From the NCBI GenBank assembly GCA_006384855.1, contig VCJN01002140.1, positions 36,738 to 100,737 of the forward strand: DNA of 64,000 nt, given 5' to 3'. Below, piece after piece: positions 1 through 64,000 of this stretch. The DNA comes from Tetraselmis striata. Its lineage: Eukaryota; Chlorophyta; Chlorodendrophyceae; Chlorodendrales; Chlorodendraceae. The position numbers and the translations under genes are program-made. Below the pieces are notes generated by a model. The model had not been told where the DNA came from and made no database searches. It saw nothing but the letters and a program-made list of their open reading frames with translations. The first letter of the stretch is position 1. Each line of letters begins with the position of its first letter.

Positions 1-1005
1 CGCTTCCGGCACCTGATGATACTCATCCTTGGCGTCAACAGCCCCCCCCACCCTTGCCCGCCCTCCCAAGTACACAATACTGTGCAACATCCACCTGCTG
101 CCCCCCTAGCACACACCAACACGTCGTCGTGGTACCTCAGTATCAAAGTTTTTGGTATTGTTTGGTATTTTCCGACAGCGCTGGGCGCTTCCGGCACCTG
201 ATGATACTCATCCTTGGCGTCAACAGCCCCCCCCCCCCCCCTCCCTTGCCCGCACACAATAGTACACAATACTGCGCAACATCCACCTGCTGCCCCCCTA
301 GCACACACCAACACGTCGTCGTGGTGCCTCAGTATCAAAGTTTTTGGTATTGTTTGGTATTTTCCGACAGCGCTGGGCGCTTCCGGCACCTGATGATACT
401 CATCCTCGTTGTCAACAGCCCCCCCCCCCCCCCCCCCCTCACACCCCCCCCCCCCCCCCTCTCCTGCCCGCCCTCCCAAGTACACAATACTGCGCAACAT
501 CCACCTGCTGCCCCTGTAATACACACCAACATGTCCTGGTGCCTCAGTATCAAAGTTTTTGGTATTGTTTGGTATTTTCCGACAGCGCTGGGCGCTTCCG
601 GCACCTGATGATACTTATCCTTGGCGTCAACAGCCCTCCCCACCCTTGCCCGCCCTCCCAAGTACACAATACTGCGCAACATCCACCTGCTGCCTCCTTA
701 ACACACACCAACATGTCGTCCTGGTGCCTCAGTATCAAAGTTTTTGGTATTGTTTGGTATTTTCCGACAGCGCTGGGCGCTTCCGGCACCTGATGATACT
801 CATCCTTGGCGTCAACAGCCCCCCCCCCCCCCCCCCCCCTGCCCGCCCTCCCAAGTACACAATACTGCGCAACATCCACCTGCTGCCCCCCTAGCACACA
901 CCAACACGTCGTCCTGGTGCCTCAGTATCAAAGTTTTTGGTATTGTTTGGTATTTTCCGACAGCGCTGGGCGCTTCCGGCACCTGATGATACTCATCCTC
1001 CCCCT
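1..1005. repeat. Tandem repeat, 185-215 bp unit, five copies plus a partial
   Basis: Copies begin at about 1, 186, 378, 593, 778 and 971, each starting CGCTTCCGGCACCTGATGAT. Length differences come mainly from a poly-C stretch in each unit. The array lies on the 3' side of the last visible MCTS1 exon, before the expected terminal exon, so it is probably inside that gene's last intron. The long reading frames across it are repeat artefacts. Confidence 0.9.
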
Positions 1006-1191
1006 CCCCTCCTCCATAGGACCCCTCCTCCGTTTCCTGCTTCCAATCTGCCGCCATCTTCTCTGCTCTATCTGTAAGTGGAACATCAGCCTTTCCTCCT
1101 TGGGCCTAGCTCCCAGACCAAGCGGCCCAGATCGGGGCATGGGTGATGCTGATGTGTTGGGGTTAGGAAGGGGGAGAGGGGGAAGGGGCAC

Positions 1192-2153
1192 CTTGTTCAC
1201 CGACTTCATATCCGCAGTCGACATTTTGGTGATGCCGATTGCCATCGCGTGCTCCTTGCCCTCCGCATAGATGGCTGCCCAGGCAGGCACAGCAGGAGGG
1301 AAGCGTTTGGGCCAACAGAGGCTGGTGAGCACATACGTGGGAAGAGGCAGCTATCGATTACTCACCCACGGGGGTGTCCTCCTCCACCTCGTTGTGAATG
1401 GTGGCTCCCGGAGAGGTAAGGCCAGGGCACATGATGTTGGCGCCTGATAGCACAAACTTGATGGCACCCACGTCCGCGCGCAGCTTGGGCATCATGTCTG
1501 GCCACTGCAGCGGGGCCACGGCGGCTCAGCCCTTGGGTGCGATTGCCATGGATCTGGTCGGGAGAGAGCTGAGATGGTGGATAATGGGGCACCTGGTGCA
1601 GCAGCCGCAGCGTGGGGAACCAGTGGTCTCCGCGCTCACTAAAAAACAGCGGCACGCCCTTCACAACGGCCACCTGGATGTGGTGTTGGCTGGGCCGAAG
1701 TGGGAGAGGGTCGGCGGGAGAGGGGGTCGGTGGAGATCAGTCAAGTGAAGAATTAGAAAAGGGCCGTGGAGGCGACATGTTAACGCTGGTATGCATTATG
1801 ACAGGGCATGGCACACGCTTCCATCCCCATTTGAAAGCGCACTGGGGGGGCCTTAACCATTTTGCGATGATCATCGGCTCTTTTTTGGGAAGGATGACGT
1901 CGATGGCGCCCGACTCCTCAAGAATAGGATACGCCTCGCAGATTTTCGCTGTGTTGGTAGGGGTTTGCGAAACATGGGGGAGTTTAGAGGGGAGTAGGGG
2001 GTGGGGGGAATCACCGTCGGGCTGCGTTCGTCAGGTTGGTGTGGGCAACGTAAGGGAGCCGTGCGGGATACCCCGGATGCCGCGCTGAATCGACGACTTG
2101 ATCTTCGACATGCTGGAGACCGAGTCATCGCGAGAAAACTTGCGGAACAGCAT
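1192..2153 (-). CDS. MCTS1: MCTS1/MCT-1 homologue (PUA-domain translation re-initiation factor), 3'-partial
   Basis: Five exons join in phase: 2153-2072, 1948-1858, 1689-1593, 1504-1366 and 1274-1192. Together they give 164 codons of a family about 181 residues long. The start ATG has a GCCACCATG context. The N-terminus [12 protein letters not shown] matches the family start, exon 2 gives [13 protein letters not shown], exon 3 [20 protein letters not shown], exon 4 the PUA core [20 protein letters not shown], and exon 5 [19 protein letters not shown]. In other eukaryotes MCTS1 pairs with DENR on the 40S subunit to promote recycling and re-initiation. The residues look more plant-like than animal-like. 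The last expected exon (family ending HYLNDGLW) is not visible and probably lies beyond position 1. All introns seen are GT-AG. Confidence 0.92.
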
Positions 2154-3067
2154 GGTGGCCCGCCCCTCGCGTCGCCCCCGGCTGACGCTCAAACACAAAT
2201 GGGGACCGTCGGCTGTCAGCAGCGGCGCGGCGATGGTCGCTCGACTCGAGTCGGGCAATATACTTACGGCTCTCCACGCTGCGCCGCCCTGCCCTGCGGT
2301 AACGGAGGCGAGAGACAAAATTGACGTCTGTTGCAAGAGTCTCCGGAGGCGGCGGTTCGAGTGGGTGTGACGTGGGGCGGGCGTACGCTAACCGTGTGCT
2401 CTCTGCTGTGGTGGCGTCTACCGACCGTCTATACCGTCTGTCTACCGCCTGCTGCTGAGGGGCGCTGGCGGCGGCGCGGCATATCAAACCCTTGAACCGC
2501 ACTCGGGTTCAATAACCTTGTTTCAATAAGTCGGTATCCACATTAAAACTACTACGAGAGGAAATTGCAGATGAGAAAACCAATTATCGCGTAACTTTCA
2601 TGTGAATACCGGTGAATATGTGAATAACTCACAAATCGTCCCCCGTCTGAGCCTGCCACGCCCCCGGCCACCGCCGCACCCCCCCCCCCCCCCCCCCCCC
2701 CCCCCACCCCACCTGGGCTGCTGGCCGCCTGCTGTTGGCGTCATTCTCGACAGGCACTTGCCTCGTCGTCCGGGGCGGATGCTCAAGGCAGTAGCTGGAG
2801 ATTCGCCCTGACAGGTACCCTGGACCGTCTTTCCTATCGGCCAACTTGCGCGAAACTGTCGTTATTGCTTCCGTGTCCCACTGCGGCTAATTGCCGTCGT
2901 AGGGTCTTCCTCAGCAGCCGCGCTCGACCGCTCCGTCAAGGCTTAACGAGGGGAAGAGGGTTCGAAATTCGAAGCGTGCTGAAGGCGGGGAAAGGGGCGG
3001 CCGGCCTGCTAAGCCGCTGGGACCTAGAGCGGGAGACCGTCGAGCAGACGAGGGGGAGCTCGTTGGC
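2154..3067. other. Divergent intergenic region between MCTS1 and the small gene, possible shared promoter
   Basis: Holds the 5' sides of two divergent genes and a poly-C tract at about 2680-2705. No TATA box or conserved element can be assigned with confidence, and I see no coding exon. Confidence 0.4.
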
Positions 3068-3780
3068 ATGGGCCGTGTCGGCAACCTACGGCGCCGGAAG
3101 GCCCCAGCACGCAGCGGGGGCGGCGACGGCGAGGCAGAGGGTGACTGCAGCGGCAGCGGCGGGGCGGGGATCGGAACCAGCTACGGACACCACGGGCATG
3201 GCCACCACGATTTCCCGCTGCATGGTGACGATACGAAGGGGATCTCTCAGGTAGAAGAGGTGGAAGACGACGACGACGACGATGCAGAGGTGCGCTGTGC
3301 GAAGCAAAATGGCCAGGCTATCTGGGCGGGTATCAGTGCACAGCTCGCCCCCCTCCCATATCGCAGTTTCGACATCTGAAGGGCTCTGCTTGCGCTTCTG
3401 CCCCCCTTGAATCTCCCGCTCCTTTCGCGTTGGGTGGCCGCATCGTCAGGCGGACATCTTCGGCGGCATTGGGCAGTACTTCTCTTGGACGTTTTCTATC
3501 GTATCCGGGCTGTGCGGCGTCGCAGTTCTTTGCAACCTGCCAGCGGTAAGCACACACCCCCCCCCCCCCCCCGCCCCCCCCCCCCCCCTCCTCCCCCCAC
3601 AACCGACCTTTTGAGCAACGCTCACCCTGCACCGGTTGCACCGGTTACCACGAGGCTGCAAGCTGGGCGACTCTAATCGGATGTGCTGCCCTGCCCGCAT
3701 GCCAGGTGGCGGCCCTGCTGGATGGCCTGCCCGTGCAGCTGAAGGTGGGCGACACCGTGTGGTTCGAGTTTAATGCCTAG
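3068..3780 (+). CDS. Unrecognised small protein, three-exon model (about 117 aa)
   Basis: Proposed exons are 3068-3250, 3450-3545 and 3706-3780, all phase 0, with donors CAG|GTAGAA and GCG|GTAAGC and acceptors GTCAG|GC and GCCAG|GT. The N-terminal ~60 residues are rich in Gly, Arg and His (GHHGHGHHD). A hydrophobic stretch follows (SIVSGLCGVAVL), then LKVGDTVWFEFNA and a TAG stop. The layout suggests a small membrane-associated or targeted protein, but I recognise no family. The gene is divergent from MCTS1. The intron between exons 2 and 3 holds a poly-C tract (about 3557-3590). The first exon is the least certain, since two other frames are open there. Confidence 0.42.
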
Positions 3781-4063
3781 CTAGTAACCCCTGACACGAC
3801 ACGCTAGTATCACTTCGTGCTGGTCCCCCCCCGCGCCGGCCCGGGCCGAGGACAAAATTCAGCCGGGGCACAGACTGGCAATGCAGAAGGCATGCTGCAA
3901 TTGGCGCTGCCACTACTGAGGCACTTAAGCGAATATCATGCCCATCTTAATCTTATTACTACCCAGACATGGGGAGACCGAGCTCGAGACCATGCGGTCG
4001 CCCTCTCCATGAAATGGAGTGCTGCTCGCTCGCCTTGCCGCCCTATTTGTCTTCCTAAGCCAC
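3781..4063. other. Convergent intergenic stretch
   Basis: Lies between the stop of the small plus-strand gene and the stop of the galacturonokinase on the minus strand. No feature can be identified, and no clear polyadenylation signal. Confidence 0.4.
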
Positions 4064-7000
4064 TCAGGGCGCCGGCAGGCCTGCGTCCAGCACGCCGGCG
4101 GCGTCTCCTGTGTCACACAAACAGGCACGGCTCGACGCTGCCAGCGCTGGCCACTGCCCCCGGTACGCCGCCATGGCCGCGGTAACGGCCGCCTCCGCCT
4201 CTTCCGGCGCCACGAGCGCCACACATGCGCCACGCGTACCTGCGCCGCTGAAGCGCACGCCGTACACGCCGGGCTGCTGGCTCAGGATGCGCTGCAGGTC
4301 GACCATGGGCTCGCTGCCCACCTGCAGCAGCAGGAGAACCAGGCGCGGGCATGTGTTGGATTACTCTCGACAGCTGGTCCCAATTATAGCGTCTCGATTT
4401 TGCTCCCCCACCGAGCTGACTGTTTGAAAATGAATAAAGGGTTTAGGTTTACGGCACGACTGGAGCACTAGGCATAGCCAAGTGTCTATAGCCAAGTGGT
4501 TTTGCTCTGGGCGGCACACAGGCTGTGCGGAGAGGGAACACGGCCACTGTTGGTGACATCGGGTTCTGGTAGGGTATAACCCAGGCCACATCCTTGTAAG
4601 CTTTTATCCTCTTAACTTTACTTAACAGAAAGTACAGCCGTTGAATATCCTTCGACTGCATTGCCATGGGACTCAATTTGCACAACCAGTGGGGTACACC
4701 AATGCCGTTCAGTATTCTGAAGTGCCTGCTACTTGAAGGTTCCTCCCTGTCTTTCTGAGTTCCCTTCCATTGCTATTTCTGGTCGAAATTCTGAAATATA
4801 ATGCTAGGAACTTGCCTGGTAGTTGCTGACGGACGACTGCCCACTTTCCGACATGAGGCGCCCAAATGCATGCAGGCCGCCCTCCGCCCATACTCGCTTG
4901 CCTTTTGCCATGCGCTCCTGTTCGCCAAAGTAGTGCGCGGCTCGGTGGGCAGATATCTCATCTGGTGCCAGGCGTGGAGAGGGGGCGGTGGTCAGTTTGG
5001 GGGGGGGGGGGGGGGGGGGGACGGAGGGACGTGAATTTGGGGAGTCTGAGGGCCAGGGGGGAGCGAGGCAGTGGTGGAATGGCAAACTAACCCAAGTCAG
5101 CCGCATGCGCCTTGTACTCCGCCGGCGTGATGTCACGCAGCACCATGGCACCATCAGCTGGTCTCCCTGCGGCCTCCGCCAGCATCTGCGCGGCACGGCG
5201 GCATTCCTCCACTCGGCCTGGTAGACCGGCACACCCCAAAAGAGCACCAGCGTTGGATTAAGTGTTGGCGGGCGCGGGCCAGCATGTGGGCTAGCCTTGG
5301 TGCATCCTCCACCCCCCCCCCCCCCCTCCCCTGCCTCCAGCCACCAGACTCATTTGCCATTTCTACTATCCCGATGACTCCCCATGACTCAGCGTCCTAC
5401 AAAGAGTCTACATTGGCAACTTACTCCCTTGCTTGGGTGAATCGCACCTGCCTGTGAGTAGACGGATGCGCTGCTACTACCACTATCCCTGCTAAAGGTC
5501 GCACACTCCCCTGGCGCTACTCTCCTGCGCTCTACCAAATAGCAACACTGTGTCCAGCACAGCTGTAGACGGCCGCGCTGCCCGGCTAGAACTGAGCATA
5601 AATAAGCAGAGATGGAATGCTCCTACATGCCACAATCGCAGGCATTCATTGAGTGCATTTCAGCCCTCACTGACCGTTCTCTTTTTATGTATGGACACTA
5701 TGGCCGAGCTGGCATGCACGAGGCCATGCGGTGGTAAAGAAGTGCACTATTCGGGGAAAGGGGGGGGGGGGGGAAGGGGGCAGAGGCCGAGTACCATTGT
5801 AGCCGGACGAGGCAGTCAGCGCGGCAGTGAGCCCAGAGAATGCGAGCAGCACCTTGAAGCCTCCAGGAGGCGCCAATGGCATGGGCATGTGTTGGTGCGT
5901 GCTGGCCGCACAGTCGATAACTGTCAAGTGGTTGGCGCGGCTCAGAAGAATAGCGGATTGGTCTAGCACGCCGTTTCTCAGGCCCAGATACCCATTCTCG
6001 ATGAGCCTGCAGCAGTTTCACAACTTCATTTGCTAAGCAGCAGTAGGGAACAGCTGGAGGAGGTCTTTCGGTGCTGGGTGAGTGTGGCAATTGGGCAATC
6101 TGCACGCCTGTCCAACTCCACGTTTTCCTCTGGAGTCACGTTAAGTCCGTTGGCGTCCTCCAATGCCAGGAGGCAAGCCACGCCCACCGCCGCAGAGGAG
6201 CTGACGCCCGACTCATGCAGTCCGGCTGGTGCTGTAATGTGGCCTACCAGTCCCCGGTGAAGCCTGCGAGGGACAGCAGCCCCTGTTGCTCTTGCTGTTT
6301 GCATAGGTAATTTATAGGTGCGTACGGGGTGGGAGGGGGGGTGGGGGGGGGGGGGGGGGGGGGGGGGGGGGTGGACGCCATGCGTACCTATACCCTTTCT
6401 GCTGCAGCGCCAGGGCGGCGCCACACACATAAACCCCCCAGCCATGCTCCCCGCCAGCCTCGTTGCGGGGCGGCACTGCGCTCAGGTCAAATTCCACCAG
6501 CCCGGCAAAAGTGGCAGACGTCATGCTCACCGCCGTGCCTGTTGAGGGCAAAAATACCAGACTGACGCCAAAATCCAGCGCCATCGCACTGACAATTCCC
6601 CCCTGTATGCGGACCAGGGGAAGCACCGCAATTTATTTCCTATCAGTCCAAGCACAGTCACTCAGCACTACTCTACAAAACTGTTGGAACTGTGCATGTA
6701 GCAGAGAGTGAATGGGTGTGCAGCTGACACAGCACATCTGTGTTTGCTTGGACGGGCTGCTCGTGAAGGTGAATGCGCGGGTAAGCTGCGGCGCGATGGT
6801 ATTTCATAGCTTTGATGGCGCATCGGAGCAGCACCCCCCCCCCTCCCCCCTTCCCCGGGGAGAAAGGGCGTGGGGAAATAGAACGATCTAACAGGGAGCT
6901 AATTGTTACAACGAGTTGCCACAAGTTATACTCGCACGCGCCCTGGCGCGTTCGCCAGTCATGAGCGCATGCGCCACCAACGGGGGCTGACTGCAGTCTC

Positions 7001-7576
7001 CCGTACTTAATAACGCATCTGTGCGAAGAGGGAGCCATTTTCTAACCAAATGTGTTGATATGCTGCACGATTCCGCCCCTAAAACCCCTTCCCTCCTACA
7101 CTGCTTGTCGGCAAAGACAGACCCTATTCGTTGCCAATCATCGTAGGATCCGCAGCCACGTCCGCAAAATAATACCCCCCCCCCCCCCCCCCCAAACACC
7201 TGGACCCCCCAAGGAAGGCAGGAGGACAGCTACATGAACGTTTTTCTGGGGGCTTTCATATGCGTCTATTTCTCCACCCTTCTAACTGGTTGGTGATCCT
7301 GGGGTCAGAGCCGGAGCCCCGAGGGTGCCTCGCAAACCAGGTCGAGTCATATCGACTGCAGTGAGCTATATCGACCAAGAAAGATCCCCAGGCGCAAACC
7401 TGGTGATCGACGTGTGCACCCAACGGGCAAACTCGGAAGGGCGCGCGCGCAACGCGGCAGCGCCCCTCCGCGACTCCCGCACGGCACGACACCTCCTGCG
7501 CCACCATATCCTGCTCTTGTGCTGTGGGCCAACGTTGCCACAATCCCGGGGAAAATGCCGCACTGAGTTCCGCCAT
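4064..7576 (-). CDS. GALAK: Galacturonokinase (GHMP kinase family), seven exons, complete
   Basis: Exons 7576-7400, 6602-6388, 6263-6108, 6006-5795, 5217-5092, 4961-4816 and 4321-4064 sum to 1290 nt, or 429 residues plus TGA, matching the plant enzyme's length (about 424). The family phosphorylates D-galacturonic acid at C1, in the salvage of pectin-derived sugar toward UDP-galacturonate. Seen in order: sugar-site motif VCPLGAHVDHQGG; GHMP ATP loop SGVSSSAAVGVA; ENGYLGLRNGVLDQSAILLS; LLAFSGLTAALT; GQSSVSNYQVGSEPM; and C-terminal motif GVYGVRFSGAGTRGACVAL. Two introns (6107-6007 and 4815-4322) use GC-AG boundaries. Several introns carry poly-G/poly-C tracts (about 4999-5020, 5760, 6330-6371). 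The start is the first ATG in frame; there is no obvious transit peptide. Galactokinase or arabinokinase are the alternatives, but the overall match favours galacturonokinase. Confidence 0.92.
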
Positions 7577-7740
7577 TTGAGTGAACTACGGGAGAGTCGA
7601 CAGGGCCAGGAACGGCCAGGAACGGGCGAGTGCTCGGTGCTCTTTGTAGCGCGTGCTAAGCGTAGTAGGTCGTCGGTCCGCCACCACGATTCATCGTAGT
7701 CAGTCTCATCCGCGATGAAGTGGATGGACGATGCTCCTAC
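7577..7740. other. 5' flank of the galacturonokinase gene
   Basis: Short region between the kinase start codon and the palindromic element. Presumably 5' UTR and promoter; no specific site recognised. Confidence 0.35.
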
Positions 7741-7849
7741 TACACTCCTCCACATAAGTCCGGGTGTTGCATTTTCGATCGCAACGCGCATGCGTGGCGG
7801 GCGAGGATGACGCCGGCTGCATGTGCATACATGCTAAGTACAGTGGGAC
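7741..7849 (-). repeat. Inverted copy of the palindrome's central spacer (~109 bp)
   Basis: Begins TACACTCCTCCACATAAGTC. Its reverse complement aligns along its length with the spacer at 9089-9192 (shared blocks GATCGAAAATGCAA and GCATGTATGCACATGCAG). It abuts the left end of the long palindrome, so the left arm is bracketed by this unit in opposite orientations. Its first bases also resemble the palindrome's own terminus (TACACCCCTGCACATAAGT). Confidence 0.75.
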
Positions 7850-10435
7850 TACACCCCTGCACATAAGTTTGGGGTCCCTTTTCGGCAGTCTCAAGACTTC
7901 AGAAGTCTAGGGTACCTGAACGTAGGGTGTATGAGATGAAACCCTGGAATCTCAGAGGGTTTTATAAAACCTGCATGATGAGGGGCTGAAACCGAAGCTT
8001 AAAGACCTTTATGACTAGGGAATCACGCTGCACTTGGTGCGTGGATGGGCGTCGCGTGCAACTGCACCAAAACCGGGGTCGGTATCACGCACATGCCGAC
8101 GCGCGTGAATAGACAACCAAACGGCGGGATGGCCATGAACGCGTGAGGAAACACATTGGCGAGGGGCTCGGGTGCATTTGGTTGGGGTGCAGCCGTGTGG
8201 GCGGCGGCCAGTACATGTTGCGTTGCAATACTGGCATGGCATCAGTGTCGGCCACGCGCAGCAACACCCCATTGACTTTAAAACGCTATAACTTCTCAGA
8301 GTTTGCTCAGAAAAACTTTCTAAAAATACCACGCAATTCCTCGTTCAAATCTGCGTCGAAAACAATCTTCCAAAATCAAGTTTTTTGGGTCCCCGGGAAA
8401 AAATCCCCAAAGATGATCATCCAAGTTGCCCCTCACTGCCTCATGTGCCCACCCATATCGGGCTCGTGGCTTTGCGCCAAGTGCGTGTCGAAGCCCCATA
8501 CTCAGTTGCGCGAGAGAGTTATGTATGTGGATGACCACGGACCACCAACACATGGCATGTGCCACCTCCTAGCGATACACACATCTACCAGCCAAAATGC
8601 CATTTTCCACATCATTTTTCAAGGAATTTCATGTTAATCAAAATCCACGCCCCTACCGCGCCACCCCGCCCACGAAACGGTGCAACTGGCATTCCACCAC
8701 GCGCCCCCATAGTAGAGCATTGCCCTACACCAAGGGGGCCATCGAGCGCCTCTCCTACGTGCGGTCGCCACAGAAACATCAGCATTTTCACCCCAAAACT
8801 GCTCCCCACAGTGGCCAACTTGTCGTTGGGGTGTCACGTCGTGCCTATAGCGACATGCTTTCAGTGGCCTACACGCACGGTGTGTGCAACTTATGCCAAG
8901 GGCCGTATCCACCGAGTTTGGTGCGACGAGTGCCGCAATTTCCATAGGTTTGGACGGTTGGCGCAACCCACAACTTTCTGGCGCCAACGCATCATGCACT
9001 GATTTCGCGTTTTTGAAAGGGCGCCCACAAATGGTCGTGTTGTCGCGCGGGTGGGTATAAAGCGCACAATAGGCGTTCGCCCGAACTATTCCCACTGTAT
9101 TTAGCATGTATGCACATGCAGCCGGCGTTATCCTCGCCCATGCATGCGCTTTGCGATCGAAAATGCAAAACCCGGACTTATGTGGAGGGGTGTAGTTCGG
9201 GCGAACGCCCATTGTGCGCTTTATACCCACCCGCGCGACAACACGACCATTTGTGGGCGCCCTTTCAAAAACGCGAAATCAGTGCATGATGCGTTGGCGC
9301 CAGAAAATTGTGGGTTGCGCCAACCGTCCAAACCTATGGAAATAGCGGCACTCGTCGCACCAAACTCGGTGAATACGGCCCTTGGCATAAGTTGCACACA
9401 CCGTGCGTGTAGGCCACTGAAAGCATGTCGCTATAGGCACGACGTGACACCCCAACGACAAGTGGGCCACTGTAGGGAGCAATTTTGGGGTTAAAATGCT
9501 GCTGTTTCTGCGGCGAACGCACGTAGGAGAGGCGCTCGATGGCCCCCTTGGCGTATGGCGATGCTCTATTATGGGGGCGCGTGGTGGAATGCCAGTTGCA
9601 CCGTTTCGTGGGCGGGGTGGCGCGGTAGGGGCGTGGACTTTAATTAATATGAAATTCCTTGAAAAATGTTGTGGAAAATGGCATTTTGGCGGGTAGATGT
9701 GTGTATCGCTAGGAGGCGGCACATGCCATGTGTTGGTGGTCCGTGGTCATCCACATACATAACGCTCTCGCACAGCCGAGTATGGGGCTTAGACACGCAC
9801 TTGGCGCAAAGCCACGCGCCCGACATGGGTGGGCACATGAGGCAGTGAGGGGCAACTTGGATGATCATCTTTGGGGATTTTGTCCCGGGGCCCCAAAAAC
9901 TCGTTTTTTGATTTTGAAACATTGGTTTCAACGCAGATTTGAAAGAGCAATTGCGTGGTATTTTTAGAAAGTTTTTCTGAGCAAACTCTGAGAAGTTATA
10001 GCGTTTTAAAGCGAAGGGGGTGTTGCTGAGCGTGGCCCACACTGATGCCATGCCAGTATCGCAACGCGACATGTACTAGCCGCCCCCCACACGGCTGCAC
10101 CCCAACCAAATGCACCCGAGCCCCTCGCCAATGTGTTTCCTCACGCGTTCATGGCCATCCCGCCGTTTGGGCGTCTATTCACGCGCGTCGGCGTGTGCGT
10201 GATACCGACCATGGTTTTGGTGCAGTTGCATGCGACGCCCATCCACGCACCAAGTGCAGCGTGACACCCTAGTCAAAGGCCTTTAAGCTTCGGTTTGAGC
10301 AACTGGTCATGCAGGTTTTATAAAACCCTCTGAGATTCCAGGGTTTCATCTCATACACCCTACGTTCAGGTACCCTAGCCTTCTGAAGTCTTGAGACTGC
10401 CGAAAAGGGACCCCAAACTTATGTGCAGGGGTGTA
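7850..10435. mobile_element. 2.6-kb imperfect palindrome (foldback-type element), arms ~1.24 kb
   Basis: The left arm (7850-9088) and right arm (9193-10435) are reverse complements with scattered substitutions and small indels. For example TACACCCCTGCACATAAGTT at 7850 faces its complement ending at 10435, and GGCGTTCGCCCGAACTA at the inner left faces TAGTTCGGGCGAACGCC at 9193. The spacer is 104 bp. No transposase frame is convincing; long frames inside differ between arms. Arm divergence argues against an assembly artefact. Such foldback elements are usually moved by a transposase encoded elsewhere. No clear target duplication was found. Confidence 0.85.
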
Positions 10436-11040
10436 CCTCCAGGAGCGCCTGCCAGGCAGGTAGTTTTTTTTCCCGCCCCCGGGACAGGACTGGCAGGTAG
10501 TGCTAGATTTATTCTGTAAATGTCGAGTGAGCACCTACTCGCCGTTCTTTTAAATTTTAAATAATAATCGCAAAATTGAAGGACCCCGACGAGCTTTTCC
10601 ATGGGTTAGTTAGTAAAATTTTTATTACATGGATTAGTTATATAGTGGTGCTGTGTAGCGACTATCCTTATCCCCGCCGCACGGGAATGAGGCACGCATC
10701 AAATAAGCGGGTATCAAGCGGAGAATCCGGGGCACTTCAAAATGGTGCTAGCTAGTTATTTCATTAGCTGAATTGCTACCCTTGACAGTGCTCAACTCTA
10801 GCGATGCAGGGTACACTCTATGTATATATGGTGGATGCTACTCGTCGTATCTCCCGTCCATATGGGACAAATTGATTTGTACCGGCGAACCTGCATGCAC
10901 GAACCCATCCGCCCGGGCGACGAACAATTCGCGCAACTCATCAGGCGGTCTCTAGACGCGTGTTTTCCCTATAGTACCCACCAACAACAACTCGGGCGGT
11001 CTTAGTCTCATTCATTGTATCATGATGTTTATTTGGGTGT
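10436..11040. other. Non-coding stretch with a short dispersed motif
   Basis: No gene seen. At about 10468-10497 lies CCGCCCCCGGGACAGGACTGGCA, closely related to a motif at about 54510-54535. Otherwise AT-richer sequence without visible structure. Confidence 0.4.
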
Positions 11041-12425
11041 TTACATCAGTGCGTTAATATATGCGCACTACGAACAAAACTAAAGGCAACTGTGAAAGGT
11101 TGCCGGCAACAGAACTTAAGGCAAAACAGACATAAGCATGAAACCAAGGGTCAAGCAAGAGGCCTGGGAGCCAAGAACCAAGTAAGAGCTAAGGGAACTA
11201 GCAAGTCGCCAAGCCGCCAAGGAACCCAAGGGTCAAGCGAAACAATGAAGCCAAGGAACGACCACAAAGACCAAAAGGGAAACATGAAACCAATGGGGAT
11301 CCCCGCCCACGGGTAGGCCATCAACCGCGGCGAGTGCGCTTGCGGCCGATGACCTGGGTCATAGCAACACATGCTGACGAGCGACGCGACGCAAGCGCAA
11401 GAGCACCAAGCATCACGTGCCGCGCGCGCCGCCGCGACCCCGCCAAGAACGTTGTCTTCATGTGCCATGTTGATGAGCAAGGAGAAACGGCGGCGCCACG
11501 CAGACAAGAGCTGGCCGATTGTCTGGCCAATGTGCGCGTGGCTAGCTTTCGCGAGCTCCGCCAACAAGGCCTTGGCGTGCGGGGCCAACGAGCCGAACTC
11601 GGAGACGGCGAAAGGAACAAAGCGAAGCATGCCGGCGCCGTTTCGGACACCCTCGTCATACTTTTGGATTTCGTGGCGCAATGCGGCCCGCAATGTAGTT
11701 GTTGGATCCGAGCGCGAGCTTGACATGCCGAGGATAAAGGCAATGGTGGTATCGACAGCAACCGTGTTTCCGCGGATACCACCATACTCAAAAAGCCCAG
11801 CATCGGCCGGCCGGCCGTCGCTGCCTTTCGGAAGAGAAACAAGCACCGACGGGTCCGTGAGGATCTGGACACCCACGCCCACCGCGGACTTCACGTCGTG
11901 GCAAACGTCGGAAAGGCCATGCGCCGCCCATCCAACTCGTGTGCGGCGTGATTGGAATCGCCCCCAGAGCAACGTGCCACGTGATCATCGTACGCGACCG
12001 CCCAAGCTGAAGGAGTGAAATCCACGCCAGCACCCGCCCTCATAACGGGCCAGCGTGCCTTGTACCGATCGAGAATCAAGAGCAAATTGCATAACTAAGG
12101 GCAGGGCTCGCCGAGGGAGAGGACAAGAGCCCGTGGAAGGCCAAATGGGCGGCAAGCGGCAAAGCGGAACATGGAATCGTAGTACTCAGGGGAACGCTCA
12201 CGGACTTCACCAAAGCGACCCTCACTTGGAGGATCAGTCACCAAGAACGCCGTCGCAGCGCGTAAGAGGCGGCCCCGGAAGCGGTTATTGTCAAGGCCGC
12301 CGCTTTTAGGCATACGCGCAGCAAGCTTTGCGAAGCGGACCGTGTGGATGCGGTGGCTCAGGGTTTCTTGCATTTTCCGCATGGAGTGCAAGGCATACAT
12401 TGATTGCTACAGCGATGCATCGCAC
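11041..12425 (-). mobile_element. LINE-type retrotransposon copy 1, 5'-truncated, C-terminal coding region
   Basis: The minus strand encodes degenerate protein shared with copies at 38.9-39.7 kb and 44.5-46.0 kb. 12400-12095 reads HTVRFAKLAARMP and FRGRLLRAATAFLVTDPPSE; 11960-11450 reads GRPADAGLF, NTVAVDTTI, KYDEGVRN and LRFVPFAVSEFGSLAPHA. A GRPAD followed by VD-T pattern, then a PFAV-FG block, is typical of the region after reverse transcriptase in non-LTR elements, probably a restriction-like endonuclease (inference). The frame breaks between the two blocks. The 3' tail contains GTAGTGCGCAT, shared by all copies. Confidence 0.7.
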
Positions 12426-13375
12426 ATTGCTGCCTTTAGGCGGGCTATAACGGCCTAATAGATGGCTGCCAACCTTTCAGTATGCGGACAAAAAGGGCAT
12501 ATGAATAATTGCGCATATGTTTTACAATACTATACAGATTGCAAGGCAATACCGCTAATACATAATATTTGCCGGCGTCACGCCGCAGATTGCTGCAGCG
12601 CAACACCGCAGATGCTGCCTTCAGGCGTGCCTTAATTGCCTAGATGGCTACAAACGATTTAGTATGCGGGGTTGCGTGGTATAGAAGGGATATGAACACG
12701 CGCCGGCTTGACAATACTATATAGATTGCAAGTAAGGCAATACCGCTAATATCTAATATTTGTTGGCGGCACGCCGCAGATTGCTGCAGCGCCCCATCGC
12801 AGATGCGGCCTTTAGGCATTCTCTAATTGCCTAGATGGCTGCAAACCATTTAGTATGCGGGGTTGCATGGCATAGAAGGGATATGAACGTGCACCGGCTT
12901 GACGATACTATACAGATTGCAAGGCAATACCGCTAACTAATACCCGATATTTGCTGGCGGCACGCCGCAGATTATTGGAACGATGCATCGCAGACGCTGC
13001 CCTTAGGCATGCTTTAGTTGCCTAGATGGCTGCAAACCATTTAGTATGCGGGTCTGCATGGCATAGAAGGGATATGAACACGCACCGGCTTGACGATACT
13101 ATACGGATTGCAAGGCACCAGTCCGGCTAATACTTGATATTTGTTGGCGGCACGCCGCAGATTGCTGCAGCGCCCCATCGCAGACGCTGCCTGAAGGCAT
13201 ACTTTGATTGCATAGATGGCTGCCAACCATTTAGTATGCGGGGTTGCATGGCATAGAAGGGATATGAACGTGCACCGGCTTGACGATGCTATACAGATTG
13301 CATAGTATCGTCAAGCTAATACCGCTAATACGTGATATTTGCTGGCGGCACGCCGCATATCATTGGAGCGCTACA
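12400..13375. repeat. Satellite array, ~190-bp unit, about five copies
   Basis: The landmark GATGGCTGC followed by TTTAGTATGCGG recurs at about 12461, 12643, 12834, 13025 and 13214 (spacings 182-191). Each unit also carries CCGGCTTGACGATACTATACAGATTG and GGCGGCACGCCGCAGATT-like blocks. A further isolated partial copy lies at 13965-14137. Confidence 0.88.
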
Positions 13376-13419
13376 CCGCAGATGCAAGGTTTCAACAAGG
13401 ACAAGGTTTCACCACGCAC

Positions 13420-13964
13420 GGGAGTCGCGTATGGAAGCGTCTCGTCGTTTCAAGAGCTAGGAGCGACAGTACACGGGTTTTTATGCGAGAGATGCGGGCG
13501 TTCACCTGCCCCCAATGCGGAGATGCGGGTAATCCCACCCCTCACGGTTAATTCTCTCCACCCTCCGCATCTCTTGCTTCTCAGTCTTGCCAGCGGTGGG
13601 CTCAGCCACCGCTGCTTTGACGTCCGCGAGGATGTACTCGTCGTCCCCAATGTGGGCCTCCGGGTTCCAGTGTCGCATCTCTTTCGCCGCCGCCATGGTT
13701 CTCGCTGTCTCGTGTTTGCGACGGCGGGCCTCGTCCTCGTGCTCGACTTCATGCAGGAAGGCAGCCATGCCGGGGGCGTGATAAGACAGAATTTGCCACT
13801 CCGGTCCCGGCATCATCGTGCCTGTGTTGGGGTGCAGGCTCTCGAAGATGAGGAAGCAAGGGGTGAGAGCCGCGAGGCCCTTGCATCTCGGGCATCATGT
13901 TGCGAACGCAGGGTTGACGCCTTTGCGGCGTGGACATCTTGTGCAAGCAAGAGGAAAGCGAGGC
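13420..13964 (-). pseudogene. Degenerate coding fragment related to 22.79-23.13 kb
   Basis: The minus strand reads PEWQILSYHAPGMAAFLHEV and AAAKEMRHWNPEAH, matching the fragment at 22.79-23.13 kb nearly word for word. A frameshift separates this from the upstream Cys motif, which is readable only in the other copy. It ends ILADVKAAVAEPTAGKTE then REGWDYPHLRIGGR. It interrupts the satellite, whose sequence resumes at about 13965. Function unknown; probably a transposon remnant. Confidence 0.55.
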
Positions 13965-14137
13965 ATACATTGATTGCTATAGCGATGCATCGCAGATTGC
14001 TGCCTTTAGGCAGGCTATAACGGCCTAATAGATGGCTGCCAACCTTATTTCAGGATGCGGACAAACTGGGAATTTAATTGCGCATATGCTTTACAATACT
14101 ATGCAGATTGCAAGGCAATACCGCTAATACCTGATAG
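13965..14137. repeat. Isolated satellite unit
   Basis: Carries the start of the ~190-bp unit (GATGGCTGCCAACC, then TTTACAATACTATGCAGATTG), ending right at the terminal inverted repeat of the large element. Confidence 0.8.
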
Positions 14138-14421
14138 AACAGTAATTCAACCTATTTTACACCTTGGAATTCATTTTGTACCGTAGGGTTTGGTTATGCC
14201 CTAGTTCCCGGGGCTACTATCAGTACTTCAGACTCACGGGTGTTGTAGCTTGGGTTTGTAGACCTAGGGTGCAGTGCGGCATTCATGAGCGTGCATGCCA
14301 GCCGCGGAGCATATGCAATGCTGGTTTTGGAGCATCTGTCCAAAATGGGACAAGATGAGGCAAATCAAGACTCATGATGATGAATAGATCCACTGGCTAC
14401 CCGCAAGACGTTGCTATTAGT

Positions 14422-17400
14422 TTACTCGTTGAGCATCCCCAACTCAAGCAAGTCCTTCTTTCGTGGCTGCGTTAAATTTGACAACTCCGCCGGGTTTGCG
14501 TTGCGCTGGGGTGGTTGACATGACGTGGACGCAGTTGTTTCGTAGCTGGCTGATTTGCCAACCAGTTTGCGCATATGTCTTCATGACTTCGACGCTTTTA
14601 CCGCACCACTTCTTTCTGACCATGGTGCCGTCCTCGTTGAACACCTCGCGACTTCCCGACGCGACGTGAATGGCCTTCGCGTACGATAGGGGGACGGCTT
14701 CAAGAAGCTTCCAAGGAAGCGCCAGGCACTTCTCCCAGCTTGTGTCAACCGGCTTCTTCCCTCCTTTTGTCTACGCGTACAACCATAGGGGCATGAGAGG
14801 TTTGCCCTTTGCATTGGCGTGGAAGGGCTCGTTTACGGCCACGGTCAACGTGTCGTCTTCGGTAGTCTCGCGCGAATTCACAAGCCCAATGACGAATCTC
14901 GACTCCCAATCACCAAGAGTTCAGGAGACTTGTCTTCCTCATGCATCTAATGATGGCCAAGACCGCGAGCTATGTTAGTCCCGAGCGAGACGCCACGCCA
15001 TTTTTGTCCCAATAGGGACAAAATAACAAGCAAGGTAGATAGACCAAAAAAGGACAAAAATGACAAACAATGGGAGTGACTCACATCGGAGACGTCAATG
15101 ACACCGAGGTTCGTGCCCTTTGCATCGCTGGGCGATGTGTTGTGATGAAGCCTCTCCTTGGCGCCGGCGTGAAGTTCCTGGAAGGCGCTGTCATCTTGAA
15201 GCACTTGAGCACGAACCTCGGCTTCAACGCGAGCGGCTTCGGCATTGTTGAGGTCTACGTTGGGAGCCATCGTGTGACGTGCCTCAGCGGGCGCGGTCTG
15301 CCCCTGCTCGCGCAAGAAGTCGTCAACTTCCTCTTTCCGTTGCGGCCAGAACCCAGAGAAAGCTGCCGAAGGAGCAGTTTGCATCTCATCCACGTCGTCG
15401 AGCAGATTCTTCCAGCTTTCGCACTCGACAAGGGAAAAGTGCCACTGGACCGCCAGGTCCGTGATGTACGACCTGACCTTCTTGAAGTCATCCAAGTACC
15501 TCTGGACCTTCAGCGCGTCGAGCTTCTTTTTGTCGCAAAGAGCGTACAAAAGGGGCCGGCCCGCACGAATCTCGGGCGTCCCAATTGGCGCGCTCTTCAA
15601 GATTTGCACGGGATCGGAAAGCGGCGTGTTGGACCACAAGGAAGTGCGCAACGAGCCGCCGGACGCGGCGGCGTCATCACGTGTGAACTCGAATTTGTGC
15701 GGCTTGCTGATGTCATGGATGCGGTCTTGGAAATGGGGCCTTATCCCACTCAGAGAACTCCAGGGAGAATGAGAGCTCAGCAATCTCCGGAGTGGGCGAG
15801 AATGCCTTCGCCACCAAGTCAAGAAAGGCCTCGATTGTGTAGGCGGAGCTGCAAGATAGCGCAAGACTGATGCGGCTGAAGATCATGTTAACCCGTTCGT
15901 GAGTGTGCCCGACAGGCAGGGAGACCAAATCAATGACGTCACAGATGCCAATAGACACAAGCCAATTACATAGGGCCGCCACGTTCCTATTCTCGTTCTC
16001 CCTGACGGTGTTGTCCATCTGGATATGATGTACGGGATCTTTCTACCACTGTGTTGGATTTCCTGCATCGCAGATCATATTTCACTAGTCCACGGCTACT
16101 GGACAACCACGGCGAATCTGTCGGGAGGCTAACGAGCTCACCTTCATGATCGTGATCCATATCAAAGTGCACGTCGTGGACGAATCGTGGGGGATGGTGT
16201 TGGTGTAGTAGTAGATGTCGTCCGGGCGGTATCCGTCGTACTTCACACAGATAAGGTGGTACTTGAGGAGCATGTTGGGCTTCACAGTCTTGGGGATGCG
16301 AACCCAGTGAGGCAGCATGGTCTTCGCGGAGTCCATGCTATCAATTTCGAAGACGACGAAGTTTCCATGGCCAAGGCGCGACTGGAAGAAGGCATTGTTC
16401 AAATCCCTTCGTTCTTGGCGCACTCTCTTGAGGTGGACCTTCTACTCGGCTTTGACCTGACGCCTCACGAGCTGTTGATGTTGATGGTGCACTTGACGTT
16501 CCTCCGGCGTCATGTCCTTTGTGCAAATCTCGCGAGCTTGGTCGCTGGGCGCTTTGCCCGCCGCGCAAATGGGACAGTGGCTAAATCGCTTTACCTTTGG
16601 CGTGGTGATATCCGGGAAATTCTCCTTCCAAGTCCGGCAGAAAGTGTCGAACGACGTGAGCTTCACTTCGCTCTCGGTAGCCAAGTCTATAGAGCGGCAG
16701 GGGCAGAATAGGTCGGTATACAAACTAGGTCTCATATGTGAGACAGAAAAGTTCGGTCTAAAGTGGGTCGAAATAATTATATCGATAGTGGGATGAATAG
16801 TTTTGTCAATGCACGAAAACGATACATCATCAGCGGGGCAAACTAGTCTCATCACGATTTCTATCATCAGCGGTCCCGTCACGAGCGGCACGAAACATGT
16901 CCGTAACAAGCAAGACGATAACTTATATCATCAACGAGAAAACATGGATGTATTAGCGGGACGACATTTTAGAAATCGGAGACAAAAAAAGGTCTCTCAT
17001 CATGGCGACGAAATCGGTATTTTATTAGCGGGATAGAATCGGTATGTCATGAGCGGGACGAAATCGGCCGGTCATCAGTGGGACGAATCGCTCTATCAGC
17101 AGTGGGACGAAAATTGGTTTGTCATCAACGGGCCGAAGTAGGTCCGTCATCAATGTGACGAAACGGTATGTCATCAGTGGGACAAAACCGTCTGTCATCA
17201 GTGGGACAAAACGTTGTGTCATCAGTGGGACGAAACGTTCTGGCATCAGCGGGACGAAATCGGTTGGTCATCAGCGAGACGAAACGGTATGTCATCAGCG
17301 GGACGAAACGGTATGTCATCAGTGGGACGAAATCGGTATGTCATCAGTGGGACTAAACGTTCTGGCGTCAACGGGACGAAATCGGTTTGTCATTTGTACG

Positions 17401-18340
17401 ACGAAACGGTTTGTCATCAGCGGGACGAAACGTTCTGTCATCAGCGGGACGAAATCGGTCTGTCATCAGCGGGACAAACGTTATGTCATCAATCGGACAG
17501 TTTGGGCCTTACCTACCACGCAGAATGGCGTTGTCGTCCTCATCCCACGACTTGTAATAGTAGTAGACGCATATCTTGGTCATCCAGGGAGGTAGGTGCT
17601 TCTTGAAGGCCTCGTTGTTGCCGTCGTGAGAAGGCATGATCTCGACGTGACCGAGGTCATCCGAAAAGAAGTGTTCGAGAAACATGCGCACATGCTCCCT
17701 TGGTCCGGTTTGTGTGCTCTCGTACTGCTTGCGATGCCTGATGTACGTGGGTTCGCTATCCACCACCAACCGCTGGATCACGAGACGTCTGCGTTTCGAG
17801 ACCTGATGCGAGACCTCCCACGCCCACACGTGTAGATGGGCCTCGATGATCAAAACAGCGCAAGTAGCCACCGTGATTAAACATGTAATTGAACTTGTCG
17901 GATGACGACTCGTAGCCATCCCAGAGAACCTGAGCGGGCCGGTCAAAGGAGCGGTTATGATTGCCAGAGTGTACGGTCAACGCACGGTCCATCACGGCAC
18001 CAACGAGGGCCTCTCCGCACTGAGTGTATAGCTTGTGCACGCACTTTCGCGAACAGCACGGCAGCTACTCGCTAGCCTCCTCGGCGAGCATGAGGCGGAT
18101 ATAGTCGCATGAGGTGCGCTTGCTGATCAGAGACGAGCCCTTGCCAGTATCGCTTTCGGCGACCTCATCGGAGCCCTAGCCCCACGTGTACTTCCTTTCT
18201 CAACCTCCTTACGATCACTAGCACGCGCGTCGCAATCACACGAGCGAGTACCCGCTGCGGCACGAACACGGCGGTTATATAACTGTAGTGTCCGACGCGC
18301 CGGATCATGGAGAAGAGGCCATGCTTTCGACCGCCGCCAT
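14422..18340 (-). pseudogene. GHTHE-motif (DUF7869-like) transposase-like gene, copy A, disrupted
   Basis: Same gene as 34702-38633 in opposite orientation. The start ATG at 18340 is followed by a TGA after MAAVESMASSP, where copy B continues, so this copy is broken near the N-terminus. Recognisable downstream: VKRFSHCPICAA (Cys pair), LPHWVRIPKTVKPNMLLKYH, IQMDN-VRENENRNVAALC, LPVGHTHERVN, and a long C-terminal region ending ELGMLNE with TAA at 14424-14422. Where copy B has a nonsense codon, copy A has CAA (EVRAQVLQDD). The intron at about 17510-16697 contains a 25-bp minisatellite. Confidence 0.75.
17025..17500. repeat. 25-bp minisatellite in the transposase-gene intron, copy A
   Basis: About 19 imperfect units of the type GTCATCAGTGGGACGAAA plus variable TCGGT/CGGT. 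Because 25 is not a multiple of 3, all frames stay open and spell repeating junk peptides. Occupies the same intron as the array at 35.54-35.97 kb in copy B. Confidence 0.92.
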
Positions 18341-18983
18341 GCTACAGCGTGGGGCGAGTGGGGGCGGTGACGAAGGACTGTGATATGTGGTGAGGAAGAG
18401 TGACGGCCGATGACCGTTCTCGGACGGGCCGTTGACCGGGGTGCATAATATCCAAGTACGGGTGAAGATAATTGCACTTGATGACTCAAACACCGGATCG
18501 GTACCGAGTCAGAATACATGATGCCGTACATATGAGGTTTTGTAAATCGTGCTACATAAAATATTTAGGAAATATCTCCGTGGTAGTGTTTCGTGTTATT
18601 TCGTATTTCTTTCGTATTCCGTTAATAGTTCTGTACTAGTATGTACACCCGTCGAATCCAATCCAAGGAATATATCATCGCATAAAGGAATATTATTGCC
18701 ACGCTACTATACTCTCGTACCGTTTTGACTCTCGAGTAGGGAATATATTATCTTCCAGTAATAGAAATATATAGTCGCAGTAGTTTGCCCTGTATATTCG
18801 TCGCGGTTCAAAATACATGAACTTGATGACGACGACGAGGTGCACATAGTGTGCGCACGCACGCCGTTGATCCAGCAGGGGTCAGAGCGGCGGCAGGCGG
18901 AGACCATGTCATTTCCCCCTCTCCCTCACCGCTACCCACCCAAAAACTCGCTCATCTGCCGCGTCAACCAACCTACCGCCAGA
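18341..18983. promoter_or_regulatory. Divergent intergenic region between the two element genes, copy A
   Basis: About 640 bp between the divergent start codons, AT-rich, matching 34062-34701 of copy B in inverse order. Presumably holds both promoters. No transcription-factor site can be named. Confidence 0.5.
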
Positions 18984-21900
18984 ATGGCGCCGAAGAAGAA
19001 TAACGAGCCTGACAAGGAAGACAAGGACGACGCCACCCAGGTGAGTTGCGCGCGGGTACAATAGCTGCCTACATGCTCGACGCGTGATGCGGCCAGATCT
19101 AGCGAGTTCGGTTAGGGTTCCCTGTAGAAGCGGTGTAATCTAGGCTGGACCGTTCGAGATGTAGGCAGACGAGTGGGAATATAAACCCAAACGAGACGAG
19201 CGGTATCAAGGTCCTTCACGGTAGCATTACGTCCCGTCGAGGCAGCTGCGACATGATTTGTAAGGATGCTAATTGATGGTAGAAGGGGGGTGGGGGGTGG
19301 AGGGCGGCCAGGTGGACGGTGTGCATGCACTCCGCCGTCAGGAGTGGTTTAATATTAGTGGGAAGCGCAGTAATTTAAGACATAACATTACAAAACTGCA
19401 ATACTTAATGTATTGGAAATGGTTATGTCATCAGTGGGCCGAAACGGTATGTCATCAATGGGACAAAACGGTATGTCATCTGTGGGACGAAACAATCTGT
19501 CATCATTGGGACGAAACGGTGTGTCATCAGCGGGACGACACGTCATGTCATCAGTGAGACGAAACTGTTTGTCATCAGTGGGACAAAACGGTATGTCATC
19601 AGTGGGACGAAACGGTCTGTAATCAGTGGGACGAAACAGTCTGTCATCAGTGGGACAAAACGGTATGTCATTAGTGGGACGAAATAGGCTTGTCACCAAG
19701 GGGACAAATCGGTATGTAATAAGTGGGATGAAACGGTTTGTCATCAGTGGGACGAAATCGGTCTATCTTCAGCGGGACGAAACGGTTTGTCATCAGTGGG
19801 ACAAAACGGTCTGTCATCAGCGGGACAAAATCGGTATGTCATCAGAGGTACATAATCGTACGGTAATTTTGAAATCAGACTGTTTGCGCAGAACCTTCGC
19901 AGATGTTTCGAAAGCTGGTATGCCCAACCGGCTGCAACTCGTCCGGGCTAGAGGGCACTTCCGCAAATTAGAGTCGTGAAGGAGTTCAAGAAGTCTGAAG
20001 TTCTTCAAGTTGAACTAGAGAAGATCGGCATCGAAGATGAGAAGAGCAGCGAGTTCGCAAATTTGATTGACCTCTACTCGCGCCCACAGCGGTAAGCTGC
20101 CTACATGATGAAACTTCATCTTGATAATGCTGCCGGGCTCTGACTTTTTTTTTGTGCAGTGTTTTTGAGCCACTTGAGCAGATTTCTGAAGCCTACCGGC
20201 ATGTTAAGCTCGGGGTTCGAGGATGGGATGAAGCCGCCGAAAAACTCCACGCGCTATGTAAACACTACCTGAATGAACTCTCTAGTCACGAGCGTCTTTA
20301 CGGCAGGGAACTTTCCCAGAAGGACGTGAGGAAGGTTTACGAAACAATTCGGAAGCCTATCAATACAATCCTCGAAAACAAGAAGTATGGCTTTGGCAAA
20401 GACAGAGCTCACTTCCGAGTTGCCCTCATGGAGGTAAGTTGCGACCTACTTCAGTGTGTTAATCACATGGAATACTCAGTCCTTTCTCCGTACTGAAGTT
20501 TTGTTTTTCGACCCAGGATGCTGGCTTTGGCCCCGGTACATACGCCATGGCTTGACGAGCCGTCTCTTGCCAAGCAGAGCGACAGCGCGGATCTTCTTGT
20601 GGGCCAGATGTACTTGGTGGTTGGACTGCTTATCCAAGGCGAGCACAATGTGACCCCGAGTCTCTACGAGTTGGTGGATGACAAAAAGCATGCCGGCGAC
20701 AAAAGGCCCCATGGCTGTTACGCACACCATCTCGGAGTGGCTCGCGATGATTGAGACCTGGAGGTTTCACGATCTCTTACGCCGAGAAAGCATCAAGGTC
20801 ACGAATGCCATTGACACGGCAAAGGGCAGGGAGGCAATCCGACTGGCGACGCCAGACGAACCGGCAACGAACTGGGGAAATATCTCTCGGACCACATCAT
20901 CGATTGGGATGTGGAAGACAAAGTGTCGGGCCAGCAAGCGGCCGCTCGCCTTGACGCCATCACCAAGTTCCGAGCGAAGGTTGATTACCTCGGCCCAACA
21001 GGCTTCCCAAGAAAGTTCCAGGATTTGTTCAAAGGAGCTCATCGCTCCGGTCCTTTGATGGTCTTGCTGACCCCACCTGCCAGATGGGGGGACATGAAAT
21101 CCGCCAATTGTCTCACACCATTACCGGTTCGAGTGCATATATCGCCGCTACCAACAATAACATCAGGAGTGAGGCGTATTGCATCAAGAATCAGATGCCG
21201 GACTTGGTCATCTCATTCTTCACAGAGTTTGCTCTTCTGGCTTGTGCGCCGGAGCTCATCGCGGTTTCCGCTCCGAATGTTTCTGATGAGCTATGGATAT
21301 CGATGAAGGTAAGATCTTGTGCAACCACAAATGCTCTTCTGAATTTTCATTGTGAGCCATTAACCCGAATCGGTTTTGTAATACACACCGGCCGAGGCAC
21401 TTCCGGTGATGCCCAAGGGCGAATTGGTCCACAAGGATGATAGGGTCTATTTGAACACGGAGCTTTGCAAAACTTGCATTGTGGAGGGGGACTTCAAGGC
21501 TCCCGCGAAAAAGCAAGTCGTCGTGGAAGCCATGTCGGCAGTTCGTGCCAAAAAGGCCACGGTCTTCACTGCCGACGCGCTTTTCGGAGCTGGTTCGCAC
21601 ACTTGGGACTCGAAGGATGCTGCGTGGGGCACGGACGACTTCAACGACGTGTTTGCTTTCGCCAGGCAAGATACCCCCCACAACCCGGGTGCGTAGATGG
21701 CTGTGCTCTCACTTACCTGATTTCCGATTTTCACCGCAGGCAGGTGAATATCCTGGCGGGGTATTCTGACGTTTACACTGCTCTTGATGGGGGCCATTTC
21801 TTCATTCACCTCTCGGACCAGCAGCTTGGATCCGCAATCACAGCCGTACAAAACAAGCTGAGGACCTCATCTATCACGTTCTGACTTGGGCCAAGGATTG

Positions 21901-22661
21901 CCGGATGAAGATGGGCATTTCTCTGCGTCACGACGCGGAGTATTACCTCTACGTCAGGAGCCCCGCCAAGCATCATAGCCGACAACATCCGTTCCGATGA
22001 TCCCCGAAGGTGAGATTTGATCCGTGGAATGTAGCCGGCTTGCATTTATCATCAGTCGCCGAGACGGTTGTGCCTTTCCAGGTTCTCTACATCTCTCATG
22101 CTGGATCACTTCAAAGACACTGCGAAATTGAAGGACGAGAATAGACATACGGTGAACAAGTACCAAAAGCCTATCGCTCTCTTTGCCAAGCACCTGAAGA
22201 TAGCGGCAACAGACGCGACAACAATCGTCGACGTCACAGCCGGAACCGGGACAACCGCGGTGCATAAGGGGTGCAACCCGGGTGAATGACATAATGGGAT
22301 CAACATAAAAATTAACGCCTTGTGCGGTTTGCCACGCCTTTTAGGTCGCTGCGGGCTTTTCCGTGTGGTGGGACCATATGCATCCGAGCTACTCGTTCCT
22401 ACACAAGAACTTGAAGACCGCCCTTATTGACAACCAGAAGACGCAAATCGCTGGGATGAAGTCCAGGATGACCTTCTGGTTCAAAGAGAAGCCATGTGAC
22501 GAGACTCAAAGACTGCGTCCAGATGACTTCGAGAAGCGGCCGGGTCTACCCCTCCAATGACCGAGGGAGAGGAGCGAACATAGCGTGCCGCGGAGGAGAA
22601 GAGGAGACTCGAGGCGGCAGAGCGTCGAGGGGATTATGTGCTCGAAGATGATGATATGTAG
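18984..22661 (+). pseudogene. Methyltransferase-like gene of the large element, copy A, internally deleted
   Basis: Exon 1 (18984-19040) encodes [19 protein letters not shown] and ends CAG|GTGAGT. The next recognisable coding is at about 19890, since the middle exons present in copy B are deleted. Further blocks: [38 protein letters not shown] (20.2-20.4 kb), [17 protein letters not shown] (20.6), [20 protein letters not shown] (21.0), [19 protein letters not shown] (21.2), then the methyltransferase-like part: [20 protein letters not shown] (21.57-21.63), [33 protein letters not shown] and [11 protein letters not shown] (22.17-22.26). The end is RRGDYVLEDDDM with TAG at 22659-22661. Frameshifts at 20.7, 20.9 and 21.85 kb and a TAG at about 22578 indicate a decayed copy. 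Confidence 0.65.
19425..19858. repeat. 25-bp minisatellite in the methyltransferase-gene intron, copy A
   Basis: About 17 units of GTCATCAGTGGGACGAAACG. Its left flank matches the flank of copy B's 33.06-33.64 kb array, and its right flank matches that of the 29.88-30.30 kb array, so it looks like a recombinant of the two. Confidence 0.9.
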
Positions 22662-22789
22662 TACAATTCCGCAAAATTAGCCGCTCATATGTTTTGTCCC
22701 GGCTTTGACGGAGTTTCAGCCCTTGACGGTACAAAGTACTTGTAGCCATCCCCCTCCCCCCCACCCCCCCCCCCCCCCCCCCCGAATGT

Positions 22790-23590
22790 ATGTGGGCCTC
22801 CGGGTTCCAGTGCCGCATCTCTTTCGCCGCCGCCATGGTTCTCGCTGTTTCGTGATGTTGGCGGGCCTTGTCCTCGTCCGGCGGGCCTCGTCCTCGTGGC
22901 CGGCTTCATGCAGGAAGGCAGACATGCCGGGGACGTGATATGACAGAATTTGCCACTCCGGTACCGGCATCATCGCGCCTGTGTTGGGGTGCAGGCTCTT
23001 GAAGATGAGGAAGCAAGGGGTGACACCCGCGAGGTCCTTGCATCTCGGGCATCCCAACGCAGAGTTGACGCCTCCCTTGGGCGGGCTGGCGTGGACATCT
23101 TGTGCAAGCAAGAGGAAAGCAAGGCCAGGGCGCGAGTATGTCGCAGCGTCCTCGTTTCCTTGGCAGACGTCCGTGCGGTAGCGCTCGCCTTCCGGCCGCG
23201 ACGCCGAGGGGGGCGAGAGCTTTGCTCTGTGTCCGGCGCCCAGTGCAGAGATTCTGGACCTTCCGGAGCTTCACGATTCGAGGTGCAGCCCATTTCAAGG
23301 CGTCGACAATTGTCACATCTCGCCCCCTCCGGACGGCAGTGAGTGGCGCGCAGCAATTGAGAAAGATGATGAGGAGCAGCCCCCCCCCGCCATGCCGTCG
23401 ACATCGGCAGGACCCGAGCCGCAGTCCGGATCTGCCATGATGAGGGGGTAATTTTGAGTCCAGAAATGTGCCCATTTTGACTCAAATATTGTCCGTTCTC
23501 CATGCGACTCCTTATCCATAGATGTATTGGGCAGGATCACAAAGGCTTTGTGCCCGGAGACCGGCAACTTGCGCATCGGGTACATATCGC
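22790..23590 (-). pseudogene. Degenerate coding region with Cys motif, unknown transposon remnant
   Basis: The minus strand carries CPRCKDLAGVTPCFLIFKSL, HPNTGAMMPVPEWQILSYHV and PGMSAFLHEAGHEDEARR, close to the fragment at 13.42-13.96 kb. Further upstream (23.3-23.58 kb) another frame reads KAFVILPNTSMDKESHGER and IFESKWAHFWTQNYPLIMAD. The CPRC spacing suggests a zinc-binding domain, but no family is recognised. It is cut at its C-terminal side by the poly-C run where copy A of the large element also ends. Confidence 0.45.
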
Positions 23591-25185
23591 ATATGCGGAG
23601 ACCCCCTTCTTTCCAGACGATGAGGACCCGCCGGACGATTGGAAGCGGTACACCGGTGAGTTCGAAGCACGTTTATATTCCGTTGCAACGATATATTGTG
23701 TATGCGAACCGCATGCACATCATCTGTTTTGTTGCATTCGCGCAGTCTTTGGCAACAACGCGTTCGAGGTTTCGGACATATTGGTGCCATAAGAGGTGGC
23801 ATCCTGCCCCGTGTGCATGTGCAATGTGCGAGAGAAGGCCACCAACTAAAGTTGGCGGACGGTGTCTCACGCCCACGACTGCGCCGAATTTCAGTGTTGG
23901 GAATATTTGCAATGACATATCGTTGCACGGCTGGGCATGTAAGCCCTACCTGTACGGGTGGGGCGCTAGATTTTATGCGCCCAACGAGGGGCGCATCAGG
24001 GAGGGCCAAGACCGGGGTACATATTAGCGCGCGCGGCGCGGTTCCGTGGCCGAGAATAAACGGCCTCAGCACATGCCTTCAAAAGCCATTATCAATACGA
24101 CATCCGTCCGTGAATGATGGGAATAAGCGACCCATGCGGTCGCGTGCCGAGGGCACTTCCCGCCAACCTCTTGCTTGGGCCTCGTGCTGGCCCTTATAGG
24201 GCTTGCACCCCGGGGTGCCGCTAAGCGCCCAGCAGTGTGTACATGCATGGTATAGGTAAACCTAGCTACATTCCCGTGCAATAGCACGAGACGCGTGCGG
24301 TACCGGTACCGCTCCCGGGCACCATCACAAATTTTCCTGCTGGGGGCCGATCGCGAGCATGGACAGTGAGATAGTGACCGATCCTGCACGTACGGCATTC
24401 CATATAAGTCTTTGCACATAGAAATCCGTGCGTATCCTCGCCTCGGCGCCCAAGCCATGGGGCCACGGGGCCATGGAGCCTTGTAATCCAGAGTATGCAA
24501 AGCCTCCTACGGCATGGAGGCAGCCGTTTCTCCGGGTTATCGCACTTTTAGAATTGTTCCTCGGCAATGGCATTGCTTGGCACATGGCTAAAATCACAGA
24601 AAAAAACGGGCGATGAATAGGGGGCAACTTGTTGGCGGCGTAGCTACCATCCTTTGCATATGCCCGCAAGCTGCCGGTGGTGGGTGGATGTATGCATGCG
24701 CTGAAACACGACCGAGATTGAGCCCGATCCATGCACGCTACCGATGCAATGCATGGCATTTCCATGAAAGTGGGCCAGGGATCCCGTCATCGTGATCGGG
24801 CCAATCATCACACAATTTTCCAAGCTGCAAGATAAGCGCCGTTGGCCGCGCCTCGCTGGGATAAAAGAGCACACATAAAGCTCCTTCGATTCAATAGGTG
24901 CATGCTTATACATACCGCCCGCACCGTAGGCAAAGCGCGGGCTGGCCCCCTCGACAGCAATGTCGGCATTGTTGCACAAATCTGCGCGCATGTTGTCACA
25001 CATGCCATCCATCATCCAAGGGGAAAAGCCAAAATGATGACAGGGTCCGCGCGACGTAGATACCTATCCAAGGGGTCCTCGCGCCTGGGAGCTTGCGTGG
25101 AAAGGCACATTACATGCCCCCATCATGCGCCCCCACCCACAGTGAGTGGGCTGGCTGGAATACTAGAACAACGGGTAACTTTGAC
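23591..25185. other. Long stretch without a recognisable gene
   Basis: An open stretch at about 23500-23655 (PFFPDDEDPPDDWKRY, followed by CG|GTGAGT) could be an exon of something lost. The rest is GC-mixed sequence with no frame longer than about 150 codons that looks coding and no clear repeats. Confidence 0.35.
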
Positions 25186-25188
25186 AGG

Positions 25189-25317
25189 CCATAACATTTC
25201 GGCGTTTTATCATCAGAATGGGCTGATAATTAATGCGTTGGAAAGCGCAGGTCACGGGCTTTCCATCGCTGCGGCACTTACATTCAGCCCAATTTGATAA
25301 ACCGCCGAAATGTTATG
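25189..25317. repeat. Cruciform-like inverted repeat, ~37-bp arms
   Basis: CCATAACATTTCGGCG at 25189 pairs with its near-complement ending at 25317; both arms extend through TTTATCA to GGGCTGA. The loop itself holds a smaller hairpin (GGAAAGC ... GCTTTCC). May be a MITE remnant or an unrelated structured element. Confidence 0.75.
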
Positions 25318-25944
25318 GAGTAAATTGTGATTGCAATATTGATGCTTCTCGCAGGGCAAACAACCAATTTGCGAATGTCGCATGCAACCCGCTAGCTGGC
25401 CATAGACTCCAAACCATGCACAGCGCGGCATGGGGTGGGTGGCTATCACATGCATCTCGGCGACCACATGAGAAAATCACGGTTCTTTATGTCCAAATGT
25501 CGGCGTGCCGTGCGCTCAAACCGTCACAGCCCGGCCGTGCAACACTTGTCACACTGGTAGTGCCGCATAACATGCGACGCGCGCGCCACGCGAGACGTCG
25601 CATTGGCCCTAGCACACCATATGCACGCTCTTTCATGGTTATCCCCGCAACGGCGTAGACGATGCGTGGGTTTACCGACGAGAAGCGACCAAAACCCAAA
25701 TCATACCCATATAGACATGCAGAGACTTTTGCGGGCTGCTGTATATGTCGCTAACAGATATCGTCATGCTAATTAGTATAGCCCCCGCCTGTACCTGCTT
25801 CTGTTGTACGTTGGGTAGTGTTAGGATATGTACCACACAAATCCCCATGTGGGTTCCTAGTGCCTGGTTCGTTTTGCGCGGTATCCTTATTACATATGGT
25901 GCTTCTACGCACGCATTGGATCCGAGTTCGGTCCCGTGGAGAAA

Positions 25945-26414
25945 CATATGATATGATATGATATGATATGATATGATATGATATGATATATGTATGATTA
26001 TGATATGATATGATATGATATGATATGATATGTATAATGATATGATATGATATGATATGAATATGATATGATATGATATGATATGATATGATATGATATG
26101 ATATGATATGATATGATATGATATGATATGATATGATATGAATGAATGATATATATGATATGATATGATATGATATGATATGATATGATATGATATGATA
26201 TGATATGATATGATATGATTATGATATGATATGATATGATATGATATGATATGATATGATATGATGTGATATGATATGATATGATATGATATGATATGAT
26301 ATGATATGATATGATGATATGATATGATATGATATGATATGATATGATATGATATGATATGATATGATATGATATGATATGATGTGATATGATATGATAT
26401 GATATGATATGATA
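25945..26414. repeat. (GATAT)n pentanucleotide microsatellite, ~470 bp
   Basis: Almost pure GATAT repeats with a few interruptions (for example near 25991, 26035 and 26142). The open minus-strand frames made of ISYH repeats are artefacts. Confidence 0.97.
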
Positions 26415-26849
26415 TCCCGCAATGTTGGACGACCCGGCCAATGCGGATCGGCACCGAATCCAAGCCGAAACGTTGCTGGAGGAGGTCCTCCATCCTATGG
26501 ATGGGGGGGGGGGGGGGGGGTGGAGTATAGGATATGTAATGTACCACACAAATCCCCATGTGGGTACAACAATATTTCAACCTATTTTGCACCGAGACAC
26601 GCGGTGCATTGTGAGTAGGTCTAAATTAGGGTTTGGGGTGAGCAGTTGGATTGATAGCTAACGTGAAGGCATGTTGGATCATTTGTGCCAAGTCGGGAAA
26701 ACAATTCCGTCCAAGCAGCGACAAATCAACATAGTGAAGGAAATGTTATAATGATTACAAGTAGTTTGTGCCGTCGGGGGATGAGACTCCGTCCAAGCTG
26801 GGACATAAATACGTGCGGCTCGGGAAGGCTATTTTTGCGGAAAAGTATA

Positions 26850-26853
26850 CTAC

Positions 26854-26888
<35 letters not shown>

Positions 26889-29800
26889 GTCAGAACCTTC
26901 GACCAAGTAATCCCCTCGGCGCCTTGCGCTTGTGTCTCCTCTTCTCCGCCGCTATACGCTCCTCCCGCTGCTCTTCCAGGGTCATTGGAAGGCGTAGACC
27001 CGGCCACTTCTCGAAGTCATCTGGACGCAGTCTCTGAGTCTCGTCCCATGGCTTCTCTTTGATCCATGACTTCATCGTGGATTTCATCCCAGCGATTTGC
27101 GTCTTCTGGTTGTCAATAAGGGCGGTCTTCAAGTTCCTGTGTGGGAACGAGTGGTCGTCCGGACTAAAGCAGTCCCACAACACACAAAAGGCCGCAGCGA
27201 CCTGTAGGCGTGACAAATCGCACAAGGCGTTATATATATGCTTTATTGCATTGTTATGACATTCACCGGGTTGCACCCATCACGCACCGCGGTTGTCCCA
27301 GTCCCGGCTGTGACGTCGACGATTGTTGTCCCGTCCGTTGCCGCCATCTTGAGGTGCTTTGAAAAGAGCGCGATGGGCTTTTGGTACTTGTTCACCGTCT
27401 GTCTATTCTCGTCCTTCAACTTGGCATAGTCTTTGAAATGGCCGAGCATGATGGACGTGGAGAACCTGGCAAGGCAAAAATCGGCTTAGAGTGATGTTAC
27501 AGTCCGGCCACGTTCCACGAATCAAATCTCACCTTCGGGGATCAAAGGCGCAAATGTTGCCAGCTACGATGCTTGGCGGGGGCAACCTGACGCAGGTGTA
27601 CCGAGAGAAGGGGCGTGCCGGACGGCGGCGCGGCCCCGACGACCTAAAATGGCTGCTTCTTCCTGCGTCGGAGCACCCCCGTGTCGCCCGTCTCATGCGT
27701 CACTTCATCGACGGCGTGCAGTTTGCCCCCTGATTGCTGCCTTGGCCGAGACAAACTTTTGGCGTCGTGACGCAGCGAACTGCCCATTCTCATCCCGCAA
27801 TCTTTGGCCCAAGTCAAGACGTGATAGGCAAGTTCCTCGGCTTGTTTCTGAACCGCTGTGATTGCGGATCCAAGCTGTTGGTCCGAGAGGTGAATGAAGA
27901 AATGGCACCCATCGAGAGCAGTGTGGACGTCAGAAGATCCAGTTAGGATATTCAACTGCCTGCGCGGGGAAAATTGGGAATGAGATAAATGAAAGCACAG
28001 TCATATACGCACCATGGTTGTGGTGGTGGGGGGGGGGGGGGGGGGGATTCTTGCCTGGCGAAAGCAAACACGTCGTTAAAGTCATCCGTGCCCCACGCAT
28101 CATCCTTTGAGTCCCAAGTGTGCGAGCCAGCTCCGAAAAGCGCGTCGGCGATGAAAACTGTGGCCTTGGTGGCACCAACTTCCGACATGGCTTCCACGAC
28201 GACTTTTTTTGTCACGGGAGCCTTGAAGTCGCCCTCCACAACGCAAGTCTTGCAAAGCTCCAATCTCAAAAAGACTTCATCATCGATAGATTCCACCCCT
28301 ACGCCCTTGGGCATCACTGGAAACTTCTCGGCCTGAAGTTTCAAAAACCGATTCGGTTTAATAGCTAACACCGTGGAAAATGTTGCAGGAAAGAAACCAT
28401 TTGCGGAAACAAACCCTATTTTACCTTCATCGATATCCACCGCTCCTCAGAAAACCCTAGAGCGGAACTCGCGAGAAGCAACGGAGCACATGCCAAAAGA
28501 GCAAACTCTCTGAAGAAGGATATCACCAAGTCCGGCATCTGGTTCTTGATGTGGAACGCCTGACTTTTGATGCCGGTGTTGGTGGTCGCGATGTGCTCTC
28601 GAACCGGTGTTGGGGTGAGGCAGTCGGCAGAATTCATGACTCCCCATCTCTTAGGAGGGGTCATCAAGACCATCAAAGGACCGGAGCGATGAGAACCTTT
28701 GAACAAATCCTGGAATTTTTTTGGGAAGCCACTTGGGCCGAGGTCATCAACCTTGGCTCGGAACCTGGTGAGTGCGTCAAAGCGAGCGGCCGCTTGATTA
28801 TCCGACACATTGGCTGACACATCGTGACTGATCGATGATGTGGTCCGATAGGTATTCCCCCCACGTCCTGGCCGGTTCGTCTGGCGTCAGTAGTTCGATT
28901 GGCTTCCTGCCCTTGGCCGTGTCGATGGCATTCATGAGCTTGATGCTCGCCCGACGCAAGAGATCACGGAACCTCCAGGTCTCGATCTTCGCCAGCCACT
29001 CCGCGTTGGTGCGCGTAACAGCCATGGGGTCATCGTCGCCGGCATTCTTGACGTCCTGTACCAACTCGTAGAGGTTTGGGGTCGCGTAGTACTCGCCTTG
29101 GATGAGCAAACCAACCACCAAGTACATCTGTCCCACAGGAAGATCGGCGCTGTCGCTCTGCTTCGCAAGAGACGGTTCGTCCAGCCAGGGTAGCTTGTTG
29201 CCAAAGCCAGCATCATGTGTCGCAAAAAAGCTTTAATAAGATAGGAATGATATTATTGGATGGGGAGTTAATGGGATAGGTTTCAACTTACATTCATGAC
29301 GGCGACTCGGAAGTGAGCTCGGTCTCTGCCGAAGCCGTACTTCTTGTCGTCGAGGATTGCACTGATGGCCTTCCGAATAGTTTCGTAAACTGCTCCTTTC
29401 TCCTTCGCGGAAAGTGGTCGACAGTGGTTGAGACTCCGGAGTCGATTCAGTTCTCTTTCGTAGTGCGCGACCAAATCTTGGAGTTTATATCTCGCTTCCT
29501 TCCATCCTCGTACCCCAAGCTGAACGTGCCGGTAGGCTTCAGAAAGCTGCTCAAGTGGCTCAAAGGCACTGCGATAAACAACCGAGTCAGAATTACGAAA
29601 AGAAGTGGGAAATTTAAATTCTACAATGGCGGCAACTTACCGAAGGGGGCGCGAGCAGAGGTCGATCAAATTTGCGAACTCGCTGCTCTTCTTGTCTTTG
29701 ATGCCGATCTTGTCAAGTTCAAGTTGGAGTTGTTCGGACTTGTTAAACTCCTTCACGACTTTATTTGGTGTGAGATTGTGATTCAAAAAAAAAGCCCGTC

Positions 29801-32800
29801 GCTCTGCAGCCTGATTCGCCTGCCAGCTCTCAAAGCACCTGCGAAGATTCTGTGCAAAATATCCAACTGTCAATCAACGAAAGATTCCGTCTCACTGGTG
29901 ACAGACCTATTTTCGTCCCACTGATGACAGACCTATTTTCGTCAACATGATGACAGACCGATTTCGTCCCCATGATGACAGACCTATTTTCGTCCCACTG
30001 ATGACGGACCTATTTTCGTCTCCCTGATGACAGACCGATTTTCGTCCCGCTGATGACAGACCTATTTTCGTCCCCATGATGACAGACCGATTTCGTCCCG
30101 CTGATGACATACCTATTTTCGTCCCACTGATGACAGACCTATTTTCGTCCCACAGATGACAGACCTATTTTCGTCCCCTTGATGACACACGGTTTATGTC
30201 CCTGCGGATGACAGCCCGATTTCGTCCAGCTGATGACATACCGTTTTCGTCCCACTGATGACAGACCGGTTTTCGTCCCACTGATGACATACCGATGTCG
30301 TTCCGAGGGAAAACTTCCTCCAGGACTGATAACGGTGTGGGAGGTCGGGTGTTGTCACTTACCAGTAGTTTGTGCATGGATGTGTCCCCGACTACAGTGT
30401 GTCCATCCTCGTTGAGCTTCATCGACATGTAGCGGCAAACTTCCGGAGACAGGCCGATATACATCTTGTCCGATGTGAAGCAGATGCCTTTGTTGTCCCA
30501 GTAGGTCTCCGGGTAGTTTAACTTTACAATGCGCTTCGCCTCCCGTCTGTGGCTGCCGTCGATGTTGCCATGGCGCGTGTCCATGTAGGTCAGGTAGCTG
30601 ACGATCATGTCGACTTCGGACTCGTAGGGCAAATCTTCCGCAACCTCGGCGCCTGCCCGCCTTCGTATGTCGCCACTTGGTCCTTGAAGTCGGCCATGGT
30701 CAGAGCGAGGGGCTCGTACTGAAAGGGGATACTTTGTTGTTTGACTAGCTACCGGGAAGGACACTGAAACATTTTCGGAGGACAAAGAAGGGTTCCTCTG
30801 CAAAACAATTAAAAATTGGCTATTAGTTGCGTTGGATTCTTCGGTACATCAAATCATTCAAATCTGATGGGCATTTACCATGTAGCTTTGCGCCACCATG
30901 TTGCAGTCTTGCAGCTTGGGGGAACGGAATTCACACTCCGCCGGTGGGGCGACGAACTTCTCGGATGGGAAGCTGACAATGTGAGGTAGCCCCGTGTCCT
31001 TGTCGGTGACGAGGTTGACTCTATCGGCGAGTAGCATGTTGATGTCACCACCCTGAGGAGTCTTCACCTCCGGATCGGCAATCTCGACTCTGATTTTTCC
31101 GTAAGAGATCCAGTCGACGGCACCGGTTGTGTGGAGGACTCTCAAAGCCGGGGGGGGTGGGAAAATACTCGCCGATTGGGAGAGCGTTCACGAAATCCTG
31201 GTCAATGTTGGTCAAGTCAGAGACGGTGATCTCTTCAAGCGCAAAGCCCTTCAGCAGCTGCGCCAACACTTTACGCTCGACCAAAGACCATGCGTAGTAC
31301 GATTGGAACAGCGGCTGAGATGCGAGTGGCGGCTAAATCGCGTGGAGAATCAAATTCTAAAAGGTGACTGTGATTCTCATCTCCTTGCTCAATTCCAAGC
31401 GACGAGGTTCCAGATGGATCTGCGCGGCCACACACGGGAAGAGCAAAACTTGCAACGCCGTGTAAATTCAAAAGCCTCAAATCATTTTTACCTACCTCAT
31501 ACTGCTCGTATTCTCCCATCCTGGCATCCAAGATTTTCCCAACGCATGCGAGAAATCGCGCTTTCGGATCATCGAAGAAGTCTTTGCCGGTCAAGGGGCT
31601 AGACGAGTGCAATTCCGTGTAGATAGATCTCCACTCGACCGCCAGGATTTTTATACCAGTGTATGGTCCATCTCCTCTCACTGAAGTCGATATAGGTGTC
31701 ATCATCTGTCAGCTCAACACCGACGCCGTTGAAGTCGACATAAGTGGCATACTTCATGAGCTTTGCCTTTTTGACGGGTGCATGCGTGCTGACGTCGAGG
31801 TTTAAAACCCGTTGCCTTTCATCCCCTGCCGTGCCGAAGAGGTCCTCATCCGTACCGGCACTGAGGAGTGCGGGCACTCTTCTTTGGGCCCTCTCAGCAG
31901 TCACCGCTCTAGAACCAGAGGCTCCAGAACCAGCCGCTTGCCCGGTAGTCGACTCAGAAGTCTTGGTATCGGACACTTCGGCGGGAGCGTCGAGTTTAGC
32001 AGTTGTTTCGGGCTTTGGCTTCATCTTGGGCTTAGGCTCAGATCTGGGATCCGTTTTCGGCTCATGCTTGGGCTCGGGCTCTTGCTCCGGCTCGGGCTCG
32101 GGCTCTTGCTCCGGCTCCGGTTCAGGCTCGGGCACATTCTCGGGCTCGTTCTCCGGCTCAGGTTCAGGTTCGTGCTCCGGCTCCGGCTCCGGCTCGTTCT
32201 CGATCACTGGTTCTGTTTCTGGTACTTGAAGCGTCCCCTTGGTCAAAGAAGAACCTTGAGTCGGGGAACCTGGAAAGAATGAGTAGAGAGTACTCAACAC
32301 ACCTGCGGTATGGGCATCAAGATCAACTACTGAAAAGCAATGACATGTTGCATCAAAGCCAATCGATATTTTTTTTCCAGGGGATCCCGATTTACTCGCA
32401 GGTTCCGACACAGTTGCCTTTGCCTTTGCCAATTGACGTCATGTTGAGTCGTCACCATAACTCACAAACTTCCGTGATACTTGCTAGGAAGGCTTGATAA
32501 TTTCAGTCACAATTACCTGGAGTCACAGTCGTCTCGGAAACCTTTTCTTTTCCTTTGGATTCCTTCGGCGCCTTTGGTGGCTCTTCTGGGCGTCCTTTCG
32601 AACCTGTCAAAGCACACAATTTCAATATAATTAGATAACATTTGAAACACACGCAAGTCATATTGGAGAGGTAAGGACCTGATTGGTAATAAGCTTGCAT
32701 AAGCTTTTCGTAATCCATAAACCTTCGCGCTGTCAGCATTTGAGCATCTGAGAGGACTTGGCCGCTCTTGATTCGGGCCCTCAAGAGAGCGGCGCCCGAT

Positions 32801-34061
32801 CTTTCTCCTTGCGAGTGCGTGCCGTAAGGGGGCCTTCTCCCTGTCAAAAGGCTCGGTTTCCAGGGTTTACCTGATGCTGCTTCGCCTTGTCTCGCGGCAG
32901 TTGAGGCTGGACGGGTCTTCTTGGCCGCCGGCTCCTCGAGGAGGGAAGAAGACGCCTTACTTTTTCTCGAAACAAGTGATCCGAGCGCGTCGAACTGTCT
33001 TGCTTTCTCTGTAGGTTTTGAGTCCGCTGGGACCTCTGACCTATCAAATTAAGATTCCGTCAAATTGTTTTCTTCCAACTAATGACAGACCGATTTCGTC
33101 CCGCTGATGACAGACCGATTTCGTCCCGCTGATGACAGACCGTCTTCGTCCCACTGATAACAAACGGATTTCGTCCCACTACTGATGACAGACCGATTTC
33201 GTCCTGCGGATGACAGACCGTTTTGTCCCACTGATGACAGACCGATTTCGTCCCACTGATGACAAACCGTTTTTGTCCCACTGATGAAATACCAATTTCT
33301 TCCCGCTGTTGACATACCGTTTTCCTCCCACTGATGACAGACCGTCTTCGTCCCACTGATGACAGACCGATTTCGTCCCGCAGATGACAGACCGATTTCG
33401 TCCAGCCGATGATAGACCGATTTCGTCCCGCTGATGACATACCGATTTCGTCCCACTGATGACCGACCGTTTTCGTCCCACTGATGACAGACTGATTTCG
33501 TCCCATTGATGACAATGCGATTTCGTCCCACTGATGACATACCGATTTCGTCCCGCTGATGACATACCGTTTTCGTCCCACTGATGACAGACCGTTTTCG
33601 TCCCACAGATGACAGACCGATTCCGTCCCGGTGATGACATGACCATTTTCAATACATAATGTACTGTGGTTTAATAATGTTATGTCTTTAACTACTGCGC
33701 GTCACACCAATGCTAAACCAACCCTTACGGCGGAGCACGGCCACAAGGTCCACCCTCCCACCACCAATTAGCATCGTTATTGGGCCAGCCGCGGCGGTAT
33801 CGACGGGACGCCATACAACCGTGCAGGAGCATAATACCGATCGACTCGTTTGGGTGTCTATTCCGACCATCCGCATATCCTCCTCGGACGGTCCTAGATT
33901 ACACCGTCTCTAGAGGGAACTCTTACTGAACTCGCTAGATCTGCCTGCATCACGCTTCAAGCAAGCAGGCAGTTACATACTGTACGCGCGCGCAACTCAC
34001 CTAGGGTGGCGTCGTCCTTGTCCTCCTTGTCCTTGGCATGCTCGTTCTTCTTCGGCGCCAT
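26850..34061 (-). CDS. Multi-exon gene ending in a beta-class DNA methyltransferase-like domain, copy B (probably degraded)
   Basis: Start ATG at 34061 ([20 protein letters not shown]). Exons then carry: a Lys/Ser-rich region (about 33.05-32.6 kb); a Glu-Pro repeat linker and [20 protein letters not shown] (32.4-31.6); [20 protein letters not shown] (31.2); [20 protein letters not shown] (30.9); [20 protein letters not shown] (30.5); [20 protein letters not shown] (29.7); [19 protein letters not shown] (29.3); [19 protein letters not shown] (29.1); [20 protein letters not shown] (28.7). The C-terminal part reads [20 protein letters not shown] (28.15), [20 protein letters not shown] then LTWAKD (27.8), [20 protein letters not shown] followed by [13 protein letters not shown] (27.4-27.28), and a poly-Asp tail from the CAT repeat, with stop at 26852-26850. 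The order motif IV, then W-K, then QKP plus motif I is that of beta-class N6A/N4C DNA methyltransferases, but the usual (D/N/S)PP(Y/F/W) is DALF. Frameshifts near 30.65 and 27 kb are likely. Exon boundaries are approximate. Confidence 0.6.
29880..30300. repeat. 25-bp minisatellite, copy B, array 1
   Basis: Units CCCACTGATGACAGACC plus TATTTTCGT/GATTTCGT, about 16 copies, inside the methyltransferase-like gene. Same unit as the arrays in copy A, in the opposite orientation as expected for an inverted element. Confidence 0.92.
33060..33645. repeat. 25-bp minisatellite, copy B, array 2
   Basis: About 23 units of GTCCCACTGATGACAGACCG lying in an early intron of the methyltransferase-like gene. 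Not separately functional as far as can be seen; it spells open frames on both strands. Confidence 0.92.
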
Positions 34062-34701
34062 TCTGGGTGTAGGTTGGTTGACGCGGTAGATCAGCGGGTA
34101 TCTGGGTGGGTAGCGGTGAGGGAGAGGTGGAAATGATCTATTTTTCGTCTGCCGCCGCTCTCACCCCTGCTGGACCAACATCGCGCGTGCGCGCACTATA
34201 ATGCACCTCATTCTCGTCATCATGGTCATTTATTTGGCACTGCGTCGAATATACAAGGCAAACTACTGCGACTACATTTTACTATTACTGGAAGATAAAA
34301 TATTCCCTACTCGCGAGTCATAACGGTACGAGAGTACAGTATCGTGGCAATACTATTCCTTTATGCGATGATATATTCCTTGGATGGGATTCTGTTGTAC
34401 ATACTAGTACATAACTATTAACGTAATACGAAAAATTCACGAGATAACACAAAATACTATCACGGATATATTTCCAAAATAGTTTCTCTATTACGACTTA
34501 CAAAAGCTGATTTGTATGGCATGCTGTATTCTTGCTCAGTACCGATCATTTGTTTTGAGACATGAGGTCGTTCGATCATTTTGACCCGTAATTAGTATTA
34601 TGCACCCCAGTCAACGGCCCGTCCGAGAACGGCCATCGGCCGTCACTCTTCCTCACCACATATCACAGTCCTTCACCCCCCCACTCGCCCCACCCTGCAG
34701 C
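34062..34701. promoter_or_regulatory. Divergent intergenic region between the two element genes, copy B
   Basis: About 640 bp, AT-rich in the centre, homologous to 18341-18983. Conserved segments flank both start codons in both copies, suggesting shared control of the two genes (inference). Confidence 0.5.
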
Positions 34702-37700
34702 ATGGCGGCGGTCGAAAGCATGGCCTCTTGTCCAAGATTCGGCGCGTCGGACACTACAGTTACAGTACCGCCGTGTGCGTGCCGCAGCGGGTACTCGTGT
34801 GATTGCGACGCGCGTGCTAGTGATCGCAAGGAGGTTGAGAAAAGAAAGTACACATGGGGCAAGGGCTGCGATGAGGTCGCCGACAGCGAGACTGGTAAGG
34901 TCTCGTCTTTGATCAGCAAGCGCACCTCTCGCGACTGTATCCGCCTCATGCTCGCTAAGGAGGCTTGCGAGCATTCGCCGTGCTACTTGCGAAAGTGCGT
35001 GCACAAGCTGTACACTCAGTGCGGAGAGGCCCTCGGTGATGCCGTGTTGGATCGTGCGTTGACCGTATACTCTGGCAATCAAAACCGCTCCTTTGACCGG
35101 CTCGCTCCGGTTCTCAAGGGTGGCTATGAGTCGGCATCCGACAAGTTCGATTACATGTTTGATCACGGTGGCTACTTGCGCTCTTTCGATCATCGAGGCC
35201 CCATCTACACGTGCGGCCGTGCATGGGAGGTCTTGCATAAGGTCTCGAAACACAGACGTCTCGTGATCCAGCGGTCGGTGGTGGATAACGAACCCACGTA
35301 CATCAGGCAGCGCAAGCAGTACGAGAGCAGACATACCGGACCGAAGGAGCATGTGCGGATGTTCATGGAGCACTTCTTTTCGGATGACCTCGGTCACGTC
35401 GAGATCATGCCTTTCCATGACGGCAACAGCGAGACCTTCAAGAAGCACCTGCCTCCCTGGATGACCAAGATTTGCGTCTACTATTATTACAAGTCGTGGG
35501 CTGAGGACGACGACGCGATTCTCCGTGGTGAGGCCCATTTTATCCAACTGATGACATACCAAATTCGTCACACTGATTGATGACAGACCGATTTCGTCCC
35601 ACTGATGACATACCGATATCGTCCCACTGATTACAAACCGATTTCGTCCCGCTGATGACATACCGATTTCGTTCCACTAATGTTAGACCGATTTCGTCCC
35701 GCTGATGACGGAACGTTTTCGTCCCATTGATGACAGACCATATTCGTCCCACTGATTACATAAGGTTTTCGTCCCCACGATTTTAGAACTATTTCGTCGC
35801 ACTAATGACAGAACTTTCTGTCCCGTTCACGATAGGGATTTTGTCCCGATGATGACATTTCAATCATGCAATCGAGTATGGTTTTGTCCCGCTGCTCACA
35901 AAGGGAATATTTCCTTGCTTATGTAAGACCGATTTCGTCCAGCCTTACATAACTTTTTCATCCCGCTGATGACAGAGCTTTCTTCGACATAACTTTTGAG
36001 CAAGCAACCATCCCGCTTCTGCTAAAATTATTCGACCGTGTCGACTTGCCCGCCTGTAATCGTTCTCTCCACTGTTAAACCGACATGGTATTTATCGGTT
36101 TTAGCGTGCGATTTGTTCCCGCTATTGTGAGCCCTTTTAAGATTTCGACGGAGAATATCGCTAACACACCCATTGAAACTACTTGCCGCTTTATAGATTT
36201 GGCTACCGAGAGCGAAGCGAAGCTCGCGTCATTTGCCACTTTCCGCCGGACTTGGAAGAAAGACTTCCCGGATGTCACCACGCCAAAGGTGAAGCGATTT
36301 AGCCACTGTCCCATTTGCGCGGCGGACAAAGCGCTCAGAGACCAAGCTCGTGAGATTTGCACAAAGGACATGACGCCAGAGGAACGTCAAGTGCACCGTC
36401 CACATCAACAGCTCGTGAGGCGTCAGGTCAGAGCCGAGCAGACGGTCCACCTCGAGAGAGTGCGCCAAGAACGAAGGGATATGTACAATGCCGTCTTCCA
36501 GTCGCGCCTTGGCCATGGAAACTTCTTCTTCTTTGAAATTGATAGCATGGACTCCGCGAAGACCATGCTGCCTCACTGGGTTCGCATCCCCAAGACTGTG
36601 AAGCCCGACATGCTCCTCAAGTACCACCTCACATGTGTGAAGTACGACGGCTACCGCCCGGACGACATCTACTACTACACCAACACCACCCCCCATGATT
36701 CGTCCACGACTTGCACTCTGATATGGATCACGATCATGAAGGTCAGCTTGTTAGCCTCCCGATAGATTCGCCGTGGTTGTCCAGTGGCCGTGCACTGATG
36801 AACTCTGGTCTGCGATGCAGGAAATTAAACTCCGTGGCAGAAAGATTCCGTACATCAGAATCCAGATGGACAACACCGTCAGGGAGAACGAGAATAGGAA
36901 CGTGGCGGCCGTCTGCAATTGGCTTGTGTCTATCGGCATGTGCGACGTCATTCATTTGGTCTTCCTGCCTGTCGGGCACACTCATGAAAGGGTTGACCAG
37001 ATCTTCAGCCGCATCAGTCTTGCGCTATCTCGCAGCTCCGTCTACACAATCGAGGCCTTTCTTGACTTGGTGGCGAAGGCATTCTCGCCCACTCCGGAGG
37101 TTGCAGAGCGCGCATTCTCCCTCGACTTCTCTGAGTGGTTAAGGCCCCATTTCCAAGACCACATCCAGGACATCAGCAAGCCGCACAAATTCGAGTTCAC
37201 GCGTGGTGACGCCGCTGCGTCCGGCGGCTCATTGCGCACCGCCTTGTGGTCCAACTCACCGCTTTCCGAACCCGTACACATCTTGAAGAGCGCGCCAACT
37301 GGGACGCCAAAGATTCGTGCGGGCCGGCCCCTTTTGTACGCTCTTTGCGACAAAAAGAAGCCCGACGCGCTAAAGGTCCAGAGGTACTTGGATGACTTGA
37401 AGAAGGTCAGGTCGTACATCATGGACCTGACGGTTCAGTGGCACTTCTCCCCAGTCGAGCGAGAGAGCTGGAAGAACCTGCTTGATGACTTGGATGAGAA
37501 GCAAACTGCTCCTTCGGCAGCTTTCTCCGGGTTCTGGCCGCAGCGGAAAGAGGAAGTTGACGACTTCTTGCGCGAGCAGGGGCAGACCGCGCCCGGTGAG
37601 GCACGTCACACGATGGCTACCAACGCCGACCTCAACGATGCCGAAGCCGCTCGCGTTGAAGCCGAGGTTCGAGCTTAAGTGCTTCAAGATGACAGCGCCT

Positions 37701-38633
37701 TCCGGGGAGTTCACGCCGGCGCCAAGGAGAGGCTTCACGACAACACATCGCCCAGCGATGCAAAGGGCACGAACCTCGTTGTCATTGACGTCTCCGATGT
37801 GAGTTCCTTCCATTGTTTGCCAATTTTGTCCTTTACGGGACAAAACAATTTGGTGCATCTGCCTTGCTTGTTATTTTGTCCCACCTGGGACAAAAATGGT
37901 ATGGCGTCTCGCTCGGGACTGACATACCTCGTGGTCTTGGCCATGTCATTAGGTGCATGAGGAGGACAAGTGTCCTGAAACTCTTGGTGATTGGGAGTCG
38001 AGATTCGTCATCGGGCTTGTGAAGTCGCGCAAGACTACCGAAGACACGTTGACCGTGGTTGTATACGAGCCTTTCCATGCGGATGCAAAGGGCAAACCTC
38101 TCATGCCCCTATGGTTGTACGCGCAGACAAAAAGAGGGAAGAAGCCAATTGACACAAGATGGGAGAAGTGCCTAGCGCTTCCTTGGAAGCTTGTTCAAGC
38201 CGTCCCTCTATCGTACGCGAAGGCCATCCACGACGCGTCGGGAAGTCGTGAGGTGTTCAACGAGGACGGCACCATGGTCAGAAAGAATTGGTACGGTAAA
38301 AGCGTCCAAGTCGTGAAGACATACGCGCAAACTGGGTGGCAAATCAGCCGGCCACGAAACAACTGCGTCCATGTCATGTCAACCACCCCAGCGCAACGCA
38401 AACCCGGCGGAGTCGTCAAGTTTAACGCAGCCACGAAGAAGGACTTGCTTGAGTTGGGGATGCTCAACGAGGAAACTATTAGCAACATCTTGTGGCTACG
38501 CGATGGATTTAATCATAATAATGATATTGACTTGCCCCCACTTTGTCCCATCTTGTACAAAATGCTCCAAAACCAGCATTGGATATGCATCGCGGCTAGT
38601 GTGCACGTTGATGAATGCCGCCATGCACCCTAG
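34702..38633 (+). CDS. GHTHE-motif (DUF7869-like) transposase-like protein, four exons, one premature stop
   Basis: Exons 34702-35527, 36197-36741, 36821-37798 and 37953-38633 join in phase to about 1009 codons. Donors CGTG|GTGAGG, AAG|GTCAGC and GAT|GTGAGT and acceptors TATAG, TGCAG and TTAG are all canonical. Seen: a Cys-rich N-terminus (CACRSGYSCDCDA); MEHFFSDDLGHVEIMPFHDG; FSHCPICAADKALRDQAREI (possible zinc site); LPHWVRIPKTVKPDMLLKYH; HDSSTTCTLIWITIMKE; then RIQMDNTVRENENRNV and FLPVGHTHERVDQIFSRIS. The D-N...ENRN...GHTHE-D pattern is that of a family of uncharacterised, apparently RNase-H-like eukaryotic proteins (DUF7869, from memory), so a DDE-type transposase role is plausible. A TAA at 37676-37678 (about residue 743) replaces CAA of copy A. 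The C-terminal exon carries YEPFHADAKGKPLMPLWLYA. Copy A suggests a true stop after LGMLNE. Confidence 0.75.
35540..35975. repeat. 25-bp minisatellite in transposase-gene intron 1, copy B
   Basis: Units ATTTCGTCCCACTGATGACA, more decayed toward 35.97 kb. Lies between exons 1 and 2, as in copy A (17025-17500). Confidence 0.88.
37825..37896. repeat. Paired short palindromes TTTTGTCC...GGGACAAAA in intron 3
   Basis: TTTTGTCCTTTACGGGACAAAA-type palindromes occur twice in the intron of the transposase-like gene. The equivalent intron of copy A has one intact (about 15001-15023) and one decayed version. Their role is unknown. Confidence 0.7.
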
Positions 38634-38883
38634 TTCTACAAACCCAAGCTACACCACCCGTGAGTCTTAAGTACTGATAGTAGACCCGGGAACTAGGGTA
38701 CAATCAAACCCTACGGTGCAAAATGAAATACACGGTGCAAAATAGGTTAAATTACTGTTGTACCCAGACGCCGGGTGCGTTTTGCGCGGTATCCTTATGC
38801 GTAGTGATCATGTATAGTAACTACGTACAGCCTTTTGCAGCTAGATATTACTGTAACTATTCATATTCATATGTTATGACATT

Positions 38884-39668
38884 CCTTTCCGGCGTTTGCC
38901 ACGACGTGAAGTCCGCGCTGGGCGTGGGTGTCCAGATCCTCACGGACCCGTCGGTGCTTGTTTCTCTTCCGAAGGGCAGCGACGGCCGGCCCGCCGATGT
39001 TGGCCTTTTTAGGTATGGTGTTATCCGCGGGAACACGGTTGCTGTCGATACCACCATTGCCCCTATCCTCGGCGTGTCAAGCTCGGATCCAACGACTGCA
39101 TTGCGGGCTGCAGAGCGCCACAAAATCCAAAAGTATGACAAGGGTGTTCGAAACGCCGCCGGCATGCTTCGCTTGTTCCTTTCGCCGTTTCCGAGTTTGG
39201 CTCGCTAGCCCCGCACGCTGCTGAGGCCTTCTTGGTGGAGCTCGCGAAAGCTAGCCACACACATACTGCCCCAAAAATCGGCCAGCTCTTGCCTGCGTGG
39301 CGCCGCCGTTTCTCCTTATTGCTCATCAACATGGCACATGCAGACACCGTTCTTGGCGGGGTCGCGGCCGCCCGCGCAGCACGTGATGGTGCTCTTGCGC
39401 CAGCGTCGCGTCGCTCGTCGGCATGTGTTGCTACGACCCGGGTCATTGCGAGGATGCAAGCGTCCTCGCCGCGGCTGATAGCCTACCCCGGCCCGGAGCG
39501 GTGGTCCCTTTGGTTCCTGGCAACTTGGCGACTCCGTGGTTCCCTTGGCTCCTCCTTGGTTCTTGGCTCCCTGGCCTCATGCTCGACCTTGGTTTCAGGC
39601 TTATTTCTCTCTTTTCCTGGCAACCTTTCATAGTTGCTGTTAGTTCTGTTTGTAGTGCGCATGATGTA
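38884..39668 (+). mobile_element. LINE copy 2, 5'-truncated
   Basis: Collinear with copies 1 and 3: starts within VCHDVKSALGVGVQILTDPS, continues GRPADVGLF, GNTVAVDTTI and KYDKGVRNAAGMLR, then frameshifts. Ends in the shared 3' block ending GTAGTGCGCAT. Inserted next to the right end of the large transposon. Confidence 0.72.
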
Positions 39669-39996
39669 ATACACACAATTCATGTGTTACATACGAAAAA
39701 AAAACTACGTACGGGTACAGGATCACTACCCTGCACGGAAAACCAGTAGAAATCCTACCGTCGGGCTGCTGCTGGCGGCGCCCCCGCCAAGGCCCGGCCC
39801 GGTTCGGGCGGTCACTTCGCCGTGTTCCTTGCTCATCATTGCGCATCTGCCCGCAAGCAAGGTTTACCGGCCATAATGCGCAGCCCGCGTATCCACGACG
39901 GGCGTCACCTGTAAATACGCTTACATAATAGATGGAAGCGTTCTGCGACAGCTGGGACTGCCATCACGGCCAGGCTCAAAAACTATCCCGTGCGTG
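39669..39996. other. 5' flank of the YqgF-like gene
   Basis: About 330 bp between the LINE 3' end and the start codon. Contains GC-rich sequence at 39770-39810; no specific promoter element is evident. Confidence 0.35.
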
Positions 39997-41802
39997 ATGT
40001 TCGCAGCTCATCAGTGTGCTCGCGGAGGCATCGTCGTTCCCCTGCCACCGCCCAAAAAGTCGAGAACAGTGCGTTTGCCAAGCTCAGACACTGCAATAGG
40101 GCCTGCAGCCGTGACACCTGGACTGGGAGTTTCCCCGCGGCGACGAACGCCCCCGCAGTACACCCGCCTCGCCGCCCGGAAATGGCGACGAAAGGTAAGG
40201 AGCGCCCTGCTGGATAGCGCCAATGCGCGCCTAGATTGCTGCCTGATACCAGGTGTCACAACGACCACCGTGGCGTTGCAGTGAAACATGGCTACTTACG
40301 AGCCACGTGGGACCATACTTCGCTAATAATGTGTGCATCATTTGTGAGCAGTGGGCGCGTGCATGGCCAGAAATTGACGCGATCGTTTTTGAGTAGCGAG
40401 CTGTGATACGCTGACTGGATGCTGAAGCGAAATTAATCGCACTAGCATTCAGTGGCGTGAGACACCCCGCATCCTCAGCCAACCCTAATGAGGAATAAAA
40501 CGGTCCAGGGAAAAGTATACACTGTAAATCCTGACGCTCGTCTTGTCTGTAGGTAGACGATTATGGTGAGGAGTTGTCTCATGATCATTGGGCAGAGCAC
40601 CCTACGAAGTACCGCAAGGAGAAAAGGTCACGCAAGCCACAACAGCAGGAAAGTCAGGTCATTGGGTCATTGACAGGAGCGCCCATTGCCAGCGCGACTG
40701 AAGGCGATGCTGCTGCAGCCAGCGAGGGAGTATACATGAGAGCTTCAATGGACAAGGCGGTGGGCATTGACTTTGGTAACCGGTGAGAGGCTGCATGCCA
40801 CTGAGCACATACCGCAAGATGAGCCAGCGCTGAGCTCCTCTCACTGCGAGATGACTTGCACCAACCACCTTGAACTAGCAGCGTGACGTATTGCATTTTA
40901 TTTCCGACTAACTGTATGTTTGCGCCCATATTGACACTGACAGATACACTGGGGTGGCTATCAGTGCCGGAGGCATTGCGCCCCGAGTGTATGGCGTGTT
41001 GCCAACACCGAGGAACAGACTCGAACTAGCGGAGAAGATAGTCTGCGTTGCAGAGCAGGAAAATGCCACAAGCGTTGTGGTTGGCATCCCTGTCACCTTC
41101 ACGTGAGCGAAACGCCGCGCGCTTTGCCTGTGTGAGTGGGTGTCTGTACATCCTTATCCTGCTGTTTCTGCTTTAACTTGGCCAAGACCTTTTCGGGCGC
41201 CTACAATTAAGTTGGAGGGGTAATAGTTTTACAGCAATATGTGTGGATTGTTATCGCACCGCAGGGGTTCACTTGGAGACACAAAGTCTGACTCCAAGCA
41301 GGGGCGGATTTGCCGCAACTTTGCGCTAGCTATAGCTCAAGTGGCCGCATCCAGGACATGCCCAAGTCTCCAGGTTTTGGTGCACGGTGCGCCCATCCTA
41401 ATGACAGCATCAATTATCGCGATTGCCCGGAGCTGTATACTTGTCTAGTAGCTACTCCATGCTCATTCCCTGATTGTCGAGCTGCGTGTCTCTAGATGAG
41501 AGCAAGACCTCTGAAGGCGCAGTGGAAGCCATGAGCAGTAGCCGTGGTGGACGCGCCCCTGAGGTAAGTTTTTGCCAGTCACGGTGTAGTTCTCTGTAGC
41601 TGTGCCTCCTCCAAAAGAGCAGCGTTTGGAGGAGTTACCATGCGATGTTATATGAATTCATTGAAGTGAGGCGGTAAATGGTACCTGATAAGCTGATGAT
41701 TCGCAGGGGCGTGTGGATGGAGTAGCTGCTTGTCTTCTGCTGTCGCGTCACTTTGACTCCCCCTGGCTCTCAATTCCTGTAAAGGCACCCATTTCTCTTT
41801 GA
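39997..41802 (+). CDS. yqgF: YqgF/RuvX-type RNase-H-fold nuclease, likely organelle-targeted, six exons
   Basis: Exons 39997-40194, 40553-40782, 40944-41102, 41265-41386, 41496-41563 and 41707-41802 give 873 nt, 290 residues plus TGA, all GT-AG and in phase. The first ~100 residues are Arg/Pro/Ser-rich and basic with few acidic residues early, consistent with a transit peptide (inference). The conserved domain follows: AVGIDFGNRYTGVAIS (first catalytic Asp), SVVVGIPVTFTGSLGDTKSD, FALAIAQVA, VHDESKTSEGA (family motif DER-T-A, here DES) and VDGVAACLLL (last Asp). Bacterial members process the 5' end of pre-16S rRNA or were proposed as Holliday-junction resolvases; plant homologues act in organelles. 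Both neighbours are LINE fragments. The final residues (SIPVKAPISL) are unsupported by family comparison. Confidence 0.85.
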
Positions 41803-43230
41803 GCCGTCTGTTATGGGCAAGTGTGTACTTTAGGAATTTGATTGATGCCTCTTTTTCATCATGGCATTTTTCTGGGTTTGCGGGTCCCAATTTTTTTTTT
41901 TGCTGCAACGAGTTGGATTCACCGTGTGGTATTTGTTGCATATTTCAAGATATATATAGTTTTTTCCTCTCTTTACGGGAGGAGGGGGGTCAAAAACGAT
42001 ACCATACCGCGAACTCAACGTGTGGTTACGGTATATGTCTATGCATGAAGTACCACAACACTGAGAAGTGTTCATGCCACATTATTTTGTGGCGGGGATT
42101 TTCTCTTCAATGGTTCGATGTGACACGTGTGCTCTGTGCCAACAGACACCATATCAGCAGTGAGATACAAAGCTACAGTTGCATACATATAGCACGTGCA
42201 ACCCACCTATAACACCGTAATACCATCGGCATCACTTACGCCGCCGTATGTATATACCCAAACGACATATGCAGTATATTGTTCAGCTTTACATGATTAC
42301 ACATACGGCCGTGTTGTACCTTGATGGGCGCAGCTTACCATCACCTGTGAGCGCCGGAATATACTCTCCGGAACAAGTCTTAGCAAAATTAATTCCTATC
42401 AACGTGAGGAATACCGTTTCACTGGCAAATTCATTTATGACGTGCTAGATTTCCGTCAGTGCTAGCTAGGTAGCACAATAATAAGGAAGTGAGCGTTATA
42501 ACAGGTGTACTGTATAGTGTATGCGAGAACATATAATCGTGGCAGAAGCTGTATGGAAAGGAAACCATGTGCATGCATCGCGTATTACAGTACACGACAT
42601 ATGTACGGGTATTGTCGTCAAAAGTAATGCTGTGATGGGGATATACTACCGGCATTATTCGTCCTACTCTTTATTAACACCATGTATGTATCACGGAATA
42701 TATAACGAGTTCGCTTTACGTATTAAACACTAGGTGTGGCACCCCCACTGCGAGATCATAGAGCACTTGAATGCTGCGTGCCTCATGATCGTGGAGACAA
42801 GGAATGCTAATTTGCGGTTTCCAGGACCCTAAATGCTAATATAATAGGTCTTCTCCCATGCAGCCCTCATTTAGAAAAAGGCACCAATACTGCCGCAGAT
42901 CTGCCTCGTTGTCGGTCCGCCCGGTAAAGCGATGGTCTCCCACTCAGAAGGTCCCCGGTACGATTCCCGGCTCTGTCAATTCAGGGCAATATTGACCAGG
43001 ACCGTGGCCCGAGTTTACTTGGTTGATGCATTAGCCCTTTGGGGTTCGAATGGAGCAATGGTCCAAGGGCTATCTATGCCAGACCTACGACTGCAGTTGG
43101 CGCAAGGGGTCAAAGGTTGGGGCGGCTTTGGCTGATGACCCGGGGCTACTTTTCCTTCTGAACTATTACTACCGCAGGAAGTAGTCGCTACCCGTACTCC
43201 TGCCAGTAGACTAGAGTAACGTTACTCGTG
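41803..43230. other. Non-coding stretch, AT-rich in the middle
   Basis: No gene visible. A T9 tract near 41889, an AT-rich part at 42.2-42.7 kb, and a tRNA-like B-box match (GGTACGATTCC) near 42957 without a foldable tRNA. Confidence 0.4.
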
Positions 43231-43247
43231 TGTGCAGCAAGCGCGCG

Positions 43248-43271
43248 GGGGGGGGGGGGGGGGGGGGGGGT
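43248..43271. repeat. Poly-G tract
   Basis: About 24 consecutive G residues, one of many C/G homopolymers in the window. Confidence 0.95.
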
Positions 43272-43762
43272 ATATTCTTTAAAAATCGTAAACGTCCGCA
43301 AGTACGGCCAGTAAATACATGTACATATTAAATAATGAGATGAGTGCCCAAACAGTCGCTAAACTCGACTACAGTACCTGGTGATAATTTATTGCAACTC
43401 CAACAGTAGATCAGCAGCACTTCCACCACCCTTTGTACTAGATGCGGGTCCGCTCTACACCCTACCGTCCGTACCCCCTAGATAGCTTAGGCCCCACACC
43501 CAATTGGCCACCCTTCTAGGTGACCGCCCCTCCCACATAGTTACCTGTCATGACTACGCTACACCCGCGGCGGGCGAAATATGAGAAATGCAGTGCAACT
43601 ATGTAGAATTATTCCCGAATGTCAAGTTCATGCTCCGTTTTCGGTGGGGCGTACCAGTGCATTGCATGTCACCGCCGCGCAATGCTGCGGTCGCTATACC
43701 CATGCGGCTTGCAAGGTGACACTTCAATGTGCATGCCAACCGCCCAGCCGAAGTAGTGGGCA

Positions 43763-44129
43763 TTGGTGCACCACCTCTCAAAGCGATGGCTGAGATATAA
43801 AGCGAAGTGGTTTGATTAGGGGTTGTTCTCACTTATTTTGTCGCGTAGTGATGTATATCGTGGATGTTCACAAATGCGAAATAGAATTAATGATTTCATA
43901 TAGACACGCCAAAAGGCGAGCCTGATTTGATAACCAAGGTAAGATGACATCCCCCCTCTGCCCGGCCCCAAGCTATAACCATTGTGTATGCCCCTTCTAG
44001 TACTTTAGCAGATCATGCCATCATGCCATCATGTGCAGTGGTGCACCACCTCTCAAAGCGATGGCTGAGATATATAGCGAAGTGGTTTGATTAGGGGTTA
44101 TTGTCAGTTATTTTGTCACGTGTTGATTC
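43763..44129 (+). repeat. Direct repeat pair, ~90 bp, 276 bp apart
   Basis: GTGCACCACCTCTCAAAGCG and the following ~70 bp (AGCGAAGTGGTTTGATTAGG, then TTATTTTGTC) occur at about 43765 and 44041 with a few differences. May be the two ends of a small element or a local duplication. The 43.3-43.76 kb flank shows nothing else. Confidence 0.85.
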
Positions 44130-44467
44130 CTTATCCCTTTCCGTTCAGTGGCCGAAATTTGACACTGGTGCGACTTGTTCTATAAGATACTGGAATCCGG
44201 AGCGGCCAAATCTGAAATACACCGGGTCGACTCGCGTGGAATTCCCTCGATATGTATGATGTACTGTAGCGAATCATGTACGAAATCGAGAGCGGGGGTG
44301 CCTGCCCGATCGCCTGCCTGCTCACTCGCGTCCGGGCTGCGTAGCCTCATATTCATCATTTTTGGTGTCAGGCAAAGTACATGTAGTTCTCACGTAGCAA
44401 TTCTGGGACGATGTCTGTAGTCTCCCTTGGCGAGCCATGCTCTTGTGCTTTTTACATCAGGGCTTTC

Positions 44468-44853
44468 ACAAATGCGCACTACAAACAGAATAAATAGCAA
44501 CTATGAAAGGTTGCCAGCAAAAGAGAGACATAAGCCTGAAACCAAGGTCGAGCAGGAGGCCAGGGAGCCAAGAACCAAGAAGGAGCCAAGGGAACCACGA
44601 AGTCGCTTAGCTGCCAGGAACCAAAGGAACCCCCGCCCCGGGGTAGGCTATCAACCGCGGCGAGGACGCATGCCGCCAATGGCCCGGGTAATTGCAACAC
44701 ATGCCGGCGAGCGACGCGACGCAGGCTCAGGAGCACCATCACGTGCCGCGCGCCCGGCCGCGAGCCCGCCAATAACTTTGTCTGCATGTGCCATGTTGAT
44801 GAGCAATAAGGAGAAACGGCGGCGCCACGCAGACAAGAGCTGGCCGATTTGTT

Positions 44854-44890
<37 letters not shown>

Positions 44891-46035
44891 CTAGCTTTCG
44901 CAAGCTCCACCAAGAAAGCCTCAGCGTGCGGGGCCAACGAGCCAAACTTGGAAACGGCGAAAGGAACAAAGCGAAGCATGCCGGTGGCGTCTCGGACACC
45001 CTCGTCATACTTTTGGATCTTGTGGCGCTCTGCAGCCCGCAAAGCAGTCGTTGGATCCGACCTTGACACGCCGAGGATAGGGGCAATGGTGGTATCGACA
45101 GCAACCGTGTTCCCGCGGATACCGCCATACCGAAAAAGCCCAACATCGGCCGGCCGGCCGGCGCTGCCCTTCGGAAGAGAAACAAGCACCGACGGGTATG
45201 TTAGGATCTGGACACCCACGCACAGCGCGGACTTCACTTCGTGGCAAATGTCGGAAAGGCCATGTGCCGCCCACTCGTGTGCGACGTGATTGGAGTCGCT
45301 CCCAGAGCAACGTGCCACGTGATCAGCGTATGCGACCGCCCAAGTTGAAGGAGTGATTTCCACGCCGGCATTCTCAAAACGGGCCAGCATACCTTGTACC
45401 GAGAAGGAGTAAAAAGCACAAGGGCATGGCTCGCCAAGGGAGACAGGAGCCGCCGGGAGGCCAAATGGGCGGCAAGCGGCAACGCGGAACATGGAATCGT
45501 ATGTAGTACTTAGGGGAACGCTCACGGACTTCACCAAGCCGACCCTCACTTGGAGGATCAGTCACCAGGAACGCTGTCGCAGCGCGTAAGAGGCGGCCTC
45601 GGAAGCGGTTGTTGTCAGGGCCGCTTGTAGGCATACGCGCATCTAGCTTTGCGAAACGGACCGTGTGAATGCGGTGGCTCGGGGTTTCTTGTACTTTCCG
45701 CATGGAGTGCAAGGGGAAGTCCGAGTAATGCGGGATAGCTTGAAGGTCGGCCGCCGAGCGCATTGCAGACGCCGGCTGAGCCCTGGCGGCCGAGCAGCCG
45801 GCACGGGCAAGCAACGTGGGAACGCTTGGAGGGGGGCAACTTTAGGGCAGAGGCCCCGCTAGATCCTCGAGCACCGTGTCTCCACACTCGTTAACGACAC
45901 GGGTATGAGCGGCGCAAAGCTCGACAGCCCACATCGGCGCCAACGCGTTGGCGCCGGCATCGGGCTCCAACGTTGGGGTGGCCAAAGCCTGGTGGATCGA
46001 GGACGCCCCAAGAAGGCCCCACATTATTGTATCGA
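44468..46035 (-). mobile_element. LINE copy 3, the longest, 5'-truncated
   Basis: The minus strand from 46024 reads MWGLLGASSIHQALATPTLE and VVNECGDTVLEDLAGP, then KLPPSKRSHVACPCRLLGR, MRSAADLQAIPHYSDFPLHS, HTVRFAKLDARMPTSGPDNN, FRGRLLRAATAFLVTDPPSE, HEVKSALCVGVQILTYPSVL and GNTVAVDTTIAPILGVS. The blocks are in shifted frames, so it is not functional. A (GT)n run at 44853-44889 interrupts the coding sequence. The 3' end is GTAGTGCGCAT near 44475. Confidence 0.72.
44853..44889. repeat. (GT)n microsatellite inside LINE copy 3
   Basis: About 18 GT dinucleotides; absent at the same place in LINE copies 1 and 2 (copy 2 has only a short CACACAC). Confidence 0.95.
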
Positions 46036-46813
46036 TGTAAGCTTAGAGAAGGGATGACCACCGCTACATGTAGCAGTCGTAGCTCGGGTCGGGCACGGAG
46101 GGGCAGAAATGCCCGAAAAGCTAAATCCTAGTAACAGTAAAGTTTACGAGTATCTCAAGCAACTCAGGGATGACATGGCGGTAGGCGTGTCTTAGGTTTA
46201 ACCGCGGGTACTGAAACCTGACACCATCCGTAAGTAAAAAGCGTAATGCAAGAATTCGAACGATATATGTATATGTTAAGATCCATGTGGACATGCGGTC
46301 CATGTGTACATGGAGCGGTCCATGTGGACATGGAGCCGCCTCCATTGACCCATGTCCACATGGCCCCGTACCATGTACACATGGAGCAATCCGGGTCATA
46401 TCCGTGTGGACATAGGTCGTCTGTCGGCCCATGTCCACATGGGTCGACCCGTGTTAGCACGGAACGTCTGTCGCGTCCCAGCCATGTTCAAATGGGCCGC
46501 GCTGGGCAAGCCCATCTGCACATGGCCACGACGCACGGTGGCGGGTAGGGCGCTGTTCGGGCAGGCGCCGGATCGCGGTTACGACCCGGCCTTTGTACGG
46601 GCAGGTGCTGGTTGGCGCTGCGGCGCCCGCCATGCTGCGGACGAGTGCCGTGCCGGCGCGGGAGCTGCGATCGGGCGCCAGGTACAGTTGCTATTAAAAA
46701 CCCCTGCGGACAGGCCGTGCTCACTCGTCCCCACAGTAGCACTCAATCGCAGATGCGCAACTCCCCTCTCCGGGACCGCCTGTGCCCGGCTCTGGCCGGC
46801 TCTGGTCGATACC

Positions 46814-48871
46814 ATGGCCTTAGGCAATGCTGATGCTACCGCAGGCGCTGCCGCACCGGAGGATGGGCCGGCCGAAGATCAACCGGAGGTCGAGGCACCA
46901 TCGGTGGTGCAGGCGCATCGCGACGTCTTCAACAAGAGACTTCGTGAGTATGTGGGGCAACGTCGAGACAACCAGACGTTGCGGACAGAGGCAGAGTACA
47001 ATGGAGCCATGCAAACCCTCCGTACCTTCGAACAAACGACGAGAGAGGTGGGGCCCGCCGACCTGCCTTGTTCGCAGGTTGCCCCCCGATATGGGCCACA
47101 GACCTCGCGGGTAGGCGGGTTCGCGTGTTATCACTGTACAGTCTGACGTTTAGCCGACCCGATCGCGCACCAGCCCGCTCATCCTCTACATAGTACAGTT
47201 CCCGACAGTCGACTACTTTGCCTCTTTGTTTGCGCCTGTAGCTCCGCTGCCGGCGCTGATTCTACGGTACGGCATGCAACTGGGCGGGCACTTGCAGCCG
47301 CCGCCTGCTGGACTGCCGCGCCGAGCCGAAATAAACTGGCGCCGCGCATGTGCCATGTACTGAGGTGCAAAGTGCTCTTCTTGTTGGACTGTCGAGCAGG
47401 AATGATCGCGGGCCTGGGCTACAAAGCGCCGCTTCGATATCCTGACCTGCGGAGACCCCGATATGCTCATCTAGAGAGGGGACATAAATGTCCCTCTGGA
47501 GCTGGTGAAGCTCATCAGTCACGCCGGGATGGTCTTCGAACACATCCGGAATTTGCACCTCAAAGGGGTGCACGTCAAGGTGTACCTCCCTGAGCCCTCC
47601 CATTGTCCCGCTCTGCTTGCTGCCTTTGCATGTTGGCTACGTACACACCACTAAGTGTACCCTCCCCCATCACACTGTGCAGCTCAAGAAGCTTCACAAA
47701 ATGATTCTGGGAAGGTACTGCAACACCCCCAGGCGTGTCGTCAAACCTTCCTGCGAAACATGCGTCACCTGCGCCAAGCACAGAACTACTAAGGCTAAGG
47801 CCGGTCACCGGCCGATATTGTCCAAGGGCATTTTTCGGGGCCCGTGGCCAGATCGACCTCATCGACTACCAATCATCAGAATACAAGGGCTGCCGCTTCC
47901 TGCTCACCTACATCAATCACGGCATCAAGTTTTGCTTCTGCACTCCGATCCCCAACAAGGAGGTTTGTATGCCACAGTAGCGGGCGAGTTTGGTATTTGC
48001 GCGCCTATCCAACTCCTTTCTTCCGCCTTCCCCCTTTCTTATTTAATCTGTGTATCTTATCACCCCGCCCCATCCATGCAGAAGGATACCATAGCAGGGA
48101 AACTGTTTCTACTCTTCTTTCTCCTTGGGCCGCCTGCCATCCTTCAAGTTGACAATGGTAGAGAGTTCTCCGTGTTGCCGATAGGCAACCAAGCAAGATA
48201 ATCGGTTTCTCGGAAGAGGAAGCGAAGGAGGTTTGTGGGCCGTTGTGTAATAAATACCATTCTGCTCAGCCTGCATACAAGTGCAAGTCTAAGATATGTG
48301 CGTGTTGTGATTGCAGCTGATTGAAAGCACCAAGAAGCTCTTGCCTGCCTGCCAAATGGTACCAGGGAGAGCTACACATAGCCCCAGCAACGGCGGCATT
48401 GAAAGATTCAACCGCACCTTTGAGGAGTACATCGCACATTGGTGTGATGAAAACAAGTCCCCCAAGCCCTTTGACAAAAAGGAGCAGCAGGCAGAGGAGC
48501 AGGCGCGACAAGAGCAGCAGCCACAAGAGCAGGAAGACATGGATGTCGTAAGAACGCCAGCGCCTCTCCCAGTTGGTGAATGCCCGCAAAGCCGTTGCAG
48601 TATTGTTGGCCTGCCATGCTGCGCATGTACTGCGCCATAGCAGAAAGTGCTGAGCCATGATTATATTAATGTGATTATAATAAACTCTTTTACTAATATA
48701 ACAATCGACAGCAGTATTATCAGTACTCTTATTAACGTATGTTAATATTGTATATGTTGGGTTTTATATATAATTACTGCTGCTGCTATTGGGTTATGTA
48801 TATAAGGTTATGATGTTGTACATACTGTTATATGATAATGTCCTCTAGCCAAGGCCATACCTTTGATTGTA

Positions 48872-48914
<43 letters not shown>

Positions 48915-50398
48915 AATAATACTTATTATATTTTTTAAGTGTGTTTGCTGTATTTATTTTGAATACTATAATTATGTAGCAGTGCTAGCTCATATTCCAC
49001 AGCATATACATCATAAAGACACAAGTGCTTACTTATATTTCCCTGCTCCTCGCTCCTCCGTGTACACGAAAAAGATCTGCCCATCTCGTCCAGGATTAGC
49101 GTGAACGCGCAGCACCATGAGCAGCTGCTCACTCGCCACGAGGACCAGCAGACACTACGCGCCTACGTCCCAGACCCCAACTTGCCATGGGACCCGGACA
49201 CATATTGCGCCCCATGCAAGGCTTGGTGCGACGGTGGGCGTTGCAAGATTGGGATGCTTATCCCCACAGCCGGCCTTGTCAGTGTGTAGGGTCATCAGTG
49301 TGCGCGCGGCAAGGCCTTCTACCATGTCATATCCACAGGTAACCTGTTGTTGCTGTCAATCCTGTCAGCATGCCCGTTATTTATGGCATGGGTGTGACTG
49401 TGTCACTCATGTGTCTTGCATGCAGGTGGAACGGATGATGGCCATTGCAGCAGCGATTGCATGGCTGCTGGGACAGTGGATGTGGTGCCTTGCTCTGTTG
49501 AAACGACAAGTGCAGCCACCGTTGCAGCTGCCTCGTCCCGTGAGTCAGTGGGCCGTAAGAGGCAAAGGTCGCCCAAGGAGCCACCAGTGCTTCCGGCTGC
49601 AGCGGCGGAGGCTACTCCACAAATCCTCGTGCAAGGATGCGCGGCCGTTGGCGATTGTAGTCCAGTATCTCCCTCCCAGCTGGCCAACGGTCCCGGGCGG
49701 CGCGCAATCAGGGCTCAGTGCGGTGCTGCACAGGCCAAGCAGGCTAGGGTGATGCGTGCCCGGGTTGCTGCCAAGGCCGGCCCAGCACCGTGGTGGGTGA
49801 TGTGGTCAGAGTGCCGTTGACAAAGGAGGACCGTGGCAAGGTGGACCCTATATTCTTGACATGCGTGGTGAGTGAGGTAAGTTATGTCATGCTCCTCTTG
49901 TTGTATACTGATGCCAGTCGCACGCAATGCTTGATGTGTCCTAGTGATGACGCCCACATCTTCTTTCTCAAATGCCCTCCCCAACCCCCTGTTTTGCAGG
50001 TCACAGAATGCAATTCTTACAGAGTGGCTGTGGACGCAGGTGTTATCAAGACCACATATGGGCAGCAAGATATGGATCAGTTGCGCAACATTGCACCCGC
50101 GGGGGTGGGCTTGGCGGGTGTGGTAGAGAAGTGGAGCGACCAAGCATCATGAAAGAAGATCTCCCTCAGAGAAGGTGTAATATCTGTGTCACTATTTGGG
50201 GGCCGAGGAAGGATCAAATGCACATGTAAAGGGCCGCGTGTCACCAGTGTGTGCAGTTGCCGCAAAGCTGGTAGGAAATGCAACTCTAGGTGTCACCCTG
50301 ATAGCAACTGCTGTGGGAACATTGAGGACCATGGTGCTGGCACTAGCGCTCAGGGAGCTGCCACCCCAGTCCGTGTAATGAACTACATTCTAGAATAA
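46814..50398 (+). CDS. Ginger-type integrase/transposase, multi-exon, with at least one frame break
   Basis: Start ATG at 46814 (ACCATGG). The N-terminal exon reads APSVVQAHRDVFNKRLREYV and ends at GAGAG|GTGGGG. 47.48-47.64 kb holds ISHAGMVFEHIRNLHLKGVH. The HH-CC zinc domain follows (HVGYVHTTKC, LPHHTVQLKKLHKMIL, ETCVTCAKH). The catalytic core is split over exons: GQIDLIDYQSSEYKGCRFLL (first Asp, 47.85 kb), ILQVDNGREF (second Asp, 48.15) and PSNGGIERFNRTFEEYI (Glu, 48.40). Between REF and IIGFSEEEAKE (48.17-48.23) the frame shifts, so this copy may be dead or contain a very short intron. Downstream come TECNSYRVAVDAGVIKTTYG (50.0) and a Cys-rich tail CSCRKAGRKCNSRCHPDSNC (50.26) as in KRBA2-like proteins, with stop TAA at 50396-50398. 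Confidence 0.75.
48867..48913. repeat. (CT)n microsatellite
   Basis: About 22 CT dinucleotides inside the Ginger-like element, in an AT-rich, probably intronic segment (48.65-49.1 kb). Confidence 0.95.
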
Positions 50399-50869
50399 AA
50401 TAACATTTTACCGAAGTCTCTCTTTAATTTCACTCTAATTTAAAGTTAATGGAATCTGCTACTTAATTTGAACTTAATGGAAATCGAATTAATTTGGCCT
50501 TAAAATGCGGACAGAAACTTGCCATATCACACATGGGCTGGATAGCGTGGATCCATGTGTAAATGGTCCAAGTACCGCCGCGCTCCACGCGCACATGGGC
50601 CGGTCCGTGTGGACATGATCGTTTGTCGAGGGCAGTCCATGTGTACATGGGTCAGCCAACGACCCATGTTCACATGGACTGTTTCCGGTTAACTCCATGT
50701 GTACATGGTACGGACCATGTGGACATGGGTCAATGGAGGCTCCATGTTGACATGGACCGCTCCATGTATACATGGCCTGTATGTCCACATGGATCTTACC
50801 ATATACATATGTGAGGGAAGGTGCGCGTGGTGGAGAGAGTGAGTACTATTCCACTGGTGTGATGGTGGA

Positions 50870-51065
50870 GTATGATCTGGTTACATGCCGACAGGCGCCG
50901 TGCCTGATTTATCAGGCGGCGCGATGTGGCCGACAGGGCGCGGGCGCAGCCCGTCATCCGCGCCCTGTCGGCCACGCGCTACGCCCTGTCGGCCACGGGC
51001 TACGCGCCTGATGTGCTATGATGATTAGGGCTACTGAGGGTATATCCTCAAAACATATGTATCTA
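50870..51065 (+). repeat. Degenerate member of a ~260-bp dispersed repeat
   Basis: Shares CTGATTTATCAGGCGGCGCG, GTCGGCCACGCGCTACGCCC and a GATTAGGGCTACTGAGGGTA ending with the copies at 51.67 and 59.10 kb. It contains GC-rich hairpins (GCGCGGGCGCAGCCCGTCATCCGCGCCC). Confidence 0.6.
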
Positions 51066-51078
51066 TATATCGTATGAA

Positions 51079-51640
51079 TTGTTAGAATATATATACTTCT
51101 CGTTCAAGAGCCGCGCAAGCCAATCTGAGGCTGCGCATGCTGCGTGGAGTGCATGCCTCTTGTTCTTCCGGCTGATATTGTGGCCCATGGCTGACTCCCC
51201 GCCGCCATGGGCCATCCCGGTGGCGGACTACCGCGACAACCGTCTGTCACATTGGGAGCGTGGCGACCTAGACACGTTGTTCGCCCTCGCGCGCATGCAT
51301 GCCTCGGTCCGGGCTACTCCTCATGATTACTTGGCTCCGGCGTCGGCCGCTTGTGGGGACCTACCGCAGGTTTCTGAACGCCAAGTTGTTCGGGCCTCGG
51401 CCTTGTCTGCGGTGGGCGAGTATAGCCGCGCAGCTGCCGCCCTTTACTCAGTCCCGCTCGCCCCCGATGGCCCGCGCCTTCACGACGAGCCCCTCCAGTT
51501 GCATCCCTAGACCCCGGATCATGTTATTCTTTGCGCCCTCCTGGATCCGTCCTCGTTGGACCGCCTCACATTCTTTTAGGCCTCGGTGGACGTTTGCGAC
51601 GTGTATTCCAGCAACCCCAATGGCTCCGCACTGGCATCCG
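51079..51640 (+). pseudogene. LINE open-reading-frame fragment (upstream of RT)
   Basis: Reads ASALSAVGEYSRAAAALYSV followed by PLAPDGPRLHDEPLQLHP, resembling the GE-SRAARAL...LAP block that precedes reverse transcriptase in many non-LTR ORFs, plus DRLTFF-like and GLGGRLRRVFQQPQW in another frame. Only a fragment; assignment from pattern memory. Confidence 0.45.
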
Positions 51641-51667
51641 CTTTGAGATAGCTATACATGATTGCTC

Positions 51668-51940
51668 CGCATTTGTGAACACCGACAATGAATACTGTGA
51701 GGGGATGCGCTTATGGTGGCGAGAGTCTGTGCTACTCCGAGGTTGTGAGGGTGAGAATGTTATGATTACAGTTCCGGCGGGGCGCCGCGCTGATATATCA
51801 GCAGGCGCCGGGCAGCCGGCAGGGCGTAGGCGCAGCCGCTACAAGTGTTGCGCGCGCTACGCGCCTTAATGTGCGCTACGGTTGATTAGGGTTAGTGAGG
51901 GTATAGGATATGTCCTCACAAATACTACGGTTACGATTTC
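51668..51940 (+). repeat. ~260-bp dispersed repeat, copy in plus orientation
   Basis: Runs from CTGTGAGGGGATGCGCTTAT through GCTGATATATCAGC to GATTAGGGTTAGTGAGGGTA and TATCCTCACA. An inverted copy lies at 59105-59340. Confidence 0.82.
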
Positions 51941-54900
51941 AAGTACGAGCGAGTTATTATTGGGTAATCCTTTTCAGATTATCTTATCATATCGGATAGT
52001 AATTCTTCCAGTAATCGTGGATTGTAATATCCATATGTACGGTACGTATATATAAACAAACGCGTGTATAAGCATATACACATGCCGTTTAAAATTTCAT
52101 ACAGTATATCATTGTGGGTTTCGTAGGGACCGTGTAATCAACTCGCGCGAAGCCATTAATGATCACATATTCCGTAGTACTCGTCAATACAGTATGTAAA
52201 GATCAAACTTCGGATGTACTTATAAGGGGAAATTGCGACAGTAGGGTGCAATTCTGACTTTATCAGCATAACGGGTGGAAGTCCGGCTTGTGCAAAATAG
52301 GGTAAAATGACTGATTGCAAACTAGGGCGTTCTGCAATCTGCCACTGCGGCTCGGGATTGCACCTTGTTATGATGGAAAAGCCAGGTTCGACCCTTTTCC
52401 GCAACTTAAGTCAGAATTGTTCGCTGTTTTGCAATTTCCTTACTGATGATAGGATGGGAATATAACAGCAGAATACAATATTACGTAAATGCAAAAAACG
52501 CCAATACCTATATTATGGTGGGTAACTTAGCACTGACAGGCATCGCAGTTTAAAACTGTGATACCAACACGCTAGTATAGATACATAATTCAGAATATCT
52601 ATCACTGAAAAAATGTATGATGCTGCACACAGATGTGAGTTGAACCGCGGTTGTAAATACCTGTACCATGTACCTCGGATTTGGGCAGACATATGTAGCT
52701 GTGTAACGAAGGAACTGTGTTGCGTCAACTGTTTGGACGCAATTTCATAATAAACTACGTAAGTTACTATATGTGTTTGAACTTAAGCCAATTTACGTCG
52801 ACATCAGTGACATGATTGACGTAATTTCGCCCGCCGAATTGCGTTGGCCAGGGAGCATGCCGTTTGCCGAACAGAAAGGTGCCTTACACTAGAGCAGGGA
52901 AGGGCGGGGCTGAGAGAGGAGGGGGGGGCGGGGGGGGCGGGGCGGGAGAAGTACTAGCATCGGCGGCCATACCCAGCACGATTGCTACTCACACACTACG
53001 ATATCATCATTATCATTGCGCTGCATTTGACCTCTTGTAGGCATAGCATGTTCTTATGCAAAACGATCTTTCACCAGCGCCGGCACCCGTAATCAGCTAG
53101 GAGTCATAATGTATATTTTGTAACGGCCGCGGATGCCAAGCGAGGCAATTAGGAAGATGGTATTATTATATAATATGGAAGAAGACATTCATTGCTGAAA
53201 GACAGCGAAATTTACGACCGTCCAAACTATACACGTCAGACCAGCCTATGACTGGTTAGTCACACAAGACAGCATTGCCGGAGGCATAGGTGATTGGACA
53301 AGGGCAGCACACCCACTCGCCATGTTCGCAATGCAAGCAAAGGCATGGCAATCACTACCTATCGCTATTCGTAGAATGAGCAGACATGCATGATTACATC
53401 ATGTTAACAATTAATACAATCATACACACGCACAACAAGAATAGTTGACAAGGCCGCACTTGCGCACACACCTTGCCGTCTCGCTGATTGAACATGCCCG
53501 ATATACAACATGTACATATGCATCTATACACAGTTACGTACATCAATGTGATTGGGTGATGCCCCTCATCCGTCCCTTCAAAGACCAGTTCGCTGACTTG
53601 GTGCGTACTCGTTCAATCGTACTAGACTAGACGAGCATTCCAAATGAAATACCTGAGACCACTGGGTATGATGGGACTTTAGCATGATTGGAATGAAGAC
53701 AACACGGCGGAAGCCCCCCCCCCCCCCCCCCCCCCCTTGCGAGTCGGCAACCCCCAGCCCTGCAAGTAGGCGACCAAACACAACCGCGGCATTCCTGCAT
53801 GTGCCTCCATACTGAGCGCTAAACCCGATTCGCAAGCTTGACGGCGTCGGTGGTAATTCTGGTGCCATGTTGAGTGGTCGTGTCGTGTATGCAAGTGCGA
53901 GCTATTTTGGGTGCAGCCTGGCGGCCATAGTCAAGTGGGTGAAGAGAGGGAAGGGCGGGCGGTTAACGGCTGCTGGGCTCCCAATAGTCCTCAGCGCAGT
54001 CCCTGTAGCTGCGACTGCGCAATTCACCTCATGCCCGGCAGTTTTGTCATAAATCATAAATGCGGCTTGCCAGGTTGGCCTGATATGCATAACGCGAGTC
54101 CACAACACTACGCAGGTTGCCAAAAAAAAATGTTTCACACCATCGACTCGGAGATGATGCGCTATGTATTCGTATTATATTTGTTATATCAGACGAATGT
54201 AGTTTTCCCTTCTTGGCAATGGCGGGCGGGGAGAGGGGAGGGGGGGGGGGGGCATGAACAAAAATACACATCGAGCCCAAACCGCGGGTATGGTACGGTG
54301 CGTGAGTAGTGGGGCTGTGGTCGTCTAAGTCCGCCCACCAGTTCAAAGTACTGGCGGGGCACTGCTGCTGGCAACTAACTAGTCAGCTACAGGGCCGTAG
54401 TCTCGCCCAAGGTATAGAGGCACTCCGCGGGAAATGCCCGCTCAAACTCACAGCACATTGTGTGCCTCACTTCCTTGTCCACATCCATACGATATCCCTG
54501 TTTTTTTTCCGCCCCCGGGACTGGACTGGCACCAGTGAAACCATATCCATGTACCATGGTATACCACCGCACGCCGATATTGGGATCTGGGATCTGGGGA
54601 ACCCAGGAACAAGGGCTCACCGGGGCCAGACTGGCGCAATGGGCCCTGCATGCTCCTCGGTTCAGCCGTCTCCAAAATACTGTTGTGGGAAATGCAAGCG
54701 ACCTGCAACTCTCAAAGTATAACACATTTCCGGAAGGCAACTAAATGAAGATTCATGATGAGAATAAACAACGCAATGCAAGGTAAGAGGGCCTGACATA
54801 ATACCTGTAGAATAACACACAGAATAGCTTTGCACATATATTGACTAGGAATAATTCTCTGCCAGACATGTTCTCAGTCCAGCGGAAGAGGGGCGTGCAT

Positions 54901-56079
54901 GCCCACTGCAAGTGGTGAGCACTTCGCTGATTGTTTCAACCCGACAGCATATCCGCTGTCCGTGACTCCGCATATAAGCGCCCTCATGACATCCCAATGG
55001 AACGGCTCTGGTGGCGTGCCATGCAGCGCATCTCCCACTGTTTTGACGCCGTATATGTGTGCTCTTCGCCATTCAGTGACCAAGCGCGCCTGCCCCTTGG
55101 CGGCTGTAGTTATATGCGCAGTTTGGAACATGAATAGTATTGCTTCAGCCTATACTATATCTGCCACCATACATGCTGAGGTAGTTTGGGGTGGTGGATG
55201 CCACACCTGAAGGGCATGCATAATATATTTGTCAATGCTTTTGTTACGTTGTTATCCTCATCCTGATCGCATCGCACCATTTAAGCAACCAAAGCAACAA
55301 ATCGACTTTCGCATAACTCCATTACACAGCTGCATTGTTGAATGTGATACTGGTACCTCATTCGTGCCAAATGTTGGTAGCATGAGTTTCCCTATGACAT
55401 GTGTGCACCAGCAGCAGCATGTCCTTTGGGGTACCTCGACAATGTCGGTTTGATCGAATGAGGTGGATCGTCTGATAATATGAGATGCGAGGAATTTCAG
55501 ACCACAAATCAGCTGCTCAAATTGCACACACTGTGTTTAATGTGAGAGTACATAAGTTTCTCTGGGCAGTCCGTAATCTTGATGTACCATATGCCTGTGT
55601 TTGTGTGTGTATGCACACTCCATTTTGGAACACAATGAAATTATTTGACAGTGGAGGCATGTAGTAGGCATACGTTTACTTCATAAGCTCCTCGCTACCA
55701 TGGTTCCCCTCAGGTGGATGACGACGTTGGACACATTTGGAGCGTTGCCAACATCACCTCCAAGCGCATGGCGGCTCATGGCTCGTGTATACATGGCAGA
55801 AGTACTTGCGGTGCTTTCTAGTTTGGGGGAGAATATGCATACAGAGCGGCAACATCGCATATTCTGCGCCATCTGTTTCTTTACAGTATATTGGTACAAT
55901 GATATATGCCACAAGAAAGTAAAAAATGGGCTATCTGCCAAAATTGCATATGATAATCAGTGTAGTTGCTTGTAATGAAGCATGTTTCCTGCACATGTAT
56001 CTATGACTCTCCAGCCTAGGTTCCAGCACCAGGATGCAAAATAAATCATTAGGCCATACAATTTCAGGACTGCCGCGGC
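51941..56079. other. 4.1-kb region without recognisable genes
   Basis: AT-rich at 51.9-53.4 kb. Contains a GC-rich G tract near 52918-52945, a poly-C tract at 53717-53736, a poly-G tract at about 54239-54252, and the dispersed motif CCGCCCCCGGGACTGGACTG near 54510. Several frames of 70-140 codons exist on both strands, but none shows family similarity or convincing exon structure. Confidence 0.4.
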
Positions 56080-57114
56080 CTAATGCTGCAACCATGGGTG
56101 CTGAAGTGCTTCCTTAGCAGTTGGGCGTTCTGCAGGGTCAATCGTCAGAAGTTTCTGCACCAGGCTCTTGGCTTCATCTGATACAAGCTCCCATGCTGGG
56201 TCTTGAAACGAGAACAAGCCGCTGCGGACAGTTTTCACAAGCTGCGGGAGGGTCTTCGCTTGGAACGGTGGCTCGCCACTCAGCAACATGAAGAGCATCA
56301 CACCAACTGCCCACATGTCACACTGCGTATCGTACTCTGCATCCCGTTGCAGGACTTCTGGCGCTGCGTAGCTTGGAGTCCCGCAAACCTCGGTTAGACA
56401 TGGCCGCTCTTCAGATATGCAGCCAGCAAGGCCGAAATCTATGATTTTGAGGGTGGTGCTATCAAGCTTCGAACACAGCATGATATTTTCCAATTTCAGG
56501 TCTCTGTGGGCGACGCCTTTGCTGTGGACGTGCGCAAGGGCCTCCAGGATTTGGATAATCACCGCGCGGGCGTCCTCCTCGGCGTACGATCCCCGGTCAA
56601 CAACGGAGCTCAGCAGGTCGCGGCCCTGCAGATATTCCGTAACCAGCAGGTACTGCCCGTCTTCCTCGAAGTGCTCCCGGTACCTCAGGATGTTGCGGTG
56701 GTCGAGCGACTGCAGGATTCTCAACTCGTTCACGACAGTAGCACGTTTCATCTTCTGTGAAAATACCTTGACCGCCACCCTCTCGTGCGTGTTCAGGTGT
56801 GTGGCAGTCCGGACGACGGAGAAAGAGCCAGCACCCACCAGGTTTCCAACGTTGTAGCACGACCTGATCGGTTCGTAATTGCGCCCCGGAAGATAGTCGC
56901 CCACATCGGCGTGAGACAGTCGCATCCTCCTCGGCGGGGCTGGTACCTCGCTGCAGGACGTGGATAAGTCAGGTGTCACACGGGTTATTTCCTCGGCGCT
57001 GGTTGAAGCGCGGTCATAAGCGGCAACCACGCGGGAGCCGCTGGAACCCTTGCGGTCAAGCTGTATCAAAGCAGGTGGCAAAACGCGGATCCATTCCTGA
57101 GGAGACGCCACCAT
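56080..57114 (-). CDS. CAMK/CDPK-like serine/threonine protein kinase, intronless, 344 aa
   Basis: The single uninterrupted frame starts at ATG 57114 and ends with TAG at 56080-56082. Residues 1-85 are a Ser/Arg-rich tail without known domain. The kinase domain then shows: Gly loop GNLVGAGSFSVV (90-101); VAVK lysine (K116); alpha-C Glu (E130); catalytic loop HRDLKLEN (203-210, D205); DFG (226-228); CGTPSYAAPE (244-253); CDMWAVGVMLFMLLSGEPPF; and the closing HPWLQH. All catalytic residues are present. The HRDLK-EN and CGTPSYAAPE forms and the overall layout fit the calmodulin-dependent kinase group, but no EF-hands or autoinhibitory helix follow. It probably phosphorylates Ser/Thr; substrate unknown. 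Lack of introns differs from the other genes here and could mean retroposition. Confidence 0.92.
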   Translation of the reverse strand: MVASPQEWIRVLPPALIQLDRKGSSGSRVVAAYDRASTSAEEITRVTPDLSTSCSEVPAPPRRMRLSHADVGDYLPGRNYEPIRSCYNVGNLVGAGSFSVVRTATHLNTHERVAVKVFSQKMKRATVVNELRILQSLDHRNILRYREHFEEDGQYLLVTEYLQGRDLLSSVVDRGSYAEEDARAVIIQILEALAHVHSKGVAHRDLKLENIMLCSKLDSTTLKIIDFGLAGCISEERPCLTEVCGTPSYAAPEVLQRDAEYDTQCDMWAVGVMLFMLLSGEPPFQAKTLPQLVKTVRSGLFSFQDPAWELVSDEAKSLVQKLLTIDPAERPTAKEALQHPWLQH

Positions 57115-59100
57115 CTTCTAGAGTCGGTCTCGCAGAAACTGCGGGGCGGAGTGAAAGGCGCCAGCAGAGCTTGAACCGGACGTATCCAGTGGGCGTATCC
57201 ACGGGCCTGTGAATATCGTGTAGTCCCCAAAGCACTCACACGGAGTATCCGAGGCCGAGGTAGTGTATCAGATACCGGCGGCCTGTGGACTACAGCGCAA
57301 CGTGTGTCTGACGCAACAGGGGAGATACGTATCTGTGTGGAACGGCACGGGTCACGGTTGAAGACAGCTTCAACACGGCGCCACGGTCACAGGCCAGGCG
57401 CAGCAGTGCACACGAAGCAGGGACGGTGATCAACGGCGGCAGGCTATATGTGGGTGTAGCGACTGCTGTTGCGGGACGAGATGCGGCTGGTAGCTGGTAC
57501 GAAATCCTGCTGGAAGTGCAAGACCCAGAGGAACTCGCGACCTCGTCGTCAACGAGGACGGTTTCTGCAACCGGCTGGCAGGGGAAAATGAATTTGCAGC
57601 TGCAGCGGATGAGCTCGCAACGCCACTCGTGGCGCTGGTTGCAAGAATATCGACAGTGCTACCAGACAATGATATTCAGCAACGCTGAAGAGCTCAAGCA
57701 ACGCAATGGACTGCAGGAGTGGCCGGGATGTCTGGATATATTGACGTATTGCGGAGTCCAGAGTGCTAGTCGTAATCATACTCTCGTGCTTGAAGGCGGC
57801 GGATGAGGTGTGCTGCTGTCGTGGCGGGTGCATCATCTACGGATTGCTGCCAGTCGGTGAGCCGGGTACAAAGGTACTAACCAGGTTGCCCTGGAACTAC
57901 TAGTATACCAGTAGTGGCCTAGTGGGGTCCGCGCGCCCTGCGGTACGCCATTTTAGTATGTAAGAGCAGTCTCGGCAGCGACATATATAATATGTGTATA
58001 GGTATGGAATGGAATAATATACGGTATAAGGCGGATTTGATATTGTACGCAAATTAATTCCGCCGGGCGGCGGTATATACCAGTAAAGGTCTATCTCCCA
58101 TCCCGTTGCTGAAGCTGCACAGCACGTCCGAGGATCACCTACACACACACGTGCTCGCGTGGCCCGGACTCTGAACCGTGTGCGCATCACTCATCCATCC
58201 CGCCTTATGCGGGATGCGGGCCGCTTTTAGGCGGCTTGCTGTGTTGATTTTCTAATTCTGGGGAACTGCCCTTTTTGTAATTCACACCAGTAAAGGTACA
58301 GGTACCCGTACTCGTATCGGTGGATAGCGACCCACTATATCCTTCCATGGCGCGCTGGTAAAGTAGGTAAGGATTACCATATCCCCCGCCCCCCCCCCCT
58401 CCCCCCCCCACACGGGACATGACTGGCAACAGTGAAACCCTTGCACCGCGTATAATGATGATTACATGAGCTAGACGCAAATCCACACAGAAATCCAGAA
58501 GGAAATCCAGAAGGAAATCCAGCTACGGGCCAACAGAGGCGGGAACCGCCATGGTAGCCTCCGACCAGGCATCGCCACATCGCCACCAGCCAGCCGCCGC
58601 TCCACGCAGTAGGGACGCTGCACCGCATATACCACGACGAAGACCGTTGTGGCGGCGATCCAGAAACGGAAAGTAGCACGGCCCTGGGTCGTTCCACAAG
58701 GCGACGCTCCGTGAATCTCCGTCTTAGAAAATCACAAATTGCCGGAGGATTCCGCAAGACCAACAATTCGAAGCGAGTGCAATCAAAAAAAACTCGCAGC
58801 ATGCAGCACCATCCCCATACAGTGCTGGGAGGTATCTGATTGAGTGATGGTGTACTGTACAGTGACGCTGGTACAGTACTGGTAGGGACGAAGTGCGCGA
58901 GTGGTGGATACTGGATACGGGACGGATACGGTAGCCATGGCGGATCCGCCGCTGCTACCTGTAGATTCCCAAATATTGCATTCCGCCGCCGCGCCAGTAG
59001 CAGCAGTGCAGTAAAGCAGCATCGTCAGCAGTTCGTATTTAGAGCAGCGCAGTATTACACTAGCTCTACTACCAGGTACGGTACTAGCGCGCAGGGGGAG
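57115..59100. other. Kinase upstream region and further non-coding DNA
   Basis: No supported gene. A poly-C tract at about 58385-58408 is followed by GGGACATGACTGGCAACAGTGAAAC, related to the motifs at 10.47 and 54.51 kb. Triple GGAAATCCAGAA repeat at about 58490-58520. Confidence 0.4.
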
Positions 59101-59104
59101 ACAG

Positions 59105-59340
59105 GGGTACTGTGAGGATATATCCTATACCCTCACTAACCCTAATCAACCATAGCACGCATTAAGGCGCGTAGCGCGCACCACTTGTAGTGGCTGCGCC
59201 TGCGCCCTGTCGTCCGCACTGCGCCCGCTGATATATCAGCGCGGAGCCCTGCCGGACTGTAACAAGACAATACTCACCCTCATAACCTCGGAGTAGCACA
59301 TACAGACTCTTGCCACCATAAGCGCATTCCCTCACATTTG
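59105..59340 (-). repeat. ~260-bp dispersed repeat, inverted copy
   Basis: Reverse complement of 51668-51940: TGTGAGGATATATCCTATAC, CACTAACCCTAATCAACC, GCTGATATATCAGC and AAGCGCATTCCCTCACA are shared in order. Confidence 0.82.
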
Positions 59341-59394
59341 GTGCTTCTACCTACTCCTTCGCTCTCTCGCGAGCCTTTCACAGTCACACTGTAG

Positions 59395-60800
59395 CTTTCT
59401 ATCGTATCATATCTGCGGGCGTCGAAGATTACCCCGCCGCAAACGTGGTCGGCAATTACCCCGCCGATTCGCGACTGCCCTTCTAGAAGGCAGCACGGAA
59501 TACTATAACATGTCCTTGCCGTGGACTCCACCTTACCGTAACTTCACCTTCTTCTCCGACAGCCGATTACTATATACCTGCAGCTTCAGCGCCACTTGAG
59601 CGCCTCATATGCGCCTGTAGCGTAGCCACCGCGGGCGCCGGCAATTACCCCGCCGGAAGACTGTAACGGGCTTTTCCGAAAGCCACTGAATCATAACGAT
59701 CCTGCCAAGAGGCAGCATTGGACAGTCGAAACTTATCGACGACTGAATCCACAACCATAACTCCGCTCTTGCTGTCAGCGGAAGCTTATCATATACCCGC
59801 CACACGATGTCGGCGCTACCATCAACTCTATTTTCTCGCCCGGAGCTTGGAGATTACCGGGCCGCGACGCTACCTGAGAAATGCGGAGCGTCGTGAAAAA
59901 AATAATACTATAACAGGCCAAAAGGCAGCACTATACACCAGAACCTTCTCGACCACTGAGTCGAGCTTATCATAACTCCGCCTTGTCTTGAGGCGAATGC
60001 ATACAATATCCCTCTGCGCTACCTTCTCACTTGGAGCGCTTCACACATGATACTCACGCTTGTCGTGGGGCAACTGTGGGTGTCGGCAAATACCCCGCCG
60101 AAAAATCATAATGGGCTTTTCCAGAAGCCACCCTGCCAAGAGGCAGCACGATACAGTCGAACCTACTCGGCCACCGAGTCGAGTGAAACATAACTCCGCT
60201 CTTTCATAAGGCGGAAGCATACTATATTCTGCGCCACCTCGGCGCTACTTGCAGCCCGGAGTTTGGACATTACCGGGACGCGCGACGCTGCCTGTAGAAC
60301 TCGGAGCGTCATTATTCTTTTTTTGTATGAATCGAATTGAGGTAAGCGGCCTATTAGGTAAGCCACTTCCACTCCAACCTTACCTTATCTTCTTTGCCAA
60401 AAAATATGAATAACATAACAACTATCGAACGTCAGCATATCATTGTCGGAACCATACATCACTGTTGCGTCGCTTACGATATTCAAACCATATTGAGCCC
60501 GAAGAGGCCTGTGACGATATCCAAACCATATTGAGCCCGAAGAGGCCTGAAATCAAACCATATCCAGCAGGTTGAATCCTGACTGTAATGACTATATTTC
60601 GAACAATATCGCCGCCTCAATGGCAGCTGCGGACAAAACGATAATCAGTCGCCCAATGGGGTCGACAACGATATCTCCTCAATGAATGAGGACAAACCAT
60701 AACTTGCAGGACGAAACGATAATCAGTCGCCCAATGGGATCGACAACGATATCTCCTCAATGAATGTGAGGACAAACCATAACTGGAAAATGTTGTTGAC
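59395..60800. repeat. Array of ~20 small imperfect hairpins with A-rich spacers
   Basis: Successive 15-27-nt stem-loops such as CTGCCCTTCTAGAAGGCAG, GGCTTTTCCGAAAGCC, CTGCCAAGAGGCAG, CCGCTCTTGCTGTCAGCGG, GACGCT...AGCGTC, TCCGCCTTGTCTTGAGGCGA and CTCCTCAATGAATGAGGA. They are joined by short spacers like CATAAC, TATACC and ACGATA. ATTACCCCGCCG recurs at 59430, 59455 and 59645. A ~230-bp block at about 59650-59905 is repeated at 60098-60325, and a 78-bp block at 60638 is repeated at 60716. It lies just upstream of the gag-like frame and may be the 5' region of that retroelement. Confidence 0.7.
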
Positions 60801-61060
60801 ATTGTAAATGATATGCCACCTCACAATACGAATGATACAATATACATGACAATCTAGGCCAAACTGAGGGTCACTCTGGCGAACACATGTTGCCAAAAGG
60901 AGAGGAAGAGATAACATCACAACCTCTCCATGATCACCATGCATAATAATCCAATTCTAAGTGAGGCACAGCCTCGCCTGAACATATGAACATCTTTCCA
61001 ACATATCTCAGAGCAAAGCCATGAGAGCTATGACTCTGATGCTAATCATAAAAGACATTC

Positions 61061-62650
61061 ATGACCTATTACGATATGCTGCGCGAAGATGGTGACTATA
61101 TCCAAAATATGATACTGGGTTTTCAATCCAGTAAGTCAAGAAATACTATAAGTAACCTGCGCGAAGCAGGCGGTCTGATTCTTCCCTTCATGGATGCAGA
61201 CCTGGTACCATATCAAGACATGGCAATGAACATACACTATAACCAAGGCTGGAATGCCGGCCTGGTGGACAATCTGGCAGACTTTGTCGGCAGATGCTCT
61301 AACAATATAATAGAACATAACCATATCACGCACATGCATGCTGGAGCAGAGGACCCGCAGCAGCGACTCTTGCTGCAAATACAATATATTGACACTGTGC
61401 TTACACGGGCTACACCAAAGCCAGCCAGCTCAGCCCTCATACTGTTTCCAGCAGCTTATGTTCATCAGATTCCTGTGCTAACATATTGCAAGATATTCCG
61501 AATGGCGCACAAGACTGGATCCCAACCGGAATGGGTCCTTGAGTATGTTAACCATATGGCCCCTGCGCTTGAGGCGTGGCGGCAGAGATACAATAAGAAA
61601 GTACGTGAGCACTTCAAAGACTGTGCTAACACCTTCCCAAACATATCTTATCCCAACAGACAGTTTGCAGACCAACCGTTGGGTCTGCCAATATACTCTG
61701 CCATCATAACCATAATGACCAAAGCAGCGCAGCAACGGCACAATCCAAGTGCTTATGATATGGGTGCAGAACCTGCAGCTTATGACCCACACCTGCAGCA
61801 TGAACCATATGTTGGCCAACCGGACCATAGGGCAGACAAGCGCCCATCATATCCTCCAGCAGAACAGACCAGGCGGAAATCGCCTAGGCGTGAAACCTCG
61901 CCACCGGTGAGTGAACGGCATGCACCGTAACAACTATATGCAGCTGTAGCTGCTAGCCCGCCAACGCTGCAACTTAAACTGACCCCGCTGGCAGGGCAAG
62001 AGAAGTTGCATGCCAATCACCATAGCCCTCTGTACCTGACTGAGGTCCTGCAGTTTTTGGACAGAGTGGGCCCTACAGTAACAGAACATGTCTATGACTA
62101 CATTTCAGAAAGATATGTGCTTGACTCTATCAAGAAACAATCACAATACTATAATACAATGGAAACCATGTTCGCAAACAAGCGAGGAATCCGTGGAGCT
62201 GCCTTTACCGATTCTCATCAGTTGGCAGAAACTATAATATGTTATGTTCAAAGTAAAAAATGTTATCATGATCTCAAAATACACAGGCATAATGGATTTT
62301 TGCCTGCAAATCTTATTATACAAATACTGTATTACGCTGACAACATTTTTTCGCTGGGTGCTGAAACGATCCAGCGTCAATCAGCGTGGAAGCAAACATA
62401 TCATAATAAGGACTAACCATACGCATGCCGTAAGGCTTACAATAACCTGAGTAGGCACCTAGGCTTGAAGCCAGGGCCCTCAGTGCAACTGCTGAAAATA
62501 TCACTAACATCAGACATGCTCCCGAAGCATGATGGTGGAGGTGGCTGTGATGGTAGTGGAGGCCGCAATAGCGGCCGTGGCGGCCGCTCTGAAGGAGGAG
62601 GCCGCGGCAGAAATGTTGGTCGCGGCCGGGGCGGTCGAGGTGGAGAATAA
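61061..62650 (+). CDS. Gag-like ORF1 of a DIRS-like retroelement, two in-frame TAA codons
   Basis: One reading frame runs from ATG 61061 to 62650, interrupted only by TAA at 61928-61930 and 62414-62416. Segment 1 (289 aa) includes LREAGGLILPFMDADLVPYQ and a basic Pro-rich tail (RRKSPRRETSPP). Segment 2 reads YLTEVLQFLDRVGPTVTEHV. Segment 3 ends in an RGG-rich stretch (GRGRNVGRGRGGRGGE). An RNA-binding RGG tail and the position upstream of the Dam-type domain fit a gag/ORF1 role (inference; no capsid motif recognised). Whether the TAA codons are read through, or are mutations, cannot be told from one copy. Confidence 0.5.
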
Positions 62651-63447
62651 ATACAGGCTACCATATGAATGCATACCCACTATAATAGCGGAGACCACTT
62701 TCGTCCGCAGCGCTCCAAAGAAGAGCATACAAGCTGAGGCATCAGCCCAGCAAACTGCAAACAAACTACAGTATAAAACAAATATTGACATAGTAAACTG
62801 AATGAATTGACTTTATAAATACCTTTTGATCCACTATGTCAATATCAGTCTCCTTACCTTATGATTAAATGTTGCCATACACTACATCAGCTGAAACGTA
62901 GTAATGTATTGTTTTGGCAACAGCTTTGATTTGCGGTGATTTGGATGTGGCCGCTCAAGTTGATCTGTGCCAGGGGACGCTCTGGAGTGATCCTGGGCGT
63001 GGGCCTGCCCCTGTCGTTTACGGCAAGATCGCCAACAATCAGAGTTCATAAAAGTCGGCCGACGAACACATCTTCCCATCATATTTTGCTTTGAGCCAAC
63101 TGTAACATAACGATAAGAATATAACATTACTATAAGAACAATAACTGAATATTGGCTCAAGGCTACTGAGTCTCACGACACCACTATGATATAACCATGA
63201 CAACAGTCAATACCAAGATGAGTAAATATTGTGGAGGATGTGGGACCACTGCGTTCGAAACGTAGGGTCGATGACACTCAGGAACCCCCTGTTGTGCATC
63301 ATATACTGGAGACTCACAAGCGCAGAAGGCGCAAACACAATAAACACCATATTATCGGTCAGAAAGGCACCTCGTCAAAAGCGCCGCAAAACTGAACCAG
63401 TTTGAAAAATTACTATATCAGCAAAAAGCCACCAACAACGGTGGAGA
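62651..63447. other. Spacer between gag-like and methyltransferase frames
   Basis: About 800 bp, A/T-rich, with no tyrosine-recombinase or reverse-transcriptase motif seen on either strand. A minus-strand frame at 62882-63160 has no recognisable features. Confidence 0.4.
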
Positions 63448-64000
63448 ATGCTGTGCAAACGGACACTGTTGAGTGCCGTCACATGCAAACACAAATCAAT
63501 GAAATCATATCTGACTATAATGACAATATGGCCAGGGGCGATGATCCCTGCGCATCATGATAACGACGCAACAGTATCAGCTCCCCAACACGATACTTAC
63601 CCATCATTCAATCAGAATGTCCGGCAACAATTAAACATGATATGGGGGCCGTTCACCCTTGATGGGGCGGCAACAACTGAAACCACAAAAAGTGCTTGAC
63701 AGTTATTGTTCTCCGACTAACTCTTTCTTTGATGCTGACATTCCTAACCATCATGTGTGGCTGAATCCACCTTTTGAGCAAATCTCTGATTTTATCGCCT
63801 GCTTCGAAAGGAAGCGCAGGCTGAATCCTTACAATATTTCCGTAGTAATTGCGATTCCAAAATGGAAAAACAATAACAATATCAAACATATGCTGAAAAC
63901 ATACAGAAAAATACACCAGTACCCTCAGGGTGCGTACCTTTACGATATTCCTGATCCAAACAACCATAATGAGCGGATACCAATGGGTCCGACTCCATTT
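63448..64000 (+). CDS. Dam-type (DIRS) methyltransferase domain, 3'-partial, with a +1 frame change
   Basis: The first frame (63448-63699) ends MIWGPFTLDGAATTETTKSA. One nucleotide forward, from an A5 run at about 63687, the reading continues VLDSYCSPTNSFFDADIP, then HHVWLNPPFEQISDFIACF, NISVVIAIPKWK and YPQGAYLYDIPDP to the window end without a stop. D-A start, W-NPPF-I, VVIP-WK and YP-G-LF blocks are the hallmark of the methyltransferase domain in DIRS-like retrotransposons. The frame change may be programmed or a mutation. RT and RNase H are expected beyond the window. Confidence 0.65.

Follow-up and report, generated by a model that had tools for sequence, protein, structure and literature searches.

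The window is a stretch of 64,000 nucleotides of Tetraselmis striata DNA, lying on contig C1732 of a 224-Mb assembly (G000). Part of it, from 26568 to 38759, is a DNA transposon of the cut-and-paste type with terminal inverted repeats (TIR). The element carries two divergent multi-exon genes, gene A and gene B, with satellite arrays in their introns (Table 1). This gene arrangement, proposed in an earlier reading of the letters alone (the sequence-only reading), agrees both with the open frames and with the public JGI protein models of other copies.

Table 1. Features of the transposon and its insertion site (window coordinates).
Feature	Position	Strand	Basis
Whole transposon	26568..38759	+	Ends of genome copies, duplications, empty site
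Left terminal inverted repeat	26568..26594	+	Inverted-repeat search, cut back to element
Right terminal inverted repeat	38733..38759	-	Inverted-repeat search, cut back to element
Target duplication GTAC, left	26564..26567	.	Junction comparison and empty site
Target duplication GTAC, right	38760..38763	.	Junction comparison and empty site
Gene B, divergent, multi-exon, methyltransferase-like C-terminus	26850..34061	-	Copy and protein-model comparison; limits approximate
Gene B motifs X and I (NKYQKP ... VDVTAGTGT)	27294..27392	-	DNA-level reading
Gene B motif IV region IADALFG	28132..28152	-	DNA-level reading and protein models
Satellite array, ~25 bp unit, gene B intron	29883..30301	+	Repeat search
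Satellite array, ~25 bp unit, gene B intron 1	33069..33648	+	Repeat search
Gene A exon 1	34702..35527	+	Open frame; splice sites by eye against P0056
Satellite array, ~25 bp unit, gene A intron 1	35543..35812	+	Repeat search
Gene A exon 2, CPIC motif and first catalytic Asp (GAT 36541-36543)	36197..36741	+	Read against P0056
Gene A exon 3, DUF7869 core; second Asp GAC 36869-36871; GHTHE Glu GAA 36986-36988	36821..37798	+	Profile match
Gene A exon 4, C-terminal part, cut off by stop in window copy	37953..38633	+	Open frame and protein alignment

The terminal inverted repeats are 27 nt long, and 24 of the 27 bases pair. An inverted-repeat search returned 34 nt at 91%, a length explained by the flanking TGGGTAC and GTACCCA, which pair too; this longer repeat was ruled out as the real boundary, since most genome matches end inside it and its outer bases are palindromic flank. 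Among the best 40 of 401 left-end candidates, 17 of the 39 matches outside the window started exactly at 26568, 10 at most three bases outside it, 5 at a greater distance outside and 7 on its inner side. At the right end (best 40 of 419 candidates), 27 of 39 such matches stopped exactly at 38759. Genome-wide, the end patterns were found 84 times (left) and 431 times (right), counts that are not comparable because the left pattern suits one subfamily better, while reversed-pattern controls gave 0. These counts against the controls, together with the empty sites described below, rule out chance and assembly artefact. The boundaries of the sequence-only reading were exact, and aligning the ends of other copies, as it had suggested, revealed many with exact ends and 4-bp duplications. 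GGTGCA/TGCACC motifs lie directly inside both ends (26588-26610 and 38713-38743) and are candidate transposase binding sites; ACGGTGCAAAAT is present twice at the right end, in the 38713-38743 region. To the left of the element, a 5-bp unit, ATATG, is repeated about 94 times over 25946-26415, and CCACACAAATCCCCATGTG or its start flanks this repeat on both sides, at 25833 and 26544.

Target duplications were counted in 22 left/right end pairs, each pair lying on one contig and strand. In 16 of the 22, the junction showed a direct repeat with a length of exactly 4 bp (acaa/acaa in copy C2355, for example), and the duplications had no fixed target sequence. The remaining pairs were C1590, C501, C1792, C889, C2110 and C2333, the last with a 2-bp match only; some of these may be wrongly paired or old. 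As three pairs duplicate the flanks of another (C643 those of C1160, C1460 those of C2717 and C613 those of C483), 13 of 19 independent sites carry a 4-bp duplication. In C264 and C1778, the distance between the two ends is 28 and 24 kb, which makes nested insertions likely in these two cases. The window copy is inserted in a dispersed repeat, and a search with its joined flanks returned 93 rows, of which 47 spanned base 1 to at least base 185, crossing the junction at 149-152, with the element absent; 2 others were the window itself and 44 were shorter pieces. The one empty site that was aligned, C926, contains GTAC once, where the window has GTAC on both sides, and the 4-bp duplication that had been called probable is thereby established. 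For copy C1547, no empty site turned up when its joined flanks were searched in the same way.

Gene A encodes the GHTHE-motif protein that had been assigned to a DUF7869-like family, and it does belong there: it matched PF25273 (DUF7869) with an E-value of 1.9e-34 and 119.4 bits, against a Pfam gathering score of 26. The family is represented in green algae, in sea urchin and in metagenomes. For the proteins encoded in the window, the nearest matches, at 89-93% identity, are JGI Tetstr1 models. Three acidic residues, D385, D468 and E507 (P0056 numbering), are invariant. A fold check for a DDE/RNase H site, which the sequence-only reading had recommended, gave a predicted structure with the RNase H order and these three residues in catalytic positions, and the best structural matches of this model were the Mos1/SETMAR transposases and the retroviral integrases. 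On the strength of this model and of the residue conservation, the gene A protein is very probably a DDE transposase. By sequence, its sole match among solved structures was a scaffold protein (E 0.016), and the Pfam search matched no named transposase family. Foldseek returned no match at E <= 0.001, a search in which the lack of a given family carries no weight. Literature searches found no mention of DUF7869, in coverage that was thin for subscription papers, and nothing related for the GHTHE motif and transposition. Two public JGI models, P0003 and P0089, fuse adjoining transposon genes (DUF7869 with PF01555; DUF7869 with tyrosine-recombinase domains).

The product of gene B is about 1000 residues long in four JGI models, with a charged start, an E/P-rich stretch and long parts without an assigned domain. 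Its C-terminal part scored 24.8-26.2 bits against PF01555 in four of eight models, where the gathering score is 26.7, and had no match in the other four; against phage DNA methyltransferases (phrog_67), E-values were 3.5e-7 to 2.2e-6 in four models. Beta-class methyltransferases have the motif order IV-X-I, and so does gene B. Motif IV reads ADALF (IADALFG) in 38 of 62 models and ADALL (IADALLG) in one, the stretch not being found in the other 23; both prolines of DPP(Y/F/W) are missing in 38 of the 39 models with the stretch, the last being the one with ADALL. DALF was also read at the DNA level in the window, C1547 and C1160. The AdoMet motif TAGTGT could be located in only 7 of the models, out of 62, many of which do not contain that exon, and at the DNA level in all three copies, as VDVTAGTGT in the window and C1160 and as IDVTAGTGT in C1547. 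A methyltransferase fold is probable from these matches and motifs. Catalysis of methylation is doubtful, because motif IV is DALF and not DPPY. The earlier beta-class label stands as regards the motif order and the weak profile matches, but motif IV is atypical and the PF01555 scores fall under the cut-off. A sequence comparison of gene B with solved structures gave only a putative rRNA methylase at E 1, and a scan of viral contigs with two peptide patterns from the middle of gene B and one from gene A confirmed no viral relatives.

Gene B is linked to the DUF7869 gene. A divergent gene B exon was found 4-16 kb upstream at no fewer than 26 of 40 DUF7869 places, 21 of them at 8.4-9.8 kb; this number is a lower bound because scoring covered 150 of the 336 candidate matches to gene B. 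Among the 14 places where the exon was not detected, the contig was too short upstream in C717, C574, C2015 and C1586, and C1160 has a stop within the gene B exon. Viewed from the left ends, a gene B exon lay 0.2-3 kb inside 29 of the 84, and 27 of these 29 were at 1.27-1.35 kb. The exon occurs at least 150 times in the genome. Moreover, 25 of 61 gene B ids in the JGI models are within three numbers of a DUF7869 id, where 0.7 were expected and the maximum in 1000 random draws was 5. The expectation of many copies that share the ends, the 4-bp duplications and both genes was borne out.

When the window was compared with C1547, two exons of gene A had dN/dS values of 0.20 and 0.19. Four segments of gene B had values of 0.22, 0.31, 0.10 and 0.72, of which the lowest belongs to the segment with motifs X and I and the highest to the tail. 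Gene B is under purifying selection. Against the stop-bearing copy C1160, exon 1 of gene A gave 0.43 and gene B gave 0.44-1.22, as in decaying copies. Over 3.3-3.5 kb, the similarity among copies C2891, C2644 and C1441 is 97.8-99.1%, which suggests recent spread.

The window copy itself is broken in both genes. Gene A has TAA at 37676-37678, a codon that is CAA in each of the seven other copies read. In gene B, two bases that are present in C1547 are missing near 31624. The element had been described as complete; this holds for both ends, the duplication and the presence of two genes, but the genes are not intact, and the copy probably relies on others. The satellite arrays of about 25 bp lie in introns of both divergent genes and keep one orientation on the + strand throughout; of 66 exact matches to the unit in the genome, 56 are on contigs with an element match (paired by eye). 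The family has another copy in the window, at 14138-22749 on the minus strand; this copy is inverted and decayed, and its pieces are 77-90% identical to the element. Its right end is at 14138, its left end is lost and element bases 3728-6641 are unmatched; the arrays at 16987-17498 and 19416-19845 are part of it.

We consider it highly likely that the element is a cut-and-paste transposon with a DUF7869 DDE transposase and a selected accessory gene, the methyltransferase-like gene B. The gene A transposase would recognise the subterminal GGTGCA/TGCACC motifs, cut at AACA...TGTT and join the ends to target DNA at positions 4 bp apart; joining at this spacing would account for the 4-bp duplications. 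It is also possible, though we lean against it, that the element is a large algal family, with a gene added, of a superfamily that is already known; among those with 4-bp duplications, Sola (Sola1/Sola2) would be the likeliest. Duplications of 4 bp without a fixed target and the probable DDE fold are consistent with such an origin; the failure to match a named transposase family speaks against it with little weight, as it concerns Pfam and not Repbase.

For gene B, we propose a co-mobilised accessory protein whose beta-class methyltransferase-like C-terminus is retained by selection. It would most likely bind AdoMet and DNA, and may mark or mask the element against host silencing or govern the access of the transposase. 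That gene B is catalytically active and marks the DNA of the element by methylating adenine or N4 of cytosine, with DALF functional in an active site of its own, seems to us rather unlikely: purifying selection, strongest across motifs X and I, and the AdoMet motif in all three copies argue for it, but the absence of both motif IV prolines argues against. That gene B is a passenger or remnant with no role in the element appears improbable. The weak profile scores, DALF and the relaxed tail would fit a remnant, but the abundance of the exon, its linkage to DUF7869 and dN/dS values of 0.10-0.31 in three of four segments do not. A DDE transposase would provide a testable function for DUF7869, a large family of unknown function in Pfam, and the methyltransferase-like partner would join a small set of eukaryotic transposons with DNA-modification genes. 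Since near-identical copies are present in a green alga, a role of the gene B type in transposon survival is testable. As to the new type of DNA transposon suggested by the sequence-only reading, we regard it as an open contender, somewhat short of an even chance, that DUF7869 is an undescribed DDE transposase superfamily with 4-bp duplications and also that its Tetraselmis branch recruited a second factor, maintained by selection and serving transposition or defence against silencing, from proteins of methyltransferase fold, with its catalytic motif rebuilt.

Sola1 and Sola2 have 4-bp duplications in common with the Tetraselmis element, and we know of no methyltransferase-like gene in Sola. 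According to the available part of PMC4455052, Repbase treats Sola as one superfamily of three subgroups and requires that superfamilies do not converge with one another in PSI-BLAST. The Mos1/SETMAR (Tc1-mariner) transposases and the retroviral integrases resemble gene A in the predicted RNase H-like DDE core, but no sequence match was found; Tc1-mariner duplications are TA in the accessible text of PMC10045372, whereas those of the Tetraselmis element, which is 12 kb long with two genes, are 4 bp. Features given for other superfamilies in the accessible parts of two sources also differ. KDZ and Zisupton have 8-bp duplications (PMC12730594), against 4 bp here. CMC (CACTA-Mirage-Chapaev) and Transib have C(2)C and H(3-4)H between the second D and E (PMC12730594), and by eye neither lies between D468 and E507 of P0056. 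hAT, MuDR, P, Kolobok and Dada have a conserved C/DxxH there (PMC10045372); DVIH occurs in the Tetstr1 rows but is absent from P0024, P0038 and the distant rows. IS481EU ends are TGT...ACA (TNT...AYA) (PMC10045372), whereas those of the Tetraselmis element are AACA...TGTT. Gene B shares the motif order and the AdoMet motif with beta-class N6/N4 DNA methyltransferases (PF01555, phrog_67), but differs from them in DALF for DPPY/F/W, in its sub-cut-off scores and in a large N-terminal part without assignment. A literature search for methyltransferase genes in transposons, which covered titles and abstract openings and subscription papers thinly, returned no eukaryotic DNA transposon of that kind. 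The nearest case found of a DNA-modification gene in a eukaryotic DNA transposon is that of KDZ and other fungal transposons, which carry TET/JBP dioxygenase genes (PMC12730594, in its available part). These share with the Tetraselmis element a second gene of the DNA-modification type, but the fungal gene removes marks whereas gene B resembles a methyltransferase, and the hosts differ.
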